NCBI GenBank assembly: GCA_003577105.1
Contig: QEUQ01000017.1
Span: forward strand, 1 to 42,447
Length of the DNA stretch: 42,447 nucleotides
Source: Acidobacteriota bacterium
Lineage (GTDB): Bacteria > Actinomycetota > Acidimicrobiia > ATN3
Direction: 5' to 3'
Below the pieces are notes generated by a model that worked only from the letters and a program-made list of their open reading frames with translations, ran no database searches and had not been told where the DNA came from. Position 1 is the first letter of the stretch; each line of letters opens with the position of its first letter. Shown here one piece after another: positions 1-42,447 of this stretch. The position numbers were made by a program, and so were the translations under genes.

Positions 1-729
1 GTTCTCATCCAGGGATGGCTGGGCAAGCTCGTTGTCGAAGGCGGACTCTCCCCGGCGATGGTGACGGCGCATCTAGCAAACGCGATGCTCCTTGCAGGAG
101 TGCTTGTCGTACTGGCAGTCAACAGCTTCTTCTTCGGCAACGACGGAGCTTCCGATGGCCGAGCCTCGTTGACCGATCGAATCGGTGACGAAGCAGTCCT
201 ACCTGGCTCGACCGCCCGCCTTGCCACCGTTGCGGCCGGCGCGTCGCTCTTCTTGATTCTCACGGGCGCGTATATGAGGGCGATGGGCGGAGCCCTTGTA
301 TTCCTGGACTGGCCGCTAATGAATTCGCGCCTGATTCCATCACTCAACTCGATACCGGCGGCTGCGCAATTCACTCATCGTGTAGTGACGGTTGCTGTCG
401 GAGTGGTGCTGGTAGTTCTTTTTTCGAAGGCATCTAAGGCGAGGAATGTGAGCCCGGGGTTCTATCGCCTTATCGCGCTCGCCAGCTATGCATTTCTGGC
501 GCAGGCCGCCATTGGGGCCGCGAATGTCTTGACTCGCTTGGCGCCGTGGGCGCGTTCACTTCATGTGGTCTTGGCAACCGTCGTCTGGGGTGCGCTTGTA
601 GGAGCAGCCAGGCTGGCTCAGTTGCGAGCGTCGGGGCGCACCCCGCTCATCCAACAGGATTCCGGCGACGAATCGGTTCAAGAGGCGGCCGCAATGGTTG
701 AGACCGTAGGAGTGGGAGAAGCAAGTTGA
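1..729 (+). CDS. ctaA: Heme A synthase, COX15/CtaA family (5' partial)
   Basis: This is the C-terminal 242 residues of a COX15/CtaA-type membrane protein. The reading frame is open from base 1, so the true start lies upstream of the window. CtaA oxidises the C8 methyl of heme O to give heme A for aa3-type cytochrome oxidase. The family pattern is visible: a QGWLGKLVV segment followed by a helix carrying the histidine of VTAHLANA, a later FTHRVV helix, and SLHVVLATVVWGAL near the C-terminus. These are the helices that hold the heme-ligand histidines. About five hydrophobic segments remain. The stop codon overlaps the TTG start of ctaB, so the two are translationally coupled, and ctaB supplies its substrate. 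The family call is firm; the N-terminal half cannot be judged. Confidence 0.88.
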   Translation, partial: VLIQGWLGKLVVEGGLSPAMVTAHLANAMLLAGVLVVLAVNSFFFGNDGASDGRASLTDRIGDEAVLPGSTARLATVAAGASLFLILTGAYMRAMGGALVFLDWPLMNSRLIPSLNSIPAAAQFTHRVVTVAVGVVLVVLFSKASKARNVSPGFYRLIALASYAFLAQAAIGAANVLTRLAPWARSLHVVLATVVWGALVGAARLAQLRASGRTPLIQQDSGDESVQEAAAMVETVGVGEAS

Positions 730-1682
730 CCACAGCGACTTTGCGAGGTCGGGCGAGCGAGGCTGAGCCGGCTCTAGATGCAGACAGGCAGCCGCGAGAT
801 GCGTCGGTGATCGACCGGGTCAAGGCCTACGTGACGCTCACCAAGCCGCGAATAATCCTGCTCTTGCTGGTTACTACCGTGCCTGCGATGGTACTTGCAG
901 AGGGCTCAATGCCGAGTGGCTGGCTGATCTTGGCAACCCTTCTCGGAGGCTCACTGGCGGCGGGTGGCGCAAACGCCGTCAATTGCTATGTCGACCGTGA
1001 CATCGACCTCAAGATGGATCGGACCGCCAGCCGCCCGATCCCGTCGGGGGCGGTAAGTGCGGGTGGAGCGCTCATCTTCGGGCTAGCGCTCGGCCTCGCG
1101 GGTTTCGCATTTCTCGCGACGACGGTGAACTTACTGACAGCGTTACTCGCCACAGGTGCACTCGGGTTTTATGTGCTGGTCTACACCTTGGTTCTCAAGC
1201 GCCACACATCTCTAAACATCGTGATTGGCGGTGCAGCCGGGGCCGTCCCGGTGCTGTGTGGGTGGGCGGCGGTGACAGGATCGCTCGGGTGGCCGGCAGT
1301 CGTGTTGTTTCTGATCGTGTTCCTCTGGACTCCGCCGCATTTCTGGGCACTTGCGATCAAGTACACGGAGGACTATCGGGCCGCAGGGGTGCCGATGCTG
1401 CCAGTGACCCGGGGAGTCAAGGGTACGGCGAGGTCAATCTTGATCTATGCGGCGCAGATGATCGTGGCGACGCTGATCTTGGTGCCGGTATCTGGCATGG
1501 GAATCATCTATCTTGTCGCGGCACTCGCACTCGGTGCCCTGTTCATGTCGAGGGCGCTGCAGCTATTCAGGAATGAAACAGTCGAGTCGGCCATGAAGCT
1601 GTTCACCTATTCGATCACGTACTTGTTTGTGCTCTTTGTCGCGATCGCCGCCGACGTAATAGTGCGAAACTTCGGTGCGTGA
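726..1682 (+). CDS. ctaB: Protoheme IX farnesyltransferase (heme O synthase)
   Basis: CtaB is a UbiA-superfamily prenyltransferase of 318 residues, the usual size. It attaches a farnesyl group to protoheme IX in the cytoplasmic membrane, giving heme O for CtaA. Two aspartate-rich sites are visible: NCYVDRDIDLKMDRT with the following SRPIPSG, and KYTEDYRAAGVPMLPV. About nine hydrophobic helices follow a polar N-terminal tail of roughly 35 residues. The TTG start at 726 overlaps the ctaA TGA and has a purine-rich GGAG/GGGAG stretch just upstream. The next gene is convergent, and a bidirectional hairpin lies in the gap. The assignment is secure; the start is supported by the overlap and the ribosome-binding site. 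Confidence 0.95.
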   Translation: MTTATLRGRASEAEPALDADRQPRDASVIDRVKAYVTLTKPRIILLLLVTTVPAMVLAEGSMPSGWLILATLLGGSLAAGGANAVNCYVDRDIDLKMDRTASRPIPSGAVSAGGALIFGLALGLAGFAFLATTVNLLTALLATGALGFYVLVYTLVLKRHTSLNIVIGGAAGAVPVLCGWAAVTGSLGWPAVVLFLIVFLWTPPHFWALAIKYTEDYRAAGVPMLPVTRGVKGTARSILIYAAQMIVATLILVPVSGMGIIYLVAALALGALFMSRALQLFRNETVESAMKLFTYSITYLFVLFVAIAADVIVRNFGA

Positions 1683-1704
1683 CGTCGGGGCAAAATCCTG
1701 TGAA

Positions 1705-1724
1705 ATAACTAGTCATAACTAGTC
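1705..1724. repeat. Tandem 10-bp direct repeat
   Basis: The ten-base unit ATAACTAGTC occurs twice without a gap, 22 bases after the ctaB stop. Each copy contains the palindrome ACTAGT, so two palindromes lie one helical turn apart on the same DNA face. It falls in the convergent gap between ctaB and the M16 genes, where no promoter is needed. It may be a protein-binding site or chance. Confidence 0.45.
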
Positions 1725-1853
1725 CAGCCGCACGTTTAGTGAGAATCGTGAAAAAGTCCTGGTAGAGCTAGGAAACACCGGGCCTGATTGCTCATCCAAG
1801 TGTGAGAAATGGCACCTGAAGGGGCTCGGACCGCACGGAGAGTAAAAAAATTC

Positions 1854-1870
1854 CGTTACCCGGCGTAACG
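1854..1870. terminator. Bidirectional intrinsic terminator
   Basis: A perfect 6-bp stem (CGTTAC/GTAACG) encloses the five-base loop CCGGC. TTTT follows it on the plus strand (1871-1874). Seven A residues precede it from 1844 on, which give a T-run on the minus strand. Both transcripts therefore carry a hairpin plus U-tract. This fits the convergent ends of ctaB (plus) and the M16 operon (minus). The stem is short, so efficiency is uncertain. Confidence 0.6.
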
Positions 1871-1974
1871 TTTTCCAATTGATGAGCGATATCCCCATAT
1901 CCTGGCGAGGCGGTGTCGGCACTCGTCCCGCCAGTAGGTACCGTCGAACAGCCACGACGGTCTCCATTCAGCTT

Positions 1975-2009
1975 GAAGCCCGGTCTCACCCCCCTGGAGG
2001 CCGGGTTTC
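1975..2009 (+). terminator. Long hairpin, probable terminator or 3'-UTR structure
   Basis: Bases 1975-1987 and 1997-2009 pair over 13 positions, including two G-U wobbles, around a nine-base C-rich loop. The wobbles pair only in plus-strand RNA, since the minus strand would have A-C mismatches, so the structure belongs to a rightward transcript. There is no clean U-run, only GGGGTTTT at 2018-2025. It lies about 290 bases after ctaB, beyond the bidirectional hairpin. It may be a second terminator, or it may block read-through into the opposing genes. Confidence 0.45.
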
Positions 2010-2054
2010 GGCTTTAAGGGGTTTTGCATTGCCGCCGCAGCGAATCGCTAGGTC

Positions 2055-3374
2055 TCAGGATTTGAGGCGCGGTTCGATTGCGCGCACCGCATCTGCCGTC
2101 TGCTGAGAGTCGCCCACCATGACCGTCGTCAGCCCCGGTGGGGCCAAGTACTTGCCAGCGGCTTCGCTAACGGATTCGATGGTCACCTCAGCGAGCCGCT
2201 TGTTGAGCGATCTCAGATAACTTGCGTCCAGCCCGGCTGAATAGAGGGTTGAGAGGTATCCGGCGATGCCGGCCTGAGTCTGAATCGATAGGGCGGTGGT
2301 TCCCGCGATGTAAGTGCGGGCGGCATCTAATTCGCTCTGAGAAACGGGAGCTGTTGCGATTCGCCCGAGTTCGTAGCGGATTTCGACCAGGGCAGCTGCA
2401 GTCACTTCGGTGGCGACATCGGCGCTCACCTTCAGGACCGAGGCTCTTCGGTGGTGTTCGATGCTCGAGCGCGGGCTGTAGGAGTACCCGCGTTCTTCCC
2501 TAACCCGCTCGACCAGGCGCGATGAGAAGTATCCGCCAAAGATGGTGTTCGCGAGCACCAGATCGAAGTAGTCGGGACTCGATCGGGGTACAGCGGGGCC
2601 GGCGATGCGTATGTTTGTCTGAACCGCGCCCGGGCGATCGACAAGCAACGTCGTGCCCCGATCTGACACCGGCGCTCTTGCAGGGCGTCGCCCCCTGCTA
2701 CGGCCTCGCCACCCACCCATAGCATCTTCGATGAGTCGAATTGCCTGCGCCGGTTTGAAATCCCCAACGATCACGAGCACTGCGTGGTCCGGTCGCGCGT
2801 GTGCCTTGAAGTACTCATGAGCATCTCGAGAGCGGACTCTCTCTACCGACTCAGGTGAGGGGGTTGTGCGACCGTAGGGGTGAGATCCGTAAATGGCTCT
2901 GACTAGCCGGTCATGTGCGATTACCGAAGGGTCCGATCGGCGAATACTCAGGCCCTGCTTCGTCTGCTCTTTGACGACCTTGACTTCATCTCGGCTGAAG
3001 GCAGGTGAGGTGAGAACCTCCGCAAGTATCGCCAAGTAGTCCTTTAGGTTCGCACTCAGCCCGCTGCCGGAGAGGGAAAGGTGGTCGAGCCCAATACCCG
3101 CCGACAGAGAGGCGCCAAGACCCTGAAGTTCCTGTGCCAGCTCGGCATCTGAGCGGTTCTTGGTGCCGGTCATGAGAGCGCTCGAGGCAATTCGCGCTCG
3201 GTTTCCGTTGTGTGAGTCCCACGCCTTACCCCCCGGCATTTTCAGGCGAATGTGAAAGCGGGGCACTGACGTGTGGCGCAGCGCGACGATCTTCAGCCCG
3301 CTTTCGGACTGGTGCTCGGCAACCCGGCCTATCTTGATCGCCGGCAGTTCTCCGACCTCGTAGCTGGTGCTCAC
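2055..3374 (-). CDS. M16 family peptidase-like protein, non-catalytic subunit
   Basis: This 439-residue protein has the pitrilysin/M16 two-domain layout but no zinc-binding HxxEH. The place where that motif sits in its partner reads NRARIASSALMTGTKNRS. C-terminal M16 features are intact: a YGSHPYGR segment and FGGYFSSRLVERVREERGYSY, the R/Y signature of active M16B pairs. In M16B enzymes an HxxEH-less subunit pairs with a catalytic one to form a clam-shell peptidase. The catalytic partner is the adjacent upstream gene. The GTG at 3374 overlaps the partner's TGA (GTGA), implying coupled, stoichiometric synthesis. An in-frame start 54 bases upstream is possible but lies inside the partner gene. 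The substrate is unknown. Confidence 0.85.
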   Translation of the reverse strand: MSTSYEVGELPAIKIGRVAEHQSESGLKIVALRHTSVPRFHIRLKMPGGKAWDSHNGNRARIASSALMTGTKNRSDAELAQELQGLGASLSAGIGLDHLSLSGSGLSANLKDYLAILAEVLTSPAFSRDEVKVVKEQTKQGLSIRRSDPSVIAHDRLVRAIYGSHPYGRTTPSPESVERVRSRDAHEYFKAHARPDHAVLVIVGDFKPAQAIRLIEDAMGGWRGRSRGRRPARAPVSDRGTTLLVDRPGAVQTNIRIAGPAVPRSSPDYFDLVLANTIFGGYFSSRLVERVREERGYSYSPRSSIEHHRRASVLKVSADVATEVTAAALVEIRYELGRIATAPVSQSELDAARTYIAGTTALSIQTQAGIAGYLSTLYSAGLDASYLRSLNKRLAEVTIESVSEAAGKYLAPPGLTTVMVGDSQQTADAVRAIEPRLKS

Positions 3375-4687
3375 GAGGTCGCCCCAGGTACGACTTCGAT
3401 GACGGCCCGTGTGTGCGGACGAAGCCACTTGGCCGCTATCGCTGATACTGCCTCAGGCGTGACCGATTCGTAGATTGCTGGAATCTCGTTGATCAGCTGA
3501 GGCTTTGACCTCTGCTGCTCGAAGGCGGCAAGTAGCGTGGCGCGGGTCATGAGGCCATCCAATGCCCCGAGATATGCGGAGATTGACGAGTTCTGGATCC
3601 CCTTGAGCTCAGCGGGCGTTGGCGGGTCGTCTGCGAGCCTTTCGATTTCATCATCGATCGCCCCGGTCACCTCAGCAGCGGTCGCTCCGGATTGATACAT
3701 CGCAACTATCTCGAAGATCGCCGGGTCGCGAACCTCAAATGCCCCTCCCACCAGTCCAACAGATCCGCTGACAGAGTTGGCGAGGCGATCCTTCTTGACC
3801 AGACGCTGGTGCAGGCGAGATGCCTTTCCTTGCGTCAGGACTAGATTCGTCACGATCGCCGCCACGTACTGGCGGAGGTTCTTGATCGGATCGGCGGTGC
3901 GATACCCGAGCGCAACTGCGGGTTCAGGGGCGAGTGGGTCGAACCTAGATGACCGGCGTTCCTTGTCGGGCAAGGGCTCGGCAGCATTGACGGCTGGTGG
4001 TGCCGGTCGCGTCTCAATTCCGCCGAAGTGCTTGCGTACCAGTCGCCGCGCTGTCGCAACCTCAAAATCACCGGCTACAGCTAAGACTGCATTGGCCGGC
4101 GCGTAGTAGGTGTTGAAGAACTCTGCTGCCTCTTCGAGGGTGGCAGCCTCGAGGTCGTCGAATTCTCCATATGCGTTGTGGGCGTTTGGAAAAGTATCAA
4201 ATAGGACCTGCGGCATGTCGATCCACGGGAAACCCCCGTATGGCTGGTTGAGAACATTGACCCGGACCTCTTCCTCAACTACCGCAACTTGATTGGCCAA
4301 GTTTTCGGGTGTGAGGCGCACAGCGCGCATCCTGTCGGATTCAAGAAACAGACCGAGTTCCAGGGCGTTGGAGGGCAGGACCTCGTAGTAGTTGGTGAAG
4401 TCGTTGCGGGTCGAGCCGTTGAACGATCCGCCGTTTGAGGTGACGAGGCGGAAGTGTTCGAGCTTCTCAAGTGTCGCCGAACCCTGAAACATAAGGTGCT
4501 CGAAGAGGTGTGCGAAGCCTGTCCTACCTTCGGGCTCAGATCGGAACCCAACGTCGTAGTGGCATGTCACGGCTACCGCCGGTGCGGATCTGTCGGGACT
4601 TAGAACGACGCGCAGCCCGTTGTCGAGGCGCATACGGTGAATCTCGATCGAGGGCGCAAGCTTGTGGCGGGATCTGTTGGCAGGCAT
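3371..4687 (-). CDS. Zinc peptidase, M16 family, catalytic subunit
   Basis: This 438-residue protein has the inverted zinc motif HLFEH (H60, E63, H64) within GFAHLFEHLMFQGS. A downstream glutamate cluster, VVEEEVR near residue 139, supplies the third metal ligand. These are the hallmarks of M16B processing peptidases, which degrade or process peptides in a closed chamber. A second, degenerate domain occupies the C-terminal half. No signal peptide is evident, so it probably acts in the cytoplasm. The ATG at 4685-4687 has only a weak ribosome-binding site. The gene lies 33 bases after a small four-cysteine ORF and overlaps the non-catalytic subunit downstream, so the three probably share a transcript. 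The physiological substrate cannot be read from the sequence. Confidence 0.88.
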   Translation of the reverse strand: MPANRSRHKLAPSIEIHRMRLDNGLRVVLSPDRSAPAVAVTCHYDVGFRSEPEGRTGFAHLFEHLMFQGSATLEKLEHFRLVTSNGGSFNGSTRNDFTNYYEVLPSNALELGLFLESDRMRAVRLTPENLANQVAVVEEEVRVNVLNQPYGGFPWIDMPQVLFDTFPNAHNAYGEFDDLEAATLEEAAEFFNTYYAPANAVLAVAGDFEVATARRLVRKHFGGIETRPAPPAVNAAEPLPDKERRSSRFDPLAPEPAVALGYRTADPIKNLRQYVAAIVTNLVLTQGKASRLHQRLVKKDRLANSVSGSVGLVGGAFEVRDPAIFEIVAMYQSGATAAEVTGAIDDEIERLADDPPTPAELKGIQNSSISAYLGALDGLMTRATLLAAFEQQRSKPQLINEIPAIYESVTPEAVSAIAAKWLRPHTRAVIEVVPGATS

Positions 4688-4720
4688 CAGGTGGCTGAGA
4701 ATACCCGGACTTGCGCAGCC

Positions 4721-4951
4721 CTAGTTTTCGCCTTGCTTTCCGCCGCTGATGTCTGGCGGATCCGCGGGGGTAGAGCGCTTGGCGACCCTCCGGCGAGTCC
4801 GGGCAATCTCCTCGGGACTCGGGTCCTTATCGGGGTTGTCAGCGAATATGACCTTGCCGCGCAGAATGCAACCCTTGATCCCAGGGTCGCAGGTCACATC
4901 GAGCCGCCGGCAGTGATCGTCTATTAGGTACATGCAAGTGAATGAAGACAT
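4721..4951 (-). CDS. Small four-cysteine protein, unknown function
   Basis: This is a 76-residue ORF in the 300-base gap between the ThuA-like gene and the M16 pair, same strand, with short spacers (35 and 33 bases). The N-terminal half holds four cysteines (residues 6, 14, 21, 28) at even spacing: C-x7-C-x6-C-x6-C. The C-terminal half is charged and probably disordered (DPSPEEIARTRRRVAKR). The cysteine pattern suggests a small metal-binding or disulfide fold, but I do not recognise the family. The start has no clear ribosome-binding site, and a second ATG at residue 7 would remove the first cysteine. Position and composition favour a real gene; its function is unknown. Confidence 0.55.
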   Translation of the reverse strand: MSSFTCMYLIDDHCRRLDVTCDPGIKGCILRGKVIFADNPDKDPSPEEIARTRRRVAKRSTPADPPDISGGKQGEN

Positions 4952-4986
4952 CTGCCGCTAAGCATGACCTATCGGCGAGGTCGTGT

Positions 4987-5781
4987 TTACCGCTGGCCGG
5001 AATCAAGCCCTGCGGCCCAAAGGATTCCGCCCTCGATGTGATCGAGGAAGGCTGGTTCCGCATAGCTCTCTTGGGTATGCCCACCGGCGGTATACCAGGA
5101 CCGCCCAGCGTCGACATTGTGGAGCCAAGCTATCGGGTGGTCTCCCATGGAGCCGCCCGAGTAGGTGCTCTCGTCGAGATTCGCGAGCACATGTACGCCT
5201 GCTCGTGGATTCGACGCGAAGTTGTACCACTCGTCTATTCGTTCCCACGTCTCGGGCAGGCCGAGCGTAGACGGGTGTAGCGGGTCCTCGACTCTGACCG
5301 TTGCCCTATGAATTCCCGGAGGATGATTGGCAAACCTTGCACCCACGAGTTCTCCATAGAACGGCCAGTCATGTTCGGTGTCTGCAGCCGCATGAATTCC
5401 GGCAAAGCCACCGCCGGCGCGCACAAATCGCTCAAGGGCACCTTGTTGTTCATCGTTGAGGAGATCCCCCGAGGTGTTCAAGAAGATCACAGCCGAGATA
5501 GCAGAGAGCCTCGCGTCTGTGATCACGGCCGGATCTTCGGTGGCGGTCAGCTCGATCCGGTGCTTGTCGGCGATCATCTTCACGGCCGCGATCCCGGCCG
5601 GTATCGAATCGTGGCGAAATCCGGCTGTCTTTGTGAAAAGCAAAAGGCTCGGTGGGGGTGAAGGCGTTCTTGCCACAGGCGATTGTGCATGTGTGGGTTT
5701 AGCGCCGTCGCCGGGATTGGCGCATCCGGGCAGGATGAGCAGGAGAGCGGCGAGGCCTAGCGCAACTTTTCGATCTGGCAT
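4987..5781 (-). CDS. ThuA-like domain lipoprotein
   Basis: This 264-residue protein starts with a short lysine-bearing N-terminus and a hydrophobic run ending in the lipobox LPGC (cysteine about residue 20), so it is likely membrane-anchored on the outside. A ThuA-like (class I glutamine amidotransferase-like) domain follows: LLLFTKTAGFRHDSIPAGI, GGGFAGIHAAADTE, and the C-terminal DHPIAWLH/GRSWYTAGGHT segments. ThuA-like proteins are linked to sugar use, and several occur as secreted domains in sugar-degrading systems; the chemistry here is not established. The frame is open far upstream, but the ATG at 5781 begins the signal peptide, and the longer form would overlap the divergent transporter gene. 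No sugar-use genes lie nearby. Confidence 0.82.
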   Translation of the reverse strand: MPDRKVALGLAALLLILPGCANPGDGAKPTHAQSPVARTPSPPPSLLLFTKTAGFRHDSIPAGIAAVKMIADKHRIELTATEDPAVITDARLSAISAVIFLNTSGDLLNDEQQGALERFVRAGGGFAGIHAAADTEHDWPFYGELVGARFANHPPGIHRATVRVEDPLHPSTLGLPETWERIDEWYNFASNPRAGVHVLANLDESTYSGGSMGDHPIAWLHNVDAGRSWYTAGGHTQESYAEPAFLDHIEGGILWAAGLDSGQR

Positions 5782-5869
5782 CTCGCCAAATGCTAGGCGA
5801 GATTTGCTGTGCAGTCTTGCGGTCCGTGCTGGCTGCTCATCCGAAATACTTCGGCCGCCTAGGATGTTG

Positions 5870-6628
5870 ATGCCACGTTCATCGCTTTCGACACGTGACA
5901 GCACGGGTCTAGCGCCATACCAATTTGGATTCCGAGTGATCGCACCCGCCCTCGTCGCATTTGGCGCCGTCTTCATTGCCGAGATGGCTGACAAGACCCA
6001 ACTCGCAACCATTGCACTCGCGACGCGTTTCCGGCTGGGGACGGTGCTGGCCGGACTGGCGCTGGGGTCGGTGGCGGTCATGGGTCTCTCCGCAGGGATC
6101 GGGGCAGCAGCAGGCGCCGCACTTCCCACTCGCGCAATAGGTATTGGCGCGGGCGTCGCATTCGTTGGCGTTGGTCTTTGGATGGTGGTTTCGGGGGTCC
6201 GAGCGCGCCGATCGGTAGGGCAGTTGGCTGGTCAGTCAGAGGGGCAGTTGGCTGGTCAGTCAGAGGGGCAGGTGGCCGGCGATACCGCAGCGCCTGCGGC
6301 GGACCTGCCGGGCTCTCCAGAGGACGCAGGTTCAGCCGTCACAGCACGCCGCAAAGGCGCAGGCTCCGCGCTGGTCGTCGCCGGAACCTTCGTAGCGGCC
6401 GAGCTGGGGGACAAGACGATGCTCGCCGCACTAACGCTCGCCTCCAAGGGCAATGCAGTCGCAGTTTGGGTTGGCGGAGCGGTGGCACTCTTCGTTGTCG
6501 ACGCTATTGCAGCAGCACTCGGCGACGTCTTGTCGCGCTACCTCTCGCCGCGGGTCGTCACGCCGATTGCGGGGGGCCTATTCCTCGCCGCGGGGGCGTG
6601 GATGCTGTGGGACGCGCTCGGGAGTTGA
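5870..6628 (+). CDS. UPF0016/Gdt1 (TMEM165)-type cation transporter
   Basis: This is a membrane protein of about 252 residues with two copies of the family signature ExGDK(T/S): EMADKTQLATIAL in the first half and ELGDKTMLAALTL in the second. Six hydrophobic segments are arranged three plus three. The family includes the Mn2+ exporter MneA and yeast Gdt1 (Ca2+/Mn2+), so divalent cation, probably Mn2+, export is the likely role. The first motif has Ala instead of the usual Gly. I chose the ATG at 5870, which follows AGGA by five bases; the GTG at 5936 would trim the tail to the usual short family N-terminus and is a real alternative. The central cytoplasmic linker carries a 24-base in-frame tandem repeat. 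Confidence 0.85.
   Translation: MPRSSLSTRDSTGLAPYQFGFRVIAPALVAFGAVFIAEMADKTQLATIALATRFRLGTVLAGLALGSVAVMGLSAGIGAAAGAALPTRAIGIGAGVAFVGVGLWMVVSGVRARRSVGQLAGQSEGQLAGQSEGQVAGDTAAPAADLPGSPEDAGSAVTARRKGAGSALVVAGTFVAAELGDKTMLAALTLASKGNAVAVWVGGAVALFVVDAIAAALGDVLSRYLSPRVVTPIAGGLFLAAGAWMLWDALGS
6218..6280 (+). repeat. 24-bp in-frame tandem repeat in transporter linker
   Basis: A 24-base unit at 6218-6241 is repeated exactly at 6242-6265 and again, with changes, from 6266. It encodes GQLAGQSE twice and then GQVAG. The number of bases is a multiple of three, so copy-number change would lengthen or shorten the cytoplasmic linker without a frameshift. Perfect identity of the first two copies implies a recent duplication. 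Confidence 0.8.
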
Positions 6629-6735
6629 CCGGCTAGTCGAATCGCCGAGAATGTCCTAGCTGCGCGAGCGCGACCCGCCATGATCTACTTCACCGACCGA
6701 GGTTCTTGCTCGGTGTCCCGAAGGGAGTGACGAAC

Positions 6736-7149
6736 GTGCCCCTTATTCCGACAATCGTGGCGAATCCGCGCCAGGACCTGCTTGTCACAACGGGCAAGTT
6801 CACTGACTCGCAGCAAACGACCTATAGCGGACGGCTCCTTTTCGGGGAGCCTGCGTCGCGCGGAACCATGGTCTCGCGAATGGATTTCTCCGGTCTCATC
6901 GCGCTGCCGGATAGCTTCAGTTATAAGGATGACCAGCTGGGCACGGCACTAGTCTCAGCCGACTTCTGGATCCAGAGCATGAGCGAGTACCTATTTGTTC
7001 CCTCGACGGAAGCGCGGTTCCTGCCCGATTCGCGCCAACCTGGCACATCGTGGCTCCACCTCGGTCTGGCGGTGGAAGGGTATTCAGGGGCGATTCTGGG
7101 TTACCGCGTGGTTGCGACCGTCAATCGCCTGGCAGTCGTCGGCGGATAG
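6736..7149 (+). CDS. Hypothetical protein, unknown function
   Basis: This 137-residue protein is not one I recognise. The GTG start at 6736 is chosen because AAGGGAG lies at 6721-6727, eight bases upstream; TTG 6706 and GTG 6727 are in frame but lack such a site. It is rich in beta-forming, polar and aromatic stretches (YSGRLLFGEPASRG, WLHLGLAVEGYSGAILGYRV) and has no signal peptide, cysteine or transmembrane helix, which suggests a compact cytoplasmic beta-sandwich. It lies 107 bases after the transporter gene and is convergent with the AAA ATPase gene. The strong ribosome-binding site and clean frame argue that it is expressed. Confidence 0.6.
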   Translation: MPLIPTIVANPRQDLLVTTGKFTDSQQTTYSGRLLFGEPASRGTMVSRMDFSGLIALPDSFSYKDDQLGTALVSADFWIQSMSEYLFVPSTEARFLPDSRQPGTSWLHLGLAVEGYSGAILGYRVVATVNRLAVVGG

Positions 7150-7223
7150 GGCGCCTCGACAGAGGTGCTACCCCATGGAGTACGGACCGTTTCGAGGGCC
7201 TCCTCGGTGGCGAGTGGTGATGG

Positions 7224-8492
7224 CTAGGCAGATTGCTCAGGTGGCCCATTCAGCAAGAATTCTCGCCAACTGCGCGCCGCGAACCCGAAGCGTCGGGCCT
7301 CTTGCACCTGAGCGTCATCGCAGATGATCAGCGGCCGGTAGTCGGGAAAGAGCCGCGTGAACTCACCAATACCTCGCAAGTCAGTTCCGCCAAAGCGACC
7401 AGTCTTTACTTCGATGACCCATGATCCCCAACTACCGTCAATAACGGCGTCGACCTCAAACGGCTCGTTGCGCCAGTACGCGACTTGCTGACCCGCATTC
7501 CAGGCCCTCGCCAAGCAGGCATTTTCGACCCACGCGCCAAAGCGTTGAGGATCTGTGGACGCATCAGGCGCGCCACGCGGGTCGACGACTGACGCGAGAG
7601 CGTTATTGAGGACCACGAACTTGGGCGGAGCCGCGCGCGTCCGATTTTGCCGGGCCGAGTGTTTCTTGAGAGCGGCTATGAGGTATGCATCTTCGAGAAG
7701 CTCGAGATAGTGCGCGATCGTTTCCAGCGCGCCCCGGTCTTGAAGTGCGCCCTGCAGTTTCTGGAGCGAGATGATCGTCGTTGGTGACGCCGCGGCAAGG
7801 GAAAAGACTTGGCGCAAGAGGGCGGGGCGCCTGACATCCGAGATTGCCAGCACATCGCGCGTGATTGCAGGCTCGATGATTGCATCTCTGATGTACGCAG
7901 CCCAGCGCGCTAGGTCGTCTTTGAATTCCATTGCGCCTGGGTAGGTACCAATGCGTACCGCGAGATTTGCAGCTTCATTCTCTGGCAATTCGAAGGCGCC
8001 GGCGATTGCCAGCGGCGACCAGTGCGCAATAGATAGCCGCTCGAAGCGTCCTGCAAGACTCTCTCGCGAACCGCTCCTGAGGCGCAGCGCGGACGAACCG
8101 GTCGCCACGACGTGCACCGGAACTTCGCGTCGGCGGATGTCGTCCCATTCGGACTTGAGTTTGGTGGCCCAGTTCTCAATGCTCTGGATTTCGTCGATCA
8201 GAACTACATGCCTTCGCCCGCTGGCAGTGTCGCTTCTCGCCCGAGACCAGATGCGTTCCCAGAACCCGGGGATTGTCGCCTCCGGGCCATCAGCAGCCAC
8301 ATATGTCGCGGCCTTGCCAAGTTCGGATGCCAACTCGATCAGCAGCGTCGTCTTGCCGACTTGGCGCGGACCGGTGAGAAGCTGAATGCGGCCGGGTGCA
8401 GGCTCGCCAAGACGTTGCCTAAGCGTGGTCAGGCAGGTGTTGAAATCGAGGCGGAAGCCACTCGTTGAACTGGAGTCGAGGTCTTGGTTCAT
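7224..8492 (-). CDS. AAA ATPase with DUF4143-type nuclease-like domain
   Basis: This 422-residue protein belongs to the widespread ATPase family with a C-terminal DUF4143 region. Walker A is GPRQVGKTT (about residues 41-49), Walker B is HVVLIDE (95-101), and a sensor-like VVATGSS follows. The C-terminal third has a PD-(D/E)XK-like pattern: FGAWVENA, then EVDAVI, then WVIEVKTGRF. The biological role of the family is unsettled; accessory or defence-like functions have been suggested from patchy distribution. The ATG overlaps a perfect 24-base palindrome and has no ribosome-binding site, suggesting leaderless translation with autoregulation. It stands alone among poorly conserved genes, so horizontal acquisition is plausible. 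Confidence 0.85.
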   Translation of the reverse strand: MNQDLDSSSTSGFRLDFNTCLTTLRQRLGEPAPGRIQLLTGPRQVGKTTLLIELASELGKAATYVAADGPEATIPGFWERIWSRARSDTASGRRHVVLIDEIQSIENWATKLKSEWDDIRRREVPVHVVATGSSALRLRSGSRESLAGRFERLSIAHWSPLAIAGAFELPENEAANLAVRIGTYPGAMEFKDDLARWAAYIRDAIIEPAITRDVLAISDVRRPALLRQVFSLAAASPTTIISLQKLQGALQDRGALETIAHYLELLEDAYLIAALKKHSARQNRTRAAPPKFVVLNNALASVVDPRGAPDASTDPQRFGAWVENACLARAWNAGQQVAYWRNEPFEVDAVIDGSWGSWVIEVKTGRFGGTDLRGIGEFTRLFPDYRPLIICDDAQVQEARRFGFAARSWREFLLNGPPEQSA

Positions 8493-8514
8493 ACTCGAAT
8501 AATTATTCGAGTAT
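8491..8514. promoter_or_regulatory. Perfect 24-bp palindrome over the ATPase start (operator/promoter)
   Basis: Bases 8491-8502 and 8503-8514 are exact reverse complements (half-site ATACTCGAATAA). The palindrome includes the first two bases of the ATPase ATG. On the minus strand it contains AATAAT (8507-8502), one mismatch from TATAAT, ending nine bases before the ATG, which is the spacing expected for a leaderless or near-leaderless transcript. No purine-rich ribosome-binding site is present. A repressor bound here would cover the -10 region and the start. Confidence 0.7.
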
Positions 8515-8718
8515 TTCTAGATGTCAAGGGAGCAACTCGCTGAAGATCGCTGGATCGGGCTCACCGATGCTCCGAACGCACTGGAGCAGCTCACACACCC
8601 GGTAGGCCATTAGCGCACTCGGAGCGCCCAACCTCGCCAAGGTTCGGACCCGCAGCCTCAACCCAGCATGCGATGGGATGAGCGGCGCGGAAGCACCCTC
8701 ATCAAGGGACTCCCGCCG

Positions 8719-9309
8719 TCATGTGAGACTCGGGAAGAACTCCTGAAGCCATCCCCATACGGTCAGACCGGCAAAGAGGCAAATGATGACCCCGCAGGCG
8801 ATGAAGGCGATTTCTTCGCGCCTTGACCATGCCTCAGCCCCGGAACCTACCGCGAATGTGATGGCAACCGTGGCCGCGACAATCAGAGAGAGCACGACAA
8901 ACGCGATCAGGGTCGGGATCTCGGCCCCTTTTGGTCCGGTCGGATACGAATAGACCATCAAGAGCGCGAATCCGGCGAGCGACATCGCGAAGAGCATCAC
9001 GCCCGCGCGCGAACCAAGTCGTAACCCACGATTTGCGAGCTGGCCAAGTCCCGCGAGAATTCCGGCCGCGAGCGCGGGCAGGAATCCGAAAAGGATCAAA
9101 GCCCCCCATTGTTCCGAGTGGGCACCCGGATGACCTGTGTAGTCCGGCTTCTTCAGCACGACGACGATGCAATATGCGAGTAGTGCCACCGCCTGCACCG
9201 CCAGCACGTGCGCTCCTGTTCGTGTCGCCCCAGCTCCGCCTCGGAGGGGCATTTGGGTGGTCGATGCAGACGTCGGGTCCTCATTGATCAAGTCGGCGAC
9301 GTCACTCAT
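8719..9309 (-). CDS. Integral membrane protein, unknown function
   Basis: This is a 196-residue protein with a polar N-terminal tail of about 30 residues followed by five hydrophobic helices: around 33-52, 68-88, 101-121, 133-155 and 166-188. The last two are separated by a charged loop, AWSRREE. I do not recognise the family and see no catalytic or transport motif. The ATG at 9309 has GAGGTGA upstream at suitable spacing. The same-strand upstream neighbour (lipoprotein-like, 9388-9903) ends 78 bases away, so co-transcription is possible. After its stop the same frame stays open for another 64 codons (see findings). Its membrane location is the only firm statement. Confidence 0.65.
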   Translation of the reverse strand: MSDVADLINEDPTSASTTQMPLRGGAGATRTGAHVLAVQAVALLAYCIVVVLKKPDYTGHPGAHSEQWGALILFGFLPALAAGILAGLGQLANRGLRLGSRAGVMLFAMSLAGFALLMVYSYPTGPKGAEIPTLIAFVVLSLIVAATVAITFAVGSGAEAWSRREEIAFIACGVIICLFAGLTVWGWLQEFFPSLT

Positions 9310-9387
9310 TCACCCAGTGTCACCTCTTTGTTGAATTGCAGTCGTGCCTCGCCGCTCTTGACGCCGACCGGCTGAAATTGAGGGTCG

Positions 9388-9903
9388 CTATGTCGCCCAC
9401 GCGATGGCAAGGTACTCGCCTCCTTCCGGAAAGAGCTGCCGGGGCGGTTCCTCTGACCCAGCGGATGCGACATAGACGTTTGACCTGGGGTACTCGCCGC
9501 CCACGAAGGCTACCCGCTTGCCATCGCATGACCACGACGGTTCCGACGGCCCTACCTGATCAACGAGCGTCGTCTGGGCGGATGGATCCCCAGGAGCAAC
9601 CAGACGAAGACTGGGGGAATCGGCAGACCCGTAGACAATGGCAATTCCCGCATCAGCCCGCTGCCCTGTTGCGACCGTGCAAGGGCCGGTGCCAACATCA
9701 AGCGTCGGAACAACGAACGCGCCGCAGGCGGCAAGCATCAAGCAGGTGAGTGCGATCGCCGGACCACTTGCCGGAGTCTGGAGGGCATTGATTCCCGAAA
9801 ACCCGCGTTGCCACTCTTGCCAATGCTGCACAAATCGACTGACCGACATAAGAAGGCAGTCTGAACGATCGCGCCGTCCTCTGCTCGGCTCAAGCACGCT
9901 CAT
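9388..9903 (-). CDS. Putative lipoprotein/anchored protein with TolB-like repeat
   Basis: This 171-residue protein has a polar N-terminal stretch of about 44 residues, a hydrophobic segment ending LAAC (lipobox-like), and a C-terminal part resembling one WD40-like TolB/PD40 blade: SEPSWSCDGKRVAFVGG, then YPRSNVYVASAG. TolB-type blades usually come in sets of five to seven; here only one or two fit, so the protein is either a short derivative or a truncated propeller. The ATG at 9903 has AGGA five bases upstream. The next ATG (9849) has none, so the long N-terminal tail seems genuine, although unusual before a lipobox. Single membrane anchoring is an equally good reading. Confidence 0.55.
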   Translation of the reverse strand: MSVLEPSRGRRDRSDCLLMSVSRFVQHWQEWQRGFSGINALQTPASGPAIALTCLMLAACGAFVVPTLDVGTGPCTVATGQRADAGIAIVYGSADSPSLRLVAPGDPSAQTTLVDQVGPSEPSWSCDGKRVAFVGGEYPRSNVYVASAGSEEPPRQLFPEGGEYLAIAWAT

Positions 9904-10030
9904 CGACGATCCTATGTCCCGTCGGCGCCACTCGTTTGACTGCGATTATCGGCTCGCCAGCGGGCTCGAGCGTCCATGCTGGCGCGGCAACCTATGCCCC
10001 GCCTGACCCGTCGTTTGGCTGACCAGGGTG

Positions 10031-11191
10031 TCATGCTTGTGCTGTGCAGGCTGTAGTCGGGCGGCCGTCCAACTGCAGCAGCTGGCCAAGCGTGGAGACC
10101 GGAACCCAGTCGCCGCTTCCTATCTCGGATGCGCGGCAGTCAGACGTAGCCGCGCTGCTCGCCCTCCCCAACCGCATGCCGAACTGCGGACCTGGAAGAT
10201 CGACGTGTGTAATTACTGGTTCAATCTCGCGGCCAGTGGGACTTACTGCGCTCAGACAGACGGTTTGGCCCAGATCACCCGTCTTCACACTGATCTGAGT
10301 GACCAGTGATCGATAGTGCCAAGGATCACTCTGAATTTGGTACTCGCGGATGAAGTGCGGATCTTCAGTGAATTGGCGATGCTCGCCGTAATAGCGAACC
10401 TCACCGATGAGTGCCGCGCGAAGGTCTTGGCTCGTCTCGCTGTCGAGCGTCATCGCAGTTGCCTCACGCTCGATCGCCACCTGCAGTCCCAGGGGAAGCA
10501 CGACGATCAAGGCGGTGGCAACGCCGCGCTGGAAACGTACGCCGGTCGCGGCTGCCGCTCGCATCGCAAGTAGGACCGGCACAGTTAGCGCGAGCGTCGT
10601 GGCACTCAGAACCGCAATGTGCGATCCAATGCGCGATGGCGGATGCGGAACACCATAGAAGCCGGCTAACCGAATAGCTGCTACTAGTGCTCCATCGAAC
10701 AACGAAAATAGGGCGATAGCCGTCACCCAGGCTCCCAGGCGGGGAACGCGGACCCGTCGGGCTGCCATGCCTACGATCGACAAGAGCAGGTCTGCAATTG
10801 CAAGCAGCATCGCACCGGCGACAATCGCCAATAGCGACCAGCACAGCCAGTCCGTCGAAAGGCGCCCGCCGAGTGGCGATTCCAGTGCGCAGCTCCCGGC
10901 CGCGAAACCTAAGTAGACGGCCGCGAGCTGAACAGGGAGAAGGAGAGCCGCCACCAACGCGTTGCCGCTTGCCGAGGGCGGCCGCGGAGAAGGCAAAGTG
11001 AAGTCGAAGCGAACGGTTCGGGAAACCGCAGGGCGATCTCCGCCGAACTCAGCAGCGAAGGCCGTCTCGCGCGCGAGACGGAGGCGCTGACGGTCCTGAA
11101 GGACGACAGCCAAGAGAAGCGTCAGCGACAGGGCGAAGTAGGCGGTCGCGAGAACTCCCAGAACAACTGTCAGGGTCACCGCTGAGCCCAA
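10031..11191 (-). CDS. Multi-pass membrane protein with extracytoplasmic C-terminal domain, unknown
   Basis: This is a 386-residue protein starting at TTG 11191, seven bases after GGAAGG. It has a first helix at residues 3-30, then a basic cytoplasmic stretch, then about six further hydrophobic helices up to residue ~240 and a polar C-terminal domain of ~145 residues. The C-terminal domain has paired cysteines (VCLSAVSPTG near 317, SDCRASEIGSGDW near 352) and reads like a small beta-rich secreted module. I do not recognise the family. No partner of known function is adjacent. Base composition is in line with its neighbours. Confidence 0.6.
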   Translation of the reverse strand: MGSAVTLTVVLGVLATAYFALSLTLLLAVVLQDRQRLRLARETAFAAEFGGDRPAVSRTVRFDFTLPSPRPPSASGNALVAALLLPVQLAAVYLGFAAGSCALESPLGGRLSTDWLCWSLLAIVAGAMLLAIADLLLSIVGMAARRVRVPRLGAWVTAIALFSLFDGALVAAIRLAGFYGVPHPPSRIGSHIAVLSATTLALTVPVLLAMRAAAATGVRFQRGVATALIVVLPLGLQVAIEREATAMTLDSETSQDLRAALIGEVRYYGEHRQFTEDPHFIREYQIQSDPWHYRSLVTQISVKTGDLGQTVCLSAVSPTGREIEPVITHVDLPGPQFGMRLGRASSAATSDCRASEIGSGDWVPVSTLGQLLQLDGRPTTACTAQA

Positions 11192-11344
11192 GGTCTCACC
11201 TTCCGGCTTGAAGTGGAAAAGAGGTCACTCCCTAGGTCGGCAACCGAGAGTCGATACGTAAGGACAGACGACGGCTCACCGCTTCGCCATCTGACTCTCG
11301 ATCCGAGTCGCGACTACCAGACCTGCCCGTGAGCATTGTCTACT

Positions 11345-11382
11345 ATGTCTCGCGACATCTGTCTCCGATGTCTCGCGACATC
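11345..11382. repeat. Paired 15-bp repeats with inverted ends, next to tRNA 3' end
   Basis: The 15-base sequence ATGTCTCGCGACATC occurs at 11345-11359 and again, identical, at 11368-11382, start-to-start 23 bases. Each copy is itself an inverted repeat (ATGTC, four bases, GACAT). The pair ends eight bases from the 3' end of the tRNA-Arg gene on its downstream side, the usual place for integration of mobile DNA. It may be a leftover insertion-element end, a recombinase site or an operator pair. Confidence 0.75.
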
Positions 11383-11389
11383 ACAGGTG

Positions 11390-11461
11390 TGCCCCCGGCA
11401 GGATTCGAACCTGCGCACCCGGCTCCGGAGGCCGGTGCTCTATCCCCTGAGCTACGAGGGC
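11390..11461 (-). tRNA. tRNA-Arg, anticodon CCG
   Basis: The minus strand folds as a full cloverleaf: acceptor GCCCTCG with CGGGGGC (one wobble), D-stem GCTC/GAGC, anticodon stem CCGGC/GCCGG around loop CTCCGGA (anticodon CCG, reading CGG), a four-base variable loop, and T-arm GCAGG-TTCGAAT-CCTGC. The discriminator base is A and CCA is not encoded. It is intact and not interrupted. It lies between the membrane-protein gene and the methyltransferase gene. Confidence 0.95.
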
Positions 11462-11697
11462 TTGAGTGGGCGATCGGTACTTGCGGGAATCCCCAACGAT
11501 CGCCTTCTTCGCTAGTGCCACCATCGTACTCGGCGCTTCCTTGGGGCCGATAGCTGGCCCCCGCGTGATCGCCGAGTCAGACGGGCGTGTCGGTCCGAAT
11601 TCCCGAGGCGAGTACGGGACCGTGCATATGATCGAGATGCGCCACTCCTATCGCCGGACTGTCGTACGAGAGTGGCTCATCCCGGAAGGATCTCAGC

Positions 11698-13176
11698 GTG
11701 GCTGCGCGAAGGTCACGGACATCTACCTATAACTTTGGGGCCTCTCGGCGAGAGAGCCATGATGCTTCGCCTTTCTATCAGCGATTCACGACGCCTGATA
11801 TCGCGGCGGACGCGAGGGTAAATCCGCCGAGCGCAGTCGATCGCCTCATTTGCGCAGACGCGTCGGCGATGACCGATGTTGCTGACAACTCGGTAGCTCT
11901 TGTAGTGACCTCCCCTCCCTACTTTGCCGGGAAGGAGTACGAGGAGGCGCTGGGGCGGGGGGACACTCCTGCCACCTACCTGGAATATCTGGAGATGCTC
12001 GAGTCAGTCTTCGCCGAGTGCAGCCGAGTCCTCGAGCCGGGCGGGCGGATCGCCGTCAATGTGGCCAATCTCGGCCGAAAGCCGTACCGCTCGCTCTCAG
12101 CCGACGTCACGGCGATTCTCCAGGACAGGCTCAAGTTGCTGCTTCGAGGCGAGGTGGTCTGGGTCAAGGCGCGCGGCTCGACCGGATCCTGTGCATGGGG
12201 AACCTTCCAGCGCCCTACGAACCCCGTCCTGCGTGACCTAACTGAGCGCGTGATCATTGCCGGGAAGGGGCGCTTTGACCGGGCTGTCAGCGCAAAGGAG
12301 CGCCACGAAAGACACATGCCGTGCGACTCATCGCTGAGTCGCGATGAATTCATGGAGGCAACAACTGACTTATGGGAGATTCCCCCCGAGAGCGCAACTC
12401 GGGTGGGTCATCCGGCGCCGTTCCCGGTTGGTTTGCCCGTTCGCCTGATCAACCTCTACACCTACTGTGGAGATCTCGTGCTCGACCCATTCGCCGGATC
12501 GGGAACGACCGCCATCGCGGCGCTGCGAACCGGCCGTCACTACATTGGCTATGACACCGATGCCGGCTACATCGAGCTTGCTGAGGCTCGGGTGGCCGAG
12601 GAGAGGCGTCGCTTGGAGTCAGGCGGGGGTGACGATCACGAAGACCGCCGATTCTTCTTGCCGGCGATACCAGACGATGGCAAAGACCAACCTGACTCCC
12701 TAGCCGGCAATGCGGCTGCAATCAGTCAGGGCGCAGGGGCTAAGCAGGTCGCGGGCGAAATGCTTGAAGCTTCCGGATTCAGGAAAATCCAGCGAGACGT
12801 CAAGGTAAAGGCGGGGATCGAGGTCGCCTTCAGCGCCGAAGACGCTTCAGGCACCACTTGGCATTTCGAGGTCTGCGGCGGATTCACAAGCGTCCGCCCT
12901 GGGCTCCTAAGAGGCGACATATTGTGGAAGGCGCTGGGCACAGCATGTGTCTTGCACCAGGTTGCTCCCGACGTCCCACTCGTGCTGCTCACGACCGGGG
13001 TGCCCAAACCGGGCAGCGCAGGGCACAGGGCACTTTTCGAAGTTGTGGGGCCAGGCTCTCCGATCTTCTCTGTCATCGAAATCGACTCGACGTCAGGGCA
13101 CGAGGCACTGAGCCTGCTGGCCAGAGGTGCTGGTCAGAGGGGGGGCAGAGGAGACGCGAAAGCGGTTCGAAGCTAG
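11698..13176 (+). CDS. Site-specific DNA methyltransferase with extra C-terminal domain
   Basis: This 492-residue protein has an N6-adenine/N4-cytosine methyltransferase core of the beta arrangement: catalytic motif IV TSPPY (about residue 71) precedes the SAM-binding motif I DPFAGSGTT (about 262), with GYDTDAGYIELAEAR following. After a linker near 310-345, a ~140-residue C-terminal part contains a GxEVAFSAEDASGTTWHFEV segment resembling the D-x(n)-E core of PD-(D/E)XK nucleases, then SVRPGLLRGDILWKALG. The usual lysine appears as cysteine (EVC). The GTG at 11698 has GGAAGGA eight bases upstream. No separate restriction or specificity gene is adjacent, so it is either a single-chain enzyme or an orphan methyltransferase. 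The target sequence cannot be predicted. Confidence 0.85.
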   Translation: MAARRSRTSTYNFGASRRESHDASPFYQRFTTPDIAADARVNPPSAVDRLICADASAMTDVADNSVALVVTSPPYFAGKEYEEALGRGDTPATYLEYLEMLESVFAECSRVLEPGGRIAVNVANLGRKPYRSLSADVTAILQDRLKLLLRGEVVWVKARGSTGSCAWGTFQRPTNPVLRDLTERVIIAGKGRFDRAVSAKERHERHMPCDSSLSRDEFMEATTDLWEIPPESATRVGHPAPFPVGLPVRLINLYTYCGDLVLDPFAGSGTTAIAALRTGRHYIGYDTDAGYIELAEARVAEERRRLESGGGDDHEDRRFFLPAIPDDGKDQPDSLAGNAAAISQGAGAKQVAGEMLEASGFRKIQRDVKVKAGIEVAFSAEDASGTTWHFEVCGGFTSVRPGLLRGDILWKALGTACVLHQVAPDVPLVLLTTGVPKPGSAGHRALFEVVGPGSPIFSVIEIDSTSGHEALSLLARGAGQRGGRGDAKAVRS

Positions 13177-13250
13177 GGGCTCCCACAGACCGGCGTCAGG
13201 GAGAATAGTCTGTATCAGATTTTCCGTCGGCGTCCCCGGGGGTTGGAGCA

Positions 13251-13645
13251 ATGAGTGAGAGCGAGACGAAGCTCACCGTCGCAGTTGTGGAAGACGATGT
13301 CGCGCTCGCTCGCCTGCTGCAGATGGGTCTAGAGACCGAGGGCTACGAAGCAGTGTCCCCCACGACGGCCGGACCGGAGTCGAAGTCGTGGTCGAGACAC
13401 TGCCGTCGCTTGTACTACTTGACGCGATGCTTCCCGCACTTGACGGCTTTGGTGTGCTGAGAGAAATCAGGACCCGTCCCGAGACGAGCAAGATCCCCGT
13501 CGTGTTCGTCTCCGCGAGAAATCACCCTGACGTGATCATGCAGGCCCTAGAGGCCGGCGCGACAGGATTCATCTCAAAGCCGTTTGAGATAAACGATGTC
13601 GTGGCCGAAGTGGGCCGGATACTTGGCGAGGTCGATTCCGCGTAG
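13251..13645 (+). pseudogene. CheY-like response regulator, broken by one-base frameshift
   Basis: Two overlapping frames together give one complete receiver domain. The first (from ATG 13251) supplies VAVVEDDVALARLLQMGLE, with the acidic pocket. The second supplies the phospho-acceptor LVLLDAMLPALDGF, then VFVSAR and FISKPFEI, with the conserved Ser and Lys. They join at a run of five Cs (13357-13361): one extra C would restore EAVSPHDGRTGVEVVVE, which fits the family exactly. Restored length would be about 131 residues, receiver only. Either the gene is inactive, or ribosomes slip back one base, or the assembly lost a C. A GGAG lies just before the start. No histidine kinase is nearby. Confidence 0.8.
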
Positions 13646-13655
13646 GCCAGCTGGT

Positions 13656-14909
13656 CTACGCGCTCGCGAGCGTTCCTCCCGGAATCTCCTTGAATGGCAC
13701 ATCCTTATCGACGCGTGGCTCGCGCGGCAGGCCGAGGACACGCTCGCCGATGATGTTTTTCAAGATCTCATCGGTTCCACCGGCGATCTTCATGCCCGGG
13801 TAGGAGAGGAGCAGCTGAACCCATCGGCCATGTTCCGGAGCATCGGATCCCGCGCACATGCCGCCCGCGCCCGACAGCCTTTCGGCTAGGTCCGCAGAGG
13901 CTGCCATTGATTTCACCAAGATCAGCTTTCCGATTGAGCCTTCCGGCCCGGGCACCTTGCCTTGGGAAATCGAGGTGAGCGTTCTAAAGCTCGTGTATTT
14001 CATGATGTTCGCGAGTGTCTGAAGCTTCATGAGCTCCTGGCGAACCTCGGGATCTTCGCTGCCGCGCGTGCCGGTAGCAGTTGAATTGCGCGCCAAGTCG
14101 AAGAGGGCGCGCATGCCGCCGCTTCCGCCGCTGCCGCTACCGATAGCGACCCGCTCGTTCATGAGGGTCGTCATGGCGATGCGCCAGCCGTCGTTGATAT
14201 CTCCGATCACATTCCAAGCGGGAATCCGGACATCCTCAAAGAAGACCTCGTTGAAGTTGGCCCCGCCGGTCATCTGCTTCAGTGGCCTGACCGTGATTCC
14301 CTCAGACTCCATATCGACGATGAAGTAGGTCATGCCCTTGTGCTTCGGCGCATCGGGATCGGTGCGCGTGGTGAGCATTCCCCACTTTGAGTAGTGAGCA
14401 CCCGACGTCCACACCTTCTGGCCGTTGACTATGAATTCGTCTCCATCACGCAGTGCCCTGGTCGTGATGCCGGCCGCGTCTGACCCGGCGGCGGGCTCCG
14501 AGAAGAGCTGGCACCAAATCTCCTCGCCTCGCAGCAAGGGCCTGAGCCACTTCTCCTTCTGCTCTGGCGTGCCGTGCGTAATTACTGTTGGGCCGCCCAT
14601 GCCCTGGCCGATCGTGAAGACGCCTTCTGGCGCATGGAACTTCCCGACCTCCTGATTCCAGATCACTTGCTGGATTGGGGTTGCACTCCGTCCGCCGTAC
14701 TCCTCGGGCCAGCGAATACACGCCCATCCGGCGTCGGCCTTCTTGGCCTGCCACGCTTGAGCTTCCTTTATGAACGCTTCCTCATCGCGCTCCTCAAACA
14801 GCTCGGCCGTCTGGTCGCCCTCTTCTGAACGTGGCTCGGCGTTGTCACTCAGCCACTTGTTGCACTCCGCTCTGAACGCAGCTTCTTCTGGGGTGTCCTC
14901 AAAATCCAT
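13656..14909 (-). CDS. Acyl-CoA dehydrogenase family flavoprotein
   Basis: This 417-residue protein, standard for the family, has the FAD/substrate motifs CQLFSEPAAGSD (about residue 134) and WTSGAHYSKWGMLTTRT, the middle-domain FFEDVRIPAWNVIG, and the C-terminal GGTDEILKNIIGERVLGLPREPR. The ending and overall shape resemble the actinobacterial FadE subgroup active on branched or steroid side-chain acyl-CoAs, several of which work as heteromers; the substrate here is unknown. It would introduce the alpha-beta double bond and pass electrons to ETF. The ATG at 14909 follows a strong GGGAGGG. It stands alone, convergent with the response regulator and divergent from argS across a 241-base gap in which I see no RNA gene. 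Confidence 0.9.
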   Translation of the reverse strand: MDFEDTPEEAAFRAECNKWLSDNAEPRSEEGDQTAELFEERDEEAFIKEAQAWQAKKADAGWACIRWPEEYGGRSATPIQQVIWNQEVGKFHAPEGVFTIGQGMGGPTVITHGTPEQKEKWLRPLLRGEEIWCQLFSEPAAGSDAAGITTRALRDGDEFIVNGQKVWTSGAHYSKWGMLTTRTDPDAPKHKGMTYFIVDMESEGITVRPLKQMTGGANFNEVFFEDVRIPAWNVIGDINDGWRIAMTTLMNERVAIGSGSGGSGGMRALFDLARNSTATGTRGSEDPEVRQELMKLQTLANIMKYTSFRTLTSISQGKVPGPEGSIGKLILVKSMAASADLAERLSGAGGMCAGSDAPEHGRWVQLLLSYPGMKIAGGTDEILKNIIGERVLGLPREPRVDKDVPFKEIPGGTLASA

Positions 14910-15150
14910 GGGCCCTCCCGGCCTCGTTCTCGGCGCCAGCTGCGCCTGCCACTACGTCTTCAATTCTGTGTGGATGTGCGATCGGACTCGAATCCTTGCG
15001 CACAGCCTCAATGGTGCCACGTCAGGGTCGCTCGCGTCGCACCGAGAGCATGCCCGCGACGGGGTCGCGCGGTCGAATCTGACGTGCCATTTGGCGGTTG
15101 CTCTGAGATGATTCGGGACTCGGCAACTCCACGAATATCCAGGACCTCAA

Positions 15151-16863
15151 TTGCTCAAGACTCGAGATTCGATTTCTGCCGCCCTGCTCACTGCGACCAA
15201 GCGCCTCGCAGATGCGGGCGAATTGAACCTTGCTTTTCCGCCTGAGATCGCAGAGGTCGAGCGCCCGCGCATTCAGGAACATGGTGATTGGTCGAGCAAT
15301 CTTGCGCTCACGCTTGCCAAGCAGGCGAAGCGGTCGCCACGAGAGATTGCCGAGCTGATAGCGGGCGCGATTGAGGTGCCGGGGGGCATCAGAGAGGTAG
15401 CTGTCGAGGGCGCCGGATTCGTGAACTTCCATCTTGATCCAGAAGCCTGGGGAGAAGTCGTTCGCGAAGTGGTCGAATCGGGTTCGGACTTCGGATCGTG
15501 CAGTATCGGCGCGGGCACCGTGACGAACTTGGAGTTTGTTTCTGCAAATCCGACGGGGCCGATGCATCTCGGGCACGCACGATGGGCTGCCTGGGGCGAC
15601 GCGCTTGGGAGGCTTCTGAGCAAGTCGGGGTTCACCCTGACCCGTGAGTTCTATATCAACGACGCCGGCAACCAGCTTGAACTGCTGGGCAAGTCATTGG
15701 CAGCTCGTTACCTTCACGCGCTAGGTCAAGAAGCCGAGGTTCCTGAGGACGGATACCAGGGCGATTACCTCGTCGATCTTGCCGCGGAGCTTGTGGCCGA
15801 GGTCGGTGATTCCTGGGCGGCGATCGACGCGGGCGAGCGTGATGAGAAGTGCGGGGAGTGGGGTTGCGCCCGGCTGACCCGAGAGATCAAAGACCAGCTG
15901 GGCCGCCTCGGCGTCGAGTTTGATGTCTGGTTCTCGGAGCGGGCAATGCGCGAGTCGGGCGCGGTCGAACGCGCTCTAGATGACTTGAGGGAACTCGACA
16001 AGGTATACGAGGCCGAGGGTGCCACCTGGCTCCGATCCACCGACTTCGGCGATGACAAGGACCGGGTGCTTGTTAAGAGTGACGGCTCATATACATATCT
16101 CGCCGGCGACATCGCCTATCACCGGGACAAGTTCGCCCGAGGCTTCGAACTTCTGATCGACCTGTGGGGAGCCGATCATGGAGGGCATGTGCCGAAGCTG
16201 CGCGCTGCCATTGAAGCGCTGGGCTATCCGGTCGATTCACTCGAGGTGGTCCTGGGTCAGCTGGTAAGCCTTGAGAGAGGCGGCGAACCGGTACGCATGT
16301 CGAAGCGCAGCGGTGACGTCTATACCTATGAGGAACTCGTTGACGAGATCGGCCCTGACGCGGCCAGGTTCCACTTCCTCATGCAAGGTCCGGACTCGGC
16401 TCTCAGGCTCGACCTCGATGCAATCGTCGCCCAGTCCATGGAGAACCCGGTCTTTTACGTGCAAATGGCCCACGCTCGGATCTGCTCAATCCAGCGCAAG
16501 GCAGCTGAGGCCGGAATTGATCGTGAGGCCATTGACGAGGTTGACCTCGGGCTGCTCGTTGCCAACGAGGAGCTCTCGCTACTCAGAAAGCTGGATGAGT
16601 ACCCCGACCTCATCGCGGACGCAGCGCAGAGGCGTGCTCCACATCGCCTGACCCAGTGGGCCCGTGAGCTCGCGGGCGCATTCCATAGCTTCTATCAAGA
16701 GCACCGGGTAATCGACGGGCCCGGCCAAATGGTTCAGGCCAGGCTTTGGCTGATCGAGGCATGCCGGATCGGATTGGCTGACGCCATGGGGCTCCTCGGC
16801 GTGCACGCTCCGGAGCTAATGGAGCGAATCGACGCGGATGATTCGATCGAGGGTGAGTCATGA
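15151..16863 (+). CDS. argS: Arginyl-tRNA synthetase
   Basis: This class I synthetase of 570 residues charges tRNA-Arg in the cytoplasm. Visible features are the N-terminal Add1 domain, the HIGH motif as HLGH (138-141) in SANPTGPMHLGHAR, the KMSK motif as MSKRSG (about 382), and an all-helical anticodon-binding C-terminus with FHSFYQEHRV. The TTG start at 15151 is supported by AGGA six bases upstream. It begins a long same-strand operon: its TGA overlaps the ATG of lysA. The gene order argS-lysA-hom-thrC is the common actinobacterial one. The HIGH and KMSK motifs are intact and the length is normal. Confidence 0.97.
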   Translation: MLKTRDSISAALLTATKRLADAGELNLAFPPEIAEVERPRIQEHGDWSSNLALTLAKQAKRSPREIAELIAGAIEVPGGIREVAVEGAGFVNFHLDPEAWGEVVREVVESGSDFGSCSIGAGTVTNLEFVSANPTGPMHLGHARWAAWGDALGRLLSKSGFTLTREFYINDAGNQLELLGKSLAARYLHALGQEAEVPEDGYQGDYLVDLAAELVAEVGDSWAAIDAGERDEKCGEWGCARLTREIKDQLGRLGVEFDVWFSERAMRESGAVERALDDLRELDKVYEAEGATWLRSTDFGDDKDRVLVKSDGSYTYLAGDIAYHRDKFARGFELLIDLWGADHGGHVPKLRAAIEALGYPVDSLEVVLGQLVSLERGGEPVRMSKRSGDVYTYEELVDEIGPDAARFHFLMQGPDSALRLDLDAIVAQSMENPVFYVQMAHARICSIQRKAAEAGIDREAIDEVDLGLLVANEELSLLRKLDEYPDLIADAAQRRAPHRLTQWARELAGAFHSFYQEHRVIDGPGQMVQARLWLIEACRIGLADAMGLLGVHAPELMERIDADDSIEGES

Positions 16864-18191
16864 GCGCACGATTCCCCGAGGGGCTCGCCGAGATTCTTCC
16901 AATGACCGCGGCAATTTCGGCCGACGGTCACCTGACGATTGGCGGCTGCGACACGGTCGAACTCGCCCGCGAATTCGGCACGCCGCTTTACGTTTACGAC
17001 GAGGCCCATCTGCGGGACAGATGCGGGCAATACCGAGATTCCTTTGCTGCTGAGGCCGAGTCGGCGCGGGTCATCTTTGCGGGCAAGTCCTTTTGCACTC
17101 TCGCTATGTGCCGTCTTGTGGCCGAGGAGGGCTTGTATCTAGATGTCGCCAGCGGAGGCGAGCTGGCCACCGCACTGGCGGCAGGTTTTCCAGCCGAGCG
17201 CATTTACTTTCACGGAAACAACAAGTCGGAGTCCGAGATCTGTGAGGCGCTTGTGGCCGATGTCGGCCGCATTGTCATCGACAGTTTCGAGGAGCTTGCC
17301 CGCGTCGCACATCTAGCCCGAGAGCATGGCGTGAGGCCGCGGGTATTGCTTCGGATTACACCTGGCATTGAAGCTCACACGCACGAGTTCATTCGGACCG
17401 GCCAGCTCGACTCGAAGTTTGGTTTTGGCGTTGAAGACGGCGTGGCCGCGCGCGCGATCAAGACCGCAGCTGAGGAGCCTGCCGTCGAACTTGTGGGGGT
17501 GCATGCCCACATCGGCTCGCAGATTTTTCTGCTGCACTCATATGCCAAGGCGGTAGACGTGATGATTGATTTCCTCGCCGAGACCAAGGCGAATCTTGGT
17601 GTAGACCTCGCGGAGCTGAATCTCGGTGGGGGACTTGGCATCGCCTACACGGCCGATGACACTCCCGAGACTATTGCCGGTTACGCATCGACCATTGTTG
17701 GCGAAGCCCGACGGCACGCCGCCGAGCGTGGTATTGCAGAGCCGATGGTCGCGGTCGAGCCGGGGCGCTCGATCACGGGAAACGCAGCAGTGACCCTCTA
17801 CGAGGTGGGGACGATCAAGGAGGTTCCGGGGATCCGGACTTATGTGGCGGTCGATGGCGGCATGAGCGACAACTTGCGTCCGATGCTCTATGGCGCGCAG
17901 TACGAAGCGTTGACGGCGAATCGCGCACACGAGGAGAGGACTCGAGAGGTCACGATCGCGGGCAAGCATTGCGAATCGGGCGACGTCTTGATCAAAGATG
18001 CGCGCCTCGGGGCAGGTCTGGCCGTCGGTGACATCATCGCGACGCCGGCGACCGGCGCGTACGGATGGGTGATGTCGAACAACTACAACGCTGTGCCGCG
18101 CCCAGCAGTCGTCTTTGTTGCGGACGGTCGCGCTCGAGTCGTGGTTCATAGAGAGTCATACGACGATTTGCTGCGTAATCAAGAACCGTGA
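16860..18191 (+). CDS. lysA: Diaminopimelate decarboxylase
   Basis: This 443-residue PLP enzyme of the alanine-racemase fold type III decarboxylates meso-diaminopimelate to L-lysine, the last step of lysine synthesis. PLP lysine is K76 in IFAGKSF. Other family marks are HAHIGSQIF, ELNLGGGLGIAY for the phosphate, VEPGRSI, and GKHCESGDVL, which supplies the active-site cysteine from the partner subunit. The ATG overlaps the argS stop (ATGA), with GAGGGTG upstream. The gene ends 28 bases before hom. Confidence 0.96.
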   Translation: MSARFPEGLAEILPMTAAISADGHLTIGGCDTVELAREFGTPLYVYDEAHLRDRCGQYRDSFAAEAESARVIFAGKSFCTLAMCRLVAEEGLYLDVASGGELATALAAGFPAERIYFHGNNKSESEICEALVADVGRIVIDSFEELARVAHLAREHGVRPRVLLRITPGIEAHTHEFIRTGQLDSKFGFGVEDGVAARAIKTAAEEPAVELVGVHAHIGSQIFLLHSYAKAVDVMIDFLAETKANLGVDLAELNLGGGLGIAYTADDTPETIAGYASTIVGEARRHAAERGIAEPMVAVEPGRSITGNAAVTLYEVGTIKEVPGIRTYVAVDGGMSDNLRPMLYGAQYEALTANRAHEERTREVTIAGKHCESGDVLIKDARLGAGLAVGDIIATPATGAYGWVMSNNYNAVPRPAVVFVADGRARVVVHRESYDDLLRNQEP

Positions 18192-18219
18192 AGAAGGCTG
18201 ATCCCGATAGGCTCAAGCA

Positions 18220-19536
18220 ATGACAAAGGGTGAAATGAGCAACACAGATGCCCGCGTGATCCGAGTCGGGCTCCTCGGGTGTGGAATCGTCGGCAGCGCA
18301 ACCTGCCGCTTGCTCGGCGATCACGCCGAGGAAATCCGCATGCGGACCGGATGCACTGTCGAGATCAGCAGGGTTGCCGTGCGCAATCTCTCGAAGGATC
18401 GCGACGTCGATGTACCAGCCGACCGGTTCACCAATGACGCGCACGCGGTTGTCAACGATCCGGAAATCGACGTTGTTATTGAGGTAATTGGAGGGATCGA
18501 GCCGGCGCGCACGCTCATCCTTGAGGCAATTGACTCCGACAAGCAGGTGGTCACCGCTAACAAGGAGCTCATCTCTTCACTTGGCGGAGAGCTGATAGCT
18601 GCCGCTGAGGCGAGGGGCGTAGACCTCTTGTTCGAAGCGAGCGTCGGTGGCGGGATTCCGATTGTTCGCCCACTCGAGGAATCGCTTGCGGGCGAGAAGG
18701 TGCGAAGCGTCATAGGGATACTCAACGGGACTACGAACTATGTTCTGACACGCATGACCGAAGACGGGCTCAGCCTTCACGACGCTGTTGCCGAGGCCCA
18801 GGAGCTCGGCTATGCAGAGCGCGACCCGAGCGCGGATGTCGAGGGGTTTGACGCGGCCGCCAAGACGGCGATCCTCGCCTCCATTGCCTTCGATACCAAG
18901 GTCACTTCTGGGGATGTGTATCGCGAGGGCATAACTGCGGTCAGCCAGCTAGACATTGCGTTGGCCGACCGACTCGGATACGTGATCAAGCTGCTAGCGA
19001 TTGCTCGCCTCGACTCGGGCGAGGTCGAGGCGCGCGTTCACCCGGCGATGATCTCGAAGAATCACCCTCTCGCCAGTGTGCGCGAGTCTTTCAACGCGGT
19101 CTTCGTAGAAGGCAATTCGGTGGGCGAGATCATGTTCTACGGCAGGGGGGCGGGTGGCGGCCCAACCGCGACAAGCGTCGTCGGCGATGTGGTCGCGGCG
19201 GTCCGGCACTTGAGCGAGGGAGGCAAGGCGCATCGCCCGCATCGACTTCTCGAATTGCCGGTCAGGGCCTTCGATGAAATTCGCACGCAGTATTACCTGC
19301 TATTTGAGGTAGCCGATCAGCCGGGTGTGCTCGCTCAGATCGCCGCAGCCTTTGGGTCTCACGAGGTCTCCATCGCCGGAGTCTGGCAGGAGGGGCAGGG
19401 GGATCAGGCTCAATTGGTGATCATCACCCACCGGGCCAGGGAGCGAGATCTTCAGGAGACCCTTCACGAACTGCGAGGTCTTGATGTAGTGGTCGAAATC
19501 AAGTCGGTTCTGCGAGTCGAGTCCGAGGAAACCTAG
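18220..19536 (+). CDS. hom: Homoserine dehydrogenase with ACT domain
   Basis: This 438-residue enzyme reduces aspartate semialdehyde to homoserine with NAD(P)H. The dinucleotide-binding GLLGCGIVGS is at the N-terminus, followed by VVTANKELI and NGTTNYVLT, then the active-site EAQELGYAERDPSADVEGFDAA. The C-terminal ACT domain (about 355-430) suggests allosteric control, threonine being the usual effector. The ATG at 18235 is a plausible alternative start, with AAAGGG just upstream. The TAG is followed at once by the thrC ATG. It feeds the threonine branch, but no thrB follows in this operon. Confidence 0.95.
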   Translation: MTKGEMSNTDARVIRVGLLGCGIVGSATCRLLGDHAEEIRMRTGCTVEISRVAVRNLSKDRDVDVPADRFTNDAHAVVNDPEIDVVIEVIGGIEPARTLILEAIDSDKQVVTANKELISSLGGELIAAAEARGVDLLFEASVGGGIPIVRPLEESLAGEKVRSVIGILNGTTNYVLTRMTEDGLSLHDAVAEAQELGYAERDPSADVEGFDAAAKTAILASIAFDTKVTSGDVYREGITAVSQLDIALADRLGYVIKLLAIARLDSGEVEARVHPAMISKNHPLASVRESFNAVFVEGNSVGEIMFYGRGAGGGPTATSVVGDVVAAVRHLSEGGKAHRPHRLLELPVRAFDEIRTQYYLLFEVADQPGVLAQIAAAFGSHEVSIAGVWQEGQGDQAQLVIITHRARERDLQETLHELRGLDVVVEIKSVLRVESEET

Positions 19537-20601
19537 ATGGCCGGGCCAGGCTGGCGGGGCCTGATCGAGGAATACAGGGAGTTCCTACCGGTAAGTGATT
19601 CGACCCCCGTTGTGACCCTTCACGAGGGTGGTACTCCACTGGTGCGAGCCGAGTCGCTCTCGGCGCGCCTAGGCCTAGATGTTTGGCTCAAGATCGAGGG
19701 GCAGAACCCGACCGGATCCTTCAAGGATCGCGGCATGACAATGGCTATCACGAAAGCTCTTGAGGAGGGCTCAAAGGCCGTCATCTGCGCAAGCACGGGA
19801 AACACTTCGGCAGCCGCGGCAGCATATGCGGGGCGTGCGCAGATGACATGTGCTGTGCTGATTCCAGAAGGCAACATCGCACTCGGCAAGTTGGCCCAGG
19901 CTCTGATGCACGGGGCGAGAGTGCTCGCCATAAGGGGGAATTTTGACCGCGCGCTTGGCTTTGCTCGGGAGATTGCAGACAGGTATCCGGTCACCCTGGT
20001 GAATTCTCTCAACCCGTATCGGATCGAGGGGCAGAAGACCGGCGCCTTTGAGATTTGCGATGTACTCGGGCGGGCCCCCGACTATCACTTCATTCCGGTA
20101 GGCAATGCAGGCAACATCACCGCCTACTGGAAGGGGTATCGCGAGTATCAAGATGCGGGCAAGATCTCGGCCTTGCCGGCCATGATGGGTTTTCAGGCCG
20201 CTGGCGCGGCACCGATTGTCCTTGGTGAGCCAGTTGACAACCCCGAGACAGTGGCTACTGCGATTCGTATCGGTAATCCTGCATCGTGGCGCTCGGCTGA
20301 AGCCGCAGCCAGCGAGTCTTCAGGGGGGATCTGGGCGGTCACAGACGACGAGATTCTTTCGGCATATCGAATGGTCGCCGCGGAGGAGGGAGTGTTTTGC
20401 GAGCCCGCCTCAGCTGCCTCTATCGCCGGGTTGTCGCAGCGCCACGAGGCGGGCCGGCTCGCATCTGGCGCGACTGCGGTATGCGTGCTGACGGGGGCAG
20501 GTCTGAAGGATCCCGATCGGGCTATTGCAGAGTCCGGTCGGCCAATCAGCCTTCCCGCAGAAATTGATGCCATCGTCGCTGAACTCGGTCTAGAGGCCTG
20601 A
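19537..20601 (+). CDS. thrC: Threonine synthase
   Basis: This PLP enzyme of 354 residues converts O-phosphohomoserine to threonine. The PLP lysine is K63 in [30 protein letters not shown] and the phosphate-binding [15 protein letters not shown] are the other family motifs. The length matches the compact actinobacterial form. It starts directly at the hom stop, with GAGGAAA inside the hom end as ribosome-binding site. Its substrate requires a homoserine kinase, normally encoded next to it. Here the next genes are a phosphoglycerate-mutase-like protein and the cyclic diphosphoglycerate pair. Confidence 0.96.
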
Positions 20602-20653
20602 GGGGTACTCACCAGTTCAACTCGGCTCACGCGACCGGTGTCCGCATACTTCG

Positions 20654-20683
20654 TTTCAGGAGCGGGCGAAGGTCGCCTAGACT
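20654..20683 (+). promoter_or_regulatory. Possible internal promoter before the mutase-like gene
   Basis: TTTCAG (20654-20659) and TAGACT (20678-20683) are 18 bases apart in the 114-base gap after thrC, the only sizeable gap between hom and the kinase gene. The -10 fits TAnnnT; the -35 is a weak match. If real, it would let the mutase, synthetase and kinase genes be expressed apart from the threonine genes. Confidence 0.35.
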
Positions 20684-20686
20684 CCG

Positions 20687-20705
20687 ATGATCGTTTGGCG
20701 ATCAT
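20687..20705 (+). promoter_or_regulatory. Hairpin directly upstream of a ribosome-binding site
   Basis: A perfect 7-bp inverted repeat (ATGATCG/CGATCAT) with a five-base loop ends at 20705. The GGAG ribosome-binding site of the mutase-like gene begins at 20706. The hairpin could stack on or hide the site, or act as an operator. No antiterminator partner or U-run is visible. Confidence 0.4.
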
Positions 20706-20715
20706 GGAGCGGCAG

Positions 20716-21861
20716 TTGAAGTACCTGTGCCTCATTCCCGATGGAGTGGCAGATCAACCGTGTGATGCGCTGGGTGGGCGCACGCCGCTCGAGGCAGCTG
20801 AAATCCCAACTATTCGCAGATGGGCAGGGGCCGGACTGACGGGGCGCGCTCGCAACGTTCCGAGTGGCTTTCCGCCCGGTAGCGACGTGGCCATCATGTC
20901 GATACTTGGTCTTGATCCCGCCTTGTACTTCACCGGGCGCGCTCCGCTTGAGGCAGCAGCGATGGGGATCGAGCTGGCCGAGAATCAAGTTGCCTATCGC
21001 TGCAATCTGGTGACCGTCGAAGACGGAGTCATGAAAGATTTTTCGGCCGGACACATTACGACCGAAAGCGCACGTCCGCTCATCGGCGCTATTGACGATG
21101 TGCTGGGTGGCGGTGAGATCTCTTTCGTCCCGGGCGTCGGATATCGCCATATTTGCATTGTTCCTGAGGAGCTCGGCGAAGCTGAGTGCGTCCCCCCCCA
21201 CGACCTCACCGACAAGGCGATCGTGCTGCCTTCGGGTCCGGCCTCAGCCAAGCTGATCGAGCTTATGGACGCCTCCAAAGACGTACTGGCCGAGGCCGAT
21301 CCGTCTGGCAAGGCCACTCAGATTTGGCTATGGGGGCAGGGGAAGCAGCCATCGACGCCGACCTTTGAAGATCGTTACGGAATGACCGGCGCAATCATTA
21401 CGGCGGTCGATCTGGTGAGAGGTCTTGGTGTCCTTGCCCATCTTGAGGTGATCGATGTACCGGGCGCGACCGGGTACTACGACACCGACTATTCCGCCAA
21501 GGCCGAACATGCGCTTGAGGCGCTGGACCGGTTTGACTTCTGCTTGGTGCACGTAGAGGCGACCGACGAAGCTGGTCACGAAGGAAGACTCGATCTCAAG
21601 CTCGAGGCTTTGGAGAACTTCGACTCCAAGATTTGCGCTCGCTTAAATGAGGCATTGGACGGGGAGGAGTACCGGGTACTTCTGCTTCCTGATCATCCGA
21701 CTCCCGTTGCCACAAAGACCCACACTGACGACCCGGTGCCATATTTGATCTACGACTCAACCGCTGACGGCCCCGGCGGGGATTTCACGGAAGTCGGGAC
21801 GGCCGGCTCCGATCCAATTGCGGGGCACGAACTCCTCAGCAACCTGTTTACCAACGGATAG
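20716..21861 (+). CDS. ApgM-like phosphoglycerate mutase / proposed homoserine kinase family
   Basis: This 381-residue alkaline-phosphatase-superfamily protein is of the archaeal ApgM type. The TTG at 20716 is chosen over longer frames because GGAG lies six bases upstream and the product then begins MKYLCLIPDGVADQP, the normal family N-terminus. PPGSDVAIMSILGLDP holds the active-site serine; VHVEATDEAGHEGRL and LLLPDHPTPVATKTHT supply the metal-binding Asp/His residues. True ApgM interconverts 3- and 2-phosphoglycerate. A bacterial branch (TIGR02535) has been proposed as a homoserine kinase because it sits in threonine operons lacking thrB, which is the situation here. The next two genes use phosphoglycerate, so both roles are open. 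Confidence 0.85.
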   Translation: MKYLCLIPDGVADQPCDALGGRTPLEAAEIPTIRRWAGAGLTGRARNVPSGFPPGSDVAIMSILGLDPALYFTGRAPLEAAAMGIELAENQVAYRCNLVTVEDGVMKDFSAGHITTESARPLIGAIDDVLGGGEISFVPGVGYRHICIVPEELGEAECVPPHDLTDKAIVLPSGPASAKLIELMDASKDVLAEADPSGKATQIWLWGQGKQPSTPTFEDRYGMTGAIITAVDLVRGLGVLAHLEVIDVPGATGYYDTDYSAKAEHALEALDRFDFCLVHVEATDEAGHEGRLDLKLEALENFDSKICARLNEALDGEEYRVLLLPDHPTPVATKTHTDDPVPYLIYDSTADGPGGDFTEVGTAGSDPIAGHELLSNLFTNG

Positions 21862-21874
21862 ATCGAGGAACTCC

Positions 21875-23260
21875 GTGGCGCGCCGGCTTCTGGTTCTGAT
21901 TGACGGTGAGCACTACTTGCCGGTGATTGAAGCGGCCCTAAGTGATCTGAGGTCCCGAGGTGATGAGGTCGTTGGCCTTGCCTTGTTAGGGGGTGTTGAG
22001 AAGCTTCCGGCGGGAGGGCTGGACTCCGGCACAATGAGTGCTCCACTGGTATCAGGCACGTCACCGGCCGACGCCCTCACGAAGGCAATTGCCCAGTTCA
22101 AGCCCGACGCAGTGTTTGACCTTTCCGATCAGCCAGTTCTTGATCCACGGTTGCGCATGGAGCTTGCCGGGCGCAGCCTGGCAATGGGGATTCCCTATGA
22201 AGGAACCGACTTCTCCTTTACTCCGCTTCGGCGCGACGAGATTTCGACTCGGCCATCGATCGCGGTGATCGGTACCGGCAAGCGCACCGGCAAGACCTCG
22301 ATCTGCGGGGCAATTGCCAGAAGTCTTGCGGCTCGGGGCTTTAGGCCGCTGATCGTTGCCATGGGCCGCGGCGGACCAGTTGAGCCCGAGGTAATTCGTC
22401 CGCACCGCGACGGACCGCTCACGCCCGAATCGCTGATCGATCTAGCCGATGACGGTCGGCACGCAGCAAGCGATCACATCGAAGATGCGGTGCTTGCCGG
22501 GGTCACGACAATTGGAACCAGGCGTTGCGGCGGCGGGCTCGCAGGAGCACCAGGACCTTCAACTTTTTCGGCCGGTGTCGAGGTAGCTGGTGTCGAAGCC
22601 GATGCCGAAGGTCACGACATCTTCCTTTTCGAGGGGAGCGGATCTGCGATCCCGCCCGTCAAATCCGACGTCACGGTGCTCGTTGTCCCTGCGTCGATTC
22701 GGAGCGAGGAACTCGCGGGGTACATGGGGCCGTTTCGGGTTCTGCTGGCCGACTACGTCATTATCGTCGAGCCGGGTGATACCGACGCCAGAGCCGGTGA
22801 TGCAGAAGCACTGGTATCGCAGGTCAATTCCTCAGCCGAGGTCCACTATGTGACTCTGGAGCCCTTTCCTACGGGGGATGTGCGAGGAAAGAAAGTGGCA
22901 ATTGCAACCACGGCGCCACTCGGCGCCATTGAGAGTGTCGAGTCTCATCTGAGACTGTCATATGGCGCAGATATTGTTGCCTCAACGACCTCGCTTTCCG
23001 ACAGAGCTCAGCTCGCCGTTGAACTTCCTGCTCTGATAGCAAACGCCGACGTGGTTGCCACAGAGGTGAAGGCTGCAGGAATCGATGTTGTGGCGCGGGC
23101 CGCACGAGATGCCGGCGCCGAAATTGTGTTCATTGACAATCAGCCTCGGCTGAAAAATAGCAAACTCACTTTCGCCGACCTCGCTGGGCGCTTGGGAGAA
23201 TTGGCGATCGAAAGGTTCGAGAAGCGAATGCACCCGATTCAGCGGCAGAGTGAGCGATGA
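21875..23260 (+). CDS. cpgS: Cyclic 2,3-diphosphoglycerate synthetase
   Basis: This 461-residue protein matches the archaeal cDPG synthetase family, which closes 2,3-diphosphoglycerate into its cyclic phosphoanhydride using ATP. Marks are the N-terminal RRLLVLIDGEHYLPVI and LGGVEKL, and the P-loop GTGKRTGKT at 133-141 followed by an AIARSLAARG helix. The middle has the glycine-rich RRCGGGLAGAPGPSTF and FLFEGSGSAIPPVKSD. The GTG at 21875 has GAGGAA four bases upstream and starts 13 bases after the mutase-like gene. An in-frame start at 21818 would lie inside that gene. The stop overlaps the kinase start. Base composition resembles its neighbours, so any transfer is not recent. Confidence 0.88.
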   Translation: MARRLLVLIDGEHYLPVIEAALSDLRSRGDEVVGLALLGGVEKLPAGGLDSGTMSAPLVSGTSPADALTKAIAQFKPDAVFDLSDQPVLDPRLRMELAGRSLAMGIPYEGTDFSFTPLRRDEISTRPSIAVIGTGKRTGKTSICGAIARSLAARGFRPLIVAMGRGGPVEPEVIRPHRDGPLTPESLIDLADDGRHAASDHIEDAVLAGVTTIGTRRCGGGLAGAPGPSTFSAGVEVAGVEADAEGHDIFLFEGSGSAIPPVKSDVTVLVVPASIRSEELAGYMGPFRVLLADYVIIVEPGDTDARAGDAEALVSQVNSSAEVHYVTLEPFPTGDVRGKKVAIATTAPLGAIESVESHLRLSYGADIVASTTSLSDRAQLAVELPALIANADVVATEVKAAGIDVVARAARDAGAEIVFIDNQPRLKNSKLTFADLAGRLGELAIERFEKRMHPIQRQSER

Positions 23261-24204
23261 CGCGCCGAGCACCAATCCTGGTCAGTTCGGATAACCACGA
23301 ACTCCCATATTCCAAGGGAGTGATGGCCGCAGAGATCACGGCGACCGGGCTGTCACCTAGCCGTGCATATGAGGTGGCGGAGGCGATCGAGGAGCATTTG
23401 ATCGCCACAGAGAGGCGTCAGCTCACAGCGGACGCGCTCGCTGAACTGGCTACAGGTGTTATCGAGAGCGAGGTCGGCGAGCGCTATGCGCGCAACTTCA
23501 CCCGCTGGCGCGCCCTCGGAGCCATCGACCGCCCGCTCGTCATCTTGATCGGCGGCACCACTGGAGTCGGGAAGTCGACGATTGCCACGCAGATTGCGTC
23601 GCGCCTTGGAATCACCCGAGTGATACCGACCGATGCAATAAGAGAGGTCATGAGAGGCATGTTCACGACTGAACTCATGCCGTCCTTGCACACGTCGAGC
23701 TTCGAAGCAGAGCGCCTAGTCGTGCAGCCACTGCCGAAATCCGCTGACAAGGTGATCATTGGGTATCGAGAGCAGGCTCGCGCCGTCTGTGTCGGAGTTG
23801 ATTCATTGATTTCCAGGGCCATCAACGAGGGCACCGACCTGATCATTGAAGGCGCGCACGCTTGCCCGGGTTATTTCAAGGAACCGTCGCCTCAAGAAGC
23901 AGTCTTTGTTCCGATCGTCATTTCGATCGGTGACGAGACGCTTCACCGTAGCCATTTCGCGTTTCGCTCAAGGGAGGCTAGAGATCGCCCGCAGGGTCGC
24001 TACCTGAAGTACTTCGCAAACATCCGGCGGATCCAGAAGTACATTCGGAAGTCCGCCTCTTCCAACGGCGTTCCCATTGTGGAGAGTTTCGAGCTCGATA
24101 GGACCGTCAGCGAGTGCATTGACCTGGTACTTGATCGCGTCGCCCAGGCCGTCGGTGAAGGGAATCTTGAATCAACTCGTCGCGTCGCGCCGAATTCAGG
24201 CTAA
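23257..24204 (+). CDS. 2-Phosphoglycerate kinase with ATP-cone
   Basis: This 315-residue protein matches 2-phosphoglycerate kinase, which makes 2,3-diphosphoglycerate from 2-phosphoglycerate and ATP, the step before the cyclase. The N-terminal ~85 residues form an ATP-cone-like domain (ELPYSKGVMAAEITATG, then Ala/Glu-rich helices). The P-loop kinase domain follows: LIGGTTGVGKSTIA (about 97-110), PTDAIREVMR, the lid-like HFAFRSREARDRPQGRY, and KYFANIRRIQKYI. The ATG overlaps the synthetase stop (ATGA), so the two are coupled. Together they complete the known cDPG route. As a small-molecule kinase next to hom-thrC it is also a second candidate for the missing homoserine kinase activity. Confidence 0.86.
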   Translation: MTRRAPILVSSDNHELPYSKGVMAAEITATGLSPSRAYEVAEAIEEHLIATERRQLTADALAELATGVIESEVGERYARNFTRWRALGAIDRPLVILIGGTTGVGKSTIATQIASRLGITRVIPTDAIREVMRGMFTTELMPSLHTSSFEAERLVVQPLPKSADKVIIGYREQARAVCVGVDSLISRAINEGTDLIIEGAHACPGYFKEPSPQEAVFVPIVISIGDETLHRSHFAFRSREARDRPQGRYLKYFANIRRIQKYIRKSASSNGVPIVESFELDRTVSECIDLVLDRVAQAVGEGNLESTRRVAPNSG

Positions 24205-24234
24205 GATAAGGGCGATCCCCAAACCCCTTTCGGG

Positions 24235-24250
24235 CCAGACCTATGTCTGG
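24235..24250 (+). promoter_or_regulatory. Hairpin spanning the start of the 66-codon ORF
   Basis: CCAGAC and GTCTGG form a perfect 6-bp stem with the four-base loop CTAT; the ATG of the small ORF (24243) lies across loop and stem. It is 30 bases after the kinase stop, and is followed by GGG rather than a U-run, so it is a poor terminator. It could limit translation of the small ORF. Confidence 0.4.
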
Positions 24251-24443
24251 GGGCATCAATTCCAATCCCAATTGCCGGCCCAATGAGGCGACCCCGGCGT
24301 GGTGGGAGCTCGAGATCAACATCTGGGCAGCCGGGTATTTCACGCACAAGCATTTCGCAAGTTGCGCTCCCGTACTCCGTGCCTCGTTACTCAAAGAGGA
24401 AGCGGAGATTGCGGTGGCCGCCGAGTTCGCGATGACTGCATGA
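24243..24443 (+). CDS. Small ORF, 66 residues, unknown
   Basis: This ORF fills most of the 308-base gap between the kinase gene and rho; no other gene-like frame is seen there. The product has a tryptophan- and aromatic-rich middle (TPAWWELEINIWAAGYFTHK) and a helical tail (LLKEEAEIAVAAEFA). It has two cysteines and no signal peptide or transmembrane segment. Codon third positions are G/C-biased like its neighbours, which favours a real gene. Against it, there is no clear ribosome-binding site and the start lies in a hairpin. It could be a small protein or a leader peptide for rho. I do not recognise a family. Confidence 0.45.
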   Translation: MSGGINSNPNCRPNEATPAWWELEINIWAAGYFTHKHFASCAPVLRASLLKEEAEIAVAAEFAMTA

Positions 24444-24512
24444 GACAAGCCGACTTAGCCGGGTCAACAAATCGGTCTGCCACTGGCGACGCGATTGAGC
24501 AGGAGATTGAAC

Positions 24513-26105
24513 GTGACCGACAAAGCGGTTGAAACTTCCGAGGCAGAGACTGACCACGACGCTGGTACCGGTCTTGCCAAGGAAATCGGCAGAGCGTCCG
24601 ATGGCACAGATTCAACAGATCCGACTAACGGTTCTGGGACTCGGCGCACCAAGCCAGTCCGTCGGACAGCCGCCAAGGCGTCCAAGGCTGATGCCGACGG
24701 AGAAGACGGAGCTGATGACACCTCGCCGAGGTCCGACGACGGTGACGCGCTCGATGGCGAGGGCGCTCGAAGCACGCGTTCGACTGCGTCAAGAGGAACC
24801 GCAAAGGCATCTGAGAGCCGGGGCGAAGCCCGCGGCGAGGGCAGGGCCGACCAAGGTGCTCAGCGCCAGCGCAGCGGCGGCAGGCAGCAGCAGCAGCAGT
24901 TCGCCCGGCAACGAGGAAATCGGCCTCGAACGGGTGGGCGTCCACGAAGCGGTGGGGACCAAGCGGAAGAACCGCGCGGCGAGCCTCGTCCGGTAAAGGG
25001 CACTCTGGACATCCTCCCGGAGGGCTACGGCTTTCTTCGGGCCTCTGGATATCTGCCCGGTGACGACGACGTATATGTGAGCCTCAGCCAGATTAGGCGT
25101 TTCCAACTGCGGCGCGGCGACTACATCGAGGGATCAGTTCGGCCGCCGAAGGACAGCGAGAAATACCCCGCGCTGCTGAGAATCGACACCATCAACGGCC
25201 TCGATCCCGAGCAGAGTCGCGAGCGTCCTCGTTTCGACGAGCTGACGCCGCTCTTCCCCGACTCACGGCTTCGCCTGGAACTTGAAGGTGACGGCGACAT
25301 CACCCAGCGAATAATCGACTTGATCTCGCCAATAGGCAAGGGCCAGCGCGGTTTGATCGTGTCCCCCCCGAAGGCCGGGAAGACGACGATCATGAAGCAG
25401 ATCGCCCAGTCAATTGCTGTCAACAACCCAGAAGTCCACCTGATGGTTCTGCTGGTAGATGAGCGGCCCGAAGAGGTTACCGACATGGCGCGTTCGGTCA
25501 AGGGTGAGGTGATCTCATCGACCTTTGACAGGCCGGCCGAGGAGCACACGCAGGTGGCCGAGCTCGCAATTGAGCGGGCAAAGCGCCTTGTTGAGCAGGG
25601 CAAAGACGTGGTGATCATCCTCGATGGCATTACCCGCCTTGCAAGGGCTTACAACCTCTCGGCTCCGGCGTCCGGCAGGATTCTTTCCGGTGGCGTCGAC
25701 TCGACAGCGCTTTACCCTCCGAAGAGATTCTTTGGCGCGGCCCGCAATATCGAAGAGGGCGGATCACTCACCATCTTGGCCACCGCCCTCGTAGAGACAG
25801 GCTCCAAGATGGACGAGGTGATATTCGAGGAGTTCAAGGGCACCGGCAACATGGAACTGCGCCTCGATCGGAAACTTGCTGACAAGCGAGTGTTTCCAGC
25901 GCTCGACGTATCCGGATCAGGTACTCGCCATGAAGAGCTTCTCTTCGATAGGAACCAGCTCGCTCAGGTATGGAAACTGCGCCGAGTGCTGAGCGCTCTC
26001 GAAGGGGGCGCGGGCCTCGAGTTGCTGAGCGACAAAATGAAGGACACCAAGTCAAACGATGAGTTTCTTGCTGAGATCGCCAAGACTCCGATGCCAGGCA
26101 CCTAG
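24513..26105 (+). CDS. rho: Transcription termination factor Rho
   Basis: This 530-residue hexameric RNA helicase ends untranslated and many other transcripts. The first ~150 residues are a disordered, charged insertion with repeated Arg/Gly/Gln stretches (including QQQQQ), as in other high-G+C Gram-positives, where it binds RNA and widens target choice. The RNA-binding cold-shock-like domain follows ([20 protein letters not shown]), then the ATPase with P-loop SPPKAGKTT (about 286) and [13 protein letters not shown]. The GTG at 24513 has AGGAG seven bases upstream; a TTG six codons earlier lacks a good site. Rho sits in its usual place between the threonine region and rpmE. Confidence 0.96.
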
Positions 26106-26241
26106 CAAGCGATCCATGTGAATCAGACTCAAGTGAATTCAACCTGCTTTGACTGGCCCCGCCGAGAGATCCACTCGGTGGGCTGGTGTATTCTTGAGAG
26201 CCAATCCGCAGATTCACGCCGTAGCACTTACGAGACGTTCC

Positions 26242-26261
26242 CTTCCGTCTAATGACGGAAG
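26242..26261 (+). promoter_or_regulatory. Hairpin in the rpmE leader
   Basis: An exact 8-bp stem (CTTCCGTC/GACGGAAG) with loop TAAT lies 25 bases before the rpmE ATG, just upstream of an AAGG that could be its ribosome-binding site. There is no U-run after it, so it is not an intrinsic terminator. Ribosomal-protein genes often have leader structures bound by their own product, so this is a candidate control element or L31-binding site. A TATTCT about 50 bases upstream could be a -10 element. Confidence 0.5.
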
Positions 26262-26286
26262 ACATCTGAAAGGTCCTGATTTTCCG

Positions 26287-26520
26287 ATGAAATCCGGAAT
26301 TCATCCCGAATATGTGGTGGCCCAGGTCCACTGCTCATGCGGTAACGAATTCGTTACCAGAGCGACTGTTCCCGAGCTGAGGGTAGAGCTGTGCTCGCAG
26401 TGCCACCCGTTTTACACGGGCAAGCAGAAGCTCGTTGACACGGGTGGTCGAGTAGATCGCTTCCAGAGGCGCCAAGCAAAGACTGCAAAGCTCAACAAGA
26501 AGGCATCCGCGCCGCAATAG
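26287..26520 (+). CDS. rpmE: 50S ribosomal protein L31, zinc form
   Basis: This 77-residue large-subunit protein has the start MKSGIHPEY and four cysteines at 16, 18, 36 and 39 (CSC...CSQC), which bind zinc. This is the C+ form, which in actinobacteria can be replaced by a zinc-free paralogue under zinc starvation. HPFYTGKQK is the family signature. The frame is open upstream to 26149, but homologues start at the ATG at 26287. The ribosome-binding site is weak, an AAGG 14 bases away. Its place after rho is conserved. Confidence 0.95.
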
Positions 26521-26541
26521 CTGAACTGGTCTCAGCGCGCG

Positions 26542-27477
26542 ATGCCACAGGAGTTCAACGTCGGCGGCCAGGCGGTCATTGAAGGCGTAATGATGCGCGG
26601 TCGTGAATCGTGGTCGGTAGCGGTTCGCACTCCGCAAGGCGAGATCGAAGTGCGACGAGAGCCATACAAGGCATTTGGCGAGAAGCACCCCTGGGCACGG
26701 CTGCCACTGGTGCGCGGCAGCGTGGCGCTCGTCGAGTCGATGGCGATTGGCACGAAAGCCCTGTTCTGGGCGGCTAACAAGAGCGCCGTTGAACCAGACG
26801 GTTCCGAGGCCGAAATACCGAAGTCCGCGATCGCTATCTCAATGGCCCTCGGCGTCCTCCTGTTCCTGGTGCTCTTCATGATGGGCCCGGCGGCCATCAC
26901 GCGATATGTCGTGGACCGCTTCGTATCCGATCCGACTCTCGCCAATTTGGCCGAGGGGTTGATCAGGATCGCAATGCTCATCGGCTACATGTGGGGCCTC
27001 TCGCTCATGTCAGATGTGCGGCGGATGTTTCAGTATCACGGTGCAGAGCACAAGACCATCGCCGCTTATGAGTACGGCGATCGCCTCGCGCCCGAGGCGG
27101 TGGAGCGCTACTCGACTCGCCACGTCCGTTGCGGTACCAACTTCCTCTTCATCGTTATGGTCTTGGCGGTTCTCACATACTCGTTTCTGGGTAGACCGCC
27201 GCTGCTCTGGCGAATGGCCTCTCGCATCGTGCTAATACCGGTGGTGGCGGGCGTGGCATACGAAGTGATTCGCCTGGCCGCGCGCCATGTCCGATCCCGT
27301 GTGGTTCGGGTGCTAATGGCTCCTGGCCTAGCTTTGCAGGCAATCACCACGCGCCAGCCCGATCGCGAACAGCTTGAAGTGGCGATCGCCTCTCTTGAAG
27401 CGGTTCTATCCGAGCAGGAGTCCCGGGAGGCCGTCGAACGGCCAATACTTCCCGAGGCAGTGGCGATACCTGCCTAG
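26542..27477 (+). CDS. DUF1385 (YqhQ-like) membrane protein
   Basis: This 311-residue protein has the family N-terminus FNVGGQAVIEGVMMRG and the central YHGAEHKTIAAYE, whose histidines and glutamate suggest metal binding. Four hydrophobic helices are visible, around 90-115, 129-150, 206-225 and 230-250. Biochemical function is not settled; homologues are called predicted metal-dependent enzymes. It lies 21 bases after rpmE and before prfA, a neighbourhood repeated in several actinobacterial and clostridial genomes. No clear ribosome-binding site precedes the ATG, but the family alignment supports this start. Confidence 0.85.
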   Translation: MPQEFNVGGQAVIEGVMMRGRESWSVAVRTPQGEIEVRREPYKAFGEKHPWARLPLVRGSVALVESMAIGTKALFWAANKSAVEPDGSEAEIPKSAIAISMALGVLLFLVLFMMGPAAITRYVVDRFVSDPTLANLAEGLIRIAMLIGYMWGLSLMSDVRRMFQYHGAEHKTIAAYEYGDRLAPEAVERYSTRHVRCGTNFLFIVMVLAVLTYSFLGRPPLLWRMASRIVLIPVVAGVAYEVIRLAARHVRSRVVRVLMAPGLALQAITTRQPDREQLEVAIASLEAVLSEQESREAVERPILPEAVAIPA

Positions 27478-27576
27478 CAAGGTGCTGATTACTCGCGCCC
27501 GCCGGGCGCCCCTCATTTCAAATCACCCCTGGTTGTATCCACCCCAACCGCCAGCTGAAAGAAGCAAGAGACAAGA

Positions 27577-28668
27577 GTGCTAGACCGTCTGCGATTGATA
27601 GAGAAGCGCTACCGCGAGCTCGAGGAGAGACTCGCGGATCCCGAGGTGCTTGCTCGCCAAAGCGAGTACCGAGAGGTCGCGCGCACGCATGCAGAAATCG
27701 CTCCGATCGTTGAAGCCACTCGGCGCTACGAGGCAGCGGTGAAAGATGCAGCTACAGCTCGCGAGCTGCTGGGCCATGAAGATGACGAGTCGCTTCGGGA
27801 ATACCTCCAGGCAGAGGCGGAGGAGAAAGAGGCTGCGGCTGAGGCCATCGAGCAAGAGCTTCACATCCTCTTGCTTCCAAAGGACCCCGACGCAAATCGC
27901 AATGTGATCGTGGAGATAAGGGGTGCGGCAGGAGGCGACGAGGCCAAGCTCTTCGCCGGTGACCTGTTCCGCATGTATCAGCGGTTCGCGGAGTCGAGGG
28001 CATGGAAGACCGAGGTGCTCGCATCGAGTCCTACGGGCCTTGGCGGGTTCAACGACATCACCTTTGAGGTGAAGGGGGATGGGGCCTTCGGGTGCATGAA
28101 GCACGAAGGCGGGACTCACAGGGTTCAGCGGATTCCCTCGACGGAGTCCGGAGGGCGCATCCACACTTCGACTGCGACGGTTGCGGTTCTGCCTGAGGCC
28201 GAGGAAGTCGACGTCGAAATCGACCCCAAAGATGTGCGTGTCGACGTGTTTCGTTCCTCTGGCCCCGGTGGGCAGTCAGTTAACACAACAGACTCGGCCG
28301 TGAGACTCACTTATCTCCCGACCGGCACGGTCGTCAGTTGTCAAGATGAGAAAAGCCAGCTTCAAAACAAGGAGAAGGCCATGCGAATCCTTCGGTCACG
28401 CTTGCTGGCCGAGGAGCGTGAACGAGCTGCTTCGAGCGAGGCCGCGACCAGAAGAAGCCAGATCGGCACGGGCGATCGTTCAGAGAAGGTGCGCACATAC
28501 AACTTCCCGCAAAACCGAGTGACCGATCATCGCCTGCAAATGAGCGTCCACAACATCGAAGCAGTAATGAACGGCGACCTTGACAGTTTTGTGAACGCAT
28601 TGGTTGAGCGCGAGCAGGCCCAGTTGATTGAAGCCGAGGCAGACGCGGCAGCGGATTCGGCGCCATGA
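27577..28668 (+). CDS. prfA: Peptide chain release factor 1
   Basis: RF1 recognises UAA and UAG and triggers peptide release. It has 363 residues, with a helical N-terminal domain, the codon-reading tripeptide PxT in RIPSTESGGRIHTS (about 187-189, as PST) and the catalytic GGQ in SSGPGGQSVNTT (about 231-233). The glutamine is the methylation target of PrmC, encoded next and overlapping. The GTG at 27577 is the family start; its ribosome-binding site is only a loose AAGAG. A 99-base gap separates it from the DUF1385 gene. Confidence 0.95.
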   Translation: MLDRLRLIEKRYRELEERLADPEVLARQSEYREVARTHAEIAPIVEATRRYEAAVKDAATARELLGHEDDESLREYLQAEAEEKEAAAEAIEQELHILLLPKDPDANRNVIVEIRGAAGGDEAKLFAGDLFRMYQRFAESRAWKTEVLASSPTGLGGFNDITFEVKGDGAFGCMKHEGGTHRVQRIPSTESGGRIHTSTATVAVLPEAEEVDVEIDPKDVRVDVFRSSGPGGQSVNTTDSAVRLTYLPTGTVVSCQDEKSQLQNKEKAMRILRSRLLAEERERAASSEAATRRSQIGTGDRSEKVRTYNFPQNRVTDHRLQMSVHNIEAVMNGDLDSFVNALVEREQAQLIEAEADAAADSAP

Positions 28669-29612
28669 CAGTGACGGCGAGCCCCACTTCAGTTCGGCAA
28701 GGCATTGCGGCTGCGGCCGATCTCCTCGACAAGGCCGGGATTGCCACTGCACACAACGATGCCGAGCTCATCATCGGGAGTGTCCTCGGCGTTGGGCGGA
28801 CCCATCTCTACCTCGGCGGCTCAACGACTCTCGAGGATCGCCATAGAAGTCAGATCGATGAGCTCGTTAGCAGGAGGGCTCGGCGAGAACCGCTTCAGCA
28901 CATCTTGGGAAGCGTGACATTTCGACGGGTTGAGATCGCCATCGACGGCCGGGCGATGGTCCCGCGACCCGAGACCGAATTGCTTGCAGGCGCGGTGATC
29001 GATCATCTAGATCTGGAAAGAGCCCAGGGCACTCGCGAACCGTTGGCGGTTGATTTGTGCACCGGTTCGGGCGCCATTGCGGCCGCAATCGCAGATGAAG
29101 TCAGAGGTGTCCGTCTGTGGGCGGCGGACATCTCGGCAGATGCGTTGGACCTAGCTCGCCAGAACTTCGAATCATTGCCAGAGGGAAGAAGGCCGCAGCT
29201 CTGCCACGGTGACCTCTTCGCTCCGCTGCCCCGTGCTCTAGCGGGGCGCGTCGATGTGATAGTCGCGAACCCTCCCTACGTTTCAAGCAGCGACATTGCG
29301 GGCCTTGACCCGGAAGTTCGCGATCACGATCCCCTTGTCGCTCTGGACGGTGGGGCAGATGGGCTCGGGTTGATTCGCAGAATCGTCGGCGAAGCGGCCG
29401 ACTGGCTTAGGCCGGAGGGGCTCCTTGCTATGGAGATCGGAGAATCGCAGTGGCCGATAGTCGCCGGCCTCGCAGTCGATGCCGGTCTTCTCGTGCGGCC
29501 GCCGGGTTTGGACTACCTAGGAGTTGAGCGGTTCTTGCTCGCTAGCCGTCTCACCGGTGATTGCGGAGCGCGGCTTGGAACGCATCGCGACCGAACCGAG
29601 ATCGAGAAATGA
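28665..29612 (+). CDS. prmC: Release factor glutamine methyltransferase
   Basis: This 315-residue SAM enzyme methylates the GGQ glutamine of release factors. The N-terminal helical domain is followed by RRAREPLQHILGSVTF (substrate recognition), the SAM-binding VDLCTGSGAIAAAIA, and the catalytic NPPY (about 202-205) in DVIVANPPYVSSSDI. It overlaps prfA by ATGA. The C-terminus runs ~20 charged residues past the usual end and overlaps tsaC; this extension is probably unstructured. Confidence 0.95.
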   Translation: MTVTASPTSVRQGIAAAADLLDKAGIATAHNDAELIIGSVLGVGRTHLYLGGSTTLEDRHRSQIDELVSRRARREPLQHILGSVTFRRVEIAIDGRAMVPRPETELLAGAVIDHLDLERAQGTREPLAVDLCTGSGAIAAAIADEVRGVRLWAADISADALDLARQNFESLPEGRRPQLCHGDLFAPLPRALAGRVDVIVANPPYVSSSDIAGLDPEVRDHDPLVALDGGADGLGLIRRIVGEAADWLRPEGLLAMEIGESQWPIVAGLAVDAGLLVRPPGLDYLGVERFLLASRLTGDCGARLGTHRDRTEIEK

Positions 29613-30229
29613 GCCGCGTCCTATTTGCGGGTCCGCCGGTCGACCTAGAGGTTCTAGAAGACGCGGCTGAGGTGCTGCTTGCAGGTGGTGTTGTCGGCCT
29701 GCCCACCGACACCGTTTACGGAATTGGCGCCTGCGCGAGTCACGCGGGCGCCGTCGAGAAGTTGTTTGCCCTCAAACAGAGATCTAGGGATCTCGCTTTG
29801 CCGGTGCTTATCGATTCGCCGGAGTCCGCGCGCAAGCTCGCACGCTTCACTCCCGCATCAGAGAGGCTTGCGTCACGCCATTGGCCCGGTCCGCTTACTA
29901 TCGTTCTCGACCGGCGAGCGGAGTTCACGGCTGATCTTGGGGGAGACCCAAACAGCATCGGCTTGCGTATACCTGATGCAGAGATTGTCAGAAGCCTCGC
30001 TCGGCGGTGCGGGCCACTGGCGGTGACAAGCGCAAACCTGAGCGGTGAACCTGAGGCCGATTCCGACTCGGTCGCTCGGCAAACGCTTGGGGATGACGTA
30101 GATATCTACCTCTCGGGGTCATCAGAATCGGCCGGTCGTCCATCAACGGTCGTCGATGCGCGCAACGGACTCGAGATTCTCCGGACGGGCTCGCTCGATC
30201 TCAGCGAAGACGAAATTGGGAATAGTTAG
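29609..30229 (+). CDS. tsaC: Threonylcarbamoyl-AMP synthase (TsaC/YwlC type)
   Basis: This 206-residue protein has the YrdC-like fold: GGVVGLPTDTVYGIGA, then KLFALKQRSRDLALPVLI, HWPGPLTIVLDR, IGLRIPD and LAVTSANLSGEP. It makes threonylcarbamoyl-AMP from threonine, bicarbonate and ATP for t6A37 of tRNAs. It lacks the C-terminal Sua5 domain. The ATG at 29609 overlaps the prmC stop (ATGA). The placement after prmC is typical. Threonine is the product of the upstream genes, though this is probably only conserved order. Confidence 0.93.
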   Translation: MSRVLFAGPPVDLEVLEDAAEVLLAGGVVGLPTDTVYGIGACASHAGAVEKLFALKQRSRDLALPVLIDSPESARKLARFTPASERLASRHWPGPLTIVLDRRAEFTADLGGDPNSIGLRIPDAEIVRSLARRCGPLAVTSANLSGEPEADSDSVARQTLGDDVDIYLSGSSESAGRPSTVVDARNGLEILRTGSLDLSEDEIGNS

Positions 30230-31066
30230 ATGCATCCGGACAACGACAACTTCATTGCACGCGAAGCGCCCGGACCGGCACCCAAAGGTGGATTCGCAGT
30301 CGTAATTGTCGCCGCGGTCATCGTGGTCGTACTCATCGCGGCGGCCTTAGCGGCCTCGAAACTGGCAGCCTCTCCGTCTCGAAGAGCAGTAGACGATCCT
30401 CCACCGACGACAATCTCTGAACCGACCCTTGATCCGCAGCCAACTACGCTGGGATCGGGTTTCGAGTCGACGATCGCGATCACAATCGTCGACAGCCTCA
30501 AGGTCTTCGAGTCACCCGATGAATCTTCAGCTGTAAAGGTGGAACTCCCCAGACAAAACGAGCACGGTGTCGATCAGGTCTTTCTCGTAAAGGAATCACG
30601 TGATGCCTGGCTTAGGGTGCTGCTGCCGATCCGCCCAAACGGCACAACGGGCTGGGTGCGAATCAGAGATCTCAAGATCACCGGCACCAACTACCGCCTA
30701 AGGGTTCACGTGGGCGAGAAGAAGATCGAACTGCTCGAGAGAGGGAAGCTGGTTACGCAGTTCCCGACAGCGATTGGCAAGCAGAACACGCCGACTCCGG
30801 GCGGGGAGTACTACCTCAAGGAGCTCCTCAAGCCAAAGAAGCAAAATGGTCCATACGGTTCATATGCCTATGGTTTGAGCGGATTTTCGAACGTGCTTGA
30901 GTCATTCAATGGCGGTGCGGGAGTGATTGGGATCCACGGCACCAATGACCCTTCTTCGATTGGCAAGGAGGTCTCGGCGGGATGCATCCGCATGAAGAAT
31001 GAGGACATCGAGCAGCTCGTCGGAATTCTGCCCCTCGGAACTCCCGTTGAGATTCTGGCGGACTGA
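30230..31066 (+). CDS. L,D-transpeptidase (YkuD domain), membrane-anchored
   Basis: This 278-residue protein has a short cytoplasmic tail, one transmembrane helix (about 21-45), a Pro/Thr-rich linker, an SH3-like module (about 85-150) and a YkuD domain (about 155-278). The catalytic signature HGTNDPSSIG...SAGCIRM carries the active-site cysteine. YkuD enzymes make 3-3 peptidoglycan cross-links, or attach lipoproteins, from the outer face of the membrane. The SH3-like part may bind the cell wall. The ATG directly follows the tsaC TAG, so it is read from the same operon. The catalytic motif is complete. Confidence 0.92.
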   Translation: MHPDNDNFIAREAPGPAPKGGFAVVIVAAVIVVVLIAAALAASKLAASPSRRAVDDPPPTTISEPTLDPQPTTLGSGFESTIAITIVDSLKVFESPDESSAVKVELPRQNEHGVDQVFLVKESRDAWLRVLLPIRPNGTTGWVRIRDLKITGTNYRLRVHVGEKKIELLERGKLVTQFPTAIGKQNTPTPGGEYYLKELLKPKKQNGPYGSYAYGLSGFSNVLESFNGGAGVIGIHGTNDPSSIGKEVSAGCIRMKNEDIEQLVGILPLGTPVEILAD

Positions 31067-31108
31067 GATGCGCGCGCGCTCGGTTTGCGTCGGGACCGAT
31101 GGGTCAGC

Positions 31109-31693
31109 GTGAAAAAGCACGGTTCCAGGCCGGTTCCCCCTCTTGCTGCCAAAGCCGCCGAGCGAGATGACGCCGCTCTGGTGGAGATCTACTCCGACAT
31201 TCGTCCTCGTATCGAGAGAATCGCGGCCTTCAATCTCGGAAGTGAGGTGGAGGCTACCGAGCTTGCCGGTGATGTGCTGCCGCGGGTTCTTGCAGCGATG
31301 CCGAGCTTCACTCGCGCTGCGCCCTCAGTTGCCGCCTACGCTATGGCGGTGGCATGGCCGATCATCCGGAAGGTGAACAGGGCGGCGTTGCCATCGGGCG
31401 AGTACCAACTTCCGGCCCATTACCTCGACGAGGCTGAGAGCAGGGTCATTGAGACAGCCACTTCTGGTGACCCCGTGCTGACCTCAATGCGCCAGCTCCC
31501 GCCCCTTTGGCAAGAGCTGCTTCAACTCAGGCTCCTGGGGGGTCTGAGCATCGAAGAGACCGCCTATGTGCTCCAGCGCAAGCCTGACCCGCTCCGTCAG
31601 CTTCAGTTGCGGGCGCTCGGCGCGCTCTCCGAATGGATCGATCAGCTCGACGCAGGGAGGGGAACTCCCGATGGCGCCGGAGATGGCACATGA
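31109..31693 (+). CDS. Divergent sigma-70-like (ECF) factor
   Basis: This protein of about 194 residues has a weak region 2 (LVEIYSDIRPRIERIAAF to AYAMAVAWPIIRKVNR) and a clearer region 4 (LPPLWQELLQLRLLGGLSIEETAYVL, then RQLQLRALGALSEW). The -10-recognition part is poor, so it may be an alternative sigma factor with unusual promoters, or a regulator derived from one. The start is unsure: GTG 31109 is chosen because it begins the first plausible coding stretch; TTG 31085 is an alternative. The stop overlaps the start of the DUF5667 membrane protein, a common partner arrangement. Confidence 0.7.
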   Translation: MKKHGSRPVPPLAAKAAERDDAALVEIYSDIRPRIERIAAFNLGSEVEATELAGDVLPRVLAAMPSFTRAAPSVAAYAMAVAWPIIRKVNRAALPSGEYQLPAHYLDEAESRVIETATSGDPVLTSMRQLPPLWQELLQLRLLGGLSIEETAYVLQRKPDPLRQLQLRALGALSEWIDQLDAGRGTPDGAGDGT

Positions 31694-32448
31694 AGAGGGA
31701 TGCGGGCGGCAAGCGAACGAGGGGGGAGCCTGACGTAGTAGTCGATGCAGCCATAGACGCTCTCTCAGCCGGCAATCCGGTGCCACCCGCGGCCACAGGG
31801 GAGGAGACTGCCTTGCACCTGTGGGCGGCGGAGATGTTGATTCACCGGGCTGGGCACTACGCGCCAGTCGATGACCCGGTCGAGCGCGATCGCGTGATCC
31901 GCGAGGCCAAGAGCATGTGGGGAGCCAAGTACCGCAGGCCCGGTCGATTCAAGGTTCTAAAGGGAGTGGCAGTCGCGCTTCTCGGGATCTCGATTGTCAG
32001 CTCGGTGATCTTTGTGCGTGCGCAGTCTTCTCTCCCGGGAGACCGGCTTTGGAAAGTCAAGCGATGGACCGAAGGGGCCAAGCAGTGGGCCGCGACCGGC
32101 GATATAGCCGAGGCAGAGCAAGCTCTCGCCATTACCAGAGAGCGCCTGCGCGAAGCTGAAATCCTCATAGATTCCGATCGCAGGCAGACGGCCAGAGCGG
32201 TCGTGTTCGAGTTCTATCGCGAGTTCGAAGATGTTCGCTTCCGCCTCAGGGATCTTTCGCGCGAGCGCTATCCGGCTCTCTTTGAGGAAGCGGAGGGTCA
32301 GCTAGACAAGGCAGTTGAGATAGACCGGCGCGTCAGCGGTGGCGACGTCCAGCAGGAGGCGCCGGTTGAGCCCATTGTCGGCACCAGATCGCCGACACCG
32401 CGACCCCCGTGGTTGCCCGCGTCCCCTGAGCCTGTCAAGGGGAGCTGA
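31690..32448 (+). CDS. DUF5667 membrane protein, probable sigma partner
   Basis: This 252-residue protein has a cytoplasmic N-terminal region of ~95 residues, one transmembrane helix (about 96-113) and an external domain with SLPGDRLWKVKRWTEGAKQW, the DUF5667 signature, followed by a long helix and a Pro-rich tail. Proteins of this type often follow ECF sigma genes in actinobacteria and are thought to act as membrane-bound regulators. The ATG overlaps the sigma stop (ATGA) with GGAG seven bases upstream, supporting a functional pair. Its 3' end overlaps the convergent hydrolase gene by 14 bases. The anti-sigma role is inferred. Confidence 0.75.
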   Translation: MKRDAGGKRTRGEPDVVVDAAIDALSAGNPVPPAATGEETALHLWAAEMLIHRAGHYAPVDDPVERDRVIREAKSMWGAKYRRPGRFKVLKGVAVALLGISIVSSVIFVRAQSSLPGDRLWKVKRWTEGAKQWAATGDIAEAEQALAITRERLREAEILIDSDRRQTARAVVFEFYREFEDVRFRLRDLSRERYPALFEEAEGQLDKAVEIDRRVSGGDVQQEAPVEPIVGTRSPTPRPPWLPASPEPVKGS

Positions 32449-33235
32449 CCCGCTCGAGGAGCTGCTTCACGATCACGGCAAACTCGCCTGGCGCCTCAAG
32501 TGCGGGGAGGTGGCCGACTGCGTCGAGCACCTCGAGCTCACATCCTGAAATTGCAGAAGCGAGAGTTTCGGCTTCGTCCGTCGTTACGAGCGCGTCCTCC
32601 GATCCGACAACAACGGTCGTGGGCACGTCGATCCCACCTAGGAGGTCGCTCGAATCTCGGCGCCTGGCCATGGCAGCCAGGGCGCCAATGACAGCATCAG
32701 GGTTCTGATCGGTGATGATCGAGCGGATCTTCTCCACCAACTCCGGGTTTGTGCTCAATGTTGTCTCACCGAGGAGACGACTTGGCATGGAGCTGGCAAC
32801 CGCCGAAATCCCCAAACGCTCGACTGCCTCGATCACGGCCATGCGCCCTTCTCTCGCCGCATCGCTGTCGGCTGAGGCCCTGGTATCGGAGAGGAGAAGT
32901 CCCGAGACCATTTCCGGGAAGGCGCTCAACACCGCGAAGCAGGCATATCCGCCCATCGAGCACCCCCCAAAGACTGCCCGCTCGATCCCATGTGACCTGG
33001 CAGTACTGGCTATCAGCTCCGCCACCGCCCCCATGTCGTAGCCGTCACGCCCCCCAATCACATCGATCGGGCTCGACCCGAATCCAGGGAGGTCCATGGC
33101 AATGACGCGAAATCCATCTGGTGGGTTGTCGAGCAGGTGCTGCCAGAGCCGATGATCGAGGGGGAATGCGTGTATGAGTATCAAGTCCCCCCGGACCGGC
33201 TCGCCTGAGGTGAATGTGGAAAGCAGGTTGGTCAC
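32435..33235 (-). CDS. Alpha/beta hydrolase
   Basis: This 266-residue protein has the alpha/beta hydrolase order: oxyanion-hole loop LIHAFPLDHRLW, then DLPGFGSS, the nucleophile elbow GGCSMGGY (serine), an acid in VVVGSEDALV, and the histidine in DAVGHLPALE. There is no signal peptide, so it is cytoplasmic. The substrate is unknown; similar proteins act on lactones, esters or halides. The longer frame reaches into the sigma promoter region, so I use GTG 33235, which follows GGAG by eight bases. It is transcribed away from the SigR-like gene across a 65-base gap that must hold both promoters. Confidence 0.87.
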   Translation of the reverse strand: MTNLLSTFTSGEPVRGDLILIHAFPLDHRLWQHLLDNPPDGFRVIAMDLPGFGSSPIDVIGGRDGYDMGAVAELIASTARSHGIERAVFGGCSMGGYACFAVLSAFPEMVSGLLLSDTRASADSDAAREGRMAVIEAVERLGISAVASSMPSRLLGETTLSTNPELVEKIRSIITDQNPDAVIGALAAMARRRDSSDLLGGIDVPTTVVVGSEDALVTTDEAETLASAISGCELEVLDAVGHLPALEAPGEFAVIVKQLLERVSSP

Positions 33236-33300
33236 GTGCTGAACTCCGTTTGTCAGTCCGGCCGCACTACACTTGAACTTCGCACGAAACCGGAGCTTAC

Positions 33301-33885
33301 GTGGCGTCAAGAGACAACTTCGCAACAGATGCAATGCCGCTCATGAGCGCGCTCTATGGCGCGGCACTGAATCTGACAAGAAACCCGTCTGATGCCGAGG
33401 ACTTGATCCAAGAGACATTCCTCAAGGGTTTCCGGTCATACGAAAGCTTCCAGGAGGGTACAAACCTCAAGGCGTGGCTCTACCGGATCATGATGAATAC
33501 CTTCATCAATAACTATCGGGCCAAGCAGCGGCGCCCTCAAGAAGTTGATCTTGATGACGCCGGCGATTTCTACCTTTACCGCAAGCTCGGCGAGATGTCG
33601 GCGAATCAGATCGTCTCGAGCGCCGAGGACGAATTGTTGAATAACTTCGCGGACGCGGAGGTTAAGGAAGCGTTGGAATCGTTGCCAGAGACATTCAGAC
33701 TCGCCGTCTACCTCGCAGATGTCGAGGGCTTCAGCTACAAGGAGATTGCCGACATCATGGATGTGCCGCTTGGGACTGTGATGTCCCGCTTGCATCGGGG
33801 GCGTAAGGCGCTTCAGGAGAAGCTCTGGGATTTCGCAGTGGAGCGAGGGCTTGTTGCGGCTGGCACCGGACCGGAGGCTGACTGA
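33301..33885 (+). CDS. SigR/SigH-type ECF sigma factor
   Basis: This 194-residue protein closely matches the SigR (Streptomyces) / SigH (Mycobacterium) group, which controls the disulfide-stress response. Region 2 reads [20 protein letters not shown] and [17 protein letters not shown]; region 4 reads [32 protein letters not shown]. The GTG at 33301 has GGAG five bases upstream. The ZAS protein encoded next, overlapping by TGATG, is the expected thiol-sensing anti-sigma factor. I could not find a convincing GGAAT/GTT autoregulatory promoter in the short upstream gap. Confidence 0.92.
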
Positions 33886-34118
33886 TGGATTGCGAGAAGT
33901 TTGCCGCTGTTGTCTATGAGTACCTGGATTCCGAGATCGCTTACGAGGTGAAGATCGAGATCCACGAGCACTTGAGCCGGTGTCCCGGTTGCGATTCAGC
34001 GGTCGAGTTCGAACGCCGAATGAAGGTGCTCATTGCGAAGGCATGCCAGTGCGGAGACTGTCCGGAAGGTCTCGAGGAGCGAGTACTTCGGGCGCTTCAG
34101 GAGGCGTCTGAAGCCTAG
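33885..34118 (+). CDS. Zinc-binding anti-sigma factor, RsrA-like
   Basis: This 77-residue protein carries the ZAS motif HxxxCxxC (H29, C33, C36) in EHLSRCPGC, plus C3 and a C-terminal cluster CQCGDCP (C54, C56, C59). In RsrA/RshA, zinc-bound thiols oxidise to a disulfide and release the sigma factor. The extra C-terminal cysteines could add sensing capacity. The start overlaps the sigma stop (TGATG), so the two are made in step. It is short but complete. Confidence 0.88.
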   Translation: MDCEKFAAVVYEYLDSEIAYEVKIEIHEHLSRCPGCDSAVEFERRMKVLIAKACQCGDCPEGLEERVLRALQEASEA

Positions 34119-34273
34119 CGCTGGTCGAACCAGCTGTGATTAGTGCCACCCGGCGGGTTTCACGAGACGGCCCCGAGGTGGCACAATCAAGGGGTCCGCG
34201 CACATCCATGAGATTATCGAAGCCGAAGTTTCGTGAACTGCCCGGCTGCCGTCAGAGAGGTCGACCACAAAAG

Positions 34274-34591
34274 ATGATCCGCAATCGTGTTGCCCGCCTA
34301 TTCGCCTTGTCACTTCTAGTGACCCTTGTGCTCACGTTTTTCGCTCTACCGGCGTCGGCGGCGAGTGATGGCTCGGTGACCGGTCCCGAGCTTTCGGCAG
34401 CGTCATCGGGTATTCACGCGCAGGTCACGGTCGATCCAAGCGCTCCCAAGCGTAACTTTGAAGAAGTAGAGGACCGGCCGTGGACTCTACTAATGGCCAA
34501 GGCACTCATGCCCTTGGTTCTGGTGCTGCTCGTATTTGTAATTGTCTGGTACATCTGGAAAGTTTCGAGGGCTAGGGCGACTACCTCGTGA
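34274..34591 (+). CDS. Small exported membrane protein, unknown
   Basis: This 105-residue protein has a Sec signal peptide (basic MIRNRVARLF, hydrophobic core, ALPASAA cleavage site), an external segment of about 50 residues and a C-terminal transmembrane helix (LMPLVLVLLVFVIVWYIW) with a basic tail. It should be a type I membrane protein with a small extracytoplasmic part. The frame extends upstream to 34136; I start at ATG 34274 because it begins a clean signal peptide, but ATG 34208 is possible. The last bases overlap the GTG of the zincin gene, suggesting co-translation. Family unknown. Confidence 0.6.
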   Translation: MIRNRVARLFALSLLVTLVLTFFALPASAASDGSVTGPELSAASSGIHAQVTVDPSAPKRNFEEVEDRPWTLLMAKALMPLVLVLLVFVIVWYIWKVSRARATTS

Positions 34592-35778
34592 TCGGAGGGC
34601 CCTTCGAAGCCCTTCCCGCCCGCCCGGCCTTGACCGCCGGCCCAACTCCACTTCCGATTGAAGCAGCAGACGCCGCTATCGGCGCGGCAGCTGTGGTTTC
34701 GGAGATCCCCGGCGAAGCTCTGAATTGGGACCTAGCCCAGCGCGTAGCGTTTCGCGTCGCGGGGCGAGAACCACTTGAGGACAGCTACCTCGCTGAGAGT
34801 CTCGCTGAGGATTTCGACCAGGTCACCCGCCTCGCTGAAGGTCTCGTTGGGGAGCACACGGGGCTGGTTCCTTCGAGTGGCCCGGCGCGCTGCTCGGTTA
34901 TCGACCGTCGCGCCTGGATCGAGGCCAATGTCTCGAACTTCAAGATCATGATGGGTCCGCTTGCCGAGCGCATGGCATCGGCAGGAGCGTCAATACCTAC
35001 TGAGGGGCCGGGAGCTTGGATTGCGAAGTTTGCCCGCGATGGCACGCGATCAGTTGTCTCGGTGGAAATGGGAGCTGTTCTCGGATTCGTTGCGCAGCGC
35101 GTTCTCGGTCAGTACGACTTGTTTCTTCCGGAGGAGGGCGCCGACGCCGTCTACTACGTGGGCGCCAACGTCCTCTCTCTCGAGAAGAAGTTCGAGTTCA
35201 TCCCCCGCGATTTTCGATTTTGGATTGCGCTCCATGAACTGACTCACCGGGCACAGTTCGCCGGAGTCCCTTGGATGCGCCAGTACTTCGTCGATCTCGT
35301 GGAGAAGACTTTCTCATCGTCAGATCCCGACCCTCGTCACATGATCGAGGCGCTCCGCCGGGTAGTTGAGTCGCTCATCCGAGGAGAGGATCCGCTGGCA
35401 GACGGCGGCTTCGCCGGTGTGTTCGCTACCGCTGAGCAGCGCGAGGTATTGCGAAAAGTTCAGTCGCTGATGTGTCTTCTCGAAGGGCACGGCAATGTGG
35501 TCATGGACCGCCTCGGGGAGAAGTACATTCCCCAATCGGGCCGGATGTCCGACACGCTGCGCGCAAGGCGGGCCTCAAACGGCCTCCAGCGCTTCGTATT
35601 CAAGCTCGTCGGCCTTGAGCTGAAGATCCAGCAATACGAGCTCGGCGAGCGCTTCGTTGCCGGAGTGGAAGAGATCGCTGGCCCCGACGCGATCGCAGTC
35701 GCGTGGCAGAGCCCCGACTCCTTGCCGACAATGGAGGAGATCCGCGACCCGAAGGCGTGGTTGCGGAGGGTCGCCTGA
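34588..35778 (+). CDS. Zincin-like metallopeptidase, DUF2342 type
   Basis: This 396-residue protein has the zinc motif HELTH (about 216-220) in WIALHELTHRAQF, and LLEGHGNVVMD downstream, where a third ligand could lie. The family is common in actinobacteria, often listed as associated with coenzyme F420 biosynthesis from its phylogenetic pattern, and encoded beside tilS as in Mycobacterium. No signal peptide is seen and substrates are unknown. The GTG overlaps the preceding stop, and tilS begins 14 bases after its end. F420 association is established knowledge of the family; this window contains no F420 genes. Confidence 0.83.
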   Translation: MIGGPFEALPARPALTAGPTPLPIEAADAAIGAAAVVSEIPGEALNWDLAQRVAFRVAGREPLEDSYLAESLAEDFDQVTRLAEGLVGEHTGLVPSSGPARCSVIDRRAWIEANVSNFKIMMGPLAERMASAGASIPTEGPGAWIAKFARDGTRSVVSVEMGAVLGFVAQRVLGQYDLFLPEEGADAVYYVGANVLSLEKKFEFIPRDFRFWIALHELTHRAQFAGVPWMRQYFVDLVEKTFSSSDPDPRHMIEALRRVVESLIRGEDPLADGGFAGVFATAEQREVLRKVQSLMCLLEGHGNVVMDRLGEKYIPQSGRMSDTLRARRASNGLQRFVFKLVGLELKIQQYELGERFVAGVEEIAGPDAIAVAWQSPDSLPTMEEIRDPKAWLRRVA

Positions 35779-35792
35779 TCAAAGGAGCCGGG

Positions 35793-37175
35793 GTGGACCA
35801 GATCTCCGAGCCCGCATCGCCCGAGTTGGTGGCGGCAGGTTTGAGGGCGATTGGTGTCGAGCCCACCACGCGCCCAAGAGTGCTCGCGTGCCTATCCGGT
35901 GGCTCGGACTCAACCTTTCTGACCTGGGCACTTAGTGAAATTGGATGTGAAGTCATCGCCTTCCATCTCGATCACGGACTCCGACCCGGTTCAGAGCGCG
36001 ATGCAAGAGGCGCCGAGGCGATCGCGAGCGAGCTTGAAATTCCAATCCACTCGCTGACGGCGGATATCGATATCGCGGCTGGCAGTTCTCCGGAGACCGC
36101 CGCTAGGGAGGCCAGATATCAGATCGCCGAACAGATAGCTGACGAGACAGCTGCGGACTGGATAGCGACCGGGCACACCGCGGATGACCAAATCGAAACT
36201 TTCTTCATAAACCTTGCCCGCGGCGCGGGACTCGACGGTCTCGCTGCAATTCCTCCTCGCCGGGGCAGGATCGTCAGGCCGATGTTGTCGGTTTCTCGAG
36301 ATGCCGCCCGCCAAGCGTGCTCGGATCGAGGATTGAAGTTCATTGACGATCCGACAAACGCCGACACCTCGATCTTGCGCAACAGGATCCGCCATGACCT
36401 TGTGCCCAAGCTTGCCGAGATCCTCGGGCCCGGTTACCGCGATGCCATGCTGCGTCAGTTCGCATATCTGCGAGGTGACGCAGAGCTGCTCAACGCCCTC
36501 GCCGACGCCAAGCTGAAGAAATCGATGCTTCTCGCCGGTGGTCTTGCAGTTGGCATTGAGGTGAGCGCGCTCGCCGGCTTGAATCAGGCACTCGCCCGGC
36601 GCATGGTCAGAAGAGCACTCGCGCTAATCGGCGTTGAGACCCCGCCCGCAGGGCGCTTCGTCGAGGACGCGATCAGGGCGGCGCGCGAAGGAGGATCCGC
36701 GGACCTCGGTGGCGGTTTCATCGCTAGACGTGAGGGCGAATACCTCGTCGTGCGCCCTTCGGTGTTGAGCGTACCTGAGCCCACCGCGGGGTCGATCCCG
36801 GGGCGGATCGAGTCACCCTCCCTAGGGATAGCGGTGACAGGTGAGATCGTCGATGCCCCCGAAACGTGGGAGGACGAGCCCGGAACCGCCTGGATTGCGC
36901 CCGGGAAAGCCGGAAACTTCACCCTCCGGACGCCGCGTGAGGGCGAGCGCTTCTCTCCGCTGGGCATGAAAGGCTCGAAACCGCTGGCTGACTTCCTCGC
37001 CGAGGCCGGAATGCTGAGAACCGCACGGGAGTGGGCTCCGGTCCTCGCATCAGAGGGGTCTGGCAGAAGCGAAGTTGCCTGGGTCATCGGGCGGCGGGTG
37101 TCATCTCACTTTGCTGTGCCGATCGGCGCCCCCGAAGCAATCCGTTTGCGCGTAGAGCCACTCGTCGGGGAGTAG
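35793..37175 (+). CDS. tilS: tRNA(Ile)-lysidine synthase
   Basis: This 460-residue N-type ATP pyrophosphatase converts C34 of tRNA-Ile(CAU) to lysidine, so that it reads AUA as Ile. The PP-loop SGGSDS is near residues 36-41, followed by FHLDHGLRPGSERDA, ATGHTADDQIETFFINLARGAG and the C-terminal TilS domain (RTPREGERFSPLGMKGSKPLADFLAEA). The GTG at 35793 is chosen because AAAGGAG lies five bases upstream; the longer frame overlaps the zincin gene. Essential gene in most bacteria. Confidence 0.94.
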   Translation: MDQISEPASPELVAAGLRAIGVEPTTRPRVLACLSGGSDSTFLTWALSEIGCEVIAFHLDHGLRPGSERDARGAEAIASELEIPIHSLTADIDIAAGSSPETAAREARYQIAEQIADETAADWIATGHTADDQIETFFINLARGAGLDGLAAIPPRRGRIVRPMLSVSRDAARQACSDRGLKFIDDPTNADTSILRNRIRHDLVPKLAEILGPGYRDAMLRQFAYLRGDAELLNALADAKLKKSMLLAGGLAVGIEVSALAGLNQALARRMVRRALALIGVETPPAGRFVEDAIRAAREGGSADLGGGFIARREGEYLVVRPSVLSVPEPTAGSIPGRIESPSLGIAVTGEIVDAPETWEDEPGTAWIAPGKAGNFTLRTPREGERFSPLGMKGSKPLADFLAEAGMLRTAREWAPVLASEGSGRSEVAWVIGRRVSSHFAVPIGAPEAIRLRVEPLVGE

Positions 37176-37246
37176 CCGATGGCGCTACCCTTGAGGTCCG
37201 CACTACAACGAGCGCGTTGTCGGCCGGAGAAAGACGCCTAGGGGCA

Positions 37247-37783
37247 ATGAGCGAGTCTGCACAAGTTCTCGGAGAAGTCATCCTTACTGAGGATGCGATC
37301 CGCGCGAAGGTCGAGGGGCTTTCCGCTCAGATCACAGCTGATTACGAGGGCAAGCGCCCCTTGCTTATAGGGGTGCTAAAGGGAGCATTCATCTTCATGG
37401 CGGATCTCTGCCGCGGGATCGAATTGCCGATCGAGTTCGACTTCATGGCGGTCGCCAGCTACGGCGCTGCGACGCAAAGCTCTGGTGTTGTGAGAATCCT
37501 CAAAGATCTCGAGACCGAGATCAGTGGGCGAGACGTGATTATCGTCGAAGACATCATCTCGTCGGGTCTGACCTTGTCGTACCTACGGAGGGTTCTCCAG
37601 ACCAGGAATCCGGCGAGTCTTGAAATCTGCGCCCTTCTGGTCAAGGAAGGGGCGATGGTCGAAGACATCCCGATCCGATACACGGGCTTTTCCATCCCCC
37701 CGAAATTTGTCGTTGGCTACGGCCTCGACATAGGTGAGCGCTATCGCAACCTGCCATATCTAGCGCTTCTATCAGAGAAGTGA
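37247..37783 (+). CDS. hpt: Hypoxanthine phosphoribosyltransferase
   Basis: This 178-residue purine-salvage enzyme makes IMP or GMP from hypoxanthine or guanine and PRPP. It shows the N-terminal LLIGVLKGAFIFMADLCRGI, the mobile-loop SYG, and the PRPP-binding VIIVEDIISSGLTLSYL. FVVGYGLDIGERYRNLPYL is the C-terminal base-binding signature. The frame is open upstream into tilS, but ATG 37247 gives the family length. The order tilS-hpt-ftsH is conserved in many Gram-positive bacteria. Confidence 0.95.
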   Translation: MSESAQVLGEVILTEDAIRAKVEGLSAQITADYEGKRPLLIGVLKGAFIFMADLCRGIELPIEFDFMAVASYGAATQSSGVVRILKDLETEISGRDVIIVEDIISSGLTLSYLRRVLQTRNPASLEICALLVKEGAMVEDIPIRYTGFSIPPKFVVGYGLDIGERYRNLPYLALLSEK

Positions 37784-37811
37784 AGGCCTCTGGGCCAAGC
37801 AGGAGGGTGAA

Positions 37812-39725
37812 TTGAAACTCCTAGGCCGCCCTGCAGTGCTGTATCCCGTCGTAGGGCTGATTGCGGGATTGGTCGCCCTCTTCATGTTTTGGCCTACTCA
37901 GAATCCGAGCGAGCTGCGCCTAGACGAGTTCGAGCAAGCCGTTGCTGACAATCAGGTTGAGTGGGTGCGCATCTCGGATCGGGACAATCGGATCGATGGG
38001 GCCATGCTCGACGGCAAGACCTTCAAGGTTACTTATCCCCGCGAGTACGCATCGGAGCTCACCTCGAAGATCAGGGAAAAGCCGAGCATTCGTGTAGAGG
38101 TGATTTCTCAACGGGAAACCTTCTGGCAGTCGTTGATCTACAACCTGATTCAGTGGACCGTACTGATCGGCGCGTTCGCGCTCCTGCTTTGGTTCATAGT
38201 CCTCAAAGCCGGCGACGGCGGACTCGGGCGTGCGGGTTTCGGCCGTTCCAAGGCGCGCCGCTCCCAGAAGGATGAGCCCGACGCGACCTTTGCAGATATA
38301 GCGGGGCTCGATGAGGCCGTCGAGGAATTGGCCGAGATACGAGACTATCTCGAGGCCCCGGAGCGCTTTCGAGAACTCGGGGCGAAGGTGCCGAGAGGGG
38401 TGCTTCTCGTCGGTCCGCCCGGTACGGGTAAGACCCTTCTTGCGCGAGCGGTTGCCGGTGAGGCCCACGTTCCTTTCTATTCAATCTCTGGCTCTGATTT
38501 CGTGGAGATGTTCGTAGGCGTGGGTGCCAGTCGAATCCGTGACTTGTTCGCCCGAGCAAAGGAAGAGAGCCCCGCGATCATCTTCATCGACGAGATTGAC
38601 GCGGTTGGTAGGCAGCGTGGGACCGGGCTCGGAGGCGGCCACGACGAGCGCGAGCAGACTCTCAATCAGTTGCTCGTGGAGATGGACGGGTTTGAGACCG
38701 GTACCGGCGTTGTGCTCATGGGGGCGACCAACCGGGCAGACATCCTCGACCCCGCGCTGCTGAGGCCGGGCCGATTCGACCGGCAAGTGTTTGTAGATCT
38801 TCCTGATTTCCCTGGCCGGGTAGGAATACTCAAGGTGCATGCGGCAGGCAAGCCGATAGCTGAGGCTGTCGACCTTGAGGTGCTTGCGCGACGCACTCCA
38901 GGATTCACCGGAGCCGATTTGGCAAACATGGTCAACGAGGCGGCCCTCCTGGCGGCGAGGAGGGGCCTCAAAGAAATCGGCATGGCCGAGATGGATGAAG
39001 CAATCGACCGCGTCATGGCAGGGCCAGAGCGCAAGACCCGCGTCATATCGGAGCATGAAAAGAAGGTCATCGCTTATCACGAATCCGGGCACGCGCTCGT
39101 GGGCCACGTACTCCCCAATGCGGATCCGATCCACAAGATCTCGATCATCCCGAGGGGGCGGGCGCTCGGCTACACGCTCGCCTTGCCCGAGTCGGATCGG
39201 TACCTGCTCACCAGATCGGAACTGCGCGACCGTCTCGCAACGCTGATGGGCGGAAGAGTCGCCGAAGAGATGATCTTCGAGGAGCCAACAACCGGTGCCC
39301 AAGACGACCTTCGCGCCGCGGCCGATCTTGCCCGTCAGATGGTTACCGAATACGGGATGTCTGACGCGATAGGCCCGGTGTCACTCGCCGGTCCGGCGGG
39401 GGAGGTCTTTCTCGGCCGCGACTACGCAGCATCTCGTGAGCACTCCGATGACGTCGCAGCAGAGGTCGATCGTGAAGTTCGGCGCTTCATCGAGGATGCG
39501 CGCGATGAAGCCAAAGAGATCCTTCTCCAGAACCGCGAACTCCTTGATCGGCTGGCATCTGAGCTCATCGCCAAGGAGACCCTTGACACCGAAGAGGTGA
39601 GGGGGATCTTCGACGACGTGCCCGCCTGGCGCTCAAGCGATTCACGCGAGGTGGGTATTGATGGCGGGGACCTACACGGCACGGGCAAGCGCACCGGGCC
39701 CGACGAGAGCGGCCTTGGAGGTTAG
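37812..39725 (+). CDS. ftsH: ATP-dependent zinc metalloprotease FtsH
   Basis: This 637-residue membrane-anchored AAA protease removes misassembled membrane proteins and unstable regulators. Two N-terminal transmembrane helices (about 8-25 and 113-132) flank a short external domain. The AAA module carries Walker A GPPGTGKT (about 201-208), [14 protein letters not shown] and the second-region RPGRFDRQ. The zinc site is HESGH (about 423-427) with the third ligand further on ([16 protein letters not shown]). A TTG start at 37812 directly follows AGGAGGGTGA. Pro- and Gly-rich C-terminal tail. Confidence 0.96.
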
Positions 39726-40289
39726 GTGGATCTAGACAGGGCTGAGAGAGCCGTCGCGGAGTTGCTCGATGCAGTGGGCATCGCTACAGATAGCCCGGGC
39801 GCGAGAGAGACGCCAAGGCGCGTTGCCGAGATGTATGCGGAGATCTTCTCCGGCCTCGCAGAAGACCCCGCCTCACTTCTCGACGTTGTCTTTGAAGAGG
39901 GCCATGACGAGATGGTCATGGTTCGCGACATCGCCATGTATTCGATGTGCGAGCATCACCTGATGCCCTTCCTCGGCAAGGCACACGTTGCGTACATACC
40001 CAACGAGAGGGGCCAAATTACCGGTCTGTCGAAGCTAGCGCGCCTCGTCGACGCACTAGCGCGACGCCCGCAAGTCCAGGAGAGGCTGACGACACAAATC
40101 GCCGAAACCATCGAGTCCGCTCTCGAGCCCCAAGGCGTGTTCGTTGTGATCGAGGCGGAACATCTCTGCATGTCCATGCGTGGGGTGAGCAAGCCGGGAT
40201 CGGTGACGATCACCAGCGCGGTCCGCGGAGTCTTCAAGAGAAATGCGTCAACTCGTGCTGAAGCGATGGCCCTGCTGAGGCAGGCGTGA
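39726..40289 (+). CDS. folE: GTP cyclohydrolase I
   Basis: This 187-residue enzyme makes dihydroneopterin triphosphate from GTP, the first step of folate synthesis. Zinc ligands are in [10 protein letters not shown] (Cys, His) and EHLCMSMRG (Cys); [22 protein letters not shown] and GVSKPGS are further family motifs. The GTG immediately follows the ftsH stop, with the ribosome-binding GGAGG at the ftsH end. The product overlaps folP, the next enzyme in the window. Confidence 0.95.
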
Positions 40290-41578
40290 CAGGGAAAGCT
40301 GGCCACTCTGCAGGAGAGGCACAGCCTGATCAGACAGGCGACAGTCCGATCTCTGCCCTCGTGGCCGAGTTGGACGGCCCACCCTGGGCACGAGTATTGA
40401 GGGTTGTCGGGCACAGGGAGGCGGAGCGCCTCATGGCGACAATGGGAGTTGAGGCCCGTGAACTCCCGTCACTGACTCAGAAAGTTCTCCACCGGTTGGT
40501 ACAGGTGGGACCGCTACCCAATCCGCTGGCTCGCAGCCTCAAGTCGCACTTCACCCATGTCGGTGGTGACGCGGCGATACCCGGTGCGGCCTACGACCAA
40601 GACGGTGAGTCCGAGGTGATATTGATTGGCCGTCTCGACCAGCTGTCCTCGCTTTGCCGAAGGCTTGAAATCGGCGTTCCCGAGCTTCGCAGGGTAGGCG
40701 AGGTTCTCGACCAGGCCTTGCGGCGTGACGCGAACGTAGGCGGCGAGGTCCGAGCTCGCGACTTCAGGCTCGAGTGTGGCCGAGCCACCACGGTCATGGG
40801 GATCTTGAATGTCACCCCGGACTCATTCTCAGACGGTGGGCTTTTCGAGTCCGTTGACGCGGCAATAAAGCGTGGCGTTGAAATGGTTGCGGAGGGAGCC
40901 GGAATCATCGACGTGGGCGGAGCTTCAAGCCGCCCCAACGCGGATGAGGTTGACCCTTCGGTTGAAGCGGAACGCGTTATACCGGTGATCAAGGAACTCG
41001 CGAGTGAAATCGAAGTACCGATTTCGATCGACACAACCAACGCCGGCGTGGCTGAAGCGGCAATTGACGCGGGAGCCTCCATCGTCAACGACATCACTGC
41101 CCTCACCGCTGATCCGGCCATGGGCGCTCTCGCGGCCGCAACGGGAGCTGCCGTCGTCTTGATGCACATGCGTGGCAATCCCCGCACGATGACCAGCGAG
41201 GTCGAGTACGAAGATCTCGTCGGCGAGGTCTGGCAATACCTTGCCGAGAGGATCATCGCGGCAGTTGACGTGGGTATCGATCCGGCGGCAATAGTCGTGG
41301 ATCCTGGAATTGGGTTCGCCAAGACTTCCGAGCAGAGCCTGACAATTCTGCGGCGACTCGGCGAGTTCCGAAGCCTCGGAGCGCCACTTCTAGTCGGAGT
41401 CTCGAGAAAGTCCTTCATCGGGCAGGCTCTCGAGCTGCCCGTCGGCGAGAGGCTCGAAGGAACTCTCGCCGCCGTTGCGTGGTGCGTTTTCCAAGGCGCT
41501 TGGGGAGTCCGAGTTCACGACGTGGGCCAGGCTTCTAGGGCATGTCGCATGATCGATGCGATATTGTCTGCACCCTAA
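40286..41578 (+). CDS. folP: Dihydropteroate synthase with N-terminal extra domain
   Basis: This 430-residue enzyme condenses p-aminobenzoate with dihydropterin pyrophosphate and is the sulfonamide target. The catalytic TIM barrel starts about residue 170: [49 protein letters not shown] and GVSRKSF. Before it lies a ~150-residue domain ([36 protein letters not shown]) absent from the compact E. coli-type enzyme. A similar N-terminal part occurs in some archaeal and thermophile DHPS proteins. The GTG overlaps the folE stop. The expected folB and folK do not follow. Confidence 0.93.
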
Positions 41579-41592
41579 GTGGTAATTGCACC

Positions 41593-41608
41593 TTTGATAC
41601 CACTACAA
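41593..41608 (+). promoter_or_regulatory. Shared upstream motif, copy A
   Basis: TTTGATA joined directly to CCACTACAA, 61 bases before the phosphatase-like gene. The same two blocks recur at 42190-42208 before the next gene. TACAAG (41603-41608) could be part of a -10 element, and GTGGTA/TACCAC (41579-41584 and 41598-41603) form an inverted repeat around it. Role unknown. Confidence 0.35.
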
Positions 41609-41668
41609 GCCTGAGTTTGACAGACCTGGTAAGAATGGCCTGTTGGCACGCCGGGGATGGAGGCATCG

Positions 41669-42145
41669 ATGGGAGGCCTAACAGGCCTGAGACCGCGGAA
41701 TTTTACCTGGGTAATCAAGGGTAAGCTCGCCGCATCGGAGCGGCCAGGGGGCTCGGGTAGAAGTCACCGCAGGGTTCGTAGAGACGAAGAGCTGATCTGG
41801 ATCTCCGAGTCTGAAATCACCCACGTCCTCTCGCTTCTTTCGGCCTCGCACAATCTGAAGGCTTACGACGAGTTCGGCATCTCGCACACCAACATTGAAG
41901 TGCCGTCCCTCGATGAGCTGCCGGAGAGGCGCCCCACTATCTACGAATTCATCGATCGGATGCGCAGAACCCGCGGCGAGGTGCTCCTCGTGCACATGGA
42001 TGACTTCCACGATCCCCTCAGCGGACTGCTAGCCGGCTATCTCCTACACGCCGACTTGGTGGAGGACGAGCCTACGGCGGTCGCCGTGATGGAGCAGATA
42101 GTCAAGCGCCCAATTGGACCTGTCGGAAGGAAACTCGTCGGCTGA
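41669..42145 (+). CDS. Dual-specificity-phosphatase-like protein without catalytic cysteine
   Basis: This 158-residue protein begins at ATG 41669, with GGAGG five bases upstream. The layout resembles the tyrosine/dual-specificity phosphatase fold: an N-terminal NFTWVIKGKLAASERPG strand, EELIWISESEITHVLSLL, and the loop after the last strand reading LLVHMDDFHDPLSG. In active enzymes that loop is HCxxGxxR; here Cys is Met and no Arg lies six positions on, so chemistry is unlikely. It may bind phospho-ligands as a pseudophosphatase. It replaces the usual folB/folK after folP, so its link to folate is positional only. Confidence 0.6.
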   Translation: MGGLTGLRPRNFTWVIKGKLAASERPGGSGRSHRRVRRDEELIWISESEITHVLSLLSASHNLKAYDEFGISHTNIEVPSLDELPERRPTIYEFIDRMRRTRGEVLLVHMDDFHDPLSGLLAGYLLHADLVEDEPTAVAVMEQIVKRPIGPVGRKLVG

Positions 42146-42189
42146 GTTTTCCGTCGGCTCTTGCACCACCGATTGGACGCCACCTCGGG

Positions 42190-42208
42190 TTTGATAACGC
42201 CACTACAA
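42190..42208 (+). promoter_or_regulatory. Shared upstream motif, copy B, with possible -10 element
   Basis: TTTGATA, three bases, then CCACTACAA, matching copy A at 41593. TACAAT (42204-42209) fits a -10 hexamer for the secreted-protein gene. TGATA (42191) and TATCA (downstream) are an inverted pair around it. Downstream, CGGAGATC/GATC..TCCG and CCCC..GGGG could form two leader hairpins; they do not match a riboswitch consensus I know. Confidence 0.4.
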
Positions 42209-42300
42209 TTGTCGTATCAGGTGCGCCGGTTCTACTCGGAGATCAGCAGATCTATCCGTCCCCTCCCTTGGGGTGTCGGAGTTGCCAGGCAGGTGATCAG

Positions 42301-42447
42301 ATGAGCCAATCAAGTCCAAGGCTGCTGCGAGCCGCAATTGCCCTAGCTGTAATGCTCATCGCCTCGGTTCTCACCCTAGGTATCGACTCACCTGCAAGTG
42401 CAGCCACAGGGTGGAACCACGAGACACTTGATTCAGGAATATCTACC
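42301..42447 (+). CDS. Secreted protein, 3' partial, unknown
   Basis: The first 49 residues of a protein with a Sec signal peptide: polar start MSQSSPRLLR, hydrophobic core AAIALAVMLIASVLTLGI, and a probable cleavage after SPASA. The mature part visible (ATGWNHETLDSGIST) is too short to identify a family. AGGTGATC just upstream is a good match to the anti-Shine-Dalgarno sequence. A ~90-base leader with possible hairpins precedes it. The gene runs off the window end. Confidence 0.7.
   Translation, partial: MSQSSPRLLRAAIALAVMLIASVLTLGIDSPASAATGWNHETLDSGIST

Follow-up and report, generated by a model that had tools for sequence, protein, structure and literature searches.

The locus described here probably joins two systems, a threonine branch that uses the alternative homoserine kinase ThrB2 and a bacterial module for making and breaking cyclic 2,3-diphosphoglycerate (cDPG), a rare phosphate compound with a protective role that is known from heat-loving methanogens. 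The locus lies in a window of 42,447 nucleotides, which is the whole stretch of DNA that was analysed. This explanation is based on homology, active-site conservation, gene order, and phylogenetic profiles, from which we infer all of the reactions, the substrate of the phosphoesterase, and the physiological role.

Three forward-strand genes are of interest: P0001 (20704..21861), a member of the ApgM superfamily proposed as an alternative homoserine kinase of the ThrB2 type; P0002 (21875..23260), a homologue of cDPG synthetase (cDPGS); and P0003 (23257..24204), a 2-phosphoglycerate kinase (2PGK) homologue made up of an ATP-cone and a P-loop kinase. An ORF check of the window found all three open and in the order given by the original prediction, with a small correction to the start of P0001, where the in-frame ATG at 20704 is likelier than the TTG at 20716. 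The 13 bases between the P0001 stop at 21861 and the GTG of P0002 at 21875, the ATGA overlap of P0002 and P0003 at 23257–23260, and the motifs IDGEHYLPV and GTGKRTGKT are all present as predicted. On the 5' side of P0001 are argS, lysA, hom, and thrC, of which the last three are on the same strand. The lysA gene (16860..18191; diaminopimelate decarboxylase; TIGR01048, 475 bits, cut-off 298) provides operon context, and is followed by the threonine operon genes hom (18220..19536; homoserine dehydrogenase with an ACT domain; NF004976, 548 bits, cut-off 205) and thrC (19537..20601; threonine synthase; TIGR00260, 325 bits, cut-off 167). On the 3' side of P0003 are rho (24495..26105, forward strand; TIGR00767, 628 bits), DUF1385, and prfA. 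The rho gene is a conserved downstream boundary of the locus and stands behind 2PGK in the majority of Actinomycetota loci. Scans of the locus for promoters and terminators scored no higher than on shuffled sequences, and in a search of the window against Rfam a tRNA was the only hit.

It is likely, judging from their sequences, that P0002 and P0003 produce cDPG. P0002 is 38% identical to the solved cDPGS of Methanothermus fervidus, aligning over residues 3–449 of 461 with 8ORU (phmmer, E 1.3e-90), and a second solved cDPGS also matches along its full length (E 1e-83). The similarity takes in the N-terminal domain that is found only in cDPGS, which bears out the original assignment of this gene. 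The reported contacts with 2,3-diphosphoglycerate (2,3-DPG), ATP, and Mg are E45, K46, K145, R146, K149, T150, D208, T353, E404, and K406 (PMC10690619). Loss of such residues would have counted against a synthetase, yet alignment found all ten kept: the corresponding E42, K43, K136, R137, K140, T141, D200, T346, E397, and K399 of P0002 are invariant in 115 aligned bacterial and archaeal sequences, P0002 included. The reported ATP contact E305 falls in a gapped stretch of the alignment, with E298 of P0002 close by. Another, P335, disagrees with the residue numbering in the deposited entry; a nearby proline (P332 in P0002) is invariant. The branch leading to P0002 is long, at 1.35 changes per site, and its activity may therefore have drifted in spite of the retention of the key residues. 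No NCBIfam family covers P0002, and its Pfam matches are to P-loops only, all sub-threshold.

Homology and gene order likewise agree with the prediction that a 2-phosphoglycerate kinase adjoins the synthetase in a bacterial threonine locus. The family matches of all three genes lie well outside what chance would give, and that of P0003 to 2PGK has an E value of 7.5e-89. Its score against NF003259 is 298 bits, which is below the curated cut-off of 343; the homology runs full length, and 12 of 149 Actinomycetota genomes reach this cut-off. Against NF008994 the score is 300 bits. Among the positions that are invariant in archaeal 2PGK, 60 of 89 are kept in P0003, including most of the P-loop GGTTGVGKS, and 29 differ. 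There are 26 positions invariant over 31 archaeal and bacterial 2PGK sequences, including G99, G100, G103, G105, and S107 of the P-loop. The 2PGK of Deinococcus-Thermus (PRK12337, COG2074) is also bacterial and gives the best match to P0003, at 300 bits; however, the 315 residues of P0003 cover only the C-terminal 173–476 of the 492-position model. Relatives of 2PGK include other kinases, such as mevalonate-3-phosphate 5-kinase.

The pair is not peculiar to the host genome. Surveying relatives for the same locus, as had been proposed, showed strong cDPGS matches in 200 of 396 sampled Actinomycetota, mostly adjoining 2PGK, and both enzymes are also found in Omnitrophota and Cloacimonadota. Their carriers have very different apparent growth temperatures. 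All 15 of the cDPGS genomes checked, from archaea and three bacterial phyla, contain 2PGK. Across the 149 Actinomycetota genomes surveyed, the profile of 2PGK follows that of cDPGS in 86 of 87, although P values for this comparison ignore shared ancestry. One cassette is in a record (L123) titled Acidimicrobium ferrooxidans. This title may be wrong, since its genome (G442) has 2PGK at exactly the coordinates listed for another genome, G112, which is placed outside the class of the window.

A third component, missed in the original prediction, is a calcineurin-like metallophosphoesterase that adjoins cDPGS in 61 of 73 loci. In the loci with listed coordinates at least one partner, 2PGK or the phosphoesterase, is within 2 kb of cDPGS (73/73), and both are in 47 of the 73. 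In a Cloacimonadota record, cDPGS, 2PGK, and the phosphoesterase are consecutive. The cDPGS and phosphoesterase profiles also agree in 86 of 87 in the survey of 149 Actinomycetota genomes, again with P values that ignore shared ancestry, and in 60 relatives from the same class the two occur in exactly the same 5 genomes, unlinked cases included. This co-distribution with the cDPGS/2PGK pair makes the cDPG system look like one of synthesis and turnover, and membership of the phosphoesterase in the module is likely. The predicted model of the protein (pLDDT 90) resembles GpdQ, Rv0805, and purple acid phosphatases. It has the fold and metal-binding motifs of GpdQ and Rv0805, but is only 15–19% identical to them and differs in its linkage to cDPGS in most Actinomycetota loci. 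Whether it hydrolyses cDPG or 2,3-DPG is evenly balanced. The host copy (G000:C19:7966-8790) is away from the cDPGS locus, between plsC-like and fbiD-like genes, and could therefore have another substrate. A cDPG hydrolase bound to the membrane has been reported, but in the literature searched no gene was found assigned to a cDPG hydrolase.

The cDPGS-like and 2PGK-like proteins may instead act on other substrates, for example a phosphorylated hydroxy acid of amino-acid or F420 metabolism, and so yield some other cyclic or doubly phosphorylated product. This would fit the literature searched, which places cDPG in methanogenic archaea only (hyperthermophilic methanogens, according to the papers), as well as the other kinases among the 2PGK relatives and the fbiD-like neighbour of the host phosphoesterase. 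No account of cDPG in bacteria came up when the literature was searched for Actinobacteria or Rubrobacter together with cDPG or 2PGK. The 2,3-DPG contacts E45, K145, and R146 are nevertheless invariant across archaea and bacteria, and cDPGS is co-inherited with 2PGK, the enzyme that precedes it in the known route. A change of substrate is accordingly considered unlikely.

P0001 had been predicted to be a mutase supplying 2-phosphoglycerate to 2PGK and cDPGS in a single three-gene pathway. The adjacency of the three genes is in keeping with this, as is the score of P0001 against PRK04200 ('cofactor-independent phosphoglycerate mutase'; 464 bits, cut-off 426), and a link between such a mutase and cDPG does exist elsewhere, since an Omnitrophota locus (L093) pairs 2PGK-cDPGS with a bona fide ApgM that is over the PRK04024 cut-off. 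However, P0001 also scores above the cut-off of TIGR02535, the family of the alternative homoserine kinase proposed as ThrB2 (453.7 bits, cut-off 446.3, E 4.5e-136), which apparently overlaps with PRK04200 by scores, and it is below the cut-offs for PRK04024 and PRK04135. A profile search found no ThrB over cut-off in the host genome. In sister loci, cassettes included, an ordinary thrB occupies in situ the slot held here by P0001, and across the class the two types are nearly exclusive, with ThrB2 only in 12, ThrB only in 33, and both in 1. In addition, a paralogue elsewhere in the host genome (G000:C69) is over the PRK04135 cut-off and is a separate ApgM-type phosphoglycerate mutase. A mutase role for P0001 is therefore improbable, and the route originally called complete stands for the two steps after 2-phosphoglycerate, without the mutase step.

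On these sequence grounds P0001 is likely to be a homoserine kinase and most likely lies outside the cDPG route. It resembles Bacteroides thetaiotaomicron BT2402 in being an ApgM-superfamily protein encoded beside hom and thrC where the genome lacks ThrB (PMC9026213), but differs in being actinobacterial and in having cDPGS directly after it. BT2402 is required for growth without threonine, yet failed to complement the loss of thrB in E. coli (PMC7311316), so that the homoserine kinase activity of ThrB2 is still only proposed, for both proteins.

That 2,3-DPG is itself the useful end product, serving perhaps a phosphoglycerate mutase that depends on it as cofactor, with cDPGS a minor side branch, is very improbable: 2PGK does occur without cDPGS in one genome (G003) and has matches in the Thermus and Deinobacterium controls, but the host has no such mutase over cut-off (best 31 bits, cut-off 82) and Actinomycetota nearly always keep cDPGS with 2PGK.

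In the preferred explanation, combining ThrB2 with a cDPG module, P0001 would make O-phosphohomoserine for ThrC in a hom-thrC-ThrB2 branch, replacing the missing ThrB. The 2PGK would phosphorylate glycolytic 2-phosphoglycerate to 2,3-DPG, which cDPGS would close to cDPG at the cost of a second ATP. The phosphoesterase encoded elsewhere probably hydrolyses cDPG or 2,3-DPG, closing the cycle. Both enzymes of the M. fervidus route (8ORK/8ORU) have full-length counterparts here, and the cDPGS retains the residues reported to contact substrate and nucleotide. The system here differs in being bacterial, in having its genes adjacent, beside a threonine operon and rho, and in its co-distributed metallophosphoesterase and mesophile-like host composition; among the archaeal loci examined, none showed a 2PGK relative close to cDPGS. 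The host, an uncultured actinobacterium, looks mesophile-like in its protein composition, with an IVYWREL value of 0.403, compared with 0.396 in E. coli and about 0.45 in thermophile loci, although this index is crude, the gene calls being longest ORFs, high GC a possible cause of inflation, and several comparison sets small. Amino-acid composition thus does not support a thermophilic host. Because the host proteins look mesophilic, a store of phosphate or energy and K+-balanced anion, or an oxidative or osmotic protectant, is a likelier role for cDPG than heat protection as in hyperthermophiles.

The in-situ replacement of thrB gives strong genomic support to the unproven ThrB2 homoserine kinase. 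The presence of the cDPGS/2PGK pair and phosphoesterase in about half of the sampled actinobacterial genomes suggests that bacteria may have cDPG among their metabolites as well, and likely mesophiles may be a source of enzymes for its manufacture. More tentatively, it is possible that cDPG is common in the metabolism of Actinomycetota, mesophiles and thermophiles alike, and of some other bacteria, with a 2PGK-cDPGS-metallophosphoesterase module dedicated to its synthesis and hydrolysis. The phosphoesterase would then be the cDPG hydrolase, and the compound would act as a regulated reserve of phosphate or energy, or in signalling, and not in protection against heat. A direct test in bacteria is now possible through the 31P signals of cDPG. 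If cDPG is made in bacteria, its purpose would have to be rethought, and there would be a candidate gene for its breakdown.

Three reading frames, beyond chance and in the order originally predicted, lie on the plus strand of the window. P0001 runs from an ATG at 20704, the likelier start, or a TTG at 20716, to 21861. P0002 (21875–23260) matches structures of cyclic 2,3-diphosphoglycerate (cDPG) synthetase (cDPGS), and P0003 (23257–24204) matches models of 2-phosphoglycerate kinase (2PGK). Their spacing is as claimed, with 13 bases between the first two and an ATGA overlap joining the last two. Upstream are argS, lysA, hom and thrC; downstream are rho, DUF1385 and prfA. Elsewhere in the window, an N4/N6 DNA methyltransferase (11698–13176) adjoins a minus-strand tRNA gene (11390–11461); with an AAA_14/DUF4143 ATPase (7224–8492) and two unassigned ORFs (8719–9309 and 10031–11191), these could be a small inserted island. 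Two neighbouring M16 peptidase-family proteins are encoded in overlapping minus-strand frames (2055–3428 and 3371–4687).

The PDB matches of P0002 are cDPG synthetases only and run nearly end to end: 8ORU/8ORK, from Methanothermus fervidus, at E 1.3e-90, and 9SXB at E 1.3e-83. Residues binding 2,3-DPG, ATP or Mg are given in the crystal-structure paper (PMC10690619), in the numbering of which E45, K46, K145, R146, K149, T150, D208, T353, E404 and K406 are all retained in P0002. The E305 position falls in a gapped alignment region and P335 is mismatched to the deposited numbering. Since these ten contacts are kept, and are invariant across an alignment of 115 archaeal and bacterial sequences, P0002 passes the active-site check on its predicted identity, although it forms a long branch in the cDPGS tree.

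P0003 scores about 300 bits against 2PGK models. Of the 89 positions that do not vary in seven archaeal 2PGKs it retains 60, and it has all 26 positions that are constant across a set of 31 sequences. With NF003259 it reaches 298 bits against a curated cut-off of 343, and its family membership is less strict than that of P0002. Adjacency to cDPGS and a shared phylogenetic profile argue for P0003 catalysing the 2PGK reaction, and the proposal of a 2PGK beside cDPGS in the threonine locus is upheld.

P0001 was predicted to be a mutase supplying 2-phosphoglycerate to the cDPG route. It is most probably part of threonine synthesis instead, because it exceeds the cut-off of TIGR02535 (453.7 against 446.3 bits), the model for ThrB2, a proposed alternative homoserine kinase of the ApgM superfamily; its genome has no ThrB over cut-off, just four weak GHMP-kinase matches (≤33 bits); ordinary thrB fills the slot between threonine genes and cassette in related loci (L054, L055, L076, L085 and L122); and a second ApgM, at C69, passes the mutase model PRK04135. 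In published work, the TIGR02535 member BT2402 is required for growth without threonine, although it failed to rescue a thrB mutant of E. coli (PMC7311316), and gut genomes show a complementary distribution of thrB and thrB2 (PMC9026213). The window's class was sampled with 60 genomes, ThrB being counted as present at matches from about 100 bits upwards: 12 have ThrB2-type only, 33 ThrB only and one both. The remaining 14 have neither, and 12 of them belong to one genus with small genomes (~0.9–1.1 Mb). In an Omnitrophota record (L093:203-3735), in which no threonine genes were seen, 2PGK and cDPGS are followed by a true ApgM mutase over the PRK04024 cut-off, and the mutase-fed chemistry may therefore hold there.

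When named prokaryote genomes were scanned for cDPGS relatives, 418 stretches were found to encode them, the best 80 being from Actinomycetota, Methanobacteriota, Omnitrophota and Cloacimonadota. Matches at E up to 0.001 occur in 211 of 396 sampled Actinomycetota (200 after dropping 11 weak ones), and in just five of the 60 genomes of the window's class. Many lineages share the order lysA-hom-thrC-(thrB or thrB2)-(phosphoesterase)-cDPGS-2PGK-(talC)-rho, although some of the genes may be missing. The talC gene (fructose-6-phosphate aldolase / transaldolase), frequent between 2PGK and rho in Actinomycetota (e.g. L011:10901-11560), is absent from the window. Archaeal cDPGS form one group beside part of the actinobacterial diversity; the tree is unrooted and therefore decides no direction of transfer. 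One genome of the same class, G003, has a 2PGK-like match (C1:2937756-2938610, 202 bits) with one internal stop codon; neither cDPGS nor the phosphoesterase was found in it.

This phosphoesterase, a calcineurin-like metallophosphoesterase of ~270 residues, lies immediately upstream of cDPGS in several groups, among them Aquicultor, Geothermocultor and Euzebyaceae, and between 2PGK and cDPGS in genomes G045 and G049. In a Cloacimonadota locus (L120:6001-10172), cDPGS, 2PGK and phosphoesterase are consecutive, the last in a longer frame of ~500 residues. Where coordinates are available, the phosphoesterase is within 2 kb of cDPGS in 61 of 73 loci, 2PGK in 59 and at least one of them in all 73. 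Across 149 Actinomycetota, cDPGS agrees with 2PGK in 86 genomes, a single genome departing in each direction, and with the phosphoesterase in the same numbers (Fisher P ~4e-40 for these profiles, assuming an independence of genomes that does not hold). The window's class is the better test, since the trait is patchy there: cDPGS and phosphoesterase occupy the identical five of 60 genomes, a 1 in 5.5 million chance by a calculation ignoring ancestry, and are unlinked in three of the five, including the window's own genome. Its copy (C19:7966-8790, L182) has 62% identity to the linked copy of G045 and retains the metal-binding motifs; its model (pLDDT 90) is nearest GpdQ, Rv0805 and purple acid phosphatases (15–19% identity). 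The flanking genes presumably encode a plsC-like acyltransferase and an fbiD-like guanylyltransferase of the F420 pathway, and from this position the phosphoesterase may have a second role. Both neighbours are also present in G001 and G035; beyond these, the plsC-like one occurs in several genomes of other families and the fbiD-like one in G075. A membrane-bound cDPG hydrolase activity is reviewed for Methanothermobacter (PMC1224877), for which the literature search found no gene.

The IVYWREL fraction of the window's genome is 0.403 (about 70,000 residues), close to 0.396 in E. coli and 0.391 in Methanobrevibacter loci and clearly below the 0.45–0.46 of hot-spring and Methanopyri loci. Since gene calling was crude and some sets small, this composition suggests only that a hyperthermophilic host is unlikely. 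Besides a heat protectant, cDPG has been described as a possible phosphate/energy store and radical scavenger (PMC10690619; PMC1224877), roles that would therefore fit this host better.

The predicted bacterial gene pair within the threonine locus, putatively for cDPG synthesis, is thus real, and stands without the mutase of the original prediction; it is part of a widespread three-gene module with the phosphoesterase, a partner previously unnoticed. The kinds of enzyme are already known. The novelty lies in where they occur, in bacteria and in an apparently mesophilic host, and in their association with the phosphoesterase.
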